A program made the translations under genes and the position numbers. From Actinomycetota bacterium (GTDB lineage Bacteria; Actinomycetota; Acidimicrobiia; Acidimicrobiales; Ilumatobacteraceae), in contig WLJO01000019.1 in NCBI GenBank assembly GCA_009701715.1, forward strand, positions 1-44,666: 44,666 nucleotides of DNA. The letters run 5' to 3'. Under the pieces are notes generated by a model. That model was not told the DNA's origin. It ran no database searches and worked only from the letters and a program-made list of their open reading frames with translations. Of the stretch, positions 1-44,666 are shown piece by piece. Within the stretch, counting starts at the first letter, position 1; each line of letters starts with the position of its first letter.

Positions 1-395
1 GGGCTGGATGCCGCGTCGGCCATGAGGCGCCAGTTGCTGCCGACGGCCGCGATCCGGTCGTTGCCGGGTGCCGTGAGCGTGTGCATCTGCACGGCGAGTT
101 TTTCGGGGTGCCACCAGTCATCGGAGTCCTGGAAGGCGAGGTACCGGCCTGTTGCGAGTGCGATCCCGGTATTGCGCGCGTTGCCGGCCCCGCGTGCACT
201 GCTGTTCTGGATCACCCTGACGCGGCTGTCGGCGATTCGGGCAACCTCGGACAGCGTGGCATCGGTGGAGCCGTCGTCGACCACGATGACCTCGAGGTCC
301 GTGTACGTCTGGTCCAGCACGCTTTTCAGCGCGTCGGCGATGACGTCCTGCCGGTTGAACACCGGGAGGACCACCGAGACGAGGGGTGGCTCCAC
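1..395 (-). CDS. Family 2 glycosyltransferase, N-terminal part (gene runs off the left edge)
   Basis: Only the first ~131 codons lie in the window. The reverse-strand translation begins VEPPLVSVVLPVFNR and continues with the GT-A nucleotide-sugar fold: the VVDDGSTD motif near residues 39-46 and the DSDDWW segment near 93-98, which corresponds to the DXD-type metal/UDP-sugar site. Family 2 enzymes transfer a sugar from a nucleotide sugar to a lipid, polysaccharide or protein acceptor on the cytoplasmic side of the membrane. A GTG at 395 is the likeliest start because the similarity begins directly after it, but the frame stays open upstream. The acceptor cannot be inferred from this fragment. 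The gene is divergent from the FAD hydroxylase at 449, with only ~50 bp for both promoters. Confidence 0.85.
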   Translation of the reverse strand, partial: MEPPLVSVVLPVFNRQDVIADALKSVLDQTYTDLEVIVVDDGSTDATLSEVARIADSRVRVIQNSSARGAGNARNTGIALATGRYLAFQDSDDWWHPEKLAVQMHTLTAPGNDRIAAVGSNWRLMADAASS

Positions 396-448
396 GCACT
401 GAGCGTATCGGTGCGCCTCGTCGGCGGTCCCGGTGGCAGGATGCCCGT

Positions 449-1690
449 ATGCGAGTGATCATCGCCGGGGGCGGCATCGGTGGGTTGACGGCAGCGATGG
501 CGCTCCACGCACGTGGCATCGACGTGCAGGTTTACGAATCGGTGGTGGAACTGCAGCCGCTCGGTGTGGGCATCAACCTGCTCCCGCACGCGATGGCACA
601 CCTGCAGCGGCTCGACCTGCTCGACGTCGTGCTCCCGTTGGGTGTGCCGACGGCAGAGTTGTGCTTCTTCAACAGGTTCGGACAGTTGATCTGGCGAGAG
701 CCCCGCGGGCTCGCTGCCGGGTACCCGATCCCGCAGCTCTCGGTGCACCGCGGCCACCTCCACATGGCGCTCCTCGCCGAGGCCCGGCGCAGGCTCGGCG
801 ATGCCGCGGTGCTCAACGCGCACGCCGTGCAGACGTTCCGCGAGGACGAGAGCGGTCGGGTAATGGTGGAGGTGCTCGACCGCGTGGCGGACCGCACGGT
901 GACCGAAACCGCAGACGTGCTCGTGGGTGCGGACGGTATCCACTCGGCGATCCGGCAGCACTTCTATCCGGACGAGGGCCCGCCGTCATGGCAGGGTGAC
1001 ATCCTGTGGCGCGCCACGTCGCGCTGGAAGCCGTTCCTCACGGGCCGGTCGATGTTCATGGCCGGCCATCTGCCGCACAAGTTCGTGGCATACCCGCTCA
1101 GTGAGGTCGGTGACGATGGAATGTGCACCGTCAACTGGATCGCCGAGTTGGACCGCCGCGCGTTCGGGATGACGAGTCGCGAGGACTGGAACCGACGGGG
1201 GAACTTCAACGACTTCATGCCGCACTTCGAGGACTGGGTGTTCGACTGGCTCGACATCCCGGCGATGTGCCGCCAGACGGATACCGCGTTCGAGTTCCCG
1301 ATGATCGACCGCGACCCACTCGACCGATGGACGTTCGGCAGTGTGACTCTGCTGGGCGACGCGGCCCACCCCATGTACCCGATCGGCTCGAACGGTGCGT
1401 CACAGGCGATCGTCGACGGGTTGGTGCTCGCGGACGCGCTCGTTCAGGATGGCGTTGCGGCAGGCCTCGCCCGCTACGAGGCAGAGCGTCGGCCGCGTAC
1501 GTCTCAGATCGTGCTCTCGAATCGCAAGCACGGCCCCGAACGGGTCATGGACCTCGCCGAACAGCGGGCGCCGAGCGGCTTCACGGACGTGAACGAGGTG
1601 TTCGCCCCGGGCGAACTCGAGGTGGTGGCTGCGCAGTACCGCCAACTGGCCGGGTTCGACCTCGACTCGATCCTCAAGGGCGGAAAGTAA
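449..1690 (+). CDS. FAD-dependent monooxygenase (aromatic hydroxylase family)
   Basis: A 413-residue single-component flavin hydroxylase of the p-hydroxybenzoate/salicylate hydroxylase fold. The ADP-binding GGGIGG motif sits at residues 7-12, the DG motif (VGADGIHS) is mid-protein, and the second FAD motif, LLGDAAHPMYPIGSNG, begins near residue 301. Such enzymes use NAD(P)H and O2 to hydroxylate an aromatic or similar ring. The ATG at 449 is chosen because the Rossmann strand MRVIIAGGG starts there; the open frame upstream (from 386) has no family similarity. No partner gene identifies the substrate. It lies tail-to-tail with acetoacetyl-CoA synthetase. Confidence 0.9.
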   Translation: MRVIIAGGGIGGLTAAMALHARGIDVQVYESVVELQPLGVGINLLPHAMAHLQRLDLLDVVLPLGVPTAELCFFNRFGQLIWREPRGLAAGYPIPQLSVHRGHLHMALLAEARRRLGDAAVLNAHAVQTFREDESGRVMVEVLDRVADRTVTETADVLVGADGIHSAIRQHFYPDEGPPSWQGDILWRATSRWKPFLTGRSMFMAGHLPHKFVAYPLSEVGDDGMCTVNWIAELDRRAFGMTSREDWNRRGNFNDFMPHFEDWVFDWLDIPAMCRQTDTAFEFPMIDRDPLDRWTFGSVTLLGDAAHPMYPIGSNGASQAIVDGLVLADALVQDGVAAGLARYEAERRPRTSQIVLSNRKHGPERVMDLAEQRAPSGFTDVNEVFAPGELEVVAAQYRQLAGFDLDSILKGGK

Positions 1691-1693
1691 GGC

Positions 1694-1729
1694 GCACTCC
1701 CGTGCATTCTCGGGACCGAGGACGAGTGC
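1694..1729. terminator. Weak hairpin between convergent genes
   Basis: The 39-bp gap between two convergent stops contains GCACTC (1694-1699) and its complement GAGTGC (1724-1729), enclosing a smaller CCCG/CGGG pair (1699-1702 and 1711-1714). It is in the right place for a bidirectional terminator but the stems are short and there is no T-tract. Low confidence. Confidence 0.25.
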
Positions 1730-3610
1730 TTACTGGGACGCGTAGGCGACGAACCAGTCGATCGCCGACGGAACGGCGAGCGACTCGCTGCTCAGCACCC
1801 GGTCTGCGGGCTGCCCGGAGAGGATCTTCTTGACCGGAACCTCGAGCTTCTTGCCCGACAGTGTGCGTGGCACGAGCGGCACCGCTTCGATGACGTCGGG
1901 GGAGTGCCGCGGCGACAGCGCAGAGCGCAGCTCAGCGCGGATTCTGGCCCTTAGGGCATCGTCGAGGTCGATGCCGTCGCGGAGTTGCACGAAGAGGTAC
2001 AGCCGGTCGAGATCGCCGTCCTCGAGATGCACGACCAGACTGTCGACCACCTCGGGGAGTGCCTCCACCACCGTGTAGAACTCGGCGGACCCGAGTCGTA
2101 CCCCGCCACGGTTCAGCGTGGCATCCGATCGCCCGGAGATGACGCATCCACCGTGCTCGGTGAAGGTGATCCAGTCGCCGTGGCACCACACACCTGGGTA
2201 CCGGTCGAAGTAGGCGCTGCGGTAGCGCGAGCCGTCGTCGTCGCCGAGAAAGCCGAGCGGCATCGAGGGCATGGGTGTGGTGATCACGAGTTCGCCCTGC
2301 ACACCGGTGGCGCACCGGTTGCCGTCCTCGTCAAACGCGGCGGCCTCCCGGCCGAGAACCTGTCCGGGGATCTCGCCGTTCACCACCGGCACCATCGGGT
2401 TCCAGCCGACGAAGCAACTGCAGATGTCGGTGCCGCCGGAGATCGAGTTGATGATGACGTCCGGTCCCATCACCGACTCCAGCCACTCGAATCCCTCGAC
2501 CGGGAGCGGGGCACCGGTGGAGCCGACCTGCCAGATCCGTCCGCGGTGGGGTTCGAGCCCTGCCTTGCGACAGTTCATGTAGAAGCCCGCCGACGCGCCG
2601 AACACCGTGGTCTGCGACCGTTCCGCAACGTCCCACAGGGTGTTGAGGCCCGGGCTAGCGGGGTCTCCGTCGAACAGCACGACCGAACTGCCGACCAGCA
2701 GGCCTGACACCAGGAAGTTCCACATCATCCACCCGGTGGTGGTGAACCAGAACAGCCGGTCTGCCGGGGTGATGTCGGTGTGCAGTGCGTGGACGACGAG
2801 GTGCTCGACCGTGATGCCGACGTGGCTGTGCACGATGGGCTTGGGGAGCCCGGTTGTGCCGGAGGAGTACAGCACGTAGATCGGCGTCTCGTAACCGACC
2901 GGTGCGAAGCCTTCGTGACGTGCCTCACCGATCAGCGAGGACCACTCGTCGGGACCGGCGCCGAGGTACTGCACGGCAATGGTGGTGCGGACCGACGGGA
3001 GGTGCTCGAGGATCTCGGTGACCTCGAGGCGACGGTCGATCTCTTTCGGGCCGTATCGGTAGCCGTCGACGTGGACGAGCACCGTGGGCTCGAACTGAGC
3101 GAAGCGGTCGATCACGGCCCTCGGCCCGAACTCTGGTGCGCAACTGGACCACACGGCGCCGAGCGTGGCAGTGGCGAGGAACGTTACGAGGGTCTCGACG
3201 ATGTTCGGCGAGTAGGACCCCACTCGGTCCGCAGCGGTTACTCCGAGCGCCTCGAGACCGGCCGCGCAGCGCGCCACTTGGTCCTCCAACTGCGCCCAGG
3301 TGAGCGTGCGGGGCGAACGCGTCTGGCTGTGCTCGATGACGGCGATGTCGTCAGGCGCCACCGCTGCGCGGGCGAGAGCGTGCTCGGCGTAGTTGAGCGT
3401 GCCACCGGGGTACCACGCGGCCGAGGGCATCGAGCGGTCCGCGAGCGCTGCCGTCGGGTAGTCGTGCCACCGGACACCGAGGAACTCGCTCGCCTCGGAC
3501 CAGAAACGGTCGAGGTCCGCGATCGACCAGGCATGCAGATCGTCGAAGGTCTCGAACCCGTGCTTGCGGGCGAGACGGACGATCATTGCGTTGGTGCGGC
3601 GGTTGGACAT
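1730..3610 (-). CDS. Acetoacetyl-CoA synthetase (acetoacetate-CoA ligase)
   Basis: About 626 residues of the ANL adenylate-forming superfamily, in the acetyl/acetoacetyl-CoA synthetase branch. Family features visible in order: an N-terminal RKHGFETFDDLHAWSI region, the phosphate-binding YSSGTTGLPKPIVHSH loop, the TTTGWMMWNFLVSGLL segment, GSTGAPLP, SGGTDICSCF, the WCHGDW/SGRSDATLNRGG hinge region, and the C-terminal PRTLSGKKLEVPVKK with the catalytic lysine. The enzyme converts acetoacetate, ATP and CoA to acetoacetyl-CoA in ketone-body or polyhydroxybutyrate use. The N-terminus is a little shorter than usual for the family. The ATG at 3610 is used; a TTG at 3625 directly after an in-frame stop is the only longer option. 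It lies downstream of an acyl-CoA dehydrogenase on the same strand but a strong hairpin separates them. Confidence 0.9.
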   Translation of the reverse strand: MSNRRTNAMIVRLARKHGFETFDDLHAWSIADLDRFWSEASEFLGVRWHDYPTAALADRSMPSAAWYPGGTLNYAEHALARAAVAPDDIAVIEHSQTRSPRTLTWAQLEDQVARCAAGLEALGVTAADRVGSYSPNIVETLVTFLATATLGAVWSSCAPEFGPRAVIDRFAQFEPTVLVHVDGYRYGPKEIDRRLEVTEILEHLPSVRTTIAVQYLGAGPDEWSSLIGEARHEGFAPVGYETPIYVLYSSGTTGLPKPIVHSHVGITVEHLVVHALHTDITPADRLFWFTTTGWMMWNFLVSGLLVGSSVVLFDGDPASPGLNTLWDVAERSQTTVFGASAGFYMNCRKAGLEPHRGRIWQVGSTGAPLPVEGFEWLESVMGPDVIINSISGGTDICSCFVGWNPMVPVVNGEIPGQVLGREAAAFDEDGNRCATGVQGELVITTPMPSMPLGFLGDDDGSRYRSAYFDRYPGVWCHGDWITFTEHGGCVISGRSDATLNRGGVRLGSAEFYTVVEALPEVVDSLVVHLEDGDLDRLYLFVQLRDGIDLDDALRARIRAELRSALSPRHSPDVIEAVPLVPRTLSGKKLEVPVKKILSGQPADRVLSSESLAVPSAIDWFVAYASQ

Positions 3611-3667
3611 GGAGGCATCGATCAATCACTGACGGGGAACGACGGTGTGCAACCGTCCGGAAAACAG

Positions 3668-3716
3668 GTTCTGGGTCGACTCCCGGCTGAAGACCAACCG
3701 GGAATCGACCCAGAAC
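3668..3716 (-). terminator. Strong hairpin downstream of the acyl-CoA dehydrogenase
   Basis: Arms 3668-3686 and 3698-3716 are complementary over 19 bp with one mismatch, around an 11-nt loop (3687-3697). It starts 16 nt after the acyl-CoA dehydrogenase stop codon on the minus strand and is followed there by CTGTTTTCC, a partial T-tract. It most likely ends or attenuates transcription before acetoacetyl-CoA synthetase, or stabilises the upstream 3' end. Confidence 0.75.
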
Positions 3717-3731
3717 GCTCAGGGTTTTGGC

Positions 3732-5048
3732 TTAGCTGGAGCCGGTGAACAGCGAGCCGCGGTGGCTGTTGCTGCTGCCGGCTGCCTTCTCGGCCTCACG
3801 GCTCTTGGCCTCGGCGCGGGCCACCACCTGGTGGTGAACCTCGTCGGGGCCGTCCGCCAGACGAAGCGTGCGCTGGCCGTGCCACATCTCGGCGAGCGGG
3901 AACCACTGCGAGATGCCTGCGGCACCGTGCATCTGGATCGCCTCGTTGATGATGTCGCAGCACTTCTCCGGCACCATCGCCTTGACGGCGCTGACCCACA
4001 CGCGTGCCTCTGCGTTGCCGAGGGTGTCCATCGCCTTGGCGGCACGGAGCACCATCAGGCGCATCGCCTCGACCTCGATGCGAGCACGGGAGATGACTTC
4101 CATGTTCTTGCCGAGGTTGATGAGCTTCTTGCCGAAGCCCTCACGGTTGAGACCACGGTCGACCATCATCTCGATGGCGCGCTCGGCCGAACCGATGGAG
4201 CGCATGCAGTGGTGAATACGTCCCGGCCCGAGGCGGAGCTGCGAGATCTCGAAGCCGCGGCCCTCGCCCCAGAGGATGTTCGACTTGGGTACGCGCACAT
4301 CGGTGAACTTGATGTGCATGTGCCCGTGCGGTGCATCGTCCTGGCCGAACACGTGCATCGGCCCGACGATCTCCACACCGGGGGCATCGATCGGGACGAG
4401 GATCTGCGACTGCTGCTTGTACGTGTCAGCGTTCGGGTTCGTCTTGACCATGGTGATCATGATCTTGCAGCGGGGATCGCCCGCACCCGAGATGTAGAAC
4501 TTCTCGCCGTTGATGACCCACTCGTCGCCGTCGAGCACCGCAATGGTGCCGATCTGCTTCGCGTCGGACGACATCACGCCGGGCTCCGTCATGGCATACG
4601 CGGAACGGATCTCTCCGTGGAGCAGCGGCTCGAGCCACTGTGCCTTCTGCTCGGGCGTGCCGACACGCTCGAGGACTTCCATGTTGCCCGTGTCTGGTGC
4701 GGAGCAGTTGAGGCACTCCGAGGCCAGACGGTTCTTGCCGAGCTCGTTGGCGATGTAGGCATAGTCGAGGTTCGTGAGACCCTCGCCGGTGTCGGCGTTC
4801 GGGAGGAAGAAGTTCCAGAGCCCCGATGCCTTTGCCTTTGACTTCGCTCCGTCGAGGAGCTCGAGCTGGCCGGGTGCCCAGCTCCAGCGCTCGGTACGGT
4901 TCTCGCCGAGTCGGTAGAACTCCTCGGTAATCGGCTCGACCTCGTCGCGGATGAATGCCTTGACCGCTTCGTACAGTGGTTCGACCTTGGTGGACATCCT
5001 CAGGTCGAAGTCGTCCATGCTGGCCGACTTCAGTGCGCCCCCAACCAT
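3732..5048 (-). CDS. Acyl-CoA dehydrogenase, ACAD10/11-like
   Basis: A 438-residue flavoprotein that oxidises an acyl-CoA to the enoyl-CoA and passes electrons to an electron-transfer flavoprotein. Visible features are the FAD/substrate segment AYAMTEPGVMSSDA, the beta-domain INGEKFYISGAGDP, FKITDVRVP-like KFTDVRVPKSN, the IQMHGAAGIS FAD loop and a C-terminal RLADGPDEVHH. In medium-chain dehydrogenases the catalytic Glu lies in YEGT; the aligned position here reads ADGPDEV. I recall this as typical of the ACAD10/11 branch rather than a defect. The ATG is fixed by an AAAGGAG ribosome site at 5053-5059. The likely role is beta-oxidation of branched or modified acyl-CoAs, consistent with the neighbouring acetoacetyl-CoA synthetase. 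Confidence 0.92.
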   Translation of the reverse strand: MVGGALKSASMDDFDLRMSTKVEPLYEAVKAFIRDEVEPITEEFYRLGENRTERWSWAPGQLELLDGAKSKAKASGLWNFFLPNADTGEGLTNLDYAYIANELGKNRLASECLNCSAPDTGNMEVLERVGTPEQKAQWLEPLLHGEIRSAYAMTEPGVMSSDAKQIGTIAVLDGDEWVINGEKFYISGAGDPRCKIMITMVKTNPNADTYKQQSQILVPIDAPGVEIVGPMHVFGQDDAPHGHMHIKFTDVRVPKSNILWGEGRGFEISQLRLGPGRIHHCMRSIGSAERAIEMMVDRGLNREGFGKKLINLGKNMEVISRARIEVEAMRLMVLRAAKAMDTLGNAEARVWVSAVKAMVPEKCCDIINEAIQMHGAAGISQWFPLAEMWHGQRTLRLADGPDEVHHQVVARAEAKSREAEKAAGSSNSHRGSLFTGSS

Positions 5049-5118
5049 GTGGCTCCTTTCGGGTAGCTGTGCCGCTGATCGTAGTGAACCGATCGGGCCA
5101 TACGCCTAGCCGGGCAGG

Positions 5119-6315
5119 TCAGACTGGCTGTGACCTTCGTCGGTCCCAGTCCGCCTGAGCGAGCCCGAACTGGTCCGCCGCTACCGGTCGGCTCACCAAA
5201 TAGCCCTGAACAGCGTCACAACCGACCTCGTTGACGAGCGACAACTCGGCATCGGACTCCACACCCTCCACCACCACTTTCAGCTCGAGTGCCTCGCCGA
5301 GGTCGACGGCGGCCCGGAGCATGGCCCTCGTGTGCTCGAGGCCGCCGCGGTCCGTGTGGACGAACAGCCGGTTGATTTTCAACTCGTTGAAGGGATAGAT
5401 GCGGAGCCGCTCGAACGTGGAGCTACCCGTGCCGAAGTCGTCCATCGCGAGACGGAAGCCCAGCAGACGGAAGCGCGTAAGCACGTCGAGGGCGTCGGTG
5501 AGCTGCCCGGTCTCGGCGGATTCGGTGATCTCGAGGGTCCAGCCGGCGGGTGCACCGCTTGCTGACAGCACCGATCGGATGTGGTCGGGCAGGGTGAGGT
5601 CCTCGAGGTCGAGCACCGAGAGATTGATCGAGATCTCGCCGAGCGCGGCGAGTGCGGCGAAGTTCTTGCGGTCGTCTGCCGCACGCTCGAGCACCAGGTT
5701 GAGCAGGCGCCTGCTCCGCCCGGTGGCCTCGATGAAGGGGATCCAGGTGCCGGGTGACACCGTCTCGAATCCGGCAACGCTGAGCCTCACCAGTGCCTCG
5801 GCGCCGGTGATGGCCCCGGACGCGAGGTCCACCTTCGGCTGGTACAGCAGGTGCACCTGACCCTCATCGATGGCGTTCATCGCCACGTCGCTCAGGCGGC
5901 GGATGGCTCCCGTGTCGTCCTTGACGACCGCCTGCTTGGACTCCTCGAAGAGGCGCCCGAGCTCGTCGATGTCTACCGGTTTGGAGCAGGCACCAAGCAC
6001 ACGGAAACCGCTCAGTTCGGCCACGCGCTGGGCCGAGGCGAGCACGGTGCGGTCCGCCCCGGTAAGCAGGATGAGTGCGACACCGGGCTGACGCTTGCGG
6101 AGCAGCCGCATGACCTGCAGACCGTCGGTGTCGCCGAGCGTGAGGTCAAGCAGCACGAGGTCGTGACCGATTCCGGCGAGCCTGTCGATCTCTGCAGGGG
6201 TGGTTGCGATGTCGGTCTCGAACCCGTGCCCGAACGCAATGTCGCCGAGGAGTTCGGCGACGGCAGCATCGTCGTCGATCACGAGCAGACGGCTGCTGGG
6301 CTGCGGCTCGGTCAC
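5119..6315 (-). CDS. Response regulator with EAL cyclic-di-GMP phosphodiesterase output
   Basis: 398 residues. An N-terminal receiver domain has the acidic triad DDD (14-16), phospho-acceptor Asp57 and Lys112. A C-terminal EAL domain (~150-390) starts with YQPKVDL and AEALVRL (EAL at 172-174) and continues with INLS, EITES, MDDFGTG, VVEGVES and VQGYLVSRP. EAL domains hydrolyse cyclic-di-GMP to pGpG. Most metal and catalytic positions are present, but the usual KID motif reads KIN, so activity may be altered. Its GTG start overlaps the stop of the upstream hybrid histidine kinase (GTGA at 6312-6315). The pair is therefore translationally coupled, and the kinase is the obvious phospho-donor. 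Confidence 0.93.
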   Translation of the reverse strand: MTEPQPSSRLLVIDDDAAVAELLGDIAFGHGFETDIATTPAEIDRLAGIGHDLVLLDLTLGDTDGLQVMRLLRKRQPGVALILLTGADRTVLASAQRVAELSGFRVLGACSKPVDIDELGRLFEESKQAVVKDDTGAIRRLSDVAMNAIDEGQVHLLYQPKVDLASGAITGAEALVRLSVAGFETVSPGTWIPFIEATGRSRRLLNLVLERAADDRKNFAALAALGEISINLSVLDLEDLTLPDHIRSVLSASGAPAGWTLEITESAETGQLTDALDVLTRFRLLGFRLAMDDFGTGSSTFERLRIYPFNELKINRLFVHTDRGGLEHTRAMLRAAVDLGEALELKVVVEGVESDAELSLVNEVGCDAVQGYLVSRPVAADQFGLAQADWDRRRSQPV

Positions 6316-9218
6316 AGCGGGCCGGCTCCTGTCGGGGCGCTGGCTGCGAGCCGGGCACCGAGCACCTTGATGAGCGCTGCGTTCAGGTCATCCTTGGAGA
6401 ACGGCTTGACGAGGGTCAGGGCACCGACGGTCTCGAGGGCACGGAGGCGATCGCTGAAGCCGGTCATGAACACAGTCACCAAGGTTGGCAGGTCCGAGGT
6501 GATCCGCGCTGCCAATTCGGCACCGTCGATCGCCTCGCCGAGGTTGGAGTCCGAGAGCAGGAGGTGGGGCTGGAACTCCTTGGCGATCTCCAGAGCCGTG
6601 GCGCTGTCCGTTGCCCTGCGGGTCTCAAAGCCCAGTTCGGAGAGCCAGACGCCCACGAGGTCCGCGAGCGACTCCTCGTCGTCTACCACGAGGGCCCGGA
6701 GCCTCGTCAGCGCAACCGGGAGGGTTGCTGGGGCGTGATCCGGGTGTGGAACGGCCGGCTTCAGGTACAGAGACATCGTCGTCCCCGATCCCTCGCGGGT
6801 GTCGATCGTTGCCCACCCGCCGCTCTGCTGGGCGAAGGAGTACACGGCAGCAAGACCCAATCCGGTTCCCTTGCCGATCTTGCCCGTGGTGAAGAACGGC
6901 TCGAACGCGCGGGCTGCAACCTCCGGGGTCATGCCCGTACCCGTGTCGCGTACAGAGAGGGCCACAACGTCCTGCACGTCACCCGCGGGGTTAGTGGCCC
7001 GAGTTCGCTCGGCCAAGATCGTCAGGTCACCGCCAAGCCCCATGGCCTCTCGTGCGTTGAACACGAGGTTGAGGACGGCGCTGGAGAGACGGCCCGGGTC
7101 GACGTCCACGTCGAGGTCCGGCCCGACGAGTTCGGTGTGCAGGCGGATTCCCGGCGAGTCGCTGAGCGCCTGCTGCAGGAGCGGATTGAGGTCTGCGATG
7201 AACTGATTCATGTTGATTGATACCGAGGTCATCGGCTGACTGCGCGCGACCGCAAGCAGGGACTTGGCGATGGTGGCGCCACGGTGGACTGCGTCCGATG
7301 CCTTGGCGACGAAGCGGTTCAACTGCGGATCGTTCACGACGGCGGGCTGGCGCTCCATCATCTGCAGGTATCCCTGGGTGATGAAGAGCAAGTTGTTGAA
7401 GTCGTGCGCGAGGCTGCCGGCGAGCACTCCGATCGACTCCATGCGCTCTGCCTGTGCAGTTCGCATCGCGATCTCGCGCCGCTCGGTCACGTCGATGCAC
7501 TGCACGAACACGAGGTTTTCGTGGGCAGCGTCGGCGATGAGGTGGGCGAACACCTCGTAGATCCGTAGCGACTGCAGGTCTGCCGCTTCCGGCGGGGTGA
7601 TTGTGATGGTGATCGAGTCCGCGTGACCCTGCCGAGCGTTGTTCAGGAGGCTGAGCACCTTGTGGGTGGTCGCCTCGTCCTGTGCCCAGATCGGCGTGTC
7701 GACGACGAGGCTCCCGGGGGGAGCCCTGGTGGTGTGGTTGTTCCCCACGAGCACACGGTCGTCGGAGTCGATGATCGCCGTCCACCCGGGGGCTCCTTGC
7801 AGAGCCGCCGCGAGGAGGGCTTCTCGGCGGCGGCGGTCCACTTCCCGCCGGGCACTGTTGTGTCCAACCTGGAGCAGCAGCACGAACATCCCGATGCCGG
7901 CCAGCAACTCGACGATCAGGAAGAGCCGTCGGGTGGTGATCGGTGTGCCGAAGCGCTCGCCGCGCCGCAGGACCATCTCAAGCGAGAACCTATCCACCAT
8001 GAGTTCTGCGCTGGCCGTGCCGGGCACACCCCTCGGCACGAGATCCTTGATCGATTCAACTGCGGTGCTGGATCCCGAGGTGGCGGTGGTCCAGATGGGT
8101 AGCGGTTCGGTGCTGCTGATGTCGTAGAGCGTCAGTGCAACTTCGTCGGATGCGGTAGTGGAAGGCGAGAGCGCACGCGCAACGATGATCGGTATCGACA
8201 CCGTCACCACGAGCAGCCTCGGCCGCTCGGGATCGAAGAGTCCGCCCGGGGTCAGCGGCGCTGCGTAGACGATCTGTGGGTGCAACTCGCCGGAAGGGGT
8301 TGCGAACGTGACGAGGTCCAGGAGCACGGTGCTGCCGCTGCTGACGAGTCGCCTGAACTCTGCGCCGGTCTGTGCGGCCAGCCAGACGCTGAGGGACTCC
8401 TCGAACACCTGCCCGTAGTCCGAGAGGGCCGCTAGCACCTCGGGGTTGCTACCGGGCCGGGCATCGACGAGTGCTGCAGCGGTGATCGGGTCGTGGCCGT
8501 AGACCACGGTCTGGACGAGGTCGGCGAATGTCGCTGGATCGAAGTGGACCTCGTTCGAGGTGTTCGCCTTTGTTGCGAGCACGTTGATCTCGTCGGAGAT
8601 GTTCGTGTTGAACGAGAACGCCGTCGCCTCTGCAGCCTTCCGGAGTGCCTTGCTGTCCTGACGGTCCCATGAGGCAAGCGTGAGTACAACCACGAGGAAC
8701 GACACGAAGAGTGCTAGCGCGGGCGCCCAGAGCGGGGATCCCTCGAGGCCGGGCCACGGGAAGGCAACGACAACGGCAGCTGCGAGCAGTCCAACAGCGG
8801 TGTGCAGGTACTCAGTGCCCCACGTGGATGGCGAGAACCCCGCTGACTGGATGGCGGTCTGCACGGCGGCAATCGCGGCAGCGAGTACGGCGAGTACCGG
8901 GAAACTGAGTGCAGCGCGTCGCATCGGGGTACTGGTCGGATGGCGTCGACGAAGCGCTGTTCCGGCCAGCAGTCCCCCGGCCGCGACGACGAGGAACGAG
9001 CCCAGGTCAACCAATGCGCTGTGGTTCTGGATGAAGTGGGACGCAGCGAGCGTGGTGAGGCACAGCGCGCCGGGGATCCAGCCGAGCACGAATGCCACGG
9101 CTACCAGGGCGATGTCCACTCGGGAGTCCCAACGGTCCACACCCAGGAATCCGGAGCCAACGCACAGCAACACGGTGAGCCCCGCTCGCTGCAACCCAGA
9201 ACGCGGGGGAATTTTCAT
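6312..9218 (-). CDS. Membrane hybrid histidine kinase with receiver domain
   Basis: 968 residues. Several hydrophobic membrane helices occupy ~10-180, followed by an extracytoplasmic region (~185-428) of CHASE/Cache-like size. A final membrane helix (~432-450), an arginine-rich helix and a PAS-like domain (~470-580) follow. The HisKA core ERMESIGVLAGSLAHDFNN has the phospho-accepting His605. The HATPase domain has N721 of the N box, DTGTGM (758-763) and GKGTGLGLA (782-790). The C-terminal receiver (~840-955) has DDEE, the phospho-acceptor Asp890 and Lys938. The HDFNN type is common in kinases with an attached receiver. It overlaps the EAL response regulator by 4 bp, so the predicted output is cyclic-di-GMP turnover. 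The signal is unknown. Confidence 0.93.
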   Translation of the reverse strand: MKIPPRSGLQRAGLTVLLCVGSGFLGVDRWDSRVDIALVAVAFVLGWIPGALCLTTLAASHFIQNHSALVDLGSFLVVAAGGLLAGTALRRRHPTSTPMRRAALSFPVLAVLAAAIAAVQTAIQSAGFSPSTWGTEYLHTAVGLLAAAVVVAFPWPGLEGSPLWAPALALFVSFLVVVLTLASWDRQDSKALRKAAEATAFSFNTNISDEINVLATKANTSNEVHFDPATFADLVQTVVYGHDPITAAALVDARPGSNPEVLAALSDYGQVFEESLSVWLAAQTGAEFRRLVSSGSTVLLDLVTFATPSGELHPQIVYAAPLTPGGLFDPERPRLLVVTVSIPIIVARALSPSTTASDEVALTLYDISSTEPLPIWTTATSGSSTAVESIKDLVPRGVPGTASAELMVDRFSLEMVLRRGERFGTPITTRRLFLIVELLAGIGMFVLLLQVGHNSARREVDRRRREALLAAALQGAPGWTAIIDSDDRVLVGNNHTTRAPPGSLVVDTPIWAQDEATTHKVLSLLNNARQGHADSITITITPPEAADLQSLRIYEVFAHLIADAAHENLVFVQCIDVTERREIAMRTAQAERMESIGVLAGSLAHDFNNLLFITQGYLQMMERQPAVVNDPQLNRFVAKASDAVHRGATIAKSLLAVARSQPMTSVSINMNQFIADLNPLLQQALSDSPGIRLHTELVGPDLDVDVDPGRLSSAVLNLVFNAREAMGLGGDLTILAERTRATNPAGDVQDVVALSVRDTGTGMTPEVAARAFEPFFTTGKIGKGTGLGLAAVYSFAQQSGGWATIDTREGSGTTMSLYLKPAVPHPDHAPATLPVALTRLRALVVDDEESLADLVGVWLSELGFETRRATDSATALEIAKEFQPHLLLSDSNLGEAIDGAELAARITSDLPTLVTVFMTGFSDRLRALETVGALTLVKPFSKDDLNAALIKVLGARLAASAPTGAGPL

Positions 9219-9261
9219 GGCCCTAGTCGTCGTGTTGGTGGGTTACCGGACGTGCCGCGGC

Positions 9262-9768
9262 TCAACAGGGAGCGGAGAGGTATGCAGACAGGTCGTACGT
9301 CGACCACGTTCCGCCGACGATGCTCACCTTGACGCGTGTGGAGAGTTCCTCGGGATCGTTCGTCGTTGCAGTGTCGGTGTTGACACACGTGAACGACTTC
9401 GTGGTGAGGTCCTTGTACGACTCGGATCCGACTCTGTAGGTCACGATGGAACTCGACTCAGCAAGCTCGGTCCTGGTGTCGATGACCGTGAACTTGCCGA
9501 ATCTGTCGGCGTCGAGCTCGACGACGCTCGGCGCAACCGTGACGTTGATACTCGTGCTCGTGCTCGTGGTCTTACAGGTGAGGCGAAAGGCTCCGGTCAC
9601 GGTCACCACGCCTGTCGACGACTTTACGTACGCGGGCGTTTTCGCCTCGACGTAGCAACTGATCTTGCCGGAGGTGACGGTGGTAGAAACCGCAGAGGCT
9701 GACGGCATCGCAGCGACAAGCGAAACGAGCGCGATGCCCGCTGCTATGAGTCCCCGTACACGCTTCAC
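9262..9768 (-). CDS. Small secreted protein of unknown function
   Basis: 168 residues with a clear Sec signal peptide: basic MKRVRG, a hydrophobic core and cleavage near PSASA-VS around residue 26. The mature part is Thr/Ser/Val-rich with predicted beta-strand character and four cysteines (ISCY, RLTC, SFTC and the C-terminal APC), which could make two disulfides. I do not recognise a family. The start is a GTG at 9768, in front of the signal sequence. It is on the same strand as exonuclease III but 111 bp separates them, so it probably has its own promoter. Confidence 0.75.
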   Translation of the reverse strand: MKRVRGLIAAGIALVSLVAAMPSASAVSTTVTSGKISCYVEAKTPAYVKSSTGVVTVTGAFRLTCKTTSTSTSINVTVAPSVVELDADRFGKFTVIDTRTELAESSSIVTYRVGSESYKDLTTKSFTCVNTDTATTNDPEELSTRVKVSIVGGTWSTYDLSAYLSAPC

Positions 9769-9831
9769 GCCGCGAACTCTACACCCTCAAGAATGAATCA
9801 ACAAGCGCTCCGTGCTAAGGCAACCACGCAG

Positions 9832-9857
9832 AGTGCTTGCACTTCACCAATGGTGAA
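9832..9857. repeat. Two abutting short palindromes in the gap upstream of the secreted protein
   Basis: AGTGCTTGCACT (9832-9843, 5-bp arms) directly abuts TTCACCAATGGTGAA (9843-9857, 6-bp arms with a 3-nt loop). They lie 23-50 nt after the exonuclease III stop and 64-89 nt before the secreted protein start, both on the minus strand. They could be a terminator for the first gene or an operator for the second. No T-tract is obvious. Confidence 0.4.
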
Positions 9858-9879
9858 CAATCCGTGCCCATCGAGCGGA

Positions 9880-10716
9880 TCAGATCCCGTACGAGATGAC
9901 GACGGGGGCATGATCGGACCAGCGCTCGGCATACGACGGTGCCCGGTCTACCACTGCATCCCGTGCGGCCGCAGCAAGGTCCGGCGTGGCAACGTGATAG
10001 TCGATTCGCCAGCCTGCGTCGGTGTCGAAGGCCTTGCCCCTCCACGACCACCACGAGTACGGACCGGGCCCGTCCCCGCCGAGGGCCCGGCCGACGTCCA
10101 CCCAACCCGCCGCGAACATCTGGTCGAACCACGAACGCTCCTCGGGGAGGAAGCCGGCCTTCTTCAGGTTGCCCTTCCAGTTCTTGATGTCGACCTCGCG
10201 ATGCGCAACGTTGAGGTCGCCGGTGAGCAGAACGTGACGGCCGTCCGCGCTCAGCGCCCCGAGACGCGCCGACATGGCACCCAGGAAGGCAAGCTTCTCG
10301 CTCATGCGCGAGGGCACCTCGGCATCTCCGGTGTGGACGTAGCAGGACACGACCGTGAGGCCTCGCCCGTCGGCGGTCTCGATGTCGACCTCCACCCAGC
10401 GACCGGAGTCGTCGAATCCGTCATCGCCACCCGTGCCACCCCGCACGCCGGTACGCGTGCCGACGATCGGTCGTCGGGAGGCCACCGCCACACCTGCCCG
10501 ACCTTTCGCCGAGCACTCCGCGTGGGCTACGTGCCAGCCGCTGCCGCCCAGGGTCTCGACGAGGCCGGGCACGAGGGCGTCCGGCGCGCGGACCTCCTGC
10601 ATCGTGACGAGGTCCGGCTTGCGGTGCGCGAACCACCCTGCCATCCCGTTCGCACTGGCGGCACGCAAGCCGTTGACGTTGACCGAGGCAACCATGAGCG
10701 CTGCGGGCTTCTTCAT
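9880..10716 (-). CDS. Exodeoxyribonuclease III (AP endonuclease family)
   Basis: 278 residues of the exonuclease/endonuclease/phosphatase fold. The family landmarks are VNVNGLRAA near the start, the metal ligand in TMQEVR, GDLNVAHREVDIKN, the substrate loop around SWWSWRGKAF, RIDYHVAT, and the terminal SDHAPV with the catalytic Asp-His. The enzyme cleaves abasic sites and has 3'-5' exonuclease activity in base excision repair. The open frame runs further upstream into the next gene, but similarity begins just after the ATG at 10716; ATGs at 10725 and 10695 are alternatives. A monocistronic repair gene is likely. Confidence 0.93.
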   Translation of the reverse strand: MKKPAALMVASVNVNGLRAASANGMAGWFAHRKPDLVTMQEVRAPDALVPGLVETLGGSGWHVAHAECSAKGRAGVAVASRRPIVGTRTGVRGGTGGDDGFDDSGRWVEVDIETADGRGLTVVSCYVHTGDAEVPSRMSEKLAFLGAMSARLGALSADGRHVLLTGDLNVAHREVDIKNWKGNLKKAGFLPEERSWFDQMFAAGWVDVGRALGGDGPGPYSWWSWRGKAFDTDAGWRIDYHVATPDLAAAARDAVVDRAPSYAERWSDHAPVVISYGI

Positions 10717-10774
10717 GCCCTGCATTGTGCCGCGGCCCGGCGTCGGCGGCGCTACGGGGAACCCGCGTCGGGCC

Positions 10775-12574
10775 TCAGCCCAGCCGCAGCCCAGACAGCG
10801 AGCCTTCAGAGCGCCAGTCCTCGAGAATGCGGAAGAACGCGAGCGAGCCGCCGCCGTAGCTGGAGTTGCGCAGACGGCTCTCTGCGGGCTTTCCCTCGTT
10901 GTTGTAGTAGCCGGGGGTGCAGGCATCGAGGTACTTCAGGTTGAACAGAGCCATCTCCTCGATGGTCTGCACCCATTCGGCTTCTGCTCCGGCATCGGCC
11001 TCGACCGTCGAGATGTTGTTCGTGAGCGCATGATCGACGACGTAGGCGAGATGTCGCGCCTGCTCGGCGAGCGCGTGTGGGTAGTTCACCGTAAAGCCCG
11101 ATTGGGCGGGACTCATGATGAACAGGTTCGGGAAGCCATTGCTGTGCATGCCGTGCAGGGTCATCGCCCCGTCCCGCCAGCGCTCTGTAAGTGAGACCTC
11201 GCGGCCGTGCACCTCGTAGCCGGATCGCCGTGTGTAGTCGGTGCCCACCTCGAAGCCGGTCGCATAAATGAGGCAGTCGACCTGGTACTCCACACCGTTG
11301 GCCACGATGCCGGTCTCGGTGATGCGCTCTACACCCTTGCCGTCGGTGTCCACCAGCGTGACGTTCGGCCGGTTGTAGGTCTGGAGGTACTCGTCGTGGA
11401 AGCAGGGCCGCTTGCAGAACTGCCGGTAGTACGGCTTGAGCATCTCTGCCGTTTGCGGGTCCGCGACGAGCGTGTCGACGCGAGAGCGAATCTGCTCCAT
11501 CTTCTCGAAGTCCGCAAGTTCGATGGTGCTCCCGATGCTGCCGCCGAGCAGTTCGCGCTGGCCAGACTTGGTCATCGTGAGTAGCTTGCCGATGATGTCG
11601 GTCCAGCCGTCGCTCACCAGGTCCTCGGGTTCGAGGATGCCGGACACGAGGTTGTTGAAGTTCTCCATGCGTCGCTTCTGCCAGCCCGGCTCGAGCGTCG
11701 TAGCCCACGATTGGTCGGTAGGACGGTTGTTGCGCACGTCGATCGAGGAGGGTGTGCGCTGGAAGACGTAGAGGTGCTCTGCCGCCGCGCCGAGATGGGG
11801 GATGCACTGCACACCGGTTGCCCCGGTTCCGATGATGCCGACGCGCTTGCCGGCTAGTCCGGTGAGGTTCCCCTCGGAAGTACCACCGGTGTAGCCGTAG
11901 TCCCAGCGGGACGTGTGGAACGAGTGACCTCGATACGTCTCGATGCCGGGGATACCGGGCAGCTTCGGTCGATGCAGTGGCCCGTTCGCCATCACGACAA
12001 AGCGCGCTCGCATCGCGTCTCCGCGATTCGTGCCGATGACCCAGCGCTTCTCGCTGTCGTCCCACTGAACCGAAGTGACCTCGGTCTGGAACAGAGCGTT
12101 CTCGTAGAGGCGGAAGTGCTCGCCGATGGCCCTGCTGTGGGCGAGGATCTCCGGGGCGGGCGTGTACTTCTGGGCGGGCATGAACCCGAGTTCCTCCAGC
12201 AGCGGTAGGTAGATGTACGACTCCACGTCGCACGCTGCTCCCGGATACCGGTTCCAGTACCACGTGCCCCCGAAGTCGCCTCCCTTCTCGATCATGCGCA
12301 GGTTCTCGACGCCCGCCTCACGCAGTCGTGCGCCCGCCAGCTGTCCGCCGAAGCCACCACCGATCACCGCAACATCGACCTCGTCGAACAGCGGCGCTCG
12401 CTCGACCAACTCCACGTACGGGTCGTCGAGGTAGTGCTCGAAGCGGCTGATGTCGACGTACTGCTCGTTGCCGTCCTGTCGGATGCGCTTGTCGCGCTCG
12501 AAGCGGTACTTCTCGCGCAAGGCATCCGGGTCGAAGGAGGGCTGTTGGTCGGCCTGTTGTTCGGCAGTCGTCAT
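10775..12574 (-). CDS. Flavin Baeyer-Villiger-type monooxygenase
   Basis: 599 residues. Two dinucleotide-binding motifs are present, GGGFGG (72-77, FAD) and GTGATG (249-254, NADPH). Between them lies [12 protein letters not shown] (214-225), which fits the Baeyer-Villiger fingerprint (F/Y)xGxxxHxxxW(P/D). The [14 protein letters not shown] segment (103-116) is also characteristic of cyclohexanone/cycloalkanone monooxygenases. The enzyme should insert one oxygen from O2 next to a ketone to make an ester or lactone, using NADPH. The ~60-residue N-terminal extension before the FAD motif is seen in several members. Substrate unknown. A possible 48-codon ORF (12593-12739) precedes it on the same strand. 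Confidence 0.92.
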
Positions 12575-12592
12575 CGTTGCTCCGTGATCTGC

Positions 12593-12739
12593 TCAGTGCT
12601 GGGGCCGCAGCGCGATGCCGCAGTCCGCAGCGGCGTCCCTCGTGAACCAGCCCTTCACCGTTCCCGAGTGTTCGGTCAACGTGAATTGCCAGCGGTACTG
12701 CTTCCTGACCGCGACATACCGCTGTGCCCCAAGGTCCAT
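12593..12739 (-). CDS. Possible 48-residue protein upstream of the Baeyer-Villiger enzyme
   Basis: An ATG-to-TGA frame of 49 codons lies in the gap between the divergent monooxygenase and TrpB2 genes. The product begins MDLGAQRYVAVRKQYRWQF and ends GIALRPQH. By hand count 41 of 48 sense codons have G or C in the third position, as expected of coding sequence in this genome. It ends 18 bp before the monooxygenase start, so the two could be co-transcribed. No ribosome site is evident and I know no family. It could equally be chance in GC-rich leader DNA. Confidence 0.4.
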   Translation of the reverse strand: MDLGAQRYVAVRKQYRWQFTLTEHSGTVKGWFTRDAAADCGIALRPQH

Positions 12740-12774
12740 AAGCGGACGTTAGTTGGGCGAACTACATTTTGGCC

Positions 12775-14145
12775 ATGGCCCTGAAGACACCGCACAAGAT
12801 CCTGCTCACCGAGGACGAGATGCCGACCCAGTGGTACAACATCATCCCGGATCTGCCCTCACCGCCCCCGCCGCCGCTGCACCCCGGAACGCTGCAGCCA
12901 GCCGGCCCGGACGACTTTGCCCCGCTGTTCCCGATGGCCCTCATCGAACAGGAGGTGTCCACGCAGCGCTACGTCGACATCCCCGGTGGCGTGCTCGATA
13001 TCTATCGTCTGTGGCGCCCCAGCCCGCTGTTCCGCGCTCACCGGCTCGAGCAGTTGCTCGGCACCCCGGCGCGCATCTACTACAAGTATGAGGGCGTTAG
13101 CCCTGCCGGTTCGCACAAGCCGAATACTGCAGTGCCGCAGGCGTACTACAACCATCAAGAGGGCATCACGAAGCTGACCACCGAGACCGGTGCTGGCCAG
13201 TGGGGAACAGCGCTCGCCTTCGCCACCGCCCAGTACGGCATGGAGTGCGAGGTCTGGCAGGTGGCTGCGTCCTACCGCGCCAAGCCGTACCGCCGGACCA
13301 TGATGGAGCTGTGGGGGGCCACGGTGCATCCGAGCCCCTCGAACGTCACCGAGTACGGGCGCTCGCTGCTCGCACTGGACCCGAACCACCCGGGCAGCCT
13401 CGGCATTGCGATCTCCGAGGCCGTTTCGATGGCCGTGGCGGATCCGAAAACCCGATACGCACTTGGGAGCGTGCTCAACCATGTGCTGATGCACCAGACG
13501 ATCATCGGCGAGGAGGCGCTGCTGCAGCTCGCGAAGGTGGGAGAGACACCCGACGTGCTCGTGGGGTGCACCGGCGGCGGGTCGAACTTCGGTGGGCTCG
13601 CCTTCCCGTTCCTGCGGGAGAAGCTTGCCGGCCGGATGAACCCGACGATCCGCTGCGTGGAGCCGTCCGCGTGTCCGAGCCTGACCAAGGGTGAGTACCG
13701 GTATGACTTCGGAGACACCGCAGGGATGACCCCGCTGATGAAGATGCACACCCTGGGTCACTCGTTCATCCCGGACCCGATCCATGCCGGTGGCCTCCGT
13801 TATCACGGCATGTCGCCGCTCGTCAGCCACGTCTACGAGCTCGGGCTTGCCGAGGCAATCGCCATCCCGCAGGTCGAGTGCTTCACGGCGGCGCTGCAGT
13901 TCGCCCGGACCGAGGGCATTGTCCCGGCCCCGGAGCCGACGCACGCGATTGCGGCCGCCATCCGCGAGGCGCTCCGCTGCAAGGAGACCGGTGAGGAAAA
14001 AGTGATCCTCACGGCACTGTGCGGTCACGGTCACCTGGACCTCGCTGCGTACGAGAAGTTCCTGGCGGGGGAAATGGTGGATCTGGACTTGAGCGACGAG
14101 GCCGTGGCGGCGGCGATGGCCAAGGTGCCGTCTGTCGCAGGCTGA
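12775..14145 (+). CDS. Tryptophan synthase beta chain, TrpB2 type
   Basis: 456 residues of the PLP-dependent TrpB2 class, longer than TrpB1 (~400). The Schiff-base lysine is K115 in [10 protein letters not shown]. The substrate loop TETGAGQWG and the phosphate-binding [11 protein letters not shown] follow. TrpB2 condenses indole with serine (in some species phosphoserine) to tryptophan, often without a TrpA partner. No trpA or other trp gene is in the window, so this is a stand-alone copy, perhaps for indole salvage. The ATG at 12775 is preferred over a TTG two codons upstream. It is divergent from the Baeyer-Villiger gene. Confidence 0.92.
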
Positions 14146-14225
14146 TCGGCGTCTCGCCTTTCTTGGGGTGCAGACGGTCACTTTGGGTGTTTGCCCACCG
14201 GGACGAAACAAATCGTTAACGCACG

Positions 14226-14259
14226 GCTTACACAGCGACTCTGCAGCCGCGCTTACACT
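14226..14259 (+). promoter_or_regulatory. Direct repeat resembling a promoter in front of the importer operon
   Basis: GCTTACAC occurs at 14226-14233 and again at 14251-14258. CTTACA and TACACT have roughly -35/-10 spacing and fall about 50 bp before the GTG start of the BMP lipoprotein. It could be a promoter or a two-site operator. The 160-bp gap shows nothing else I recognise. Confidence 0.3.
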
Positions 14260-14305
14260 CGCAATGGCCGCAGACCCCGGCCCCGCAGAAAGGACCTCGA
14301 TTCCC

Positions 14306-15523
14306 GTGAACGAATCAGAGCAGAACGAACTCGTTGCTGGCCTCACCCAGCCCGTGAGCCGGCGTCGTGCCCTCACCATGGGCGCCTTTGGCGTCGCTGG
14401 TCTGAGCACCATTCTGGCTGCCTGTGGCGACAAGAAGTCGTCCACCGAGAGCACCACAACGGCCGCCACCGAGACCACCGCAGCAGCCACGGAGACCACC
14501 GCAGCAGCCACCGAGACCACCGCAGCAGCAGGCGGCCTCGAGAGCGCCAAGGTTGCGTTCGTCTACGTCGGGCCGCCGGACGACAACGGCTGGACCCAGG
14601 CCCACGATCAGGCCCGCCTTGCGGCCGAGGCCAAGTTCAACGGCAAGATCAAGTCCACCTTCACCCCGAACATCGGGTTCGATGCGTCCACCACGCAGTT
14701 GTTCGAGCAGCTCGTCGCCGACGGCAACGACATGGTGATCGCCAACACCGAGTACGGCGAGCTGATGAGCACCGTGACCGACAAGAACCCGAAGGTCAAG
14801 TTCCTCGAGTGCGACGGTCACAAGTTCACCGAGAACCTGTTCGGCTACTACATGGCTCACACCGAGCCGGCGTACATGCTCGGCGTTGCGGCAGGCCTGC
14901 TCGCCCCCGGCGGCAAGATCGGCTACATCGGTGCCTTCCCGACCGCCACACTCTTCAACGACGTGAACGGCCTGCTCCTCGGTGCTCGCTCGGTGAACCC
15001 GGCAGCCGAGGTCAAGGTGGTTCTCGTGAACACCTTCTTCGACCCGCAGAAGGCCGCTCAGGCCGCAGACGCTCTCCTCTCCGAGGGTGTCGAGTTCCTG
15101 TTCGGTGTCATGGACGAGCCCACCTTCCTCCAGAAGGCCGAGGCCAAGGGTGTGTGGACCGGCTACTGGAACCTCGACTTCCGCACCGCTGCGCCGACGA
15201 AGTACGTCAACAACTTCGTCCTGTCGGGGTTCGAGGGCTTCTACGAGGACCAGTTCGCGCAGCTGCTCGCCGGCGCGTGGGTTGCCGAGAAGCAGACCGT
15301 GCTGCTCGACTGCCCGCTCGGCGAGTGGGGCCCCACCGTTCCGCAGAACGTCAAGGACGCCGTTGCGGCAGTGGACGCCAAGCTGAAGGACGGAAGCCTC
15401 GTCGTCTACACCGGGCCGCTCAAGGACACCAAGGGCGCCGAGGTTCTTGCCGCCGGCAAGACCATCGACCGCCAGGGCTCTTACTCGGTGAACTTTGCCG
15501 TGGAAGGCGTTACGGGCCTCTGA
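14306..15523 (+). CDS. BMP-family substrate-binding lipoprotein of an ABC importer
   Basis: 405 residues. The N-terminus has SRRR (18-21) before a hydrophobic stretch and a lipobox ending at Cys40 (LAAC), so it is a lipoprotein that may use the Tat route. A Thr/Ala/Glu linker of three 7-residue repeats follows. The rest is the BMP/Med type-1 periplasmic fold, with FVYVGPPDDNGWTQAHD at its start and IGYIGAFP mid-protein. Characterised relatives (PnrA/TmpC and nucleoside-transport BMP proteins) bind purine nucleosides, though some family members bind other ligands. The GTG start is supported by an AAGGA upstream (14290-14294); an in-frame ATG at 14264 is possible. It heads an operon with the ATPase and two permeases. 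Confidence 0.92.
   Translation: MNESEQNELVAGLTQPVSRRRALTMGAFGVAGLSTILAACGDKKSSTESTTTAATETTAAATETTAAATETTAAAGGLESAKVAFVYVGPPDDNGWTQAHDQARLAAEAKFNGKIKSTFTPNIGFDASTTQLFEQLVADGNDMVIANTEYGELMSTVTDKNPKVKFLECDGHKFTENLFGYYMAHTEPAYMLGVAAGLLAPGGKIGYIGAFPTATLFNDVNGLLLGARSVNPAAEVKVVLVNTFFDPQKAAQAADALLSEGVEFLFGVMDEPTFLQKAEAKGVWTGYWNLDFRTAAPTKYVNNFVLSGFEGFYEDQFAQLLAGAWVAEKQTVLLDCPLGEWGPTVPQNVKDAVAAVDAKLKDGSLVVYTGPLKDTKGAEVLAAGKTIDRQGSYSVNFAVEGVTGL
14468..14530 (+). repeat. Three 21-bp tandem repeats encoding the lipoprotein linker
   Basis: Units 14468-14488, 14489-14509 and 14510-14530 differ by one or two bases and each encodes TETTAAA. They form a flexible spacer between the lipid anchor and the binding domain. 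Copy number could vary between strains by slippage. Confidence 0.85.
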
Positions 15524-15549
15524 CCCCCTGATCGTTTAGGGTCAGTCCC

Positions 15550-17079
15550 GTGGGGGAACCAACCAACGTTGCTGTCGAGGCGAGTGGCATCTCCAAGTCT
15601 TTTGGAGGTGTCCTCGCCCTCGACACTGTGAACCTCGAGCTCCGCAAGGGGGAGGTTCACGCGCTGCTCGGCGAGAACGGCGCGGGTAAGACGACACTCT
15701 CCAACATCCTTGCGGGGCTCTATCGCGCGGATGGCGGGACGCTGGTGGTTGACGGGGTGGAGTGCGAGTTCCACAGCCCGTCGCAGGCAATCGAGGCCGG
15801 GGTGGGAATGGTGCACCAGCACTTCCGCCTCGTGCCCCCGATGACCGTGGCGGAGAACCTTCACCTCGGCTCTCCGGACACGCCGGCCGTGATCTCCCAG
15901 AAGAAACTGGTGGCGAGCGCCCGTCGCATGATGGAGGAAATCGGTCTCGAGGTGGACCCGACTGCTCGCGTCTGGCAACTGTCGGTGGGCGAGCAGCAGA
16001 GGGTCGAGATCCTGCGTGTGCTCGCACGTGGTGCGAGGGTGCTGATCCTCGACGAGCCCACGGCGGTGCTCACCGCCCAGGAAGCCAAGGAACTCTTCGT
16101 GGTGATCCGCCGGTTGGTCGCCTCTGGGCGGACCGTCGTCTTCATCTCGCACAAGCTGAACGAGGTCATCGAGATTTCGGACCGGATCACGGTGCTGCGC
16201 GGCGGCAAGCACGTGGTCACCAAGGACGCTGCAGGGGCGACGCCCAGAGAACTCGCCCGACTGATGACCGGTGAAGATCTCGACTATGCGGTCGAGCACC
16301 GTGAAGTCGGTTTGTCCGTCGTGCTCCGGCTCAACGACGTCTCGGCCCGGAACCATCGTGGAATCGAGGCACTGCACGGGGTGAACCTCGAGGTGCGTGC
16401 CGGCGAGGTCCTCGGGATCGCCGGTGTCTCGGGCAACGGGCAGACCGAGCTTTCTGAGGTGATCACCGGACTACGACGTGCCAACGCCGGCACGATCACC
16501 ATCGACGGGGTTGATGTCACTCATGCCAGTACGCGGGACATCGCAGAGCTAGGCGTCGGTCACATCCCCGAAGACCGGATCGGGATGGGCATGGCCGGAT
16601 CGCAATCCGTCAAGGACAACGCCATCCTGCGTCACTACCGATCGGAGGAACTCTCCACCCGCATGCGCCTCAAGCGCGGCAATGTGGTCGAGTTCGCCAA
16701 ACGACTCGTCGCCGCCGGGCGGGTGCAGACCCGGTCCATCAACATGCCGGCCGGCCAGATGTCGGGCGGCAACCAGCAGCGCCTGGTGGCGAAGCGCGAG
16801 TCGATGATCTCCGACAGGCTGCTGGTGGCAGCGCATCCCACCCGTGGGCTCGACGTGCTTGCCACCAAGGAGGTGCAGACGGCGATCATCGAGCGGCGCG
16901 ACAGCGGTTGCGGCGTGTTGATGATCTCCGATGACCTCGATGAAGTGATGCTGATGAGCGACCGGATCGCCGTGATGTACGAGGGCAGGGTGATGGGGAT
17001 TTTCGACCGTGCAGAATTCGACCGTGAGCGCATCGGCCTGCTCATGGGTGGAAGCGGCCACCGGTTGCTGCCGCAATGA
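15550..17079 (+). CDS. Double-domain ABC ATPase of the BMP-type importer
   Basis: 509 residues with two fused nucleotide-binding domains. Domain 1 has a full Walker A (GENGAGKTT, 41-49), signature LSVGEQQRVE (144-153) and Walker B LILDEPT (165-171). Domain 2 has the altered Walker A GVSGNGQTE, signature MSGGNQQR and LLVAAHPTRGLD. An altered second domain of this kind is normal for the sugar/nucleoside (YufO/RbsA-like) class. It powers uptake of the ligand held by the BMP lipoprotein. The start is a GTG 26 bp after the lipoprotein stop, and its own stop overlaps the first permease start (ATGA at 17076-17079). Confidence 0.95.
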   Translation: MGEPTNVAVEASGISKSFGGVLALDTVNLELRKGEVHALLGENGAGKTTLSNILAGLYRADGGTLVVDGVECEFHSPSQAIEAGVGMVHQHFRLVPPMTVAENLHLGSPDTPAVISQKKLVASARRMMEEIGLEVDPTARVWQLSVGEQQRVEILRVLARGARVLILDEPTAVLTAQEAKELFVVIRRLVASGRTVVFISHKLNEVIEISDRITVLRGGKHVVTKDAAGATPRELARLMTGEDLDYAVEHREVGLSVVLRLNDVSARNHRGIEALHGVNLEVRAGEVLGIAGVSGNGQTELSEVITGLRRANAGTITIDGVDVTHASTRDIAELGVGHIPEDRIGMGMAGSQSVKDNAILRHYRSEELSTRMRLKRGNVVEFAKRLVAAGRVQTRSINMPAGQMSGGNQQRLVAKRESMISDRLLVAAHPTRGLDVLATKEVQTAIIERRDSGCGVLMISDDLDEVMLMSDRIAVMYEGRVMGIFDRAEFDRERIGLLMGGSGHRLLPQ

Positions 17080-18173
17080 GCATCCCGTTCCGCTTCGCCC
17101 GTCGCCTCGAGGTCAACACGAAGCGCTCCACGTCGTACCGGATCTCCGGTGCGATCGCCGGACTGTTCCTCAGCGGCCTCCTGCTGCTCATCACGAGCCG
17201 CAACCCAATCAGACTGCTCGGCCAGAGCCTCGATGCGATCTTCGGGTCGCAGCGGGGCATCGAGGGCGTCATGGTGCAGTCGATTCCCATCCTCATGTGC
17301 GCAATCGGTGTGGCGCTCTCGCTGCGCATGAAGGTCTGGAACATCGGTTCTGACGGTCAGTTCCTGATGGGCGCCTTCGCAGCGGTCGGCGTCGGCATCA
17401 AGGTCGATGCCCCGCACTGGCTGCTGATCATCCTGATGGCCCTGGCCGCATCGATCGCCGGTGCCGCATGGATCCTCGTGCCCGCCCTGGCGAGGGCGTA
17501 CTGGGGCGTCAACGAGATCATCACCACGCTGCTCCTGAACTTCGTGGCGCTGCAACTGGTGCTCTGGTCCGCGCTCGGTTTCTGGCGGGACAAGAAATCA
17601 CAGGTGACCCAGTCCACCGAATCGGTGGACGCCGTACTGCCGAGGTTCCCCGGGCTGAACTCGGTCAGCATTGCGTTCATCGCGCCGCTGCTGCTGGCCG
17701 TGGTGCTCTGGTTCGTGTTCCGCAGCACGCGGGTCGGCTACGAGATCGACATGATCGGCGGCAACGCCAACGCAGCATCGTTCGCCGGCATCAACGTGCC
17801 CCGTCGCATCGTGACCGTCATGCTGCTCACGGGTGCCATCGCTGGGTTCGGCGGCATGCTGCAGCTCACGGGTGCCCCCGGTGCCCAGGCGCTGAGCGGC
17901 GGGTTCTCGAACCGGTTCGGCCTGTCCGGCTTCATCGTCGCTGCGCTCGCCGGTGCGTCGTTCGCCGGTGTGCTGGTGGCGGGCCTGTTCATCTCCGCGA
18001 TGTTCTATGCGGGCATTGCGCTGCAGACTAAGGGACTGTCGGTGTACATCATCTTCGGCGTGTACGGGGTGGTTCTCGTCGGCATCGCCGTGGGCGAGAC
18101 CATGGCGAGGTTCCGGCTCGCGAGGGTAGAGCAGCCTGCCGTCACCGCGCCGGCGGCAGAGGTGTCGGCATGA
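17076..18173 (+). CDS. ABC importer permease 1 (nucleoside/sugar type)
   Basis: 365 residues with about ten hydrophobic helices, of the BPD_transp_2 (branched-chain amino acid/sugar/nucleoside) family. The conserved loop KVWNIGSDGQFLMGA (~residues 88-102) and the cytoplasmic GGNANAASFAGI segment, which contacts the ATPase, are visible. It overlaps the ATPase by 4 bp upstream and the second permease by 4 bp downstream, indicating translational coupling and a heterodimeric channel. Confidence 0.93.
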   Translation: MSIPFRFARRLEVNTKRSTSYRISGAIAGLFLSGLLLLITSRNPIRLLGQSLDAIFGSQRGIEGVMVQSIPILMCAIGVALSLRMKVWNIGSDGQFLMGAFAAVGVGIKVDAPHWLLIILMALAASIAGAAWILVPALARAYWGVNEIITTLLLNFVALQLVLWSALGFWRDKKSQVTQSTESVDAVLPRFPGLNSVSIAFIAPLLLAVVLWFVFRSTRVGYEIDMIGGNANAASFAGINVPRRIVTVMLLTGAIAGFGGMLQLTGAPGAQALSGGFSNRFGLSGFIVAALAGASFAGVLVAGLFISAMFYAGIALQTKGLSVYIIFGVYGVVLVGIAVGETMARFRLARVEQPAVTAPAAEVSA

Positions 18174-19156
18174 TGTTCGCGATCATCGACAATGCGTTCC
18201 TGAGCATCGTCGCGGCCGCGATCCCGGCGTCGGCCGTCATCGTGCTCGCTGCGACCGGAGCGATGCTCAACGAGCGTGTGGGTGTGCTCAACCTCGGCCA
18301 GGAGGGCCTCATCGGCGTGGGTGCGGTCTTCGCAGTGATCGCGTCGCTGCAGTGGAACGTGAGCAGTCCGTGGCTCGCGATGCTCATCGGGATGTTCGCC
18401 GCTGCGGTAATCGGCTCGATCTTTGCCTTTGCAACAGTGGTCATCCGCGCCAATCAGGTCCTGGTCGGCCTCGCGCTCGCACTGGGCGGGGTGGGTCTGT
18501 CGAACCAGTTGGGCAACGGCCGAACGGGTTCCCCGATCCCTTCGGTGTTCAAGAAGATCGATCCGGGCAGTGCCTTCACGAAGAATCAGTTCCTCGAATC
18601 GTTCTTCCACCAGGACCCGATCGTCTACATCGCGTATCTGATCCTCCCGGCCATTATCTGGTTCGTGCTCTATCGCACCCGGCATGGCCTGCTGGTCCGT
18701 GCGGTAGGCGAGAGCCCCGGCGCCGCTGACGCGGTCGGCTCCAATGTGCTCGGTATCCGCTTCGCGTACACGGTGCTCGGCACGGCAATCAGCGGTGCGG
18801 CCGGCGCGTACATGGTGCTCACGATCACGCCCACGTGGTCCGCGGACATCGCTCGCGGACGCGGCTGGGTGGCACTCGCGGTGGTGATCTTCGCTGCATG
18901 GAAACCGTTCCGCGTGGTGGCCGGTGCGTTGCTGTTCGGTGCGATGATCTCGCTCGACACCACCACCCAGGCCCGCGGGTGGAAGCTTCCGTTCCTCGAT
19001 GCGATCAACCTGAGTTTCCTGCTGTCGATGCTTCCGTACGTGGTCACGCTCGTGGCGATCCTCGCACCGGCGGGCGCTGCGAAACTGGGCCGAAAGACGC
19101 GTGCCTCGGACGCCCCGGCTGCGCTCGCCACCCCGTACTTCCGCGAAGAGCGATAG
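18170..19156 (+). CDS. ABC importer permease 2 (nucleoside/sugar type)
   Basis: 328 residues, mostly hydrophobic helices, the second half of the channel. The segment NERVGVLNLGQEGLIGVGA (~37-55) is the counterpart of the loop in permease 1, and VGESPGAADAVGSNV is the ATPase-contact loop. It starts within the stop of permease 1 (ATGA at 18170-18173). The Rieske oxygenase follows after 55 bp on the same strand and may belong to the same transcript, which would link the transported compound to an oxidation step. Confidence 0.93.
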   Translation: MMFAIIDNAFLSIVAAAIPASAVIVLAATGAMLNERVGVLNLGQEGLIGVGAVFAVIASLQWNVSSPWLAMLIGMFAAAVIGSIFAFATVVIRANQVLVGLALALGGVGLSNQLGNGRTGSPIPSVFKKIDPGSAFTKNQFLESFFHQDPIVYIAYLILPAIIWFVLYRTRHGLLVRAVGESPGAADAVGSNVLGIRFAYTVLGTAISGAAGAYMVLTITPTWSADIARGRGWVALAVVIFAAWKPFRVVAGALLFGAMISLDTTTQARGWKLPFLDAINLSFLLSMLPYVVTLVAILAPAGAAKLGRKTRASDAPAALATPYFREER

Positions 19157-19211
19157 GGCACCGGTTACGGATGCCGAACCTCCGGCCAGCCGAGATCCCC
19201 GTGGGTGCACG

Positions 19212-20231
19212 ATGAGCCAGAACGCCGCTGCGCGGATGCTGGACGACCAGATCGTCAACGAGTGGTTCCCGGTTGCGAACTGTTCGGACGCTCAGCCGGG
19301 CTCGATGTACCCGTTCCTGCTGCTCGACGGGCGCTACGTGCTGGTCCACGGTGCCGACGGCGTGGTGGGCGTGTTCGAGGACATCTGCCCGCACCGTGGC
19401 GCCAGGTTGTCACTCGGCACCTTCGACGGCGATCGGGTGCAGTGCCCGTACCACGGCTGGCAGTTCGCCACCTCGGGGGAGTGTGCGTTCCGGCCCGCCC
19501 ACCCGACGATGCCCATCCCGGACGGCTGCTCGCTGTCCTCGGTGCGGGTGCAGCGCGCGTACGACCTGTACTGGGTGTGCGTGGGGCCCGCCCCCCGCAA
19601 TCTCCCCGTCTACGGCGCGTTCGAGGACAAGCCCGGTCTCACTGTTGCCCTCGGCCCCAAGCCGATGAACGCCTGCGGGCCCCGGATCGTGGAGAACTTC
19701 CTCGACGTCGCTCACTTCCCGTACGTGCACGCGAACTACCTCGGCCAGCCTCCGCACACGGAGGTCCGGGACTACGAGGTTGCGGTGACCGAGACCGGTC
19801 TCGAGGCCACCAACGTGGTTGCCTGGCAGCCTCGGCCCGGCCCGACGTCGGTCGAGGGTGGCGACGTGGGCTACGTGTACGGAATGTCTCACCCGTACTC
19901 TGCAACGCTCACGAAGGTGCCGACCGAGGCGAATGGCGGCGAACTGGGCGGCTTCTCGCTGCTGCTTGTTGCGAGCCCCGAGACGGAGACCACCTGCCGG
20001 GTGTGGCTGCTTACCACGATCAACGATCCGGACGGCGACCTGCAGAGTTTCCTCGACTTCAACACGATCATCTTCAGCCAGGACGTGGACATCGTGGAGT
20101 CCCAGCTTCCCAAGCGCCTGCCGATTGACCCCCGGCGCGAGGTACACCAGCGCGCCGACCGGATGAGTCTCGCCTATCGCCGTTGGCTCGCCGACCGCGG
20201 CATCAGGTACGGCACCACGCTCAACGACTGA
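19212..20231 (+). CDS. Rieske non-heme iron oxygenase (VanA-size)
   Basis: 339 residues. The N-terminal Rieske [2Fe-2S] domain has ligands C59, H61, C78 and H81 (CPHRG and CPYHGW). The catalytic domain has the mononuclear iron triad start D165-x2-H168-x4-H173 in ENFLDVAHFPYVH. Length and layout match single-component-type alpha subunits such as vanillate or methylxanthine demethylases rather than large ring dioxygenases. Electrons would come from a separate reductase, which is not in the window. It sits directly after a purine-type importer and tail-to-tail (11-bp overlap) with guanine deaminase, so a purine or N-methylpurine substrate is a reasonable inference, not shown. Confidence 0.9.
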   Translation: MSQNAAARMLDDQIVNEWFPVANCSDAQPGSMYPFLLLDGRYVLVHGADGVVGVFEDICPHRGARLSLGTFDGDRVQCPYHGWQFATSGECAFRPAHPTMPIPDGCSLSSVRVQRAYDLYWVCVGPAPRNLPVYGAFEDKPGLTVALGPKPMNACGPRIVENFLDVAHFPYVHANYLGQPPHTEVRDYEVAVTETGLEATNVVAWQPRPGPTSVEGGDVGYVYGMSHPYSATLTKVPTEANGGELGGFSLLLVASPETETTCRVWLLTTINDPDGDLQSFLDFNTIIFSQDVDIVESQLPKRLPIDPRREVHQRADRMSLAYRRWLADRGIRYGTTLND

Positions 20232-21576
20232 CGCAGCGCCCCGCCACGAATACCCGGCTGATGTCAGCAGGGGAGGCGAGGCGGACGATCTTTTCGAAGA
20301 TCCTCGCCTCGTTGTCGATTCCGTCCCAGGCCCTGAGGGCCGAGAGCGGACGGTCGAGGTCCACCACGATTGCGTCGAAGGAGCGTCCGGGCTCGATGAG
20401 GCCGAGTGGGGCATCGAGCAGGTCGGCGCCGCCCTTGGTCGCGAGGTGGAACGCAGCAACGGTGTCGATACGCGAATCTGCCACACCCCGACGCCACGCG
20501 TCGGTTGCTGCGTCTACGCCGTCCTCGAGCATCCTCGAGACCGTGACAGCCATAGCGCACTGGGGGAGCAGTCCGGGGTGTGCGCCCCCCGACACGTCGC
20601 TACCGATGCCGACATGGACCCCGAGAGCGCGCGCCCGGCGTGCGGGGAAGACTGCCCCCGCGAAGTACGAGTTGGACAGCGGGCAGTGCGCGACTCCCGC
20701 CCCGGCCCCGCCGATGAGCCGCAGGTCGTCGTCGCCGAGGTGATTGCCGTGTGCGAGCACGGTTCCGCGCCGCAGCAGCCCGAACCGCCGGAGTGACTCG
20801 GTGTCGGTGCACCCGTGTCGCTCCAGGACGTGGCCGTGTTCCCAGTCGGATTCCGAGCAGTGGGTCTGCACCAGGGCACCGGTCCGTTCGGCAAGCGCCC
20901 CGAGACCCGTCAGCAGCGCGTCCGAGCATGCGGGAACGAAGCGTGGCGTGATGATGGGCTGCACGAGTCCCAGCGGATCCTGCAGCGAGCGGATCTGCTC
21001 GATGGAGCGCTCCGAGGCCCGCAATCCCGCGTCCGCATCTGCGTCTCGGTACCAGACAGGAGTTCCCTCCGGGTGATCCATCGCTACGCGCCCGACGTAG
21101 GCGCGCTGCCCGTGTGTGAGGCAGGTCTCGGCCAGCAGCAGCGTGGCCTGCTCGTGCACCGTCGCGAAGTACACAGCTGTGGTGGTCCCGTGCGCGAGCA
21201 GGGTCGGGACCATCTCCTGCCACACTGACTGGGCGAACGATGGATCGGCGTAGCGCGCCTCGAGTGGGAACGTGTACTCGAACAACCACTGTTCGAGTCC
21301 GATGTCGAGACCCGTCCCGAGTTGGGGCCACTGCGGGGCATGGATGTGGGTATCGATGAGACCCGGCAACAGGCGCTGCGAGCGATCGAGGTGGACCACC
21401 TCGTCGGCCGTCTCAACAGCGGACCTGCCTGCGTCGGATTCGACCGGATCCACGTCGAGGATGCGCCCGTCCCCGGCGACAGAAACGACCACCTGCTGCT
21501 GCACGTCGAGCGTGGTCGGGGAGGGTGTCTGCAGCAGATCCCCCCGAACGGCGAGGGCGGGATGCAAGTTGCTCAC
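20221..21576 (-). CDS. guaD: Guanine deaminase
   Basis: About 451 residues of the amidohydrolase fold. The metal-binding PGLIDTHIHAPQW (HxH) is followed by QTHCSESDWEHGH, the HGNHL histidine, PLSNSYF and GSDVSGG (metal Asp), in the order and wording of guanine deaminase. It converts guanine to xanthine plus ammonia with one Zn. The GTG at 21576 is chosen as nearest the conserved N-terminus (VRGDLLQTP); another GTG at 21627 would add 17 residues and neither has a clear ribosome site. It converges on the Rieske gene and is divergent from the double TetR regulator, a likely controller. Confidence 0.92.
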   Translation of the reverse strand: MSNLHPALAVRGDLLQTPSPTTLDVQQQVVVSVAGDGRILDVDPVESDAGRSAVETADEVVHLDRSQRLLPGLIDTHIHAPQWPQLGTGLDIGLEQWLFEYTFPLEARYADPSFAQSVWQEMVPTLLAHGTTTAVYFATVHEQATLLLAETCLTHGQRAYVGRVAMDHPEGTPVWYRDADADAGLRASERSIEQIRSLQDPLGLVQPIITPRFVPACSDALLTGLGALAERTGALVQTHCSESDWEHGHVLERHGCTDTESLRRFGLLRRGTVLAHGNHLGDDDLRLIGGAGAGVAHCPLSNSYFAGAVFPARRARALGVHVGIGSDVSGGAHPGLLPQCAMAVTVSRMLEDGVDAATDAWRRGVADSRIDTVAAFHLATKGGADLLDAPLGLIEPGRSFDAIVVDLDRPLSALRAWDGIDNEARIFEKIVRLASPADISRVFVAGRCVSR

Positions 21577-21668
21577 GGGCCGATCGTAGGGCCATCGTTC
21601 GTTACCGGCATATGAACAATCGTCCACCGACGTGATCGGGGTCCGCCAGTCTGGGACAATTCGGCCCT

Positions 21669-22880
21669 GTGACCGGCCCCCGAACCAGACGCGATCGCGT
21701 CGCGCTGAACGACGAGCGGATCCTCGATGCCGCAGTGGTCGTTCTTGACCTGTTCGGGATCGACGGGCTCTCGGCGCGCAGGGTTGCGGAGCAGGCGGGC
21801 CTGAGCACCGGTGCGATCTACGGCCGCTTCGAGAACACCGATGAACTGCTCGTCGAGGTGTGGAACCGTCGCCTGCGCAGCGTCGTGCTTGCCGGTCTCG
21901 AGCGCTCGATCCGCATGTCGGATCCAGCGGTCGGTGATCCCGACCCGGTGGTGCCGGAAAGTTTCGACCCCGTTGCGGAGCGGATCGGCGCCTTTGTCAT
22001 CGCGTTGGCCCCCCGCAGCGACGTGCTGTCCGAAGTGGTTGTTCCCGATGTCGATGCATGGCTCCGGGCGATGGGTGTTGGCCCGGGCAATCCCGCCACT
22101 TCGCGTGCGAGGCGAGCCATCGCGATCGCAGCATATTTCGGGGCGATGCTCAACGGATCGGTGAGCGAGGCGCTCCACCCGGATTGGCTGCTCTGCCTGC
22201 GTTGGTGGGAGGAGGCCCGAGCTCGTGAGGCCCTGCCGTTGAGCGGCCCTGTCGCTTGGCTGCCCCCCGCTCGGATCGCTGTGGAGTCCGGGAACCCGGA
22301 GCTGGATGTACTGCTCCTCGCCACGGGGGAGGTGATGGCGCGTGCCGGCGTCGCAGGAACCACGGTCACCCGAATCGCCCGACGTGCTGGCGTTCCCCGC
22401 TCGACGGTCTACGCACATTTCGACTCCAAGGACGACCTCGTTCAGGCATGCATCTTCCAGGCAACTGCGAGCGCCAGTGCTAGCGCGCGCAGGCTCAAGT
22501 CGCTCACCACCCCGCATGGCGTCGCCTCGGTGGCGCACCGCGTGACGGACCCCGCAGGCCGCCAGTGGCGGCGGCGCCGTATCGAGGGTCTGCTTGCGGC
22601 GATCTCCAGCCCGGCACTTGCGAGCCAATTTCTGCTTGCGGAGGTGGAGACCGAGAACGAGCTGATCATGAGGATCGGGCTGATCGGTCCGGGCGAGGAA
22701 TACGCGCTCCGGCAGTTGCTCCGATTCTTCGACGTCCTCGCGTCCGGGCTCGCTGTCGTGCCAGAACTGTCCACGGTGTTCGAGGGGATCGACTGGCGGA
22801 TCGTGCTCACCCCGATTACGGAACAGGCATCGACAGCGATCTTCGGGGAGTTGCACCCGAGAATCACCAGCACAGGCTGA
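21669..22880 (+). CDS. Tandem TetR-TetR transcriptional regulator
   Basis: 403 residues, about twice the usual TetR length. Two separate TetR DNA-binding domains are visible: residues ~14-70 (ILDAAVVVLDLFGIDGLSAR, then VAEQAGLSTGAIYGRF) and ~220-275 (LLATGEVMARAGVAGTTVTR, then IARRAGVPRSTVYAHF). Each is followed by a helical ligand/dimer-type region. A single chain could thus mimic a TetR dimer. The GTG at 21669 is the start. It is divergent from guanine deaminase and just upstream of the GNAT gene (8-bp gap), so it probably regulates one or both. Fused TetRs are known but uncommon. Confidence 0.88.
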   Translation: MTGPRTRRDRVALNDERILDAAVVVLDLFGIDGLSARRVAEQAGLSTGAIYGRFENTDELLVEVWNRRLRSVVLAGLERSIRMSDPAVGDPDPVVPESFDPVAERIGAFVIALAPRSDVLSEVVVPDVDAWLRAMGVGPGNPATSRARRAIAIAAYFGAMLNGSVSEALHPDWLLCLRWWEEARAREALPLSGPVAWLPPARIAVESGNPELDVLLLATGEVMARAGVAGTTVTRIARRAGVPRSTVYAHFDSKDDLVQACIFQATASASASARRLKSLTTPHGVASVAHRVTDPAGRQWRRRRIEGLLAAISSPALASQFLLAEVETENELIMRIGLIGPGEEYALRQLLRFFDVLASGLAVVPELSTVFEGIDWRIVLTPITEQASTAIFGELHPRITSTG

Positions 22881-22888
22881 GCGACGCC

Positions 22889-23761
22889 GTGAACGACGAG
22901 CACGAGATCGGTCCCGGTCGGTTGGTCGGCGCGATGCGAGCGGACGAGGTGGCAACGCTCATCGAGTGGGCGGCACAGGAGAGCTGGAACCCCGGAATTG
23001 CAGATGTGGGAATCGCTTGGTCGGTGGATCCGGCTGCGTTCATCGCCGTGCGAGAGCGCGGCGAACTGGTTGCCGGCGGCACGATCCTGTCCTACGACCG
23101 GGCGTTCGGCTTCATGGGCCTGTTCATCGTACGACAGGACCTTCGGGGCGCGGGTGTTGGCACCTCGCTCTGGCAGTACCGCCGCGACCGGCTGATCGGG
23201 CGGCTCGCCCCCGGTGCGAGCATCGGGATGGATGGGGTGTTTGGGATGGTGCCGTTCTACGAGCGGGGTGGCTTCGTGCTCGCCCACCGAGACCTTCGGC
23301 TGGAGGGGACCGCACATGGCGCTCGTGACCCGTCGGTCGTGACCCTGGGCGCGGTCGGATTCCCGGTGATCGATTCGTTCGACCAGAGGCACGTTGCCGC
23401 GCCGCGTTCGGAGTTCTTGCGTCGCTGGCTCGAGCAGCCGGGTGCTCACGGCGGTGCACTGTTCGAAGATGGGCGTCTCGTGGCGTATGGGATGGTCAGG
23501 CCGTGCAGGGTTGGTTACCGCTTCGGCCCGTTCCTCGCGGAGCGAGCGGACCTCGCCGAGCGCCTCATGGGGCATCTGCTCGCCGCCATCGAGGGAGAAC
23601 AGGTGCAGATCGACGTACCCGAGCCCAACGAGGCGGGATTGGGCCTCGCTCGCGAGAGTGGCCTCGTGGAGTCGTTCGGCTGTGCCCGCATGTACCTCGG
23701 TGGCGAACCGGACATTCCCCTGAACCGGGTGTTCGGCGTGACCTCGTTTGAGTTCGGGTAG
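22889..23761 (+). CDS. GNAT acetyltransferase with a C-terminal second GNAT-like domain
   Basis: About 290 residues. The N-terminal GNAT domain (~10-140) has the acetyl-CoA loop RQDLRGAGVGTSLW followed by GMVPFYERGGF. The C-terminal half (~150-290) is a second GNAT-like fold that ends GLGLARESGLVESFGCARMYLG. This architecture occurs in a widespread family of uncharacterised acetyltransferases; the acceptor is unknown. It follows the double TetR gene with an 8-bp gap and is probably co-transcribed. The GTG at 22889 is used; an ATG at 22934 is the other choice. Confidence 0.88.
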   Translation: MNDEHEIGPGRLVGAMRADEVATLIEWAAQESWNPGIADVGIAWSVDPAAFIAVRERGELVAGGTILSYDRAFGFMGLFIVRQDLRGAGVGTSLWQYRRDRLIGRLAPGASIGMDGVFGMVPFYERGGFVLAHRDLRLEGTAHGARDPSVVTLGAVGFPVIDSFDQRHVAAPRSEFLRRWLEQPGAHGGALFEDGRLVAYGMVRPCRVGYRFGPFLAERADLAERLMGHLLAAIEGEQVQIDVPEPNEAGLGLARESGLVESFGCARMYLGGEPDIPLNRVFGVTSFEFG

Positions 23762-23796
23762 CCGACGGCCGCCGTCAACCGGTGATGAGTTCGCAG

Positions 23797-23923
23797 ACGG
23801 CACGCTGGGGCGCAGGAGACAACCGTCGGCTGCGGACAGGCGTCGCCAGTACCCGCCGCGGAGGAAGACGAGCAGGGGTGTGTGTTCCGAGCGCACCTCG
23901 TCGAGATCGAGATCGAGGTCGCG
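23797..23923 (-). pseudogene. Probable remnant of an alpha/beta hydrolase (kynurenine-formamidase-like)
   Basis: In the 173-bp gap between the GNAT stop and the cupin stop, one minus-strand frame reads TPLLVFLRGGYWRRLSAAD. This closely resembles the oxyanion-hole strand (VFxHGGYW...LS) of esterase/kynurenine-formamidase-like hydrolases. Similarity is limited to ~30 codons, with a stop codon (23924-23926) upstream in frame and no nucleophile elbow or catalytic acid downstream. The usual His of HGGYW is Arg. It looks like a decayed fragment rather than a gene. Confidence 0.35.
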
Positions 23924-23934
23924 TTAGACCGGGC

Positions 23935-24390
23935 TCACGGACGTGCGACGGTGTTCTCGATGCCCTCCGCCCCGATGCTCACGGTAAGGAGGAGCACCGG
24001 CTCGTTGCCGAGGTTCCGCCCGTTGTGGTACGTGCCGGTGGCCTCCATAAAGACCGAGCCCTTCGGGTACGCCTTCACCACACCGCCGTCGTATTCCACG
24101 GTGACGGTGCCCTCGAGGACCTGGACATAGAGGGGCGCGTCGTGGCGGTGCCAGCCCGTTTCCTGACCCGGCTGCATGGTGACGGTTGCCGAGGAAACCT
24201 CTGCGGGAGTGCCCGTCGGGTAGACGATCGTCTGCCCGAGCACGGTGGCCCGCGCCTTGGTCAACAGGGGCGTGCGGGAAACCGGTACCGCAGCGTCGGC
24301 CTGGCGATTCGGTGTATCGGATGCGCAGCCCGTTGAGAGAGCGGCAGCAAGCGCTGTGCAAGAGAGCAGGACGGCGAAGCGGATTGACAT
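23935..24390 (-). CDS. Cupin-domain lipoprotein
   Basis: 151 residues. A hydrophobic signal sequence ends in the lipobox LSTGC (Cys near residue 22), so the protein is anchored outside the membrane. The rest is a small cupin barrel: motif 1 TGWHRHDAPLYVQVLEG and motif 2 GTYHNGRNLGNEP, with three His positions able to hold a metal. The ligand is unknown. The ATG at 24390 fits the signal peptide; a TTG at 24405 is possible. It lies 37 bp after the substrate-binding lipoprotein on the same strand and probably belongs to the receptor operon that starts at 26829. Confidence 0.85.
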   Translation of the reverse strand: MSIRFAVLLSCTALAAALSTGCASDTPNRQADAAVPVSRTPLLTKARATVLGQTIVYPTGTPAEVSSATVTMQPGQETGWHRHDAPLYVQVLEGTVTVEYDGGVVKAYPKGSVFMEATGTYHNGRNLGNEPVLLLTVSIGAEGIENTVARP

Positions 24391-24427
24391 CGGTGATTTC
24401 ACCAACGGGATGCTAGACGTTGCGCTG

Positions 24428-25591
24428 TCAGGAGTCCTCTGGGCGCTCGACGCGCCCGTTCAGCACCGAGGCCACCTGCTTGAAGCGGCCGGCCTGCACC
24501 TGCAGCACGAAGATCGGTCCTTCGCGCACCTCGCCGGCGGCATCAAACGAGATCGACTTGGTGATGCCTTCGGTCTCGGTGGCGTCGATCCATGCGTCCA
24601 TGCCGCGACGGGTCCGAACCCCCGAGTCGAGGGCAGCAAGCATCAGTCCCGCCGCGTCGGAGTACTCCATCCCGTAACCAACCGGGGACTCCCGGAAGTA
24701 CTCGCGGTAGGCAGCGTTGAAGTCCTTGCGGGACTCGGTGTCGACGAGGTCCGGGTCGAGACAGGGGCAGGTTGCGTATGCGCCCTCCGATCCGGCGCCT
24801 ACACCGGAGACGAACGACGGGTCGAAGATGCCGTCGCCACCCATGAATGGCACTGTGATACCTGCATCGCGCAGTTGACGGAGCAGGCGCACTGCTGGCT
24901 CTGTCACGCCGCCGTAGTACACGGCATCGACACCGATGTCGGCAATCGCAGCGACCGTTGCGCTGTAATCGACCCCGGTGGCGTCCACCGAACCGCGTGG
25001 CGCGACCACGACACCCCGCTTGCCGAGATCCTCGGCAACGAGGTCCCCGAGCGACTTGCCGTAGAGACCGCCGTCATCGATGATCGCGACGCGCCTCGCC
25101 CCGAGCGTGAGGGTGAGGAACGCCGCTGCAGCGGGACCCTGTGCAGCGTCGTTGCCGACGACACGGTGGAAGACGGTCCAACCCTGCTGCGCGAGCGTCG
25201 GGTTCGTGGCCGAGGCGGTGACCACCGGGAGACCGGCCTTTTCGAAGATCGGCATGGCCGCCTTTGTCTCGCCGGAGAAACCAGGGCCGACGACGGCGAG
25301 GATCTGCGGGTCGTCGACGATCGTGTGCGCGAGCCGCTCGGCGATGGCCGGGTCTCCTTGGGAGTCGAAGACGAGATAGCCGACGGGGCAGTCGGGGTGC
25401 GCTGCGTTGTAGCGGAACACCGCAAGCTCGGCGCCGTTCTGGAACGGTGGCCGACGCGCCTGTCCGGTGAGCGCGCCGAGCCAGGCGATGGCCCGTGGTC
25501 GGCATCCGCTGGTGTTCTCGGACGAACCGCATGATGCGGTGGTGGCCCCGAGGGCGAGCACCGCGGCGACGAGGAACGCTTTAACCCTCAC
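24428..25591 (-). CDS. Branched-chain-amino-acid-type substrate-binding lipoprotein, without transporter genes
   Basis: 387 residues. A signal peptide ends in the lipobox TTASC (Cys21). The remainder is the type-1 periplasmic fold of the LivJ/LivK family: IAWLGALTGQ near the start, VVGPGFSGETKAAMPIFEKAGLP, and a C-terminal domain with VGYGMEYSDAAGLMLAALD. Such proteins bind amino acids or related small ligands. No permease or ATPase is adjacent. Instead its GTG start overlaps the stop of a Cache-HAMP membrane receptor (GTGA at 25588-25591), so it more likely presents ligand to that receptor than to a transporter. Confidence 0.9.
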   Translation of the reverse strand: MRVKAFLVAAVLALGATTASCGSSENTSGCRPRAIAWLGALTGQARRPPFQNGAELAVFRYNAAHPDCPVGYLVFDSQGDPAIAERLAHTIVDDPQILAVVGPGFSGETKAAMPIFEKAGLPVVTASATNPTLAQQGWTVFHRVVGNDAAQGPAAAAFLTLTLGARRVAIIDDGGLYGKSLGDLVAEDLGKRGVVVAPRGSVDATGVDYSATVAAIADIGVDAVYYGGVTEPAVRLLRQLRDAGITVPFMGGDGIFDPSFVSGVGAGSEGAYATCPCLDPDLVDTESRKDFNAAYREYFRESPVGYGMEYSDAAGLMLAALDSGVRTRRGMDAWIDATETEGITKSISFDAAGEVREGPIFVLQVQAGRFKQVASVLNGRVERPEDS

Positions 25592-26829
25592 AGGTCCTCC
25601 TTCATCGCTCGACGGATTTGGGCCGCTCGCACCTCGAGTTCGCGGAAGAACTCGGAGTCGGTGAGGTCCGACACTGTCTGTTTGCGGCGGTCCTCGTTGA
25701 TCTCGACACGCAGCGCAGCGACCTGATCGCGCAACGCCCGTTCGCGGACGGCCACCTGCGCGGCCATGCTCGAGAACACTCGCGCCAAGCGGCCGATGTC
25801 ATCCTTCGTGCGACCGAGGGATGCGAGTTGTTCGGTGTCGGGCTCGGTATTCGCCTCGATCGCCGTTGCAGCGGCAGTGAGCGCCGAGACCGGACGCGAG
25901 AGTCGGCGGGCCACGAGGAGCGCGAGCGCAAGGGCAACGAGTGCAACCACAGCGAGCGCGATCAGAGCGGTTTTCGCGAGGCGGTTGATCGGCCCGAGGA
26001 ACACGTCGCGTGGCTGGAAAACGATGGCAGTGTTCCCGCCGGTCGTTGTGGACCAGGCGACCACCTGGGTGCCGCGACCCGGCAGGTTCACGCGGGGGAG
26101 CGTGCCCGATAGCGACTCAGCAATCCTCGTCGACAGGGCGTCGAGGCCGAGTGCAGCGAGTGTCTGCCCCAGCAATCGGTTGTCCCGGGCGAGCACGATC
26201 TCGCCGGATGCGTTGACGAGGACCGCCTGACCGCCGGGGCCGAGGGGGGCCTGGTTGAGCGCAAAGAGCACGTCGTGTCCGCTCACCTGCAGCGCCGCAA
26301 CCCCAACCACTGCGGCCCCGGGTTCCCGCACAGGCGCCGAGACGGTGACGGAAGAGCGGCGTGAGGCAGGGTCGTACAGCACGGGACCGACCTTGGTCTG
26401 CCCACCGGCGCTTGTGGCGAACCAGTCGGTGTCACCGAACTGCTTCCCGCGGATCGAGGTCGGCGAGGCGGCAAGCGTGCGGCCGTCGAGGTTGAGCAGC
26501 AGCACTGCCTCGACATCGAACTGCGCGGCGGTCGCCCCGATCGGTGGCGTGTCGGTGCGCCCTCCGCTCCTCAGGTAGTTCACCACCTCGGTGGTGGTGC
26601 CGAGTTGATCAGCTCGACCGACGACTCCGAGGAGGTACTGCTGCACCGACGACGCGCCAACCACGGCGCGGCCCTCGGCCGCGGACAGTTCGGACTTCTC
26701 CACGGCCCCCTGGCCCGAGCGTGATGCGGCGAGGGAGATCAGCGCCATCGGCACAATGGCGGCGGCGACGAGCGTTGCGCCGATTTTGGTGCCGAGACCC
26801 CACGAACGAGGATCTGCCGAGAACCCCAA
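25588..26829 (-). CDS. Cache-HAMP membrane receptor ending in a coiled-coil tail (copy A)
   Basis: 413 residues. TM1 is ~15-36, a double-Cache-size extracytoplasmic domain ~37-280, TM2 ~286-307, a HAMP domain ~308-361 and a charged helical tail 362-413. There is no kinase, cyclase, GGDEF, EAL or methyl-accepting domain after HAMP. The tail contains LRVEINEDRRKQTVS and DLTDSEFFREL, closely matching the tail of the receptor at 29175-30374 (22 of 50 positions identical by eye). The start is TTG, fixed by GGAGG 7 nt upstream. It is co-translated with a substrate-binding lipoprotein, so ligand sensing is likely; the output must be another protein bound by HAMP or the tail. Confidence 0.88.
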   Translation of the reverse strand: MGFSADPRSWGLGTKIGATLVAAAIVPMALISLAASRSGQGAVEKSELSAAEGRAVVGASSVQQYLLGVVGRADQLGTTTEVVNYLRSGGRTDTPPIGATAAQFDVEAVLLLNLDGRTLAASPTSIRGKQFGDTDWFATSAGGQTKVGPVLYDPASRRSSVTVSAPVREPGAAVVGVAALQVSGHDVLFALNQAPLGPGGQAVLVNASGEIVLARDNRLLGQTLAALGLDALSTRIAESLSGTLPRVNLPGRGTQVVAWSTTTGGNTAIVFQPRDVFLGPINRLAKTALIALAVVALVALALALLVARRLSRPVSALTAAATAIEANTEPDTEQLASLGRTKDDIGRLARVFSSMAAQVAVRERALRDQVAALRVEINEDRRKQTVSDLTDSEFFRELEVRAAQIRRAMKEDL

Positions 26830-26836
26830 TTCCGTT

Positions 26837-26841
26837 CCTCC
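26837..26841 (-). promoter_or_regulatory. Ribosome-binding site fixing a TTG start
   Basis: GGAGG on the minus strand lies 7 nt before the TTG at 26829. No ATG or GTG with comparable spacing exists nearby, so the rare TTG is the probable start of receptor copy A. Confidence 0.6.
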
Positions 26842-26966
26842 ATCCCTCGAACCGATCTGGCTAAGGCCTCAGTGTCGCATGCCTGTGCCGGAATGCACGT
26901 GTTGAAGCGTTACAGTCGGCAGGATGTGGCACAGGTCGGTTCCGAATCGGCGCGGGGCTTTTCGCA

Positions 26967-27680
26967 ATGATCTTGCCTGAAAAGCGTGAACCTGTGGCGG
27001 TTTACCAGCGCGCCGACGATGGATCGCTCATCGAGGTTTTTGACGTTGTTGGTGGAGATCACTCCGATCTCGTTGGTGCCATCGCTGAGATGCACTCTGC
27101 GGCATTCCCGGAGCACCCTTTCGTCGGCCCGATGATTCGTGAGCGGGCGGCGTCGGCGATAGATGCTGCCGCTGGTGTCCGTCCCCACCAGTGGCTCGTC
27201 CAGGTGGACGGGGCGACCGCTGGTTTCGTCCTCTTCGACTCGAACGTGGCCCGTAAGGTTGCCCTCTCGCACTACGTATACCTCCGAGTGGAGTCGGGCG
27301 TGTTGACCGTGGACCGCCGTCGTCTGCTGGGTTGGCTCTACCGCCGGATCATCGAGCAGTTGTCGAGGGACTGCGGAGGTCTACCTGTGCTCGGTCTCGT
27401 CGGGGAGGCGCCGGGCTACCGGGTGCCGATCTTTCGGTGGATCGGTTTGAAGGACTTCGGCATCGAGTTCTACGAACCGGTGGTCGGTCCACAGTGGCAG
27501 GGGCCAGGCTCGGAGTTGAGACCCCTCCACCTACTCTGGCTCCCGCCCGACGGGATTGACCCGACCTTGATCGAGGAACGGGCAAGGCAGGCCGGCTCCG
27601 CCGCGTTCCTTCTCGATCACTATCGCTTCGACCTGAGCGAACCGTGGGTTGCTCGCGCAGTCGGCTCCACCAGCGAGTAG
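26967..27680 (+). CDS. GNAT-like acyltransferase of unknown substrate
   Basis: 237 residues. The order of segments suggests a GNAT fold: an N-terminal EMHSAAFPEHPF helix, the central WLVQVDGATAGFVLFDS strands, SHYVYLRVE, a helix after RRRLLGWLYRRI in the acetyl-CoA position, and a late PIFRWIGLKDFGIEFYEPV strand-helix. The classic Q/RxxGxG/A loop is replaced by VDRRRLLGW, so the cofactor loop is divergent. It is divergent from receptor copy A (137-bp shared upstream region). The other two divergent units of this block also encode GNAT domains. Confidence 0.6.
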   Translation: MILPEKREPVAVYQRADDGSLIEVFDVVGGDHSDLVGAIAEMHSAAFPEHPFVGPMIRERAASAIDAAAGVRPHQWLVQVDGATAGFVLFDSNVARKVALSHYVYLRVESGVLTVDRRRLLGWLYRRIIEQLSRDCGGLPVLGLVGEAPGYRVPIFRWIGLKDFGIEFYEPVVGPQWQGPGSELRPLHLLWLPPDGIDPTLIEERARQAGSAAFLLDHYRFDLSEPWVARAVGSTSE

Positions 27681-27711
27681 CCCGGGGCGTGATGCGCTGC
27701 CGTTCGGCGTG

Positions 27712-29178
27712 TCACCCGAGTCGCTTGCGTCGCTTCAGGCGGTAGGAGAGCTGCGTGTCGTCCCACGTGCGGACTGTCCGGGTGCTGAGGAACAGTGCGG
27801 GCACGACAATCACGAGGCCGATGAGCGGGGCAATCCAGAGATTGTCGGTGGCGGCCGCGATCGCGATCGGTCCCGATGCAACGATGAGGCTGATCGCGAG
27901 TGGGCCCATGTCGATGACAAACGACGAGCGGAGGCGCCGCTCGTCGGGCAGATTGGCCATAGCGGCCTGCCGAGCGGAACCGTCGATACTCCAGCGAGGA
28001 AGACGCCAGAGGACGAGCGCAATCGAGCCGACAATGACGGTTCTCGTGGTGCCACCCACGACGAGGACCGCCGTACCGAGGAGGGCCCCGATCGGGAGCA
28101 GTTGCAGGATCCTGGCGACCCCGAACCGATTGATGAGCTTGGCAGCTCCGAAGGTCTGGAGCAGCCAGCACAGCACGAAGCAGACGAGTGATGTTCCCGC
28201 ATAGAACGCCTGGAGCGTCCCGGTGTCGGGGAAGCGTTCCTGAGCCATGTGCAGGAAGCCGAAGTCCACCATGGTTCCGCCGAAGATGGCGAGCAGGCCG
28301 ACCCAGAACATCCATCGATATGCGGGGAGCTCCCGGATCAGCTTGATTGTCTCCCTGAAGGCTGCCGTTGCGCTTTGCTCGCGCTGGTGGCCGAGCCCGG
28401 TGGTTGCTGTAGCAAGCGCCTTCGGCAAGATCCAAGCGGTTACCGCGCAGATCACGGGAGGAAGGACGAGCAGCCAAGTCAGTGAGATATCTCCCTGGTC
28501 GAAAATCACGGGGGCAAGCACTGCGATTCCGAGACCGACGACCTGTCCGCCGAAGAGCCAACGCGAGATCCGGGGGAACACCGTCACTCCCTGACCGGTG
28601 GTGAACACGTCACCCGCCACCGTCCACACCACGAGCGGAAGCAAGAAATTCATCTGGTCGGCCAGCAGCCACGCGATCGCTGCGGGCACCTTCTGCGGGA
28701 TATTGACCGCGAAGAGAATCAGCATCACGACGAAGGCTGCTGCGTACGCGATGAACAACCACCGAACGACCCCGAGACGTGCAAAGCGATCGACATAGCG
28801 GGACTGGATGAAAGCGATGATCAGGAGCCCCACGCCGCCGAGCGGCCAGACGAGGGCAAGTGCCATCGGCCCGCTGTTGCCGAGCAACTGTGACGCTGCC
28901 ACCGATTCGGTCAGTACCCCAGAGAGGCCGACCCCGGCAAGTGCGAGGGCGAGGGCGAGGGACCATCGACTCCGCGTCTCCACACGGTCGGACTCCGACG
29001 TCGAGACGTCGCTGCGCGGACGGGCACCGGACCCTGCGATGAGCTCGTCGAGAGCGTCACCCGCGCTCCGGGTTGTCGCCGCTGCTTTCGTCATGTCGTC
29101 CAGGGCGTTGTCGATATTCCTCGGGGGGCGTTTCGCCCCGAGGAGGTCGTCGAGCGGATCGTTGCCGTTCGCGCTCAT
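27712..29178 (-). CDS. MFS-fold membrane protein with a repeated N-terminal LD motif
   Basis: 488 residues. A soluble N-terminus (1-70) precedes about twelve hydrophobic helices resembling the MFS/ATP-ADP-translocase (Npt1/Npt2) fold. No signal peptide is visible. The soluble part carries three copies of a short motif exactly 17 residues apart: PLDDLL (8-13), ALDDMT (25-30) and ALDELI (42-47), each like an amphipathic docking helix. The gene overlaps the Cache-HAMP receptor copy B by 4 bp (ATGA at 29175-29178), so the two are made together. It may be a transporter, or a transporter-like sensor component. Substrate unknown. Confidence 0.8.
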   Translation of the reverse strand: MSANGNDPLDDLLGAKRPPRNIDNALDDMTKAAATTRSAGDALDELIAGSGARPRSDVSTSESDRVETRSRWSLALALALAGVGLSGVLTESVAASQLLGNSGPMALALVWPLGGVGLLIIAFIQSRYVDRFARLGVVRWLFIAYAAAFVVMLILFAVNIPQKVPAAIAWLLADQMNFLLPLVVWTVAGDVFTTGQGVTVFPRISRWLFGGQVVGLGIAVLAPVIFDQGDISLTWLLVLPPVICAVTAWILPKALATATTGLGHQREQSATAAFRETIKLIRELPAYRWMFWVGLLAIFGGTMVDFGFLHMAQERFPDTGTLQAFYAGTSLVCFVLCWLLQTFGAAKLINRFGVARILQLLPIGALLGTAVLVVGGTTRTVIVGSIALVLWRLPRWSIDGSARQAAMANLPDERRLRSSFVIDMGPLAISLIVASGPIAIAAATDNLWIAPLIGLVIVVPALFLSTRTVRTWDDTQLSYRLKRRKRLG

Positions 29179-30374
29179 TCGTCGCCCGCTTGACCAGCGT
29201 TGCGCTCGTTAGCGGCATCGGCCAGTTCGATGCCCTTCACCTTGGCGCGCATCACGCCGGCCTTCTTGGTGAGATCGTTGAAGAAGTCGCTGTCGACAAT
29301 CTCACTCACCGCGTCCTTGCGCTTTGCCTGGTCAATCTCGACGCGCAGTACCTGGACCGTCTGGGTCAGGGTTCGCTCACGTTCGCCGACCTTCTGGGTC
29401 ATGATCTTGAAAGAGTTGGCGAGATCTGTCATCTCATCGGCGAAGAGCGCCTTCGCTGACTGTTCGACGTCAACGCCGTAGTCACCCTCGGCAACTTTCT
29501 GGGTGACCGCAGTGAGTCGACCGAGTCGGCGCGTGACGAGTCCGGAGAGGACGTAGATAAAGGCGAGCAGCACAACATACGACACGCCGAGGACCGGGTA
29601 GAGCACCCGGAGTACACGGGACCGAACGTTCTTGACGTAGGACAGCGGATAGTCAACACCGAAGCCACCGACCACCTTGCCCGCCTTGTCCTTGATCGGT
29701 GTGTACACCGAGATCCAGGTGTTGAGTGCATCCGTGTACGCGGGTTGCGCCGTTGTCCTCTCGAAGCCGTCCGTGACGTACGTGGGAACTGTGCCATACA
29801 GCTCTGCAGCGTCCTGCTTGAAGCCAGCGCCGCACGGTGCGTCGGTGTAGTTGCCCTCTGGGTCACTACACCACGACACGCCGGTAAAGCCGTACGCCCC
29901 CCACTGCCCGATAAACCGCAGCTTCCCGTCGCTCGTGTACGCGAGTGTGTAGGGCGAGGCATCCGGATTGGTGAGCCGGATATCGCGCATCTCCTCGACG
30001 TGTCGCCAATAGGCGGGGTCCGTGGGCCACGTACTGTCGACGGTTGCCGTCTGCCCGGCGAGGAAGCCCGCTTCCGCCGGGTACACCGCTCCGGGGGTTG
30101 GCTTGTCGGCGGCGGTGAGCAGCTTGGCGAAGTTCTCGATGTCGACGGTCTTGGCGCCGCCCTCGGCCAGTTCCACGAGGGTCTTTTCGAGTCGGTCACT
30201 TGCCGAGCCGGTGGAGAATCTGAGGATCCAGCCGGCCACCACGAGGAACACGACGGTGATCGCTGCTCCGAACCCGAAGACGAGCTTCCAGCGCATCCCG
30301 AGCCTTGCTCGCCGTTTGGCACGTACGGGAGTGTCGACGCCGGCAGCGGGCGGTTGGGTAACGGTGGCTGTCAT
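29175..30374 (-). CDS. Cache-HAMP membrane receptor ending in a coiled-coil tail (copy B)
   Basis: 399 residues. TM1 is ~31-52, a Cache-size extracytoplasmic domain ~53-255 with two Cys (169 and 181) that could form a disulfide, TM2 ~256-280, HAMP ~281-332 and a tail 333-399. Like copy A it lacks any catalytic or methyl-accepting output. The tail motif LRVEIDQAKRKDAVS and EIVDSDFFNDL (343-368) aligns without gaps to copy A, while the sensory domains are unlike each other. The ATG at 30374 is chosen because the basic segment before TM1 follows it; the open frame extends upstream without similarity. It is coupled to the MFS-fold gene and divergent from the adenylation-enzyme operon. Confidence 0.88.
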   Translation of the reverse strand: MTATVTQPPAAGVDTPVRAKRRARLGMRWKLVFGFGAAITVVFLVVAGWILRFSTGSASDRLEKTLVELAEGGAKTVDIENFAKLLTAADKPTPGAVYPAEAGFLAGQTATVDSTWPTDPAYWRHVEEMRDIRLTNPDASPYTLAYTSDGKLRFIGQWGAYGFTGVSWCSDPEGNYTDAPCGAGFKQDAAELYGTVPTYVTDGFERTTAQPAYTDALNTWISVYTPIKDKAGKVVGGFGVDYPLSYVKNVRSRVLRVLYPVLGVSYVVLLAFIYVLSGLVTRRLGRLTAVTQKVAEGDYGVDVEQSAKALFADEMTDLANSFKIMTQKVGERERTLTQTVQVLRVEIDQAKRKDAVSEIVDSDFFNDLTKKAGVMRAKVKGIELADAANERNAGQAGDE

Positions 30375-30474
30375 AGTCCCAGAGTAGCCGAACCCCTCCG
30401 GGTTCCCGAAGAACTGCACACTTCGGTGAGTAGTTGGAGTGCCGCTGCTCCGCTGGCGGCTAGCGTTTGAGGCC

Positions 30475-32097
30475 ATGGTGGAGCTTGTGGTGCCGAGCTG
30501 GGACCGGACGCAGGACGTCGCCTATCGGGTGCGGTCGCTCGGAGACGCGTGGCGCAGCGGGGTTCATCTGTCCCCGGGTGGCCCGGCGCTCAGCGTGGAC
30601 GGCGAGACGCTCACCTACCGCGAACTCGATGAGAGGGCGAGGTCCATCGCGGCGGCGATTCAACAGATCGACCCGACTGGCTCGCCGGTTGCGGTGCTCG
30701 CCCAACGCAGCCTCGATGCCTACCTAGGGGTTCTCGGAGCAGTCCTAGCCGGTCGCACTTACGTACCGCTCCATCCCGACTTCCCACCGCAACGGTCGGC
30801 TGGGATGCTCCGCCGTTCGGGGGCGGCCACGGTGGTGGTCGGCCCGGAGGCCGACGAAGCAGCGCAGGCGGTGTTTGCGGCTGTCGACCGCCCTGCTGCG
30901 CTCGTGTTCCCGACCCGTAGCGCTCCCGGATGGGCATCGCTTGCCGCAGCAGGCCTGCCCGTCGTGGGCGCCGACCTGCCTAGCCCGGGTGAGGCCCAAC
31001 CAGAGACCACCCGCACCGACTCGATTGGCTACCTGTTGTTCACCTCGGGCAGTACGGGCGAGCCCAAGGGCGTCGGCGTCACACAGGCGAACGTGTCTGC
31101 GTACCTGACACACGTGGTTACTGCCTACGGGTACGGGCCCGGGGACCGTTGCTCCCAAATGTTCGACCTCACCTTCGACCTGAGTGTGCACGATCTGTTC
31201 GTCACCTGGATGTCCGGCGCGTGTCTCTGCGTGCCGTCGAAACGATCGGTACTCGCACCGGGGGCGTATATCCGGAACGAGGGTTTGACGGCCTGGTTCT
31301 CCGTCCCGTCGGTTGCGATGGTGATGGATCGGCTCCGCATGCTCAAGGCGGGAGCGTTCCCGGGGCTACGGCTGAGCCTCTTCTGCGGCGAGGCCCTGTC
31401 CGCTGGGCTTGCGGAGAAGTGGGCGATGGCCTCGCCCAACTCGGAGCTCCACAACCTGTACGGGCCGACCGAGGCCACGATCGCGATCACCGCCTACGAA
31501 TGGGCGCCCGGAGCAGTCGCAAGCGGGGTCGTGCCGATCGGCCGTCCGTTCCCCGGGCACGAGGTTGCGGTGGTCGATGCATCGGGGATCGACGTTGGCG
31601 AGAGCGGGCGTGGCGAGCTCTGCCTCGCCGGGCCGCAGGTAACGCCCGGCTACTGGGAGGACGCGGAACGCACCGGGGCGAGCTTCGTCGAGTTACCCGG
31701 CAGCACCCAGCGCTGGTACCGAACGGGTGATGTGGTGGAACGCTCCGAGCACCAAGGGCTTCGCTATCTCGGTCGTATCGACGACCAGATCCAGATCATG
31801 GGATTCCGTGTCGAGCTGGTGGAGATTGATGCAGCGCTTCGTCACGCACTCGGGACCGAGCTTGCGGTTGCGGTCCCGTACCCACCGGGGCCCTCGGCCG
31901 AGGGTGTGTACGCGTTCGCGGCAGGCAGCGACCACCACGGCGACGAGGCGGGCGCACTTGCGCTCTGCCGTGACCGGCTGCCCCCCTACATGGTTCCCAA
32001 ACGGGTGTTTTTCGTGGACCAACTCCCGCTCAACAGCAATGGCAAGATTGACCGCGGCGCGTTGCGCCCCGTCCTTGAGGAGTTGCTCGGTGCCTGA
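30475..32097 (+). CDS. Amino-acid-type adenylation enzyme (DltA/NRPS A-domain-like)
   Basis: 540 residues, a free-standing NRPS-type adenylation protein. A3 core TSGSTGEPKG (190-199), A4-like FDLTFDLSVHD with Asp235 in the position that binds the alpha-amino group in NRPS A domains, A5 NLYGPTEATI, A7 YRTGDVV, A8 GRIDDQIQIMGFRVE and A10 NSNGKIDRG with catalytic Lys524 are all present. It should activate an amino acid as AMP ester and load it on the carrier protein encoded next, whose GTG start overlaps its stop. Organisation resembles dltA-dltC, but a GNAT follows instead of DltB. The ATG at 30475 is used; the frame opens at 30439. Confidence 0.9.
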   Translation: MVELVVPSWDRTQDVAYRVRSLGDAWRSGVHLSPGGPALSVDGETLTYRELDERARSIAAAIQQIDPTGSPVAVLAQRSLDAYLGVLGAVLAGRTYVPLHPDFPPQRSAGMLRRSGAATVVVGPEADEAAQAVFAAVDRPAALVFPTRSAPGWASLAAAGLPVVGADLPSPGEAQPETTRTDSIGYLLFTSGSTGEPKGVGVTQANVSAYLTHVVTAYGYGPGDRCSQMFDLTFDLSVHDLFVTWMSGACLCVPSKRSVLAPGAYIRNEGLTAWFSVPSVAMVMDRLRMLKAGAFPGLRLSLFCGEALSAGLAEKWAMASPNSELHNLYGPTEATIAITAYEWAPGAVASGVVPIGRPFPGHEVAVVDASGIDVGESGRGELCLAGPQVTPGYWEDAERTGASFVELPGSTQRWYRTGDVVERSEHQGLRYLGRIDDQIQIMGFRVELVEIDAALRHALGTELAVAVPYPPGPSAEGVYAFAAGSDHHGDEAGALALCRDRLPPYMVPKRVFFVDQLPLNSNGKIDRGALRPVLEELLGA

Positions 32098-32353
32098 TCT
32101 CGGCCCGTCCGTGCGGGCATTCGTCGTCGAAACCCTGGCCCAGCGCGCGGCCCAGCTTGGCTTCGACGGTCTGGAGTTTGACGGCTCCTTCGACTTCTTC
32201 GAATCTGGTCTCCTCGATTCGCTCGGACTCATCACGCTGATCGACGCGGTCGAGACCCAGTTCGACCTGGAGATGGACCTCACCGGAATGGACCCGGAGG
32301 CTTTCACGACGGTCGACGGCCTCGTGCGCTCGCTGATCCCCGAGACGGCATGA
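32090..32353 (+). CDS. Acyl/peptidyl carrier protein
   Basis: 87 residues, a stand-alone carrier protein. The phosphopantetheine site is Ser44 in FFESGLLDSLGLITL, and the acidic helices around it are typical. The GTG start at 32090 overlaps the last codons of the adenylation enzyme by 8 bp, and its stop overlaps the GNAT start (ATGA at 32350-32353). It would hold the activated (amino)acyl group as a thioester. This gene is easily missed because it starts with GTG inside another gene. Confidence 0.88.
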   Translation: MPDLGPSVRAFVVETLAQRAAQLGFDGLEFDGSFDFFESGLLDSLGLITLIDAVETQFDLEMDLTGMDPEAFTTVDGLVRSLIPETA

Positions 32354-32832
32354 GCAATCAGGTGCACGTCGTCTTCCCCGAACGGGGAGATGTGCTGCTC
32401 GACCAGGTCGAGGAACTGTTCGCCCTGCACATCGAGCACCTTGCATCCGTTGGGCAGTTGGTGCCGATGGTGGACGACGCCCCCCACCTGTGGCGGGCAG
32501 GGGTGGAGCGGTCGATCGGGCGGATCGGCACGGTTACCGTTGCCGTTGTCGGTGACGAGGCCGTCGGCTTCTGTTACGGGGTCGTCCGTGCACTGCCGGA
32601 CTATCTCGGCGGCTCGAAGTTCGCCACGATGCCACACTTCTTCGTTCGGGAGGACCAGCGGGGCCTGGGCGTCGGTCGCTTGCTCTACCGAACCTTCGAG
32701 CGCTGGTGCGCCGACCGCGGATGCACATCAATCGAGAGCTACGTCGCGATTGGCGACGAGCGGGCAGCACGCTTTTGGGACAGCGCCGGATTCGTGCCCG
32801 AGCACACGCAGATACGTCGCTTCCTCGGGTAA
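32350..32832 (+). CDS. GNAT acetyltransferase, third gene of the ligase/carrier operon
   Basis: 160 residues, a complete single-domain GNAT. The acetyl-CoA loop is FFVREDQRGLGVGRLLY (~96-112), and ERAARFWDSAGFVPEH forms the last helix-strand. Being coupled to a carrier protein, it may use acyl-CoA or the carrier-bound acyl/aminoacyl group as donor, or the loaded amino acid as acceptor. The acceptor cannot be told from the sequence. It converges on the 180-residue unknown gene. Confidence 0.88.
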   Translation: MSNQVHVVFPERGDVLLDQVEELFALHIEHLASVGQLVPMVDDAPHLWRAGVERSIGRIGTVTVAVVGDEAVGFCYGVVRALPDYLGGSKFATMPHFFVREDQRGLGVGRLLYRTFERWCADRGCTSIESYVAIGDERAARFWDSAGFVPEHTQIRRFLG

Positions 32833-32903
32833 CACCGATCAGTTTCGGCGACGTCCGAGGAACGGGGGCGCATGGGCCGCCAACGCACCTACTTCTCGGG
32901 GGC

Positions 32904-33446
32904 TCAGCCCTTCTTGTTCTTCTTGCCCCGCAGGGAGGCGAACAGTCCCTGCTCCTCGGAGAACGCAGTGTCGACGGGCTTGCCGACGGCCTTCTGGTAT
33001 GCCTCGTCGAATGCTGCGGTGCCCACGCCGAACGCTGTAGCGATGTGCTTGGCCTTGTTGCGCGGCAGGTCGTGACGCAGCGACATCTGGTGCAGGACCT
33101 GTGCCCGCAACGGCAGTTCGTCGGGAAGCAGAACCTTCCAGGACGATGCGGTGCTGTCGAGTGCCCGGGTCTCGGCACCTGCCGTGCTGCGGCGGGCGTT
33201 GCGGAACGACTCGATGAAGGCAGCGTCAGCCTCGCCGGGGAGATCTCGGCGGAGCAGTTCGCCGTCGGCATTCCAGAGGAGGTTGAGCATCACCCCGGCC
33301 TCGGGTGCGGCGGTAACCATGGCGGCGCGACGATCCTTGACCCGTTGGGCCTCCTGCTCGATGAGATAGAGCAATGAGCGGGCACGGCGTGGGCGTGAGA
33401 GCCCTCCGCCCTGGATTTCTTCGCGGCTGAACAGTTCGTCGCTCAA
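32904..33446 (-). CDS. Unknown soluble protein divergent from the ParA-type ATPase
   Basis: 180 residues, rich in Arg, Ala and Leu, predicted mostly helical, no membrane segment or signal. Recognisable stretches are SREEIQGGGLSRPRRARSLL near the start, KVLLPDELPLRAQVLHQMSL centrally and a lysine tail GKKNKKG. I know no family. The start is TTG at 33446, fixed by a perfect AAGGAGG 5 nt upstream. A 22-codon ORF overlaps this start (TTGA). Its position opposite the ParA-like gene, with a shared ~100-bp upstream region, suggests a role in the same system. Confidence 0.75.
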   Translation of the reverse strand: MSDELFSREEIQGGGLSRPRRARSLLYLIEQEAQRVKDRRAAMVTAAPEAGVMLNLLWNADGELLRRDLPGEADAAFIESFRNARRSTAGAETRALDSTASSWKVLLPDELPLRAQVLHQMSLRHDLPRNKAKHIATAFGVGTAAFDEAYQKAVGKPVDTAFSEEQGLFASLRGKKNKKG

Positions 33447-33511
33447 CCGAGCCTCCTTGTGCATGGCAGGGTTGCCGTGAGATAGAGTACTGAAGCGAGT
33501 AGGGCTTTCAT
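33443..33511 (-). CDS. Possible 22-residue leader ORF
   Basis: An ATG at 33511 opens 22 codons (product begins MKALLASVLYLTATLP, ends CTRRLG). The stop codon TGA at 33445-33443 overlaps the TTG start of the 180-residue gene as TTGA, and the frame contains that gene's AAGGAGG. Ribosomes translating the leader would cover and then re-expose the start, allowing translational coupling or regulation. The stretch just before this ATG (CTGGGACTATGA) is the same as at the start of receptor copy B. Its real use is unproven. Confidence 0.3.
   Translation of the reverse strand: MKALLASVLYLTATLPCTRRLG
33452..33458 (-). promoter_or_regulatory. Perfect AAGGAGG ribosome-binding site for a TTG start
   Basis: AAGGAGG on the minus strand is followed by 5 nt and TTG at 33446. 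It decides this start over the in-frame ATG at 33464, which lies upstream of the site. Confidence 0.7.
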
Positions 33512-33549
33512 AGTCCCAGTGCAATATCGACATTTTCGGAGGCCGTACC

Positions 33550-34308
33550 GTGACCAAGATCGTTTCTGTCCACTCGTTCCGTGGGGGCACAGGCAAGAGC
33601 AACTCAAGCGCGAACATCGCCGCCAAACTGGCAGCGTCGGGCAAGCGCGTGGGTGTAGTAGACACCGACGTGCAATCCCCCGGGATCCACGTGCTGTTCG
33701 GGTTCGACGAGCAGATGAACGGCAAGATGCTCAACGATTACCTGTACGGCAACTGCCCCATCACCGATGCCGCCCACGACGTCACCGATCGCCTCCCGAG
33801 CGTTGCGCCCGGTGGCCAACTGTTCCTCGTACCGTCGAGCATCAAGGCCGCAGACATCGCCAAGGTGCTGCGCCAGGGCTACGACGTTGAACTGCTGAAC
33901 GAGGGCTTCCGCTCCCTGGCCAAGGGCCTCAACCTCGACGTGTTGATCATCGACACGCACCCGGGTCTCAACGAGGAGACCCTGCTGTCCATCACAATCA
34001 GCGACGTGCTCCTGCTCATCCTCCGCCCCGACAAGCAGGACTATCAGGGCACCGCCGTCACGGTGGACATCGCCCGTCGCCTCGAGGTGCCGGAACTGCT
34101 GCTGCTCGTCAACAAGGTTCCGTCGAATGCTGACCGCGCAGCAGTCGCTGCCGACGTGTCGGCTGCGTACGGTGCCGAGGTTGCTGGCGTACTGCCGCTC
34201 AGCGAGGACATCGTGTCGAATGCTTCTGGCGGCCTGTTCAGCATCACGAGCCCGGATCACATCTGGTCCCAGACCGTTGCTCAGGTAGCCGAGCGCGTCG
34301 GCCGCTGA
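33550..34308 (+). CDS. ParA/MinD-type P-loop ATPase
   Basis: 252 residues. A deviant Walker A is present near the N-terminus, but its first Lys is Arg: RGGTGKS (11-17) instead of KGGxGKT. Switch-like VVDTDVQSPG and Walker B LIIDTHPGLNEET follow, then LLILRPDKQDYQG and LLLVNKVPS typical of MinD/FlhG/CpaE-like members. Such ATPases dimerise with ATP and position partners on membranes or DNA. The GTG start has GGAGG 8 nt upstream (33537-33541). No ParB, MinC/E or flagellar partner is nearby; the next gene, 22 bp downstream, is an HATPase-like/GNAT fusion. A role with the membrane receptors is inferred from position only. Confidence 0.9.
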   Translation: MTKIVSVHSFRGGTGKSNSSANIAAKLAASGKRVGVVDTDVQSPGIHVLFGFDEQMNGKMLNDYLYGNCPITDAAHDVTDRLPSVAPGGQLFLVPSSIKAADIAKVLRQGYDVELLNEGFRSLAKGLNLDVLIIDTHPGLNEETLLSITISDVLLLILRPDKQDYQGTAVTVDIARRLEVPELLLLVNKVPSNADRAAVAADVSAAYGAEVAGVLPLSEDIVSNASGGLFSITSPDHIWSQTVAQVAERVGR

Positions 34309-34330
34309 GCCCTACGGCTCAGCCTCAACG

Positions 34331-35806
34331 ATGATCTCTGCGTCGGGACCCGCTGACGCAATCGGCGTGTCAGCGCTTGCTGCTGTTGCCCGCGCGTCTG
34401 CGCAGGCGTATGGGGCCGCCACCGAGGCGGCCGGCCTTGCGGTTCAGGTACTTGCCGAGGATGCCGCGTCCCGCATGACGGTTGCGGGCCAGAACGATGT
34501 ACTCGATCTCACTGTTGATGTGGACGGCACCGAACTGCTGCTCACACTGCACGACCGGGGAGAGCCGATCAGCGGACCGTCGGCACGGCTGCTCGTGCTG
34601 GTGGACCATGGCTTTCTCACGGCGGCCGACGGCCACATCGAGGAGGGCCGCAATGCGAGCGTGGTGCGTCTGGCGCTCCCGTCCCACGGCCGGATGGTCA
34701 GCAACGAGGGCGTCGAGGTCCTCGACGAGGAGGCAGCGCTCTCCAGCGCGCCGGTGACGATCCGCAGACTCGAGCCCGGTGACGCGCCGGCGCTCGCCCG
34801 GTGCATCTACCGCTGCTACGGGTGGAGCTACCCGATGGTCAATCTCTACTTCCCCGATCGTGTGGCTGCTGCCCTCGAGAGCGGGAAGCGGATTGGCGAG
34901 GTTGCCGTCGACCCCGATGGAGAGGTTGCTGCTCACTGGGGTGCGGTCTACGTAGCCGATGGCGTTGTGGAGACCGGCGGAACCGTCACCGACCCCCGGT
35001 TCCGCAGGCGCGGTATCGCGAACGAGCTCGGGGAACGGCTTCTCCAGCGACTTATCGACGACGGTGTTCGCGGTCGTATGCGCGAGCCCGTGCTTACGCA
35101 CTCGGCAACCCAGGGCATCGCGCTGCGCGAGGGGGCACACCTCGCCGGTGTGTACCTGAACGCTGTGGTCCCCATCCAGCAGGTCGGCATCACCGACGGC
35201 ATGCTGGAGAACCGGGCGTCGTTCACCGTGATGTACGGCCCGCTCGTGCCCATGGAACCGGCAACCCTGTGGGTCCCGCCGCCCTACGAGGCGCTCGTGC
35301 GCTCCATCGTTACCCCCACGGACTGGCCGCGGGAGTTCGGCTCGGCCCGTGCCGCCCAGTCGTGCCCGGACGCGTCAGTGGTGGGTTCGTCCTATGACGC
35401 GTTCAACCGCGTGGGCATTATCGAGGTGTTCACGGTTGGCGACAACCTCACGGATGCCGTCGACGACACCGTCACGCAGTTGCGTGCCGGCGGGGCGGAC
35501 GTGATCCGCGTGCACCTGCCGGTCAACCAACCGGCACTCGCCTCGCTCGGGGCGGGCTTGCCAGCACTTGGCCTGTCGTTCGCTGGCCTGCTTCCGGACT
35601 TCGGCACCTTCGGTGACGCGCTCATCCTGCAGTGGCTGCGGGACCCCGACGTGGACACGAGCATTTTCGTCTACGCGTCCGATCACGTTCGTGACGTTGC
35701 CGAGGCGATCGTGGCCCAAGCGCGCCAGGTGGGCGAGGACGGCAACATGCTCCGCCGCCGTCAGGCTCGTCGGCAGCGGCTCTTCGCCGCCCTGCCCACG
35801 GCCTAG
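34331..35806 (+). CDS. HATPase-like plus GNAT fusion protein
   Basis: 491 residues. The N-terminal ~125 resemble the RsbW/SpoIIAB-type ATP-binding fold: TLHDRGEPISGPS matches the D-x-G-x-P box, and the end reads VVRLALP. The N-box helix lacks the usual Asn, so ATP use is doubtful. Residues ~140-290 are a GNAT domain (VTIRRLEPGDAPALARCIYR at the start; acetyl-CoA loop VTDPRFRRRGIANELGERLL). Residues ~300-491 look like a second GNAT-related domain ending LGLSFAGLLPDFGTFGDALI. It follows the ParA-like ATPase by 22 bp and is surely co-transcribed. It may sense a partner or nucleotide with its N-terminus and acylate a protein or small molecule. Confidence 0.75.
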   Translation: MISASGPADAIGVSALAAVARASAQAYGAATEAAGLAVQVLAEDAASRMTVAGQNDVLDLTVDVDGTELLLTLHDRGEPISGPSARLLVLVDHGFLTAADGHIEEGRNASVVRLALPSHGRMVSNEGVEVLDEEAALSSAPVTIRRLEPGDAPALARCIYRCYGWSYPMVNLYFPDRVAAALESGKRIGEVAVDPDGEVAAHWGAVYVADGVVETGGTVTDPRFRRRGIANELGERLLQRLIDDGVRGRMREPVLTHSATQGIALREGAHLAGVYLNAVVPIQQVGITDGMLENRASFTVMYGPLVPMEPATLWVPPPYEALVRSIVTPTDWPREFGSARAAQSCPDASVVGSSYDAFNRVGIIEVFTVGDNLTDAVDDTVTQLRAGGADVIRVHLPVNQPALASLGAGLPALGLSFAGLLPDFGTFGDALILQWLRDPDVDTSIFVYASDHVRDVAEAIVAQARQVGEDGNMLRRRQARRQRLFAALPTA

Positions 35807-35817
35807 CCGCCAGTCAC

Positions 35818-35842
35818 CCGGCTTCTCGGTACCGAGAACCGG
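35818..35842. terminator. Bidirectional hairpin between convergent genes
   Basis: TTCTCGGTACCGAGAA (35823-35838) is a perfect 16-nt palindrome flanked by CCGG on both sides (35818-35821 and 35839-35842) with a single bulged C. It lies in the 41-bp gap between the stop of the HATPase/GNAT gene and the stop of the SDR gene, as expected for a shared terminator, although no T-tract is seen. Confidence 0.55.
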
Positions 35843-35847
35843 AGGGG

Positions 35848-36765
35848 CTACAGCGGGTAGGCGATCCCGGTGAGGCACTCGCTGAGGTCCCACAGCGCCC
35901 TGGCATCGTCGGTTCGGCGTGCGCGCCGGCTCGGTGTCTCGAGGCGAGGCGGTCCGGCAACCATGAGGGCGGGGCCGTAGAACTGGCCGCCCCGCGCTGC
36001 AGGATCCACCGCTGCTCGCACCTGCGATCGCGCGCCGCTCGCCGGGCCCCGCACGAGCGCACCGAAGAAGTTTCGGATCACCCAGTTGGTGGTCGACGTG
36101 CCGTCCTTGCCGAGTTCGGTGCTCGCCGTACCCGGGTGTGCTGCGAGCGTCGTGACGGTGCTGCCCGCTGCGGCGAGCCGGCGATGCAGTTCGGCGGTGA
36201 AGAGCAGGTTGGCAAGCTTGCTCTCGAAGTACGCACCCCAGCGTCGGTACGGCCGGTGCTCGAAGTTGGGGTCGTCGAGGTGCATCCTCCCGGCCCGGTG
36301 ACCCAAGCTCGACACGTTGATGATCCTCGCGCCGTCGGGATTCGCGGCGAGCAGCGGCAGCAGCAGGCCGGTGAGCGCGAAGTGGCCGAGGTGGTTGGTG
36401 CCGAACTGGAGGTCGAAGCCGTCCGCGGTGACGAGACGATCCGTTGCCATGACACCGGCATTGTTCATGAGCACATCCACCGTCGTTCCCGAGTCGACGA
36501 GACCGGTTGCGAAGCGTCGGATCGAGACGAGGCTCGAGAGGTCCAGCGAACGCACCTCGATGCGGGAGGCTGGGCTTCCCGCGCGCAACGACTCGGCGGC
36601 GAGGGCTGCCTTGTCCGCGTTCCGGCATGCCATCACGATGTTGGCGCCGAGACCGGAGAGGTGCCGCGCACTTGCGAGGCCGAGGCCGGAGTTCGCCCCG
36701 GTGATCAGCACGGTGCGACCGTCCATGCGGGGTGCGCGCTCCGGTACCCAGCCGATGTTGCTCAC
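35848..36765 (-). CDS. Short-chain dehydrogenase/reductase
   Basis: 305 residues. Classical or extended-type SDR: cofactor motif TGANSGLG (22-29), ACRNADKA after beta-2 (suggesting NADP preference), NNAG, and the catalytic YFESK (YxxxK) with the upstream SSLGHRAG Ser. It resembles the retinol dehydrogenase/WW-domain oxidoreductase-like group. The GTG start overlaps the stop of the cysteine-rich gene by 4 bp, making it the last gene of a coupled three-gene operon. The substrate is unknown. Confidence 0.92.
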   Translation of the reverse strand: MSNIGWVPERAPRMDGRTVLITGANSGLGLASARHLSGLGANIVMACRNADKAALAAESLRAGSPASRIEVRSLDLSSLVSIRRFATGLVDSGTTVDVLMNNAGVMATDRLVTADGFDLQFGTNHLGHFALTGLLLPLLAANPDGARIINVSSLGHRAGRMHLDDPNFEHRPYRRWGAYFESKLANLLFTAELHRRLAAAGSTVTTLAAHPGTASTELGKDGTSTTNWVIRNFFGALVRGPASGARSQVRAAVDPAARGGQFYGPALMVAGPPRLETPSRRARRTDDARALWDLSECLTGIAYPL

Positions 36766-37436
36766 TGCATCCGCCTGCGGAGCTCGACGTAGACCGGTTC
36801 GCCGAGCATCGCCTGCAGTTCCTCCCGGAGCGAGTCCACGACCGGGGTGTCGCCGACGTACGCCTCCGGCGCCTCGGTGCACCACCAGGCGAGATCCTCC
36901 TCGTCGTCGCCCCAGTCCTCCCGCTTCCACCGGCGCACGGTCGCAACCTCGCCACCGTCACCGCGGTCGGCCCAGTCGATCTTGATGGGGAGTTGCCAGC
37001 AGACACTCGGCTTCCAGTCGATCGGCGACTCGCCCGAGTCGAGCGCGGCGAGGTGCAGGGAGCAACCTGCTCCACCTGCGAAGCCCGGACGGTTGAGGAA
37101 GATGCAGGCACCCTCCACGACACGGGTGTTCGTGCGATCAGGTTCCCTGAAGATGCCACCTGAGGCTGCCTCTGCGCCGAACTGGAACAGGTGAGGGGGG
37201 ATCGTTGCCGCCAGTGCGGCGAGGTTCATCGCCTCGTCCTCGCCGTCGAGTTCCGCGCCGACCGAGCAGCAGCCCTGCGCGAGGTGCTCGGCGGGCTGGG
37301 CGAGGATGCCCTGGCAGCCGCGGCCCCAGATGCATGTCCAGCGGGACGTGAGGAACGAACGATCGAAGCGCCAGAGGGTGTCGGTCGTCTCGATCTCCTC
37401 GAACTCCCCGAACCCGGGCACTGCTGACGGTGTCAC
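36762..37436 (-). CDS. Cysteine-rich protein (YkgJ/DUF3109-like)
   Basis: 224 residues with eight Cys spread as TCIWGRGC, GCC, GAC, AGC, SVC and WWC. This spacing resembles the YkgJ/DUF3109 family, thought to bind an Fe-S cluster or zinc. Other landmarks are WRFDRSFLTSRW at the start and a C-terminal GEPVYVELRRRMQ. The GTG start (37436) overlaps the stop of the flavoprotein by 4 bp, and its own stop overlaps the SDR start. It may protect or mature a metal site or carry electrons to one of the two neighbouring oxidoreductases. Confidence 0.7.
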   Translation of the reverse strand: MTPSAVPGFGEFEEIETTDTLWRFDRSFLTSRWTCIWGRGCQGILAQPAEHLAQGCCSVGAELDGEDEAMNLAALAATIPPHLFQFGAEAASGGIFREPDRTNTRVVEGACIFLNRPGFAGGAGCSLHLAALDSGESPIDWKPSVCWQLPIKIDWADRGDGGEVATVRRWKREDWGDDEEDLAWWCTEAPEAYVGDTPVVDSLREELQAMLGEPVYVELRRRMQ

Positions 37437-38704
37437 TCGGGTGCACCTCCCCCGGAGATCTTGGCCCACTGCAGCGCGCCGCGGGCTGCAGCGACGGCCG
37501 TCGAGAACGTTGCCTGGAGCAGGTAGCCGCCCGTTGGTGCCTCCCAGTCGAGCATCTCGCCGGCCACGAAGGTGCCCGGCAATCGCCGCAACATGAAGCG
37601 GTCGTCCACCTCGTCGAGTGTCACGCCGCCAGCGGAGGAGATGGCGCGCTCGATACCGGTCGTGCCGACGACGACGATCTCGGCGTGCTTCACGAGACGG
37701 GCGAGTGCCTCTGGTGTCCCGGGCAGTTCGTTCCCGCAGCATTCGCGGAGCAGCCCGATCGCCACGGGTGACAGCCCGAGGCTGCGCCGTAGCCAGTTGG
37801 AGAGCGAGTCCTTCGGGCGTCGCCGGCCGAGCCGACGCGCCACCTCGTCAACTGCGAGGTCCGGGTGGAGGTCGACGGCGAGCAGCGACCGGCCGTTGCG
37901 CGCCACTTCGTCGCGCACCGCGGACGAATGCGAGTACACCGGAAGGCCCTCGAGTCCGCTGACCGTCACCATCGCATCCCCGCGGACCGTGCGCCCGCCG
38001 CGTGTGATGGCGATGTTCTTCAGCGGGGTGCCCTCGAAGCGGCCGACGAAGTGGGGAGACCAGCCCGTCTCGACACCCACGTTGGACGGCTGCAGATCCT
38101 GTACCCGGACACCGACACCGCGCAGGATGGTCACCCAGCCGCCGTCGGAGCCGACACGGGGCCATGAGGCGCCACCGAGCGCGAGCACGGTGATGTCAGC
38201 CTCCTCCTCGTGCACCGTGCCGTTGGCCCGGAAGAAGCGAAGGGTTTGGGACGATGATGCCGAGGGAGCAGTATCAGCCCAGCCGCTCCAGCGATGACGT
38301 GGCTCCAGACGCACACCGAGACCGACGAGGCGAACGAGCCAGGCTCGCAGCAGCGGGGTGGCTCGCCACGAGTCCGGGAACACACGGCCGCTCGTACCGA
38401 TGTACGTGTCCTCGCCCAGCGACTCGGACCATGCGCGCAGCGCGTCCGGGCCGAAGGAGTGCACTGCGGCTTCGAGCCGACTGCGTGCCGGCCCGTAGCG
38501 GTCGAGGAGGTCCTCGATCCCCTCGCTATGGGTGAGGTTCAGGCCGCTGCGCCCGGCGAGCAGCAGTTTGCGACCCATCGACGGCATGTGGTCGAACACC
38601 GCAACGTCCGCGCCCAGGTTCGCGAGCACCTCGGCGGCCATGAGGCCTGCAGGACCGCCACCGATGACGCGGGCACGCAGGTTCGGTTGGGCGGATTCGG
38701 GCAC
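37433..38704 (-). CDS. HI0933-type FAD oxidoreductase
   Basis: 423 residues. The N-terminal FAD motif RVIGGGPAGLMAAE, then the family marker GRKLLLAGRSGLNLTHSE, TYIGTSGRVFP, and a C-terminal GEMLDWEAPTGGYLLQATFSTA identify the HI0933/YhiN/BaiN-like flavoprotein family (the TIGR03862 subgroup, from memory). Most members are uncharacterised; BaiN homologues act as reductases. The GTG at 38704 is chosen since it lies just before the Rossmann strand; the frame extends upstream through the divergent promoter. It is the first gene of the operon with the cysteine-rich protein and SDR. Confidence 0.9.
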   Translation of the reverse strand: MPESAQPNLRARVIGGGPAGLMAAEVLANLGADVAVFDHMPSMGRKLLLAGRSGLNLTHSEGIEDLLDRYGPARSRLEAAVHSFGPDALRAWSESLGEDTYIGTSGRVFPDSWRATPLLRAWLVRLVGLGVRLEPRHRWSGWADTAPSASSSQTLRFFRANGTVHEEEADITVLALGGASWPRVGSDGGWVTILRGVGVRVQDLQPSNVGVETGWSPHFVGRFEGTPLKNIAITRGGRTVRGDAMVTVSGLEGLPVYSHSSAVRDEVARNGRSLLAVDLHPDLAVDEVARRLGRRRPKDSLSNWLRRSLGLSPVAIGLLRECCGNELPGTPEALARLVKHAEIVVVGTTGIERAISSAGGVTLDEVDDRFMLRRLPGTFVAGEMLDWEAPTGGYLLQATFSTAVAAARGALQWAKISGGGAPE

Positions 38705-38764
38705 ATCTGCAGGATAGGAGTAGCACCGGTGGCGGGGAGGGCCGTGTCCCGTAGCGTGGCGCGA

Positions 38765-39889
38765 ATGGTTGCTGCCGTAGGTATTGCTGTGTCCCCCACG
38801 TCCACGGTGATCGATATCCGTGACATGAAGAAGGGCAGGGGCCTCGGCACGGTGACCCTGGGGCGATCGCGTACCGATGGGCTCGCGCACGGTGAGGCAT
38901 CGACGCAGCAGTGGCTCGCCGATCTCCACGAGGCACTCAGCCGCCTCGACGTTCCCGAGATCGGTGCAGTCTCCGTCGTCGGTCCCCTCCACTCACTCGT
39001 CGCTCTCGGCCCGGGCGCGGGTGCGCTGCGACCCGCCCTGCTCGCCGAGGACCGGCGCAGCGAACCCGATGCCGGGTGGTGCACGAAGCACATCCCCGCG
39101 CTCGACTGGAGCACGTCGGTCGGGTCCGTCCCCTCGTCGGCCCTCACGGTGACGAAACTGTCGTGGCTCCACCGGAGCGAGCCCGAGACGTGGGGCCGCA
39201 TCGATTGCCTCTCCTCGCTGCACGGAGTACTCGCTGCCGCGCTGTGCGACGACACGCCCGAGTTCGCCACAGATCGGCTCACCGCATCGGGAACGGGGCT
39301 GTGGTCCGCAGGGCAGGAGGCGTACGACCAGCGCGTGCTCTCGCTCATCGACGCAGAGCGGTCGTGGCCCGGCGTACTCGCACGAGTAGTTGGCCCGTTC
39401 GACGTCATCGGCTCACGGGGCGACGCGAAGGTTGTGGTTGGCACCTCGGAACCGACGGCCCTCGTAGCAGCACTCGGCGCCGAGCGCGGCGACGTGATCG
39501 TCACGATCGGCGAACGGGTCTCGGTGTTCGGCATCGCCACGCGAGCGTTCGTCGATGAGTCGGGGACGATCTCGTCGTTCGCGTCGGCAGACGGTGGCTA
39601 CCTGCCGACCGTTGTTCTGCCGATTGACCTCGACGAGACCTCGGTTGGCGTGCTCGCTGCGATCCGGACCCTGCGCAATGCCACGGTCCCCACGGGGGGC
39701 AGGCTGTTCGTCTGCGGCCCGCAGCACTCGGTGATTGACGTGGCGCTGCGCTGCTCGCGGTCCGAGGGAACACGTGTGCAGGTGTGCACCGACGACTCGG
39801 TGGTGGCTATCGGTGCGGCACGCCAGGCAGCGGCGGCCCTGCTGGGTGGCTGGCCGACGTGGCAGCCGATCGTGACCGAGCGCGCCTAG
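38765..39889 (+). CDS. FGGY-fold sugar kinase homologue, probably catalytically altered
   Basis: 374 residues; full xylulokinases have ~480-500. Recognisable landmarks of the XylB fold are VVGPLHSLVAL and LRPALLAEDRRS, KLSWLHRSEPETWGRID, TASGTGLWSAGQEAYDQRVL, VVVGTSEPTALVAALGA and VIVTIGERVSVFG. The N-terminal GIDxGT loop reads GIAVSPTST, so the conserved Asp is Ala. The catalytic GGDNAA Asp region reads TSEPTA, with Glu at the aligned position. It is therefore either a divergent kinase or a regulatory pseudo-kinase. It is divergent from the HI0933-type flavoprotein and ends 11 bp before a convergent P-loop gene. Confidence 0.75.
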   Translation: MVAAVGIAVSPTSTVIDIRDMKKGRGLGTVTLGRSRTDGLAHGEASTQQWLADLHEALSRLDVPEIGAVSVVGPLHSLVALGPGAGALRPALLAEDRRSEPDAGWCTKHIPALDWSTSVGSVPSSALTVTKLSWLHRSEPETWGRIDCLSSLHGVLAAALCDDTPEFATDRLTASGTGLWSAGQEAYDQRVLSLIDAERSWPGVLARVVGPFDVIGSRGDAKVVVGTSEPTALVAALGAERGDVIVTIGERVSVFGIATRAFVDESGTISSFASADGGYLPTVVLPIDLDETSVGVLAAIRTLRNATVPTGGRLFVCGPQHSVIDVALRCSRSEGTRVQVCTDDSVVAIGAARQAAAALLGGWPTWQPIVTERA

Positions 39890-39900
39890 CGAGTTCGCCC

Positions 39901-40527
39901 TCAGGTCTCGGGGTCGCTGTTGCGCCGCCCGGGGCGCAACTCGGCCACGACGCTCTCGAGGATCGAGAGCCCCACCGTTATTTTGCGGATGAAGGAAGGC
40001 GAGTGTGGCACGAGGTGGAACCTCGGATGCGGCGACCAGAGGTCGTGCAGACGGCGGTCCAGCGCAACGGCCTGCTCGTTGCTCTCGGTGCGGTACCGGT
40101 TGCCGCCCTCAAAGCGGATCCCGCCGACCGCCGAGGTCTCGAAGAACAGCACGACGTCGTAGCGCGCCAATTCCACCTCGTAGCTGCTGTTCATCATCGA
40201 GAAGAACTCGGACGCTCCATCGGGCCAGTACGCCGCGCCGTCAACGCTGCCGCGGTCGCAGAGCAATATGCGATCCGGGTAACGGGTGGCCTGCACGTCC
40301 TCGAGGCTGTGCTGGACCTCGAAGATCGCCCGCTGGAGCGACCGCTCCGCTGCCTCCTCGCTGACACGCGGGAACCCGCCGCCGAACAGGATGGTTGCGG
40401 CCTCGGGAACGACGATCACATCGTCCCCGATCTCGCGGCGGAACAGGTCGGCCGCGGTTGTCTTGCCCGCACCCGGCCCCCCGGTGAGGGCGATGCGCAA
40501 CGGGCGCGGTCGGTCGGATGGGTTCAC
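39901..40527 (-). CDS. P-loop NTPase of the nucleoside-kinase-like AAA_28 type
   Basis: 208 residues. Walker A GGPGAGKTTAAD is near residues 16-27, a Walker B-like RILLCDRGSVDG mid-protein, VVLFFETSAVGG after it, and an Arg-rich lid NRYRTES. This pattern is seen in the AAA_28/NadR-kinase-like group of small kinases and in uncharacterised phosphotransferases. The substrate is unknown. The GTG start lies 2 bp after the stop of the molybdoprotein on the same strand, so the two are probably co-transcribed. Confidence 0.8.
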   Translation of the reverse strand: MNPSDRPRPLRIALTGGPGAGKTTAADLFRREIGDDVIVVPEAATILFGGGFPRVSEEAAERSLQRAIFEVQHSLEDVQATRYPDRILLCDRGSVDGAAYWPDGASEFFSMMNSSYEVELARYDVVLFFETSAVGGIRFEGGNRYRTESNEQAVALDRRLHDLWSPHPRFHLVPHSPSFIRKITVGLSILESVVAELRPGRRNSDPET

Positions 40528-40529
40528 GC

Positions 40530-42932
40530 TTAGACGCCCTCAGCTGCCGACAGCCCGGCCGAGTCCACCGCCTGTCGGCGCGGCAGCGTGTCGAACACGG
40601 GCGGATACGGGCGCCACGGGGAGGGGAGTGTTCCCGTGCGGGCGTGCTCGATGGCCTGCCACACCCTCTCGCTCGTGCAGGGAAGATCGATGTGGCGGAC
40701 ACCGAGGTGGGAGACGGCATCAATCACGGCGTTCTGCACCGCCGGGGTGCTCCCAATCGTGCTTGCCTCACCGATCCCCTTGGCGCCGAGCGGGTTGAGT
40801 GGCGAGGGCGTCTCGGTGCTGTGCACCTCGAAGCTCGGGAACTCTGCTGCGGACGGGAGCGCGTAGTCGAGGAACGTCGCGGTGAGCGGGTTACCAGCCT
40901 CGTCGTACACCATCTGCTCGTAGAGCGTCTGGCTGATGCCGGCGGCGAGGCCGCCGTGCTGCTGGCCCTGGAGGAGCAGCGGGTTGACCACCGTGCCGCA
41001 ATCGTCCACGGCGATGTGCCGCAGCAGTGTCACCCTGCCGGTGTCTTGGTCCACCTCCACGACGGCGATGTGTGCGCCGAACGGGAACGTTGCATCGTCC
41101 TGGAGGAAGTCGAGCTGTGCGGCGAGGCCTGCGGTGCCGTCGGAGTGATCGATGACATCGTCGGGTGCGGTGAGCGCGGCCTGCGCGAGCTCGGCCCAGC
41201 CGAGCGCGCTCGACGGAACGCCAATCACGCCGACGTTGCCGGCATCAACGTTCACCACGATGTCCTCCACGCTCGCCTCGAGGAGGTGAGCGGCGAGGCG
41301 CTTGGCCTTGTCGACCATCGCCTTGGTCGCGTTGAGTACCGCGGAGCCGCCGAGCTGCAGCGAGCGGGACCCACCCGTGCCACCGCCGCTGCGGACGAGG
41401 TCGGTGTCGCTCTGCACGAGACGGATCTTGTCCACCGGGATGCCGGTCTGTGAGCTGACGATCATCGCGAACGTGGTCTGGTGTCCCTGGCCGTGGGCCG
41501 AGGTGCCGGCCATCATCGTCGCTGTGCCGTCGGGGTGGATCTCGATCGCCCCGTACTCGCTCAGGCCGCCGCCGGCGGTGATCTCGACATAGGTGGCCAC
41601 GCCGATGCCGAGCAGCTTGCGGTCACCGCGGGCGCGACGCTCGGCCTGCTCGCGCCGCAGTTCGTCGTACCCGGCGAAACGGGCGGCCTCCTCGAGCGGC
41701 AGGAGGTAGTTTCCGCTGTCGTACACGGGCCCCGTGATCGCGTGGAACGGGAACACGTCGTTGGTGAGCAGGTTCCTGCGCCGGATCTCGATGGGGTCGA
41801 TGCCAAGCTCGAGCGCCGCGTGGTCGACCGCCCGCTCGAGCAGTGCGGTTGCCTCGGGGCGACCGGCACCGCGGTAGGCACCGGTGGGGACGGTGTTCGT
41901 GGTAGCAACCGCTACGTCGAACTGGATCTTCGGGAAGCGATAGGTGCCGTTCGACATCCGCTTCGTGCCTGCCGGCAGGTAGCAGCCGATCGCGGGGTAC
42001 GCACCACCGTCGCCGACGAGGTGGACGCGCATGCCGGTGAACGTGCCGTCCGTGCGGCACCCGAGCTCCACATACTGGACCTGCGCTCGGCTGTGGCCGA
42101 GCACGAGCATGTCCTCGCTCCGGGTGGCGGTCCAGGTGACCGCACGCTGCAAGCGGAGCGCAAGAGCGGCGACAACGGTCTGCTCGGGGTACGGACCGAT
42201 CTTGCCACCGAAACCGCCGCCCACGTGCGGGGTGATGACGTGTATCTGCGCCTTGGGGTACCCGATGGCGGCAGCGAGGAGGTCGTGGAACATGTGCGGC
42301 ATCTGCGTGGAGGCGTAGACGCGCAGTCGACCGTCGGGCTCGATGTCGGAGGCGGCGGTGAGGGGCTCGAGGGCGGCTACTGCGATGCGCTGGTTGACGT
42401 AGCGGCCACGGACGACGACATCGGCATCGTCCAGGATGTCTGGGGTGTCGGGGTCGGTCACGGCCATCGCAACGTTGTTGCCGTGGACGGGGAACAACAC
42501 GGGCGCGCCGGCTGCCATCGCCTCCTCGGGGTCAACCACGCTCGGCAGCTCGTCGTAGTCGACGATGATCATGGCAGCGGCGTCGCGTGCCTCAGTGGGG
42601 CTGTTGGCGGCAACAACGGCGATTGCCTCGCCCACAAAGCGGACCACGTCCACGGCGAGCGGGGGGCGCGCGAAGTCGTCGTGGACCTTCGCCATGCCGT
42701 GCTGCGGGTCGAGGTTGAGGTCCGCCGCGGTGTACACGCCAACGACTCCGGGGGCCGACGCAGCGTCGGACACGTTGATCGCGACGATCCGTGCGTGCGC
42801 GTACTCGGAGCGCACGAATGCGAGGTGCACTGGGTTGATGAGTGGGAGGTCACCGACGTAGGTCGCCCTGCCGAGGAGCAGCTCGGGGTCTTCCGTGCGG
42901 GTTACCTGTGTTCCGAGAATTGAACCTGCCAT
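40530..42932 (-). CDS. Xanthine dehydrogenase-family molybdopterin-binding subunit (form II CoxL-like)
   Basis: 800 residues. The large Mo-subunit family is shown by GRATYVGDLPL, GGGFGGKIG, the active-site loop AYRGAGRPEA, GQGHQTTFAM and the catalytic Glu in GAKGIGEASTIG. AYRGAGR marks the form II CoxL/aldehyde-xanthine oxidase branch rather than true CO dehydrogenase, which has AYxCSFR. These enzymes hydroxylate aldehydes or N-heterocycles. Partners that carry FAD (CoxM) and [2Fe-2S] (CoxS) are absent from the window, so they must be encoded elsewhere. The ATG at 42932 directly precedes the conserved AGSILGTQVTRTED; no ribosome site is visible. Confidence 0.93.
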   Translation of the reverse strand: MAGSILGTQVTRTEDPELLLGRATYVGDLPLINPVHLAFVRSEYAHARIVAINVSDAASAPGVVGVYTAADLNLDPQHGMAKVHDDFARPPLAVDVVRFVGEAIAVVAANSPTEARDAAAMIIVDYDELPSVVDPEEAMAAGAPVLFPVHGNNVAMAVTDPDTPDILDDADVVVRGRYVNQRIAVAALEPLTAASDIEPDGRLRVYASTQMPHMFHDLLAAAIGYPKAQIHVITPHVGGGFGGKIGPYPEQTVVAALALRLQRAVTWTATRSEDMLVLGHSRAQVQYVELGCRTDGTFTGMRVHLVGDGGAYPAIGCYLPAGTKRMSNGTYRFPKIQFDVAVATTNTVPTGAYRGAGRPEATALLERAVDHAALELGIDPIEIRRRNLLTNDVFPFHAITGPVYDSGNYLLPLEEAARFAGYDELRREQAERRARGDRKLLGIGVATYVEITAGGGLSEYGAIEIHPDGTATMMAGTSAHGQGHQTTFAMIVSSQTGIPVDKIRLVQSDTDLVRSGGGTGGSRSLQLGGSAVLNATKAMVDKAKRLAAHLLEASVEDIVVNVDAGNVGVIGVPSSALGWAELAQAALTAPDDVIDHSDGTAGLAAQLDFLQDDATFPFGAHIAVVEVDQDTGRVTLLRHIAVDDCGTVVNPLLLQGQQHGGLAAGISQTLYEQMVYDEAGNPLTATFLDYALPSAAEFPSFEVHSTETPSPLNPLGAKGIGEASTIGSTPAVQNAVIDAVSHLGVRHIDLPCTSERVWQAIEHARTGTLPSPWRPYPPVFDTLPRRQAVDSAGLSAAEGV

Positions 42933-42998
42933 AACGGGGAACGTACAACAGTCTGGCGGGATCGGCTCGGTCCGTGCCGCCGCTACCGTCAGGGGCGT

Positions 42999-43370
42999 AT
43001 GGCTGTCACGACCGTGGTGAACGAGACCGGGGTGCACGTGAGGCTCACCGGGTGGGAGTCCCTGTTCGGGTTCGCCCGTCGGGTCGACATCGACGCCGAC
43101 CAGGTTGGGTCTGCCCAACGGATGCGGTGGGACGAGGTGCGGGAGCACTTCGGTCGCCGTCTTGGCTCGGCCTACCTGCCCCGCGGCCGTGCCGGTGGGT
43201 GGTTTCTCGTCACCAAGGGACGTCAGCACCTTGTCTGGTGCTGGCTCGACCGAGGGGAGCCAGCGCTCGTCGTGAGGACCAATCGGTTCCGCCCGGGTCA
43301 GATAGCGGTCGCAGCGAGCACGGTCACGTACGCCGAGGGGTCGGAGTGGTTCACCCGGCGAGTGACGTGA
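42999..43370 (+). CDS. Small soluble protein, possibly PH-domain-like
   Basis: 123 residues with alternating strand-type pattern: VHVRLTGWESLFGFARRVDI near the start, then GGWFLVTKGRQHLVWCWL and PALVVRTNRF. It resembles bacterial PH-like proteins of this length that begin with a similar 'VxLxxxExLxal...v.ip' segment, but I cannot be sure. No signal or membrane segment. It is divergent from the molybdoprotein and its last 20 bp overlap the end of the convergent flavoprotein gene. Confidence 0.65.
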   Translation: MAVTTVVNETGVHVRLTGWESLFGFARRVDIDADQVGSAQRMRWDEVREHFGRRLGSAYLPRGRAGGWFLVTKGRQHLVWCWLDRGEPALVVRTNRFRPGQIAVAASTVTYAEGSEWFTRRVT

Positions 43371-44619
43371 GAACCGTCTCGGCGCAACGCCTGCCCGAGT
43401 AGAGCGCGCCCTGGATCGACGGTGTGTCGCGGTGATCGCCGCACACGAAGATGCCGTCACCGAGGGACTGGGACTGCTTGGGGTGGAAGGGCGGACACTG
43501 CTCGGGCTGCCCGTGGGGGATTGAATCCGTTCGCAGATGCGTCCAGGTGTCGACAATCGGTCCCCACCAGGTTCGCAGCTGTGCGCGCACCGCGGGCTCG
43601 AGGTTCGGGTCGAGAGTCGCTGGGCACGCAGCGGCGATCAGCGCCCGTCCGTCTCCGGGGCCGTAGTCCGGCGACACATTCGTCATGATCGCCACGTTGA
43701 GCGCCGGGCCGGAGCCGACCCCGTCGAGGATGATGAGTCGGTCCGTGGCTGGTGGGGATGGCGCCACGAACCAGACGCAGGAAGCGGACCGGGACCCAAC
43801 CTCGGGTAGCCCGAGCAGGCGGGCGGCGGCCGGACCCTCGGTAGCAACGATGACGCGCCCGGCCTCGACCGTGCGACCGTCGGCAACGGTGACGGCACCG
43901 GAGCGGACCGACCTAACAGGGATGTTGAGGTGCACGGTTCCCGGTGCGAGCGACGCCGCGAGTTGCTCGGGGATCTGTTGCATGCCGAGCGACGGCACGG
44001 TGGACTCACCGACGGCGAGGCACCGAAGGATCATGTCGAACATCCGTCGGCTCGCCGTGAGCGCTGGGTTCAGTTGGATGCCGCCCACGAGCGGCCGGAA
44101 GAACCGCTGGATCATCGCATCGCTGAAGTGTTCGTCTCGCAGTGCGTCGATCGTCGGCACGTCCGGCCCCGTAAGGAGGTTCCGCGGGTCGGCACGGCGT
44201 ACGCGTTGCAGCAACAGCCCAAGACGCAGCTTGTCGATCGGCGAGCCGACGGGGGCGATGGCCGAGTCCACGAGGCACGAGGGCATTCGCAACGGGTCGC
44301 CAACCCGGTGGAAGCGCTTGCCGAGCCACACCGACGCGCCGGGGTCGAAGGCGCGCAGGCGCAGTGCCTGCACGTCGAACTGCCGGTGCAGTTCGGGGTA
44401 CGCGGTGAGCAGTACCTGAAAGCCGCGGTCGAGGCGGAAGCCGTCGACAACATCGGTGCGTACGCGCCCGCCCACGCCATCGGATGCCTCGAGCACGGCA
44501 ACGTTGCGCCCTGCACGGGTGAGGGTACGGGCGGCGGACAGGCCGGCGAGACCGGCGCCAACGATTGCTACGTCGACCCGCTCGGGAAGCACCTGTGTCA
44601 CGTCAGCGACGTTACTCAC
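43351..44619 (-). CDS. FAD-dependent amine oxidase/desaturase-like protein
   Basis: 422 residues. The N-terminal FAD motif VAIVGAGLAGLSAARTL is followed by EASDGVGGRVRTD, the second motif of the amine oxidase/phytoene desaturase/protoporphyrinogen oxidase superfamily. The C-terminal GIFVCGDHRDTPSIQGALYSG closes the FAD site. The substrate is not evident, and no carotenoid or haem gene is adjacent. The GTG at 44619 is preferred because AAGGG lies just upstream; GTGs at 44637 and 44601 are alternatives. It overlaps tail-to-tail with the small PH-like gene. The 47 bp to the window edge shows nothing callable. Confidence 0.9.
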   Translation of the reverse strand: MSNVADVTQVLPERVDVAIVGAGLAGLSAARTLTRAGRNVAVLEASDGVGGRVRTDVVDGFRLDRGFQVLLTAYPELHRQFDVQALRLRAFDPGASVWLGKRFHRVGDPLRMPSCLVDSAIAPVGSPIDKLRLGLLLQRVRRADPRNLLTGPDVPTIDALRDEHFSDAMIQRFFRPLVGGIQLNPALTASRRMFDMILRCLAVGESTVPSLGMQQIPEQLAASLAPGTVHLNIPVRSVRSGAVTVADGRTVEAGRVIVATEGPAAARLLGLPEVGSRSASCVWFVAPSPPATDRLIILDGVGSGPALNVAIMTNVSPDYGPGDGRALIAAACPATLDPNLEPAVRAQLRTWWGPIVDTWTHLRTDSIPHGQPEQCPPFHPKQSQSLGDGIFVCGDHRDTPSIQGALYSGRRCAETVLTSLAG

Positions 44620-44666
44620 GCTGCCCTTCGGGTCCACCCGGTCGGCGGCGCAGCAGCCGCGGTCGA

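Follow-up and report, generated by a model that had tools for sequence, protein, structure and literature searches.

How does a membrane sensor act on the cell when no output domain is recognised in it? For HAMP sensors of this kind the targets of control are not apparent, and a short motif that predicts the partner would place such orphan sensors in pathways that can be tested. The question is raised by a gene cluster with membrane sensors and a ParA-like ATPase in an uncultured actinobacterium, located on the 44,666-nucleotide stretch of DNA analysed here (the window). An earlier note had described three successive divergent gene groups, which are present in the sequence (Table 1), and had read them as one sensing and acyl-modification system. 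Taken as a whole, the observation is confirmed in part and the interpretation is supported in part: co-occurrence and neighbourhood support a link between the receptors and the ParA-type ATPase, whereas an acyl mark as the core of the system was not borne out.

Table 1. Features of the cluster, in window coordinates. The tail profile includes the tails of C and F as members, so that their bit scores are member scores.
Feature	Positions	Strand	Description	Basis
A	23935..24405	-	Cupin lipoprotein	Cupin_2 (Pfam), lipobox by eye
B	24428..25591	-	Peripla_BP_6 solute-binding lipoprotein; overlaps end of C	Pfam 129.5 bits, lipobox by eye
C	25588..26829	-	dCache-HAMP-tail receptor, core; paired with B	Pfam
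Tail of C	25591..25761	-	C-terminal tail	Alignment; 81 bits with tail profile (member score)
D	26967..27680	+	Conserved 237-aa protein, GNAT-like unproven	Beside E, K or L in relatives
E	27712..29178	-	MFS-fold membrane protein; overlaps end of F	MFS_1 32.0 bits (cut-off 33.4)
F	29175..30476	-	Extracytoplasmic sensor-HAMP-tail receptor, core	Pfam HAMP
Tail of F	29229..29396	-	Putative docking/output element	Alignment; 92 bits with tail profile (member score)
G	30439..32097	+	Amino-acid-adenylation ligase, accessory	TIGR01733 335.8 bits (cut-off 317.4)
H	32090..32353	+	Phosphopantetheine carrier protein, accessory	PP-binding 26.7 bits (cut-off 20.8)
I	32350..32832	+	GNAT acetyltransferase, accessory	Acetyltransf_1 43.5 bits
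J	32904..33464	-	~180-residue domain, divergent from K	Conserved domain
K	33550..34308	+	ParA/MinD-type ATPase, core	Pfam AAA_31/ParA above cut-off
P-loop of K	33580..33603	+	RGGTGKSN codons	
L	34331..35806	+	Degenerate RsbW-like ATPase domain + GNAT fusion, accessory	GNAT 22.0 bits (cut-off 20.7)

We focus on the receptors C and F, which the earlier note had called two Cache-HAMP receptors without any output domain. Both have a HAMP domain above the Pfam cut-off of 25 bits (29.2 in C, 31.5 in F), while the Cache assignment is sub-threshold in C (dCache_1 41.1 bits, cut-off 45) and finds no Pfam match in F, the true start of which is probably internal, about 35 residues in. An MCP signalling domain (CheA/CheW input) is absent, as Pfam matches only Cache and HAMP in C and only HAMP in F. 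Relatives of F lie near K in loci L026, L049, L051, L052 and L053 (49-72% identical) and L083 (32% identical). The binding lipoprotein and the cupin lipoprotein of the earlier note were recovered as B and A (Table 1). B adjoins C in nine genomes, the window genome included, and is likely the ligand-presenting partner of C; C and B occur with K in one stretch in G328, G016, G615, G512, G515, G527 and G667. A is found near C and B only in the window's genus (G000, G328).

The absence of any output domain did not hold in this form: C and F end in one conserved C-terminal tail of about 55 residues (LRVEIDxxKR...VxEIxDSDFFxxLxxxAxxMR). Over all loci, this tail is carried by proteins with dCache, sCache_2/dCache_2, CHASE2, GAF, PAS, REC or HisKA-REC-HAMP domains and by other proteins, and in Rhizobium it follows a coiled coil, immediately upstream of K. 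Besides the tail, Pfam recognises no output domain in the REC, PAS, GAF and CHASE2 proteins. Judged by its sequence contexts, the tail acts like an output element that can be exchanged between sensors. The existence of REC-tail proteins, one of them with a hybrid kinase next door, suggests that docking is regulated and not static. Furthermore, the motif occurs twice in succession in two Nostoc receptors, the rear copy scoring 23.9 bits in L061 but no more than 14.7 bits in L056, a doubling such as docking peptides can have. An apparent tail-ParA fusion in G515 and G527 was rejected: it arose from stop-to-stop translation, and the receptor and the degenerate ParA are separate overlapping genes. 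A linkage to contractile-injection genes was likewise dropped, as the Pseudanabaena ABRG5-3 Cache protein beside such genes lacks, on inspection by eye, the tail's FF..L core.

K is the ParA/MinD-type ATPase of the earlier note, passing the Pfam AAA_31 and ParA cut-offs and resembling MinD/ParA-type P-loop NTPases over its whole length (archaeal MinD 1hyq, E 6.7e-19); of the NCBIfam models listed, it reaches the cut-off of none. The clade is marked by the motif HS[FY]RGGTGK[ST]N, in which arginine replaces the ParA signature lysine in 30 of the 30 members read. ATPases encoded on 8 plasmids of cyanobacteria, Rhizobium and Deinococcus share 53-58% identity with K, and the next relatives, from Streptomyces, are about 40% identical. 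McdA, which positions carboxysomes, is also a ParA family member without the signature lysine, with serine in its place (excerpt of PMC6328274); K differs in having arginine and a sensor partner, not McdB. BcsQ of cellulose biosynthesis, a ParA/MinD relative, does have arginine at this position (RGGVGTT; excerpt of PMC9178275), whereas K keeps the catalytic lysine, is linked to sensors and scores 38.7 bits against a curated BcsQ cut-off of 157.85 bits. A known defence system at the window was considered and rejected: PADLOC, run on 10 proteins, matched K alone, to part of two generic models.

According to the earlier note, the genes should remain neighbours or co-occur in distant genomes, and for the tail and K this is what we see. 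Among 296 actinobacterial genomes, six have the tail (E < 1e-10) and five have K (counted at E up to 1e-30), all five being among those six (hypergeometric 3e-10, ignoring phylogeny). In another class, tail and K occur in the same two of 39 genomes. Among 395 genomes of the window's class, 12 have tails and 10 of these 12 have K within 20 kb. Moreover, the pair is present in three other phyla (Cyanobacteria, Deinococcus and Rhizobium), and K is carried by six of the seven plasmid records with a tail match, or 6/6 without Pseudanabaena ABRG5-3. Distances between tails correlate with distances between K proteins over 23 loci, many of which were retrieved by way of K, with phylogeny left in (Mantel r 0.76, 0/2000 permutations). 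Even an adjacent ParA without a P-loop is still paired with a tail (second copies in G515, G527 and Deinococcus). The J-K-D-E-F gene set recurs in other genera and the B-C-K set in other families, and thus the clustering exceeds chance. Exceptions occur on both sides: the 93%-complete genome G183 encodes a REC-tail protein but lacks K, no K is found in the fetched stretches of the tail-bearing G590 and G645, of two of the four tails of G016 or of the second tail contig of G506, and the 19.9 kb read of Nostoc UHCC 0870 contains K but no tail. For the earlier note, a pairing of the receptors with ordinary kinases would have been a refutation, and this outcome is seen only in part: hybrid histidine kinases do lie beside the tail protein in G226 and G259, but the ATPase is there too. 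No description of a tail-ParA pairing was found among the literature matches listed, mostly outside subscription papers.

In part of the loci, K is further associated with J or a transporter fold. The MFS-fold protein that had been proposed is E, which is MFS-like with MFS_1 just under its cut-off, has a conserved C-terminal LKRRKRL and finds no relative among solved structures at an E-value of 0.1. It was detected in three of the 296 genomes, all with K, in a search that scored at most five candidates per genome; E belongs to the system within the window's family and in G016/G667, with a distant relative in Deinococcus. The previously noted unknown of about 180 residues, J, is kept with the ATPase in the window's family (9/200 genomes, ATPase adjacent in 9/9). 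Alone, J has no Pfam match and no relative among solved structures, the matches to protein A constructs being weak, and its model is mostly helical at low confidence (pLDDT 47.7). Elsewhere J forms the N-terminus of a large membrane protein, which in G226 is an amino-acid-permease fold (Trp_Tyr_perm 40.0 bits, cut-off 22); extending this match to the J-fused proteins of Nostoc C057 and G259 was rejected, as these match no Pfam family. For D, a proven GNAT assignment was rejected: one of seven family members matches Acetyltransf_1 (E 0.019), the window member matches nothing, hhalign finds nothing between D and the GNAT of L, and the model of D (pLDDT 38.7) is too poor for a fold search. Among seven newly fetched K genomes of the class, E and D are found only in G667 and J only in G615, and hence a role of J and E is not general; transporter-fold genes are missing from most other loci of the class.

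We put at about even the chance that the core of the cluster is a sensor-to-ParA signalling module in which the tail is the output that switches K, with further outputs swapped between lineages. B would present an extracellular ligand to the Cache domain of C, while F would sense its ligand directly. Ligand input may change the HAMP coiled coil and thereby expose or hide the conserved tail, which would then dock on the adjacent K and alter its nucleotide cycle. In the window's lineage, K might act on a transporter-fold membrane protein together with the J domain, the partner of J being the MFS-fold E in the window and the fused amino-acid-permease fold in G226. The swapped outputs would be SpoIIE/RsbW/STAS-type partner-switch genes in Rhizobium and Nostoc, and the RsbW-GNAT protein with the ligase-carrier-GNAT operon in the window. 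The tail-ATPase pairing points to an unrecognised inward signalling route in bacteria. More tentatively, it might represent a general, unnamed mode of signalling in at least four phyla, in which a short tail on many sensors switches an Arg-clade ParA-type ATPase that, in some lineages, acts onward on a transporter-fold membrane protein with the J domain. The pairing would extend ParA function beyond cargo movement to the reception of signals. Being small and modular, and found in named strains of cyanobacteria, Deinococcus and Rhizobium, the pair is directly testable.

The main rival to this switch, a real possibility if a doubtful one, is that K only clusters or spaces the receptors, that the tail is an activator like ParB or TlpT, and that the signal exits via E, L or a partner-switch. 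A receptor terminus with an adjacent ParA is the layout of PpfA-TlpT in the cytoplasmic chemoreceptor cluster of Rhodobacter, where the ParA-type PpfA binds the N-terminus of the receptor encoded beside it and is thought to be stimulated in its ATPase by this segment, as by ParB (excerpt of PMC3964821). Similarly, ParP tethers the polar chemotaxis arrays of Vibrio to the ParA-like ATPase ParC (excerpt of PMC5706961). PpfA, however, has KGGVGKT in place of RGGTGKSN (excerpt of PMC9178275) and serves a CheA/CheW array, and ParP is an adaptor that reads MCP and CheA, whereas the tail sits on the receptor itself, on many kinds of sensor, and no MCP domain is present. K shares with receptor-positioning ParA proteins the place beside a receptor gene and lacks their signature-lysine Walker A motif (KGGxGK[ST]). 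A pure anchor would need no phospho-receiver, and on REC as well as PAS, GAF and CHASE2 proteins Pfam finds no output domain besides the tail; neither receptor of the window has another recognised output domain. On the other hand, most loci newly fetched for the class are without J and E, which gives more weight to positioning and less to the sensor-to-ParA switch. That the neighbours have no functional link and are carried along by descent or on mobile plasmid regions is barely credible: several cases do lie on plasmids, the gene order varies and the statistics ignore phylogeny, but the same pair occurs in four phyla and several actinobacterial families with otherwise different neighbours.

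Two further readings place the output in the accessory genes. K might mainly feed RsbW/STAS/SpoIIE switching, with the RsbW-GNAT fusion L as the true effector of the window, which we regard as unlikely. Tail and K lie in one locus with partner-switch genes in Rhizobium, in the order SpoIIE-HATPase-STAS-like-tail-K (HATPase and STAS just below cut-off in L057), and in Nostoc NIES-3756 (STAS, ATP-binding, PP2C and CHASE2-tail in L087, as annotated). STAS and SpoIIE adjoin K in Deinococcus and a 40% K relative in Streptomyces, and L adjoins K in two genera. The HAMP region of the window receptors resembles SiaA, far below cut-off, but in contrast to SiaA/RsbU-type Cache-HAMP-PP2C proteins these receptors have the tail and no phosphatase domain. 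Against this reading, SpoIIE/PP2C and STAS are absent from the 20 window proteins scanned, and the N-box of L has lost its asparagine (LAEDAASR, compared with CRNAIEHA in the relative L032). L itself was correctly described as an RsbW-like/GNAT fusion, its RsbW-like part emerging only when a family profile is used (top match in the PDB RsbW 6m36, E 8.8e-7); a contig search with L found one locus. The full model of the earlier note, one system in which the receptors control ligase, carrier and GNATs that make an aminoacyl or acyl mark, is improbable. A ligase with its own carrier is indeed present (the true start of G is probably about 90 bases in, and a DltC-like match of H is below cut-off). 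G-H-I lie divergent to F here and in G326 (64-70% identity; G relative 68%), a 33-residue remnant of I lies beside F in G091, and L at 48% identity or more occurs in 3/296 genomes, the window genome included, all with K. G-H-I are found next to F only in these two genomes, however, and not in L049, L053 and L083 despite D, E, F and K; L is missing from 4/4 genomes of genus g214, which keep the rest, an absence that also counts against L as the effector of a partner-switch, and from the K-bearing G226 and G259; and distant relatives of L occur in genomes in which no K was found. The four GNAT or GNAT-like proteins of the earlier note are reduced to two that pass Pfam cut-offs, I and L, with D as a weak lead. 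A clear double GNAT lies at about 22.9-23.8k, just outside the cluster.

In an alignment, receptors C and F share about 25% identity, and their last ~55 residues align closely. The same segment (the tail, consensus RExxLxxQVxxLRVEIDExKRxxxVxEIxDSDFFxxLxxxAxxMR) closes a third receptor of the same genome, an sCache_2/dCache_2 protein on contig C16, and is named by no model in Pfam, NCBIfam or PADLOC. It terminates proteins with dCache, sCache_2/dCache_2, CHASE2, GAF, PAS-PAS, REC or HisKA-REC-HAMP domains, and in Rhizobium a 145-residue coiled-coil protein encoded directly upstream of the ParA/MinD-type ATPase K ends in it. Two Nostoc receptors carry the motif followed by a second, weaker copy, and the genes for the tail protein and K adjoin one for a hybrid histidine kinase in genomes G226 and G259. 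Judging by its carriers, the tail appears to behave as an exchangeable output of sensors. The window itself corresponds to contig C11 in a genome of 2.8 Mb.

Genes A to L of the window in left-to-right order, and positions of further features
Feature	Description	Location	Strand
A	cupin lipoprotein		minus
B	Peripla_BP_6 lipoprotein		minus
C	Cache-HAMP receptor		minus
D	237-aa protein, no assigned family		plus
E	MFS-like membrane protein		minus
F	HAMP receptor		minus
G	adenylation ligase		plus
H	carrier protein		plus
I	GNAT		plus
J	~180-aa protein, no assigned family		minus
K	ParA/MinD-type ATPase		plus
L	RsbW-like/GNAT fusion		plus
TetR_N/GNAT	single chain with two TetR_N matches, then double-domain GNAT	window 21669-23761	
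RR-EAL	response-regulator-EAL protein overlapping large hybrid histidine kinase	window 5119-9218	
Tail-K pair	second pair of own genome; neighbours Fe-ADH and DUF5122 beta-propeller genes	G000:C16:7329-10820 (L038)	
Tail-ParA overlap	tail receptor overlapping ParA-like gene, P-loop destroyed (TRRVG[AT]S)	L126:8625-10780	
Tail-ParA overlap	as in L126	L128:2770-4817	
ALDC	alpha-acetolactate-decarboxylase protein	L025:1264-2253	
ALDC	same	L049:1162-2151	
ALDC	same	L053:9013-10005	
ALDC	same	L125:5495-6463	
ALDC	same	L127:14177-15151	

Throughout its length K resembles MinD (1hyq, E 6.7e-19), and it scores below cut-off with all NCBIfam models listed. A tblastn search of 72,556 plasmid records returned eight at 53-58% identity (Kovacikia, Pseudanabaena, four Nostoc, Rhizobium jaguaris and Deinococcus), followed by five Streptomyces records at about 40%; the others among the best 40 of 317 records reach at most 34%. 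The P-loop HS[FY]RGGTGK[ST], with Arg at the position of the ParA signature Lys, is shared by all 30 clade sequences read, a set that contains some close relatives and one Streptomyces sequence.

Tail and K tend to occur together. Five of the eight plasmid K records encode a tail protein within 10 kb and two more do so farther off (a GAF protein in Pseudanabaena, a CHASE2 protein in Nostoc NIES-3756), while no tail was found in the 19.9 kb read from Nostoc UHCC 0870. Conversely, the tail query matched seven plasmid records, six of them with K; the seventh, Pseudanabaena ABRG5-3, was set aside because the FF..L core is missing by eye. K (E up to 1e-30) occurs in five of 296 Actinobacteriota genomes and the tail in six (E below 1e-10), namely all five K genomes and G183, where K was not found even at E 1e-10 (hypergeometric 3e-10, uncorrected for phylogeny). 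Weak tail matches in three more genomes (E 0.003-0.008) were taken as chance. In the class of G259, both are present in the same two of 39 genomes. In the window's class the tail (E up to 1e-8) occurs in 12 of 395 genomes, and in ten of these the fetched stretch, 20 kb at most, includes K; no K was seen in the stretches from G590 and G645, where the contig is short or ends close to the tail. Counted per tail, K is also out of view for two of four tails in G016 and for a tail of G506 whose contig is short. The third tail receptor of the window's own genome has a separate K 2.6 kb away. Tail and K distances correlate over 23 loci, many of them fetched by K and with species phylogeny not removed (Mantel r 0.76, 0 of 2000 permutations).

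G515 and G527 each have a second tail receptor whose gene overlaps that of a ParA-like protein with a destroyed P-loop, and the P-loop of a second ParA in Deinococcus is altered too. Thus, in some lineages the pairing persists after ATP binding is lost. The ParA-like gene in loci L126 and L128 likely encodes a pseudo-ATPase partner.

Further genes accompany this pair in some relatives. J occurs in nine of 200 genomes of the window's family, K adjoins it in all nine, and D, E and F recur around J-K on sufficiently long contigs of three genera (own genome, G091, G328, G326, G365 and G353). An Acidimicrobiales MAG also holds a close relative of the J-K-L locus. G016, from another family of the class, has relatives of B, C, K, D, E and F within 15 kb (27-64% identity), and its congener G667 shows this arrangement again. 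B adjoins C in nine genomes, own included, with K in view in eight. E relatives were found in three of the 296 phylum genomes, with at most five candidates scored per genome, and all three have K. Among seven newly fetched K genomes of the class, E and D are found only in G667 and J only in G615. Since J, E and D are missing from most of these loci, the core is the tail and K, and J, E and D are members of the system in part of the lineages only.

Large membrane proteins adjoining K in Nostoc (C057), G259, G487 and G226 have an N-terminus homologous to J. The membrane part of the G226 protein matches Trp_Tyr_perm above cut-off; the Nostoc C057 and G259 proteins match no Pfam family and are related to it by BLAST. 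Hence, J accompanies K either as a stand-alone protein, with the MFS-like E nearby, or as part of a membrane protein that is probably of amino-acid-permease fold. The C-terminus LKRRKRL of E is present in six of six aligned members, and in Deinococcus a distant E relative lies 2.4 kb downstream of K, immediately after a tail receptor and the degenerate second ParA.

We propose that a ligand, via B to C and via F, would alter HAMP, which would alter the tail and, through it, the nucleotide cycle of K. K would then act on the transporter-fold protein, in this lineage together with J, and lineage-specific effectors would come last. For the ligand-to-HAMP step and the tail-K partnership, the basis is domain knowledge and the genomic linkage described above; we infer the remaining steps. 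The main rival explanation is that K serves positioning alone. The closest precedents for the proposed mechanism, PpfA-TlpT and ParC-ParP, serve to position chemotaxis arrays (PMC3964821; PMC5706961), and the end of TlpT, a receptor whose gene adjoins that of PpfA, is presumed to stimulate this ATPase (PMC3964821). In contrast to both, the receptors paired with K are without an MCP domain, and the P-loop RGGTGK[ST] differs from those of PpfA (KGGVGKT), McdA (SGGQGKT) and BcsQ (RGGVGTT) (PMC9178275; McdA also PMC6328274). A pairing of sensor tails with a ParA clade was not found in the papers that the literature searches listed; receptor-coupled ParA ATPases are already known, and we rate the tail-K pairing as a variant of such. 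If K were shown to be a signal-controlled switch, the system would be categorically new.

The earlier note had read the cluster as a candidate sensing/acyl-modification system. Of its GNATs, only I and L pass a Pfam test within the range 23935-35806 and D does not; neither J nor D nor L is assigned a separate family by Pfam, NCBIfam or PADLOC, L matching GNAT only. The ligase-carrier-GNAT operon was seen only in the own genome and G326, with a remnant in G091. L, the only partner-switch part among 20 scanned window proteins, has lost the N-box Asn of its RsbW-like domain; it adjoins K in genera g1 and g4, is distant from K in G016 and is absent from all four g214 genomes. Partner-switch genes recur elsewhere: Cache-HAMP-SpoIIE, HATPase-like and STAS-like genes (the last two matches just below cut-off) precede the tail protein and K in Rhizobium, STAS, ATP-binding and PP2C genes lie upstream of the CHASE2-tail gene in Nostoc NIES-3756, and STAS and SpoIIE genes precede K in Deinococcus. 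L, the operon and the partner-switch genes are treated as accessory outputs, outside the core.

RsbW-GNAT fusions with 25-30% identity to L span several actinobacterial families (G152, G227, G130, G098, G206, G186, G049, G166 and G284; in G049 the C-terminus of a 1269-aa protein). K was not found in these genomes, and the fusions are possibly a separate uncharacterised family. Relatives of the window's TetR_N protein and double GNAT adjoin the cluster in G328 (L049). An alpha-acetolactate-decarboxylase protein stands beside K or J at five loci in two families; the three scanned are above the Pfam cut-off, the other four are 60-76% identical to the L025 protein, and two end in a weak TrmB-like helix-turn-helix. 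On cyanobacterial plasmids (L054/L086, L056 and L061), K and tail genes are close to Nif11/NHLP peptide clusters in L054 and L056 and adjoin DUF7005 and cyclic-nucleotide-binding genes in L056 and L061. In L055, L059 and L060 (Nostoc, Deinococcus, Streptomyces), K or its 40% relative lies within common carbohydrate/stress gene sets with AGE epimerase, GlgX and STAS.
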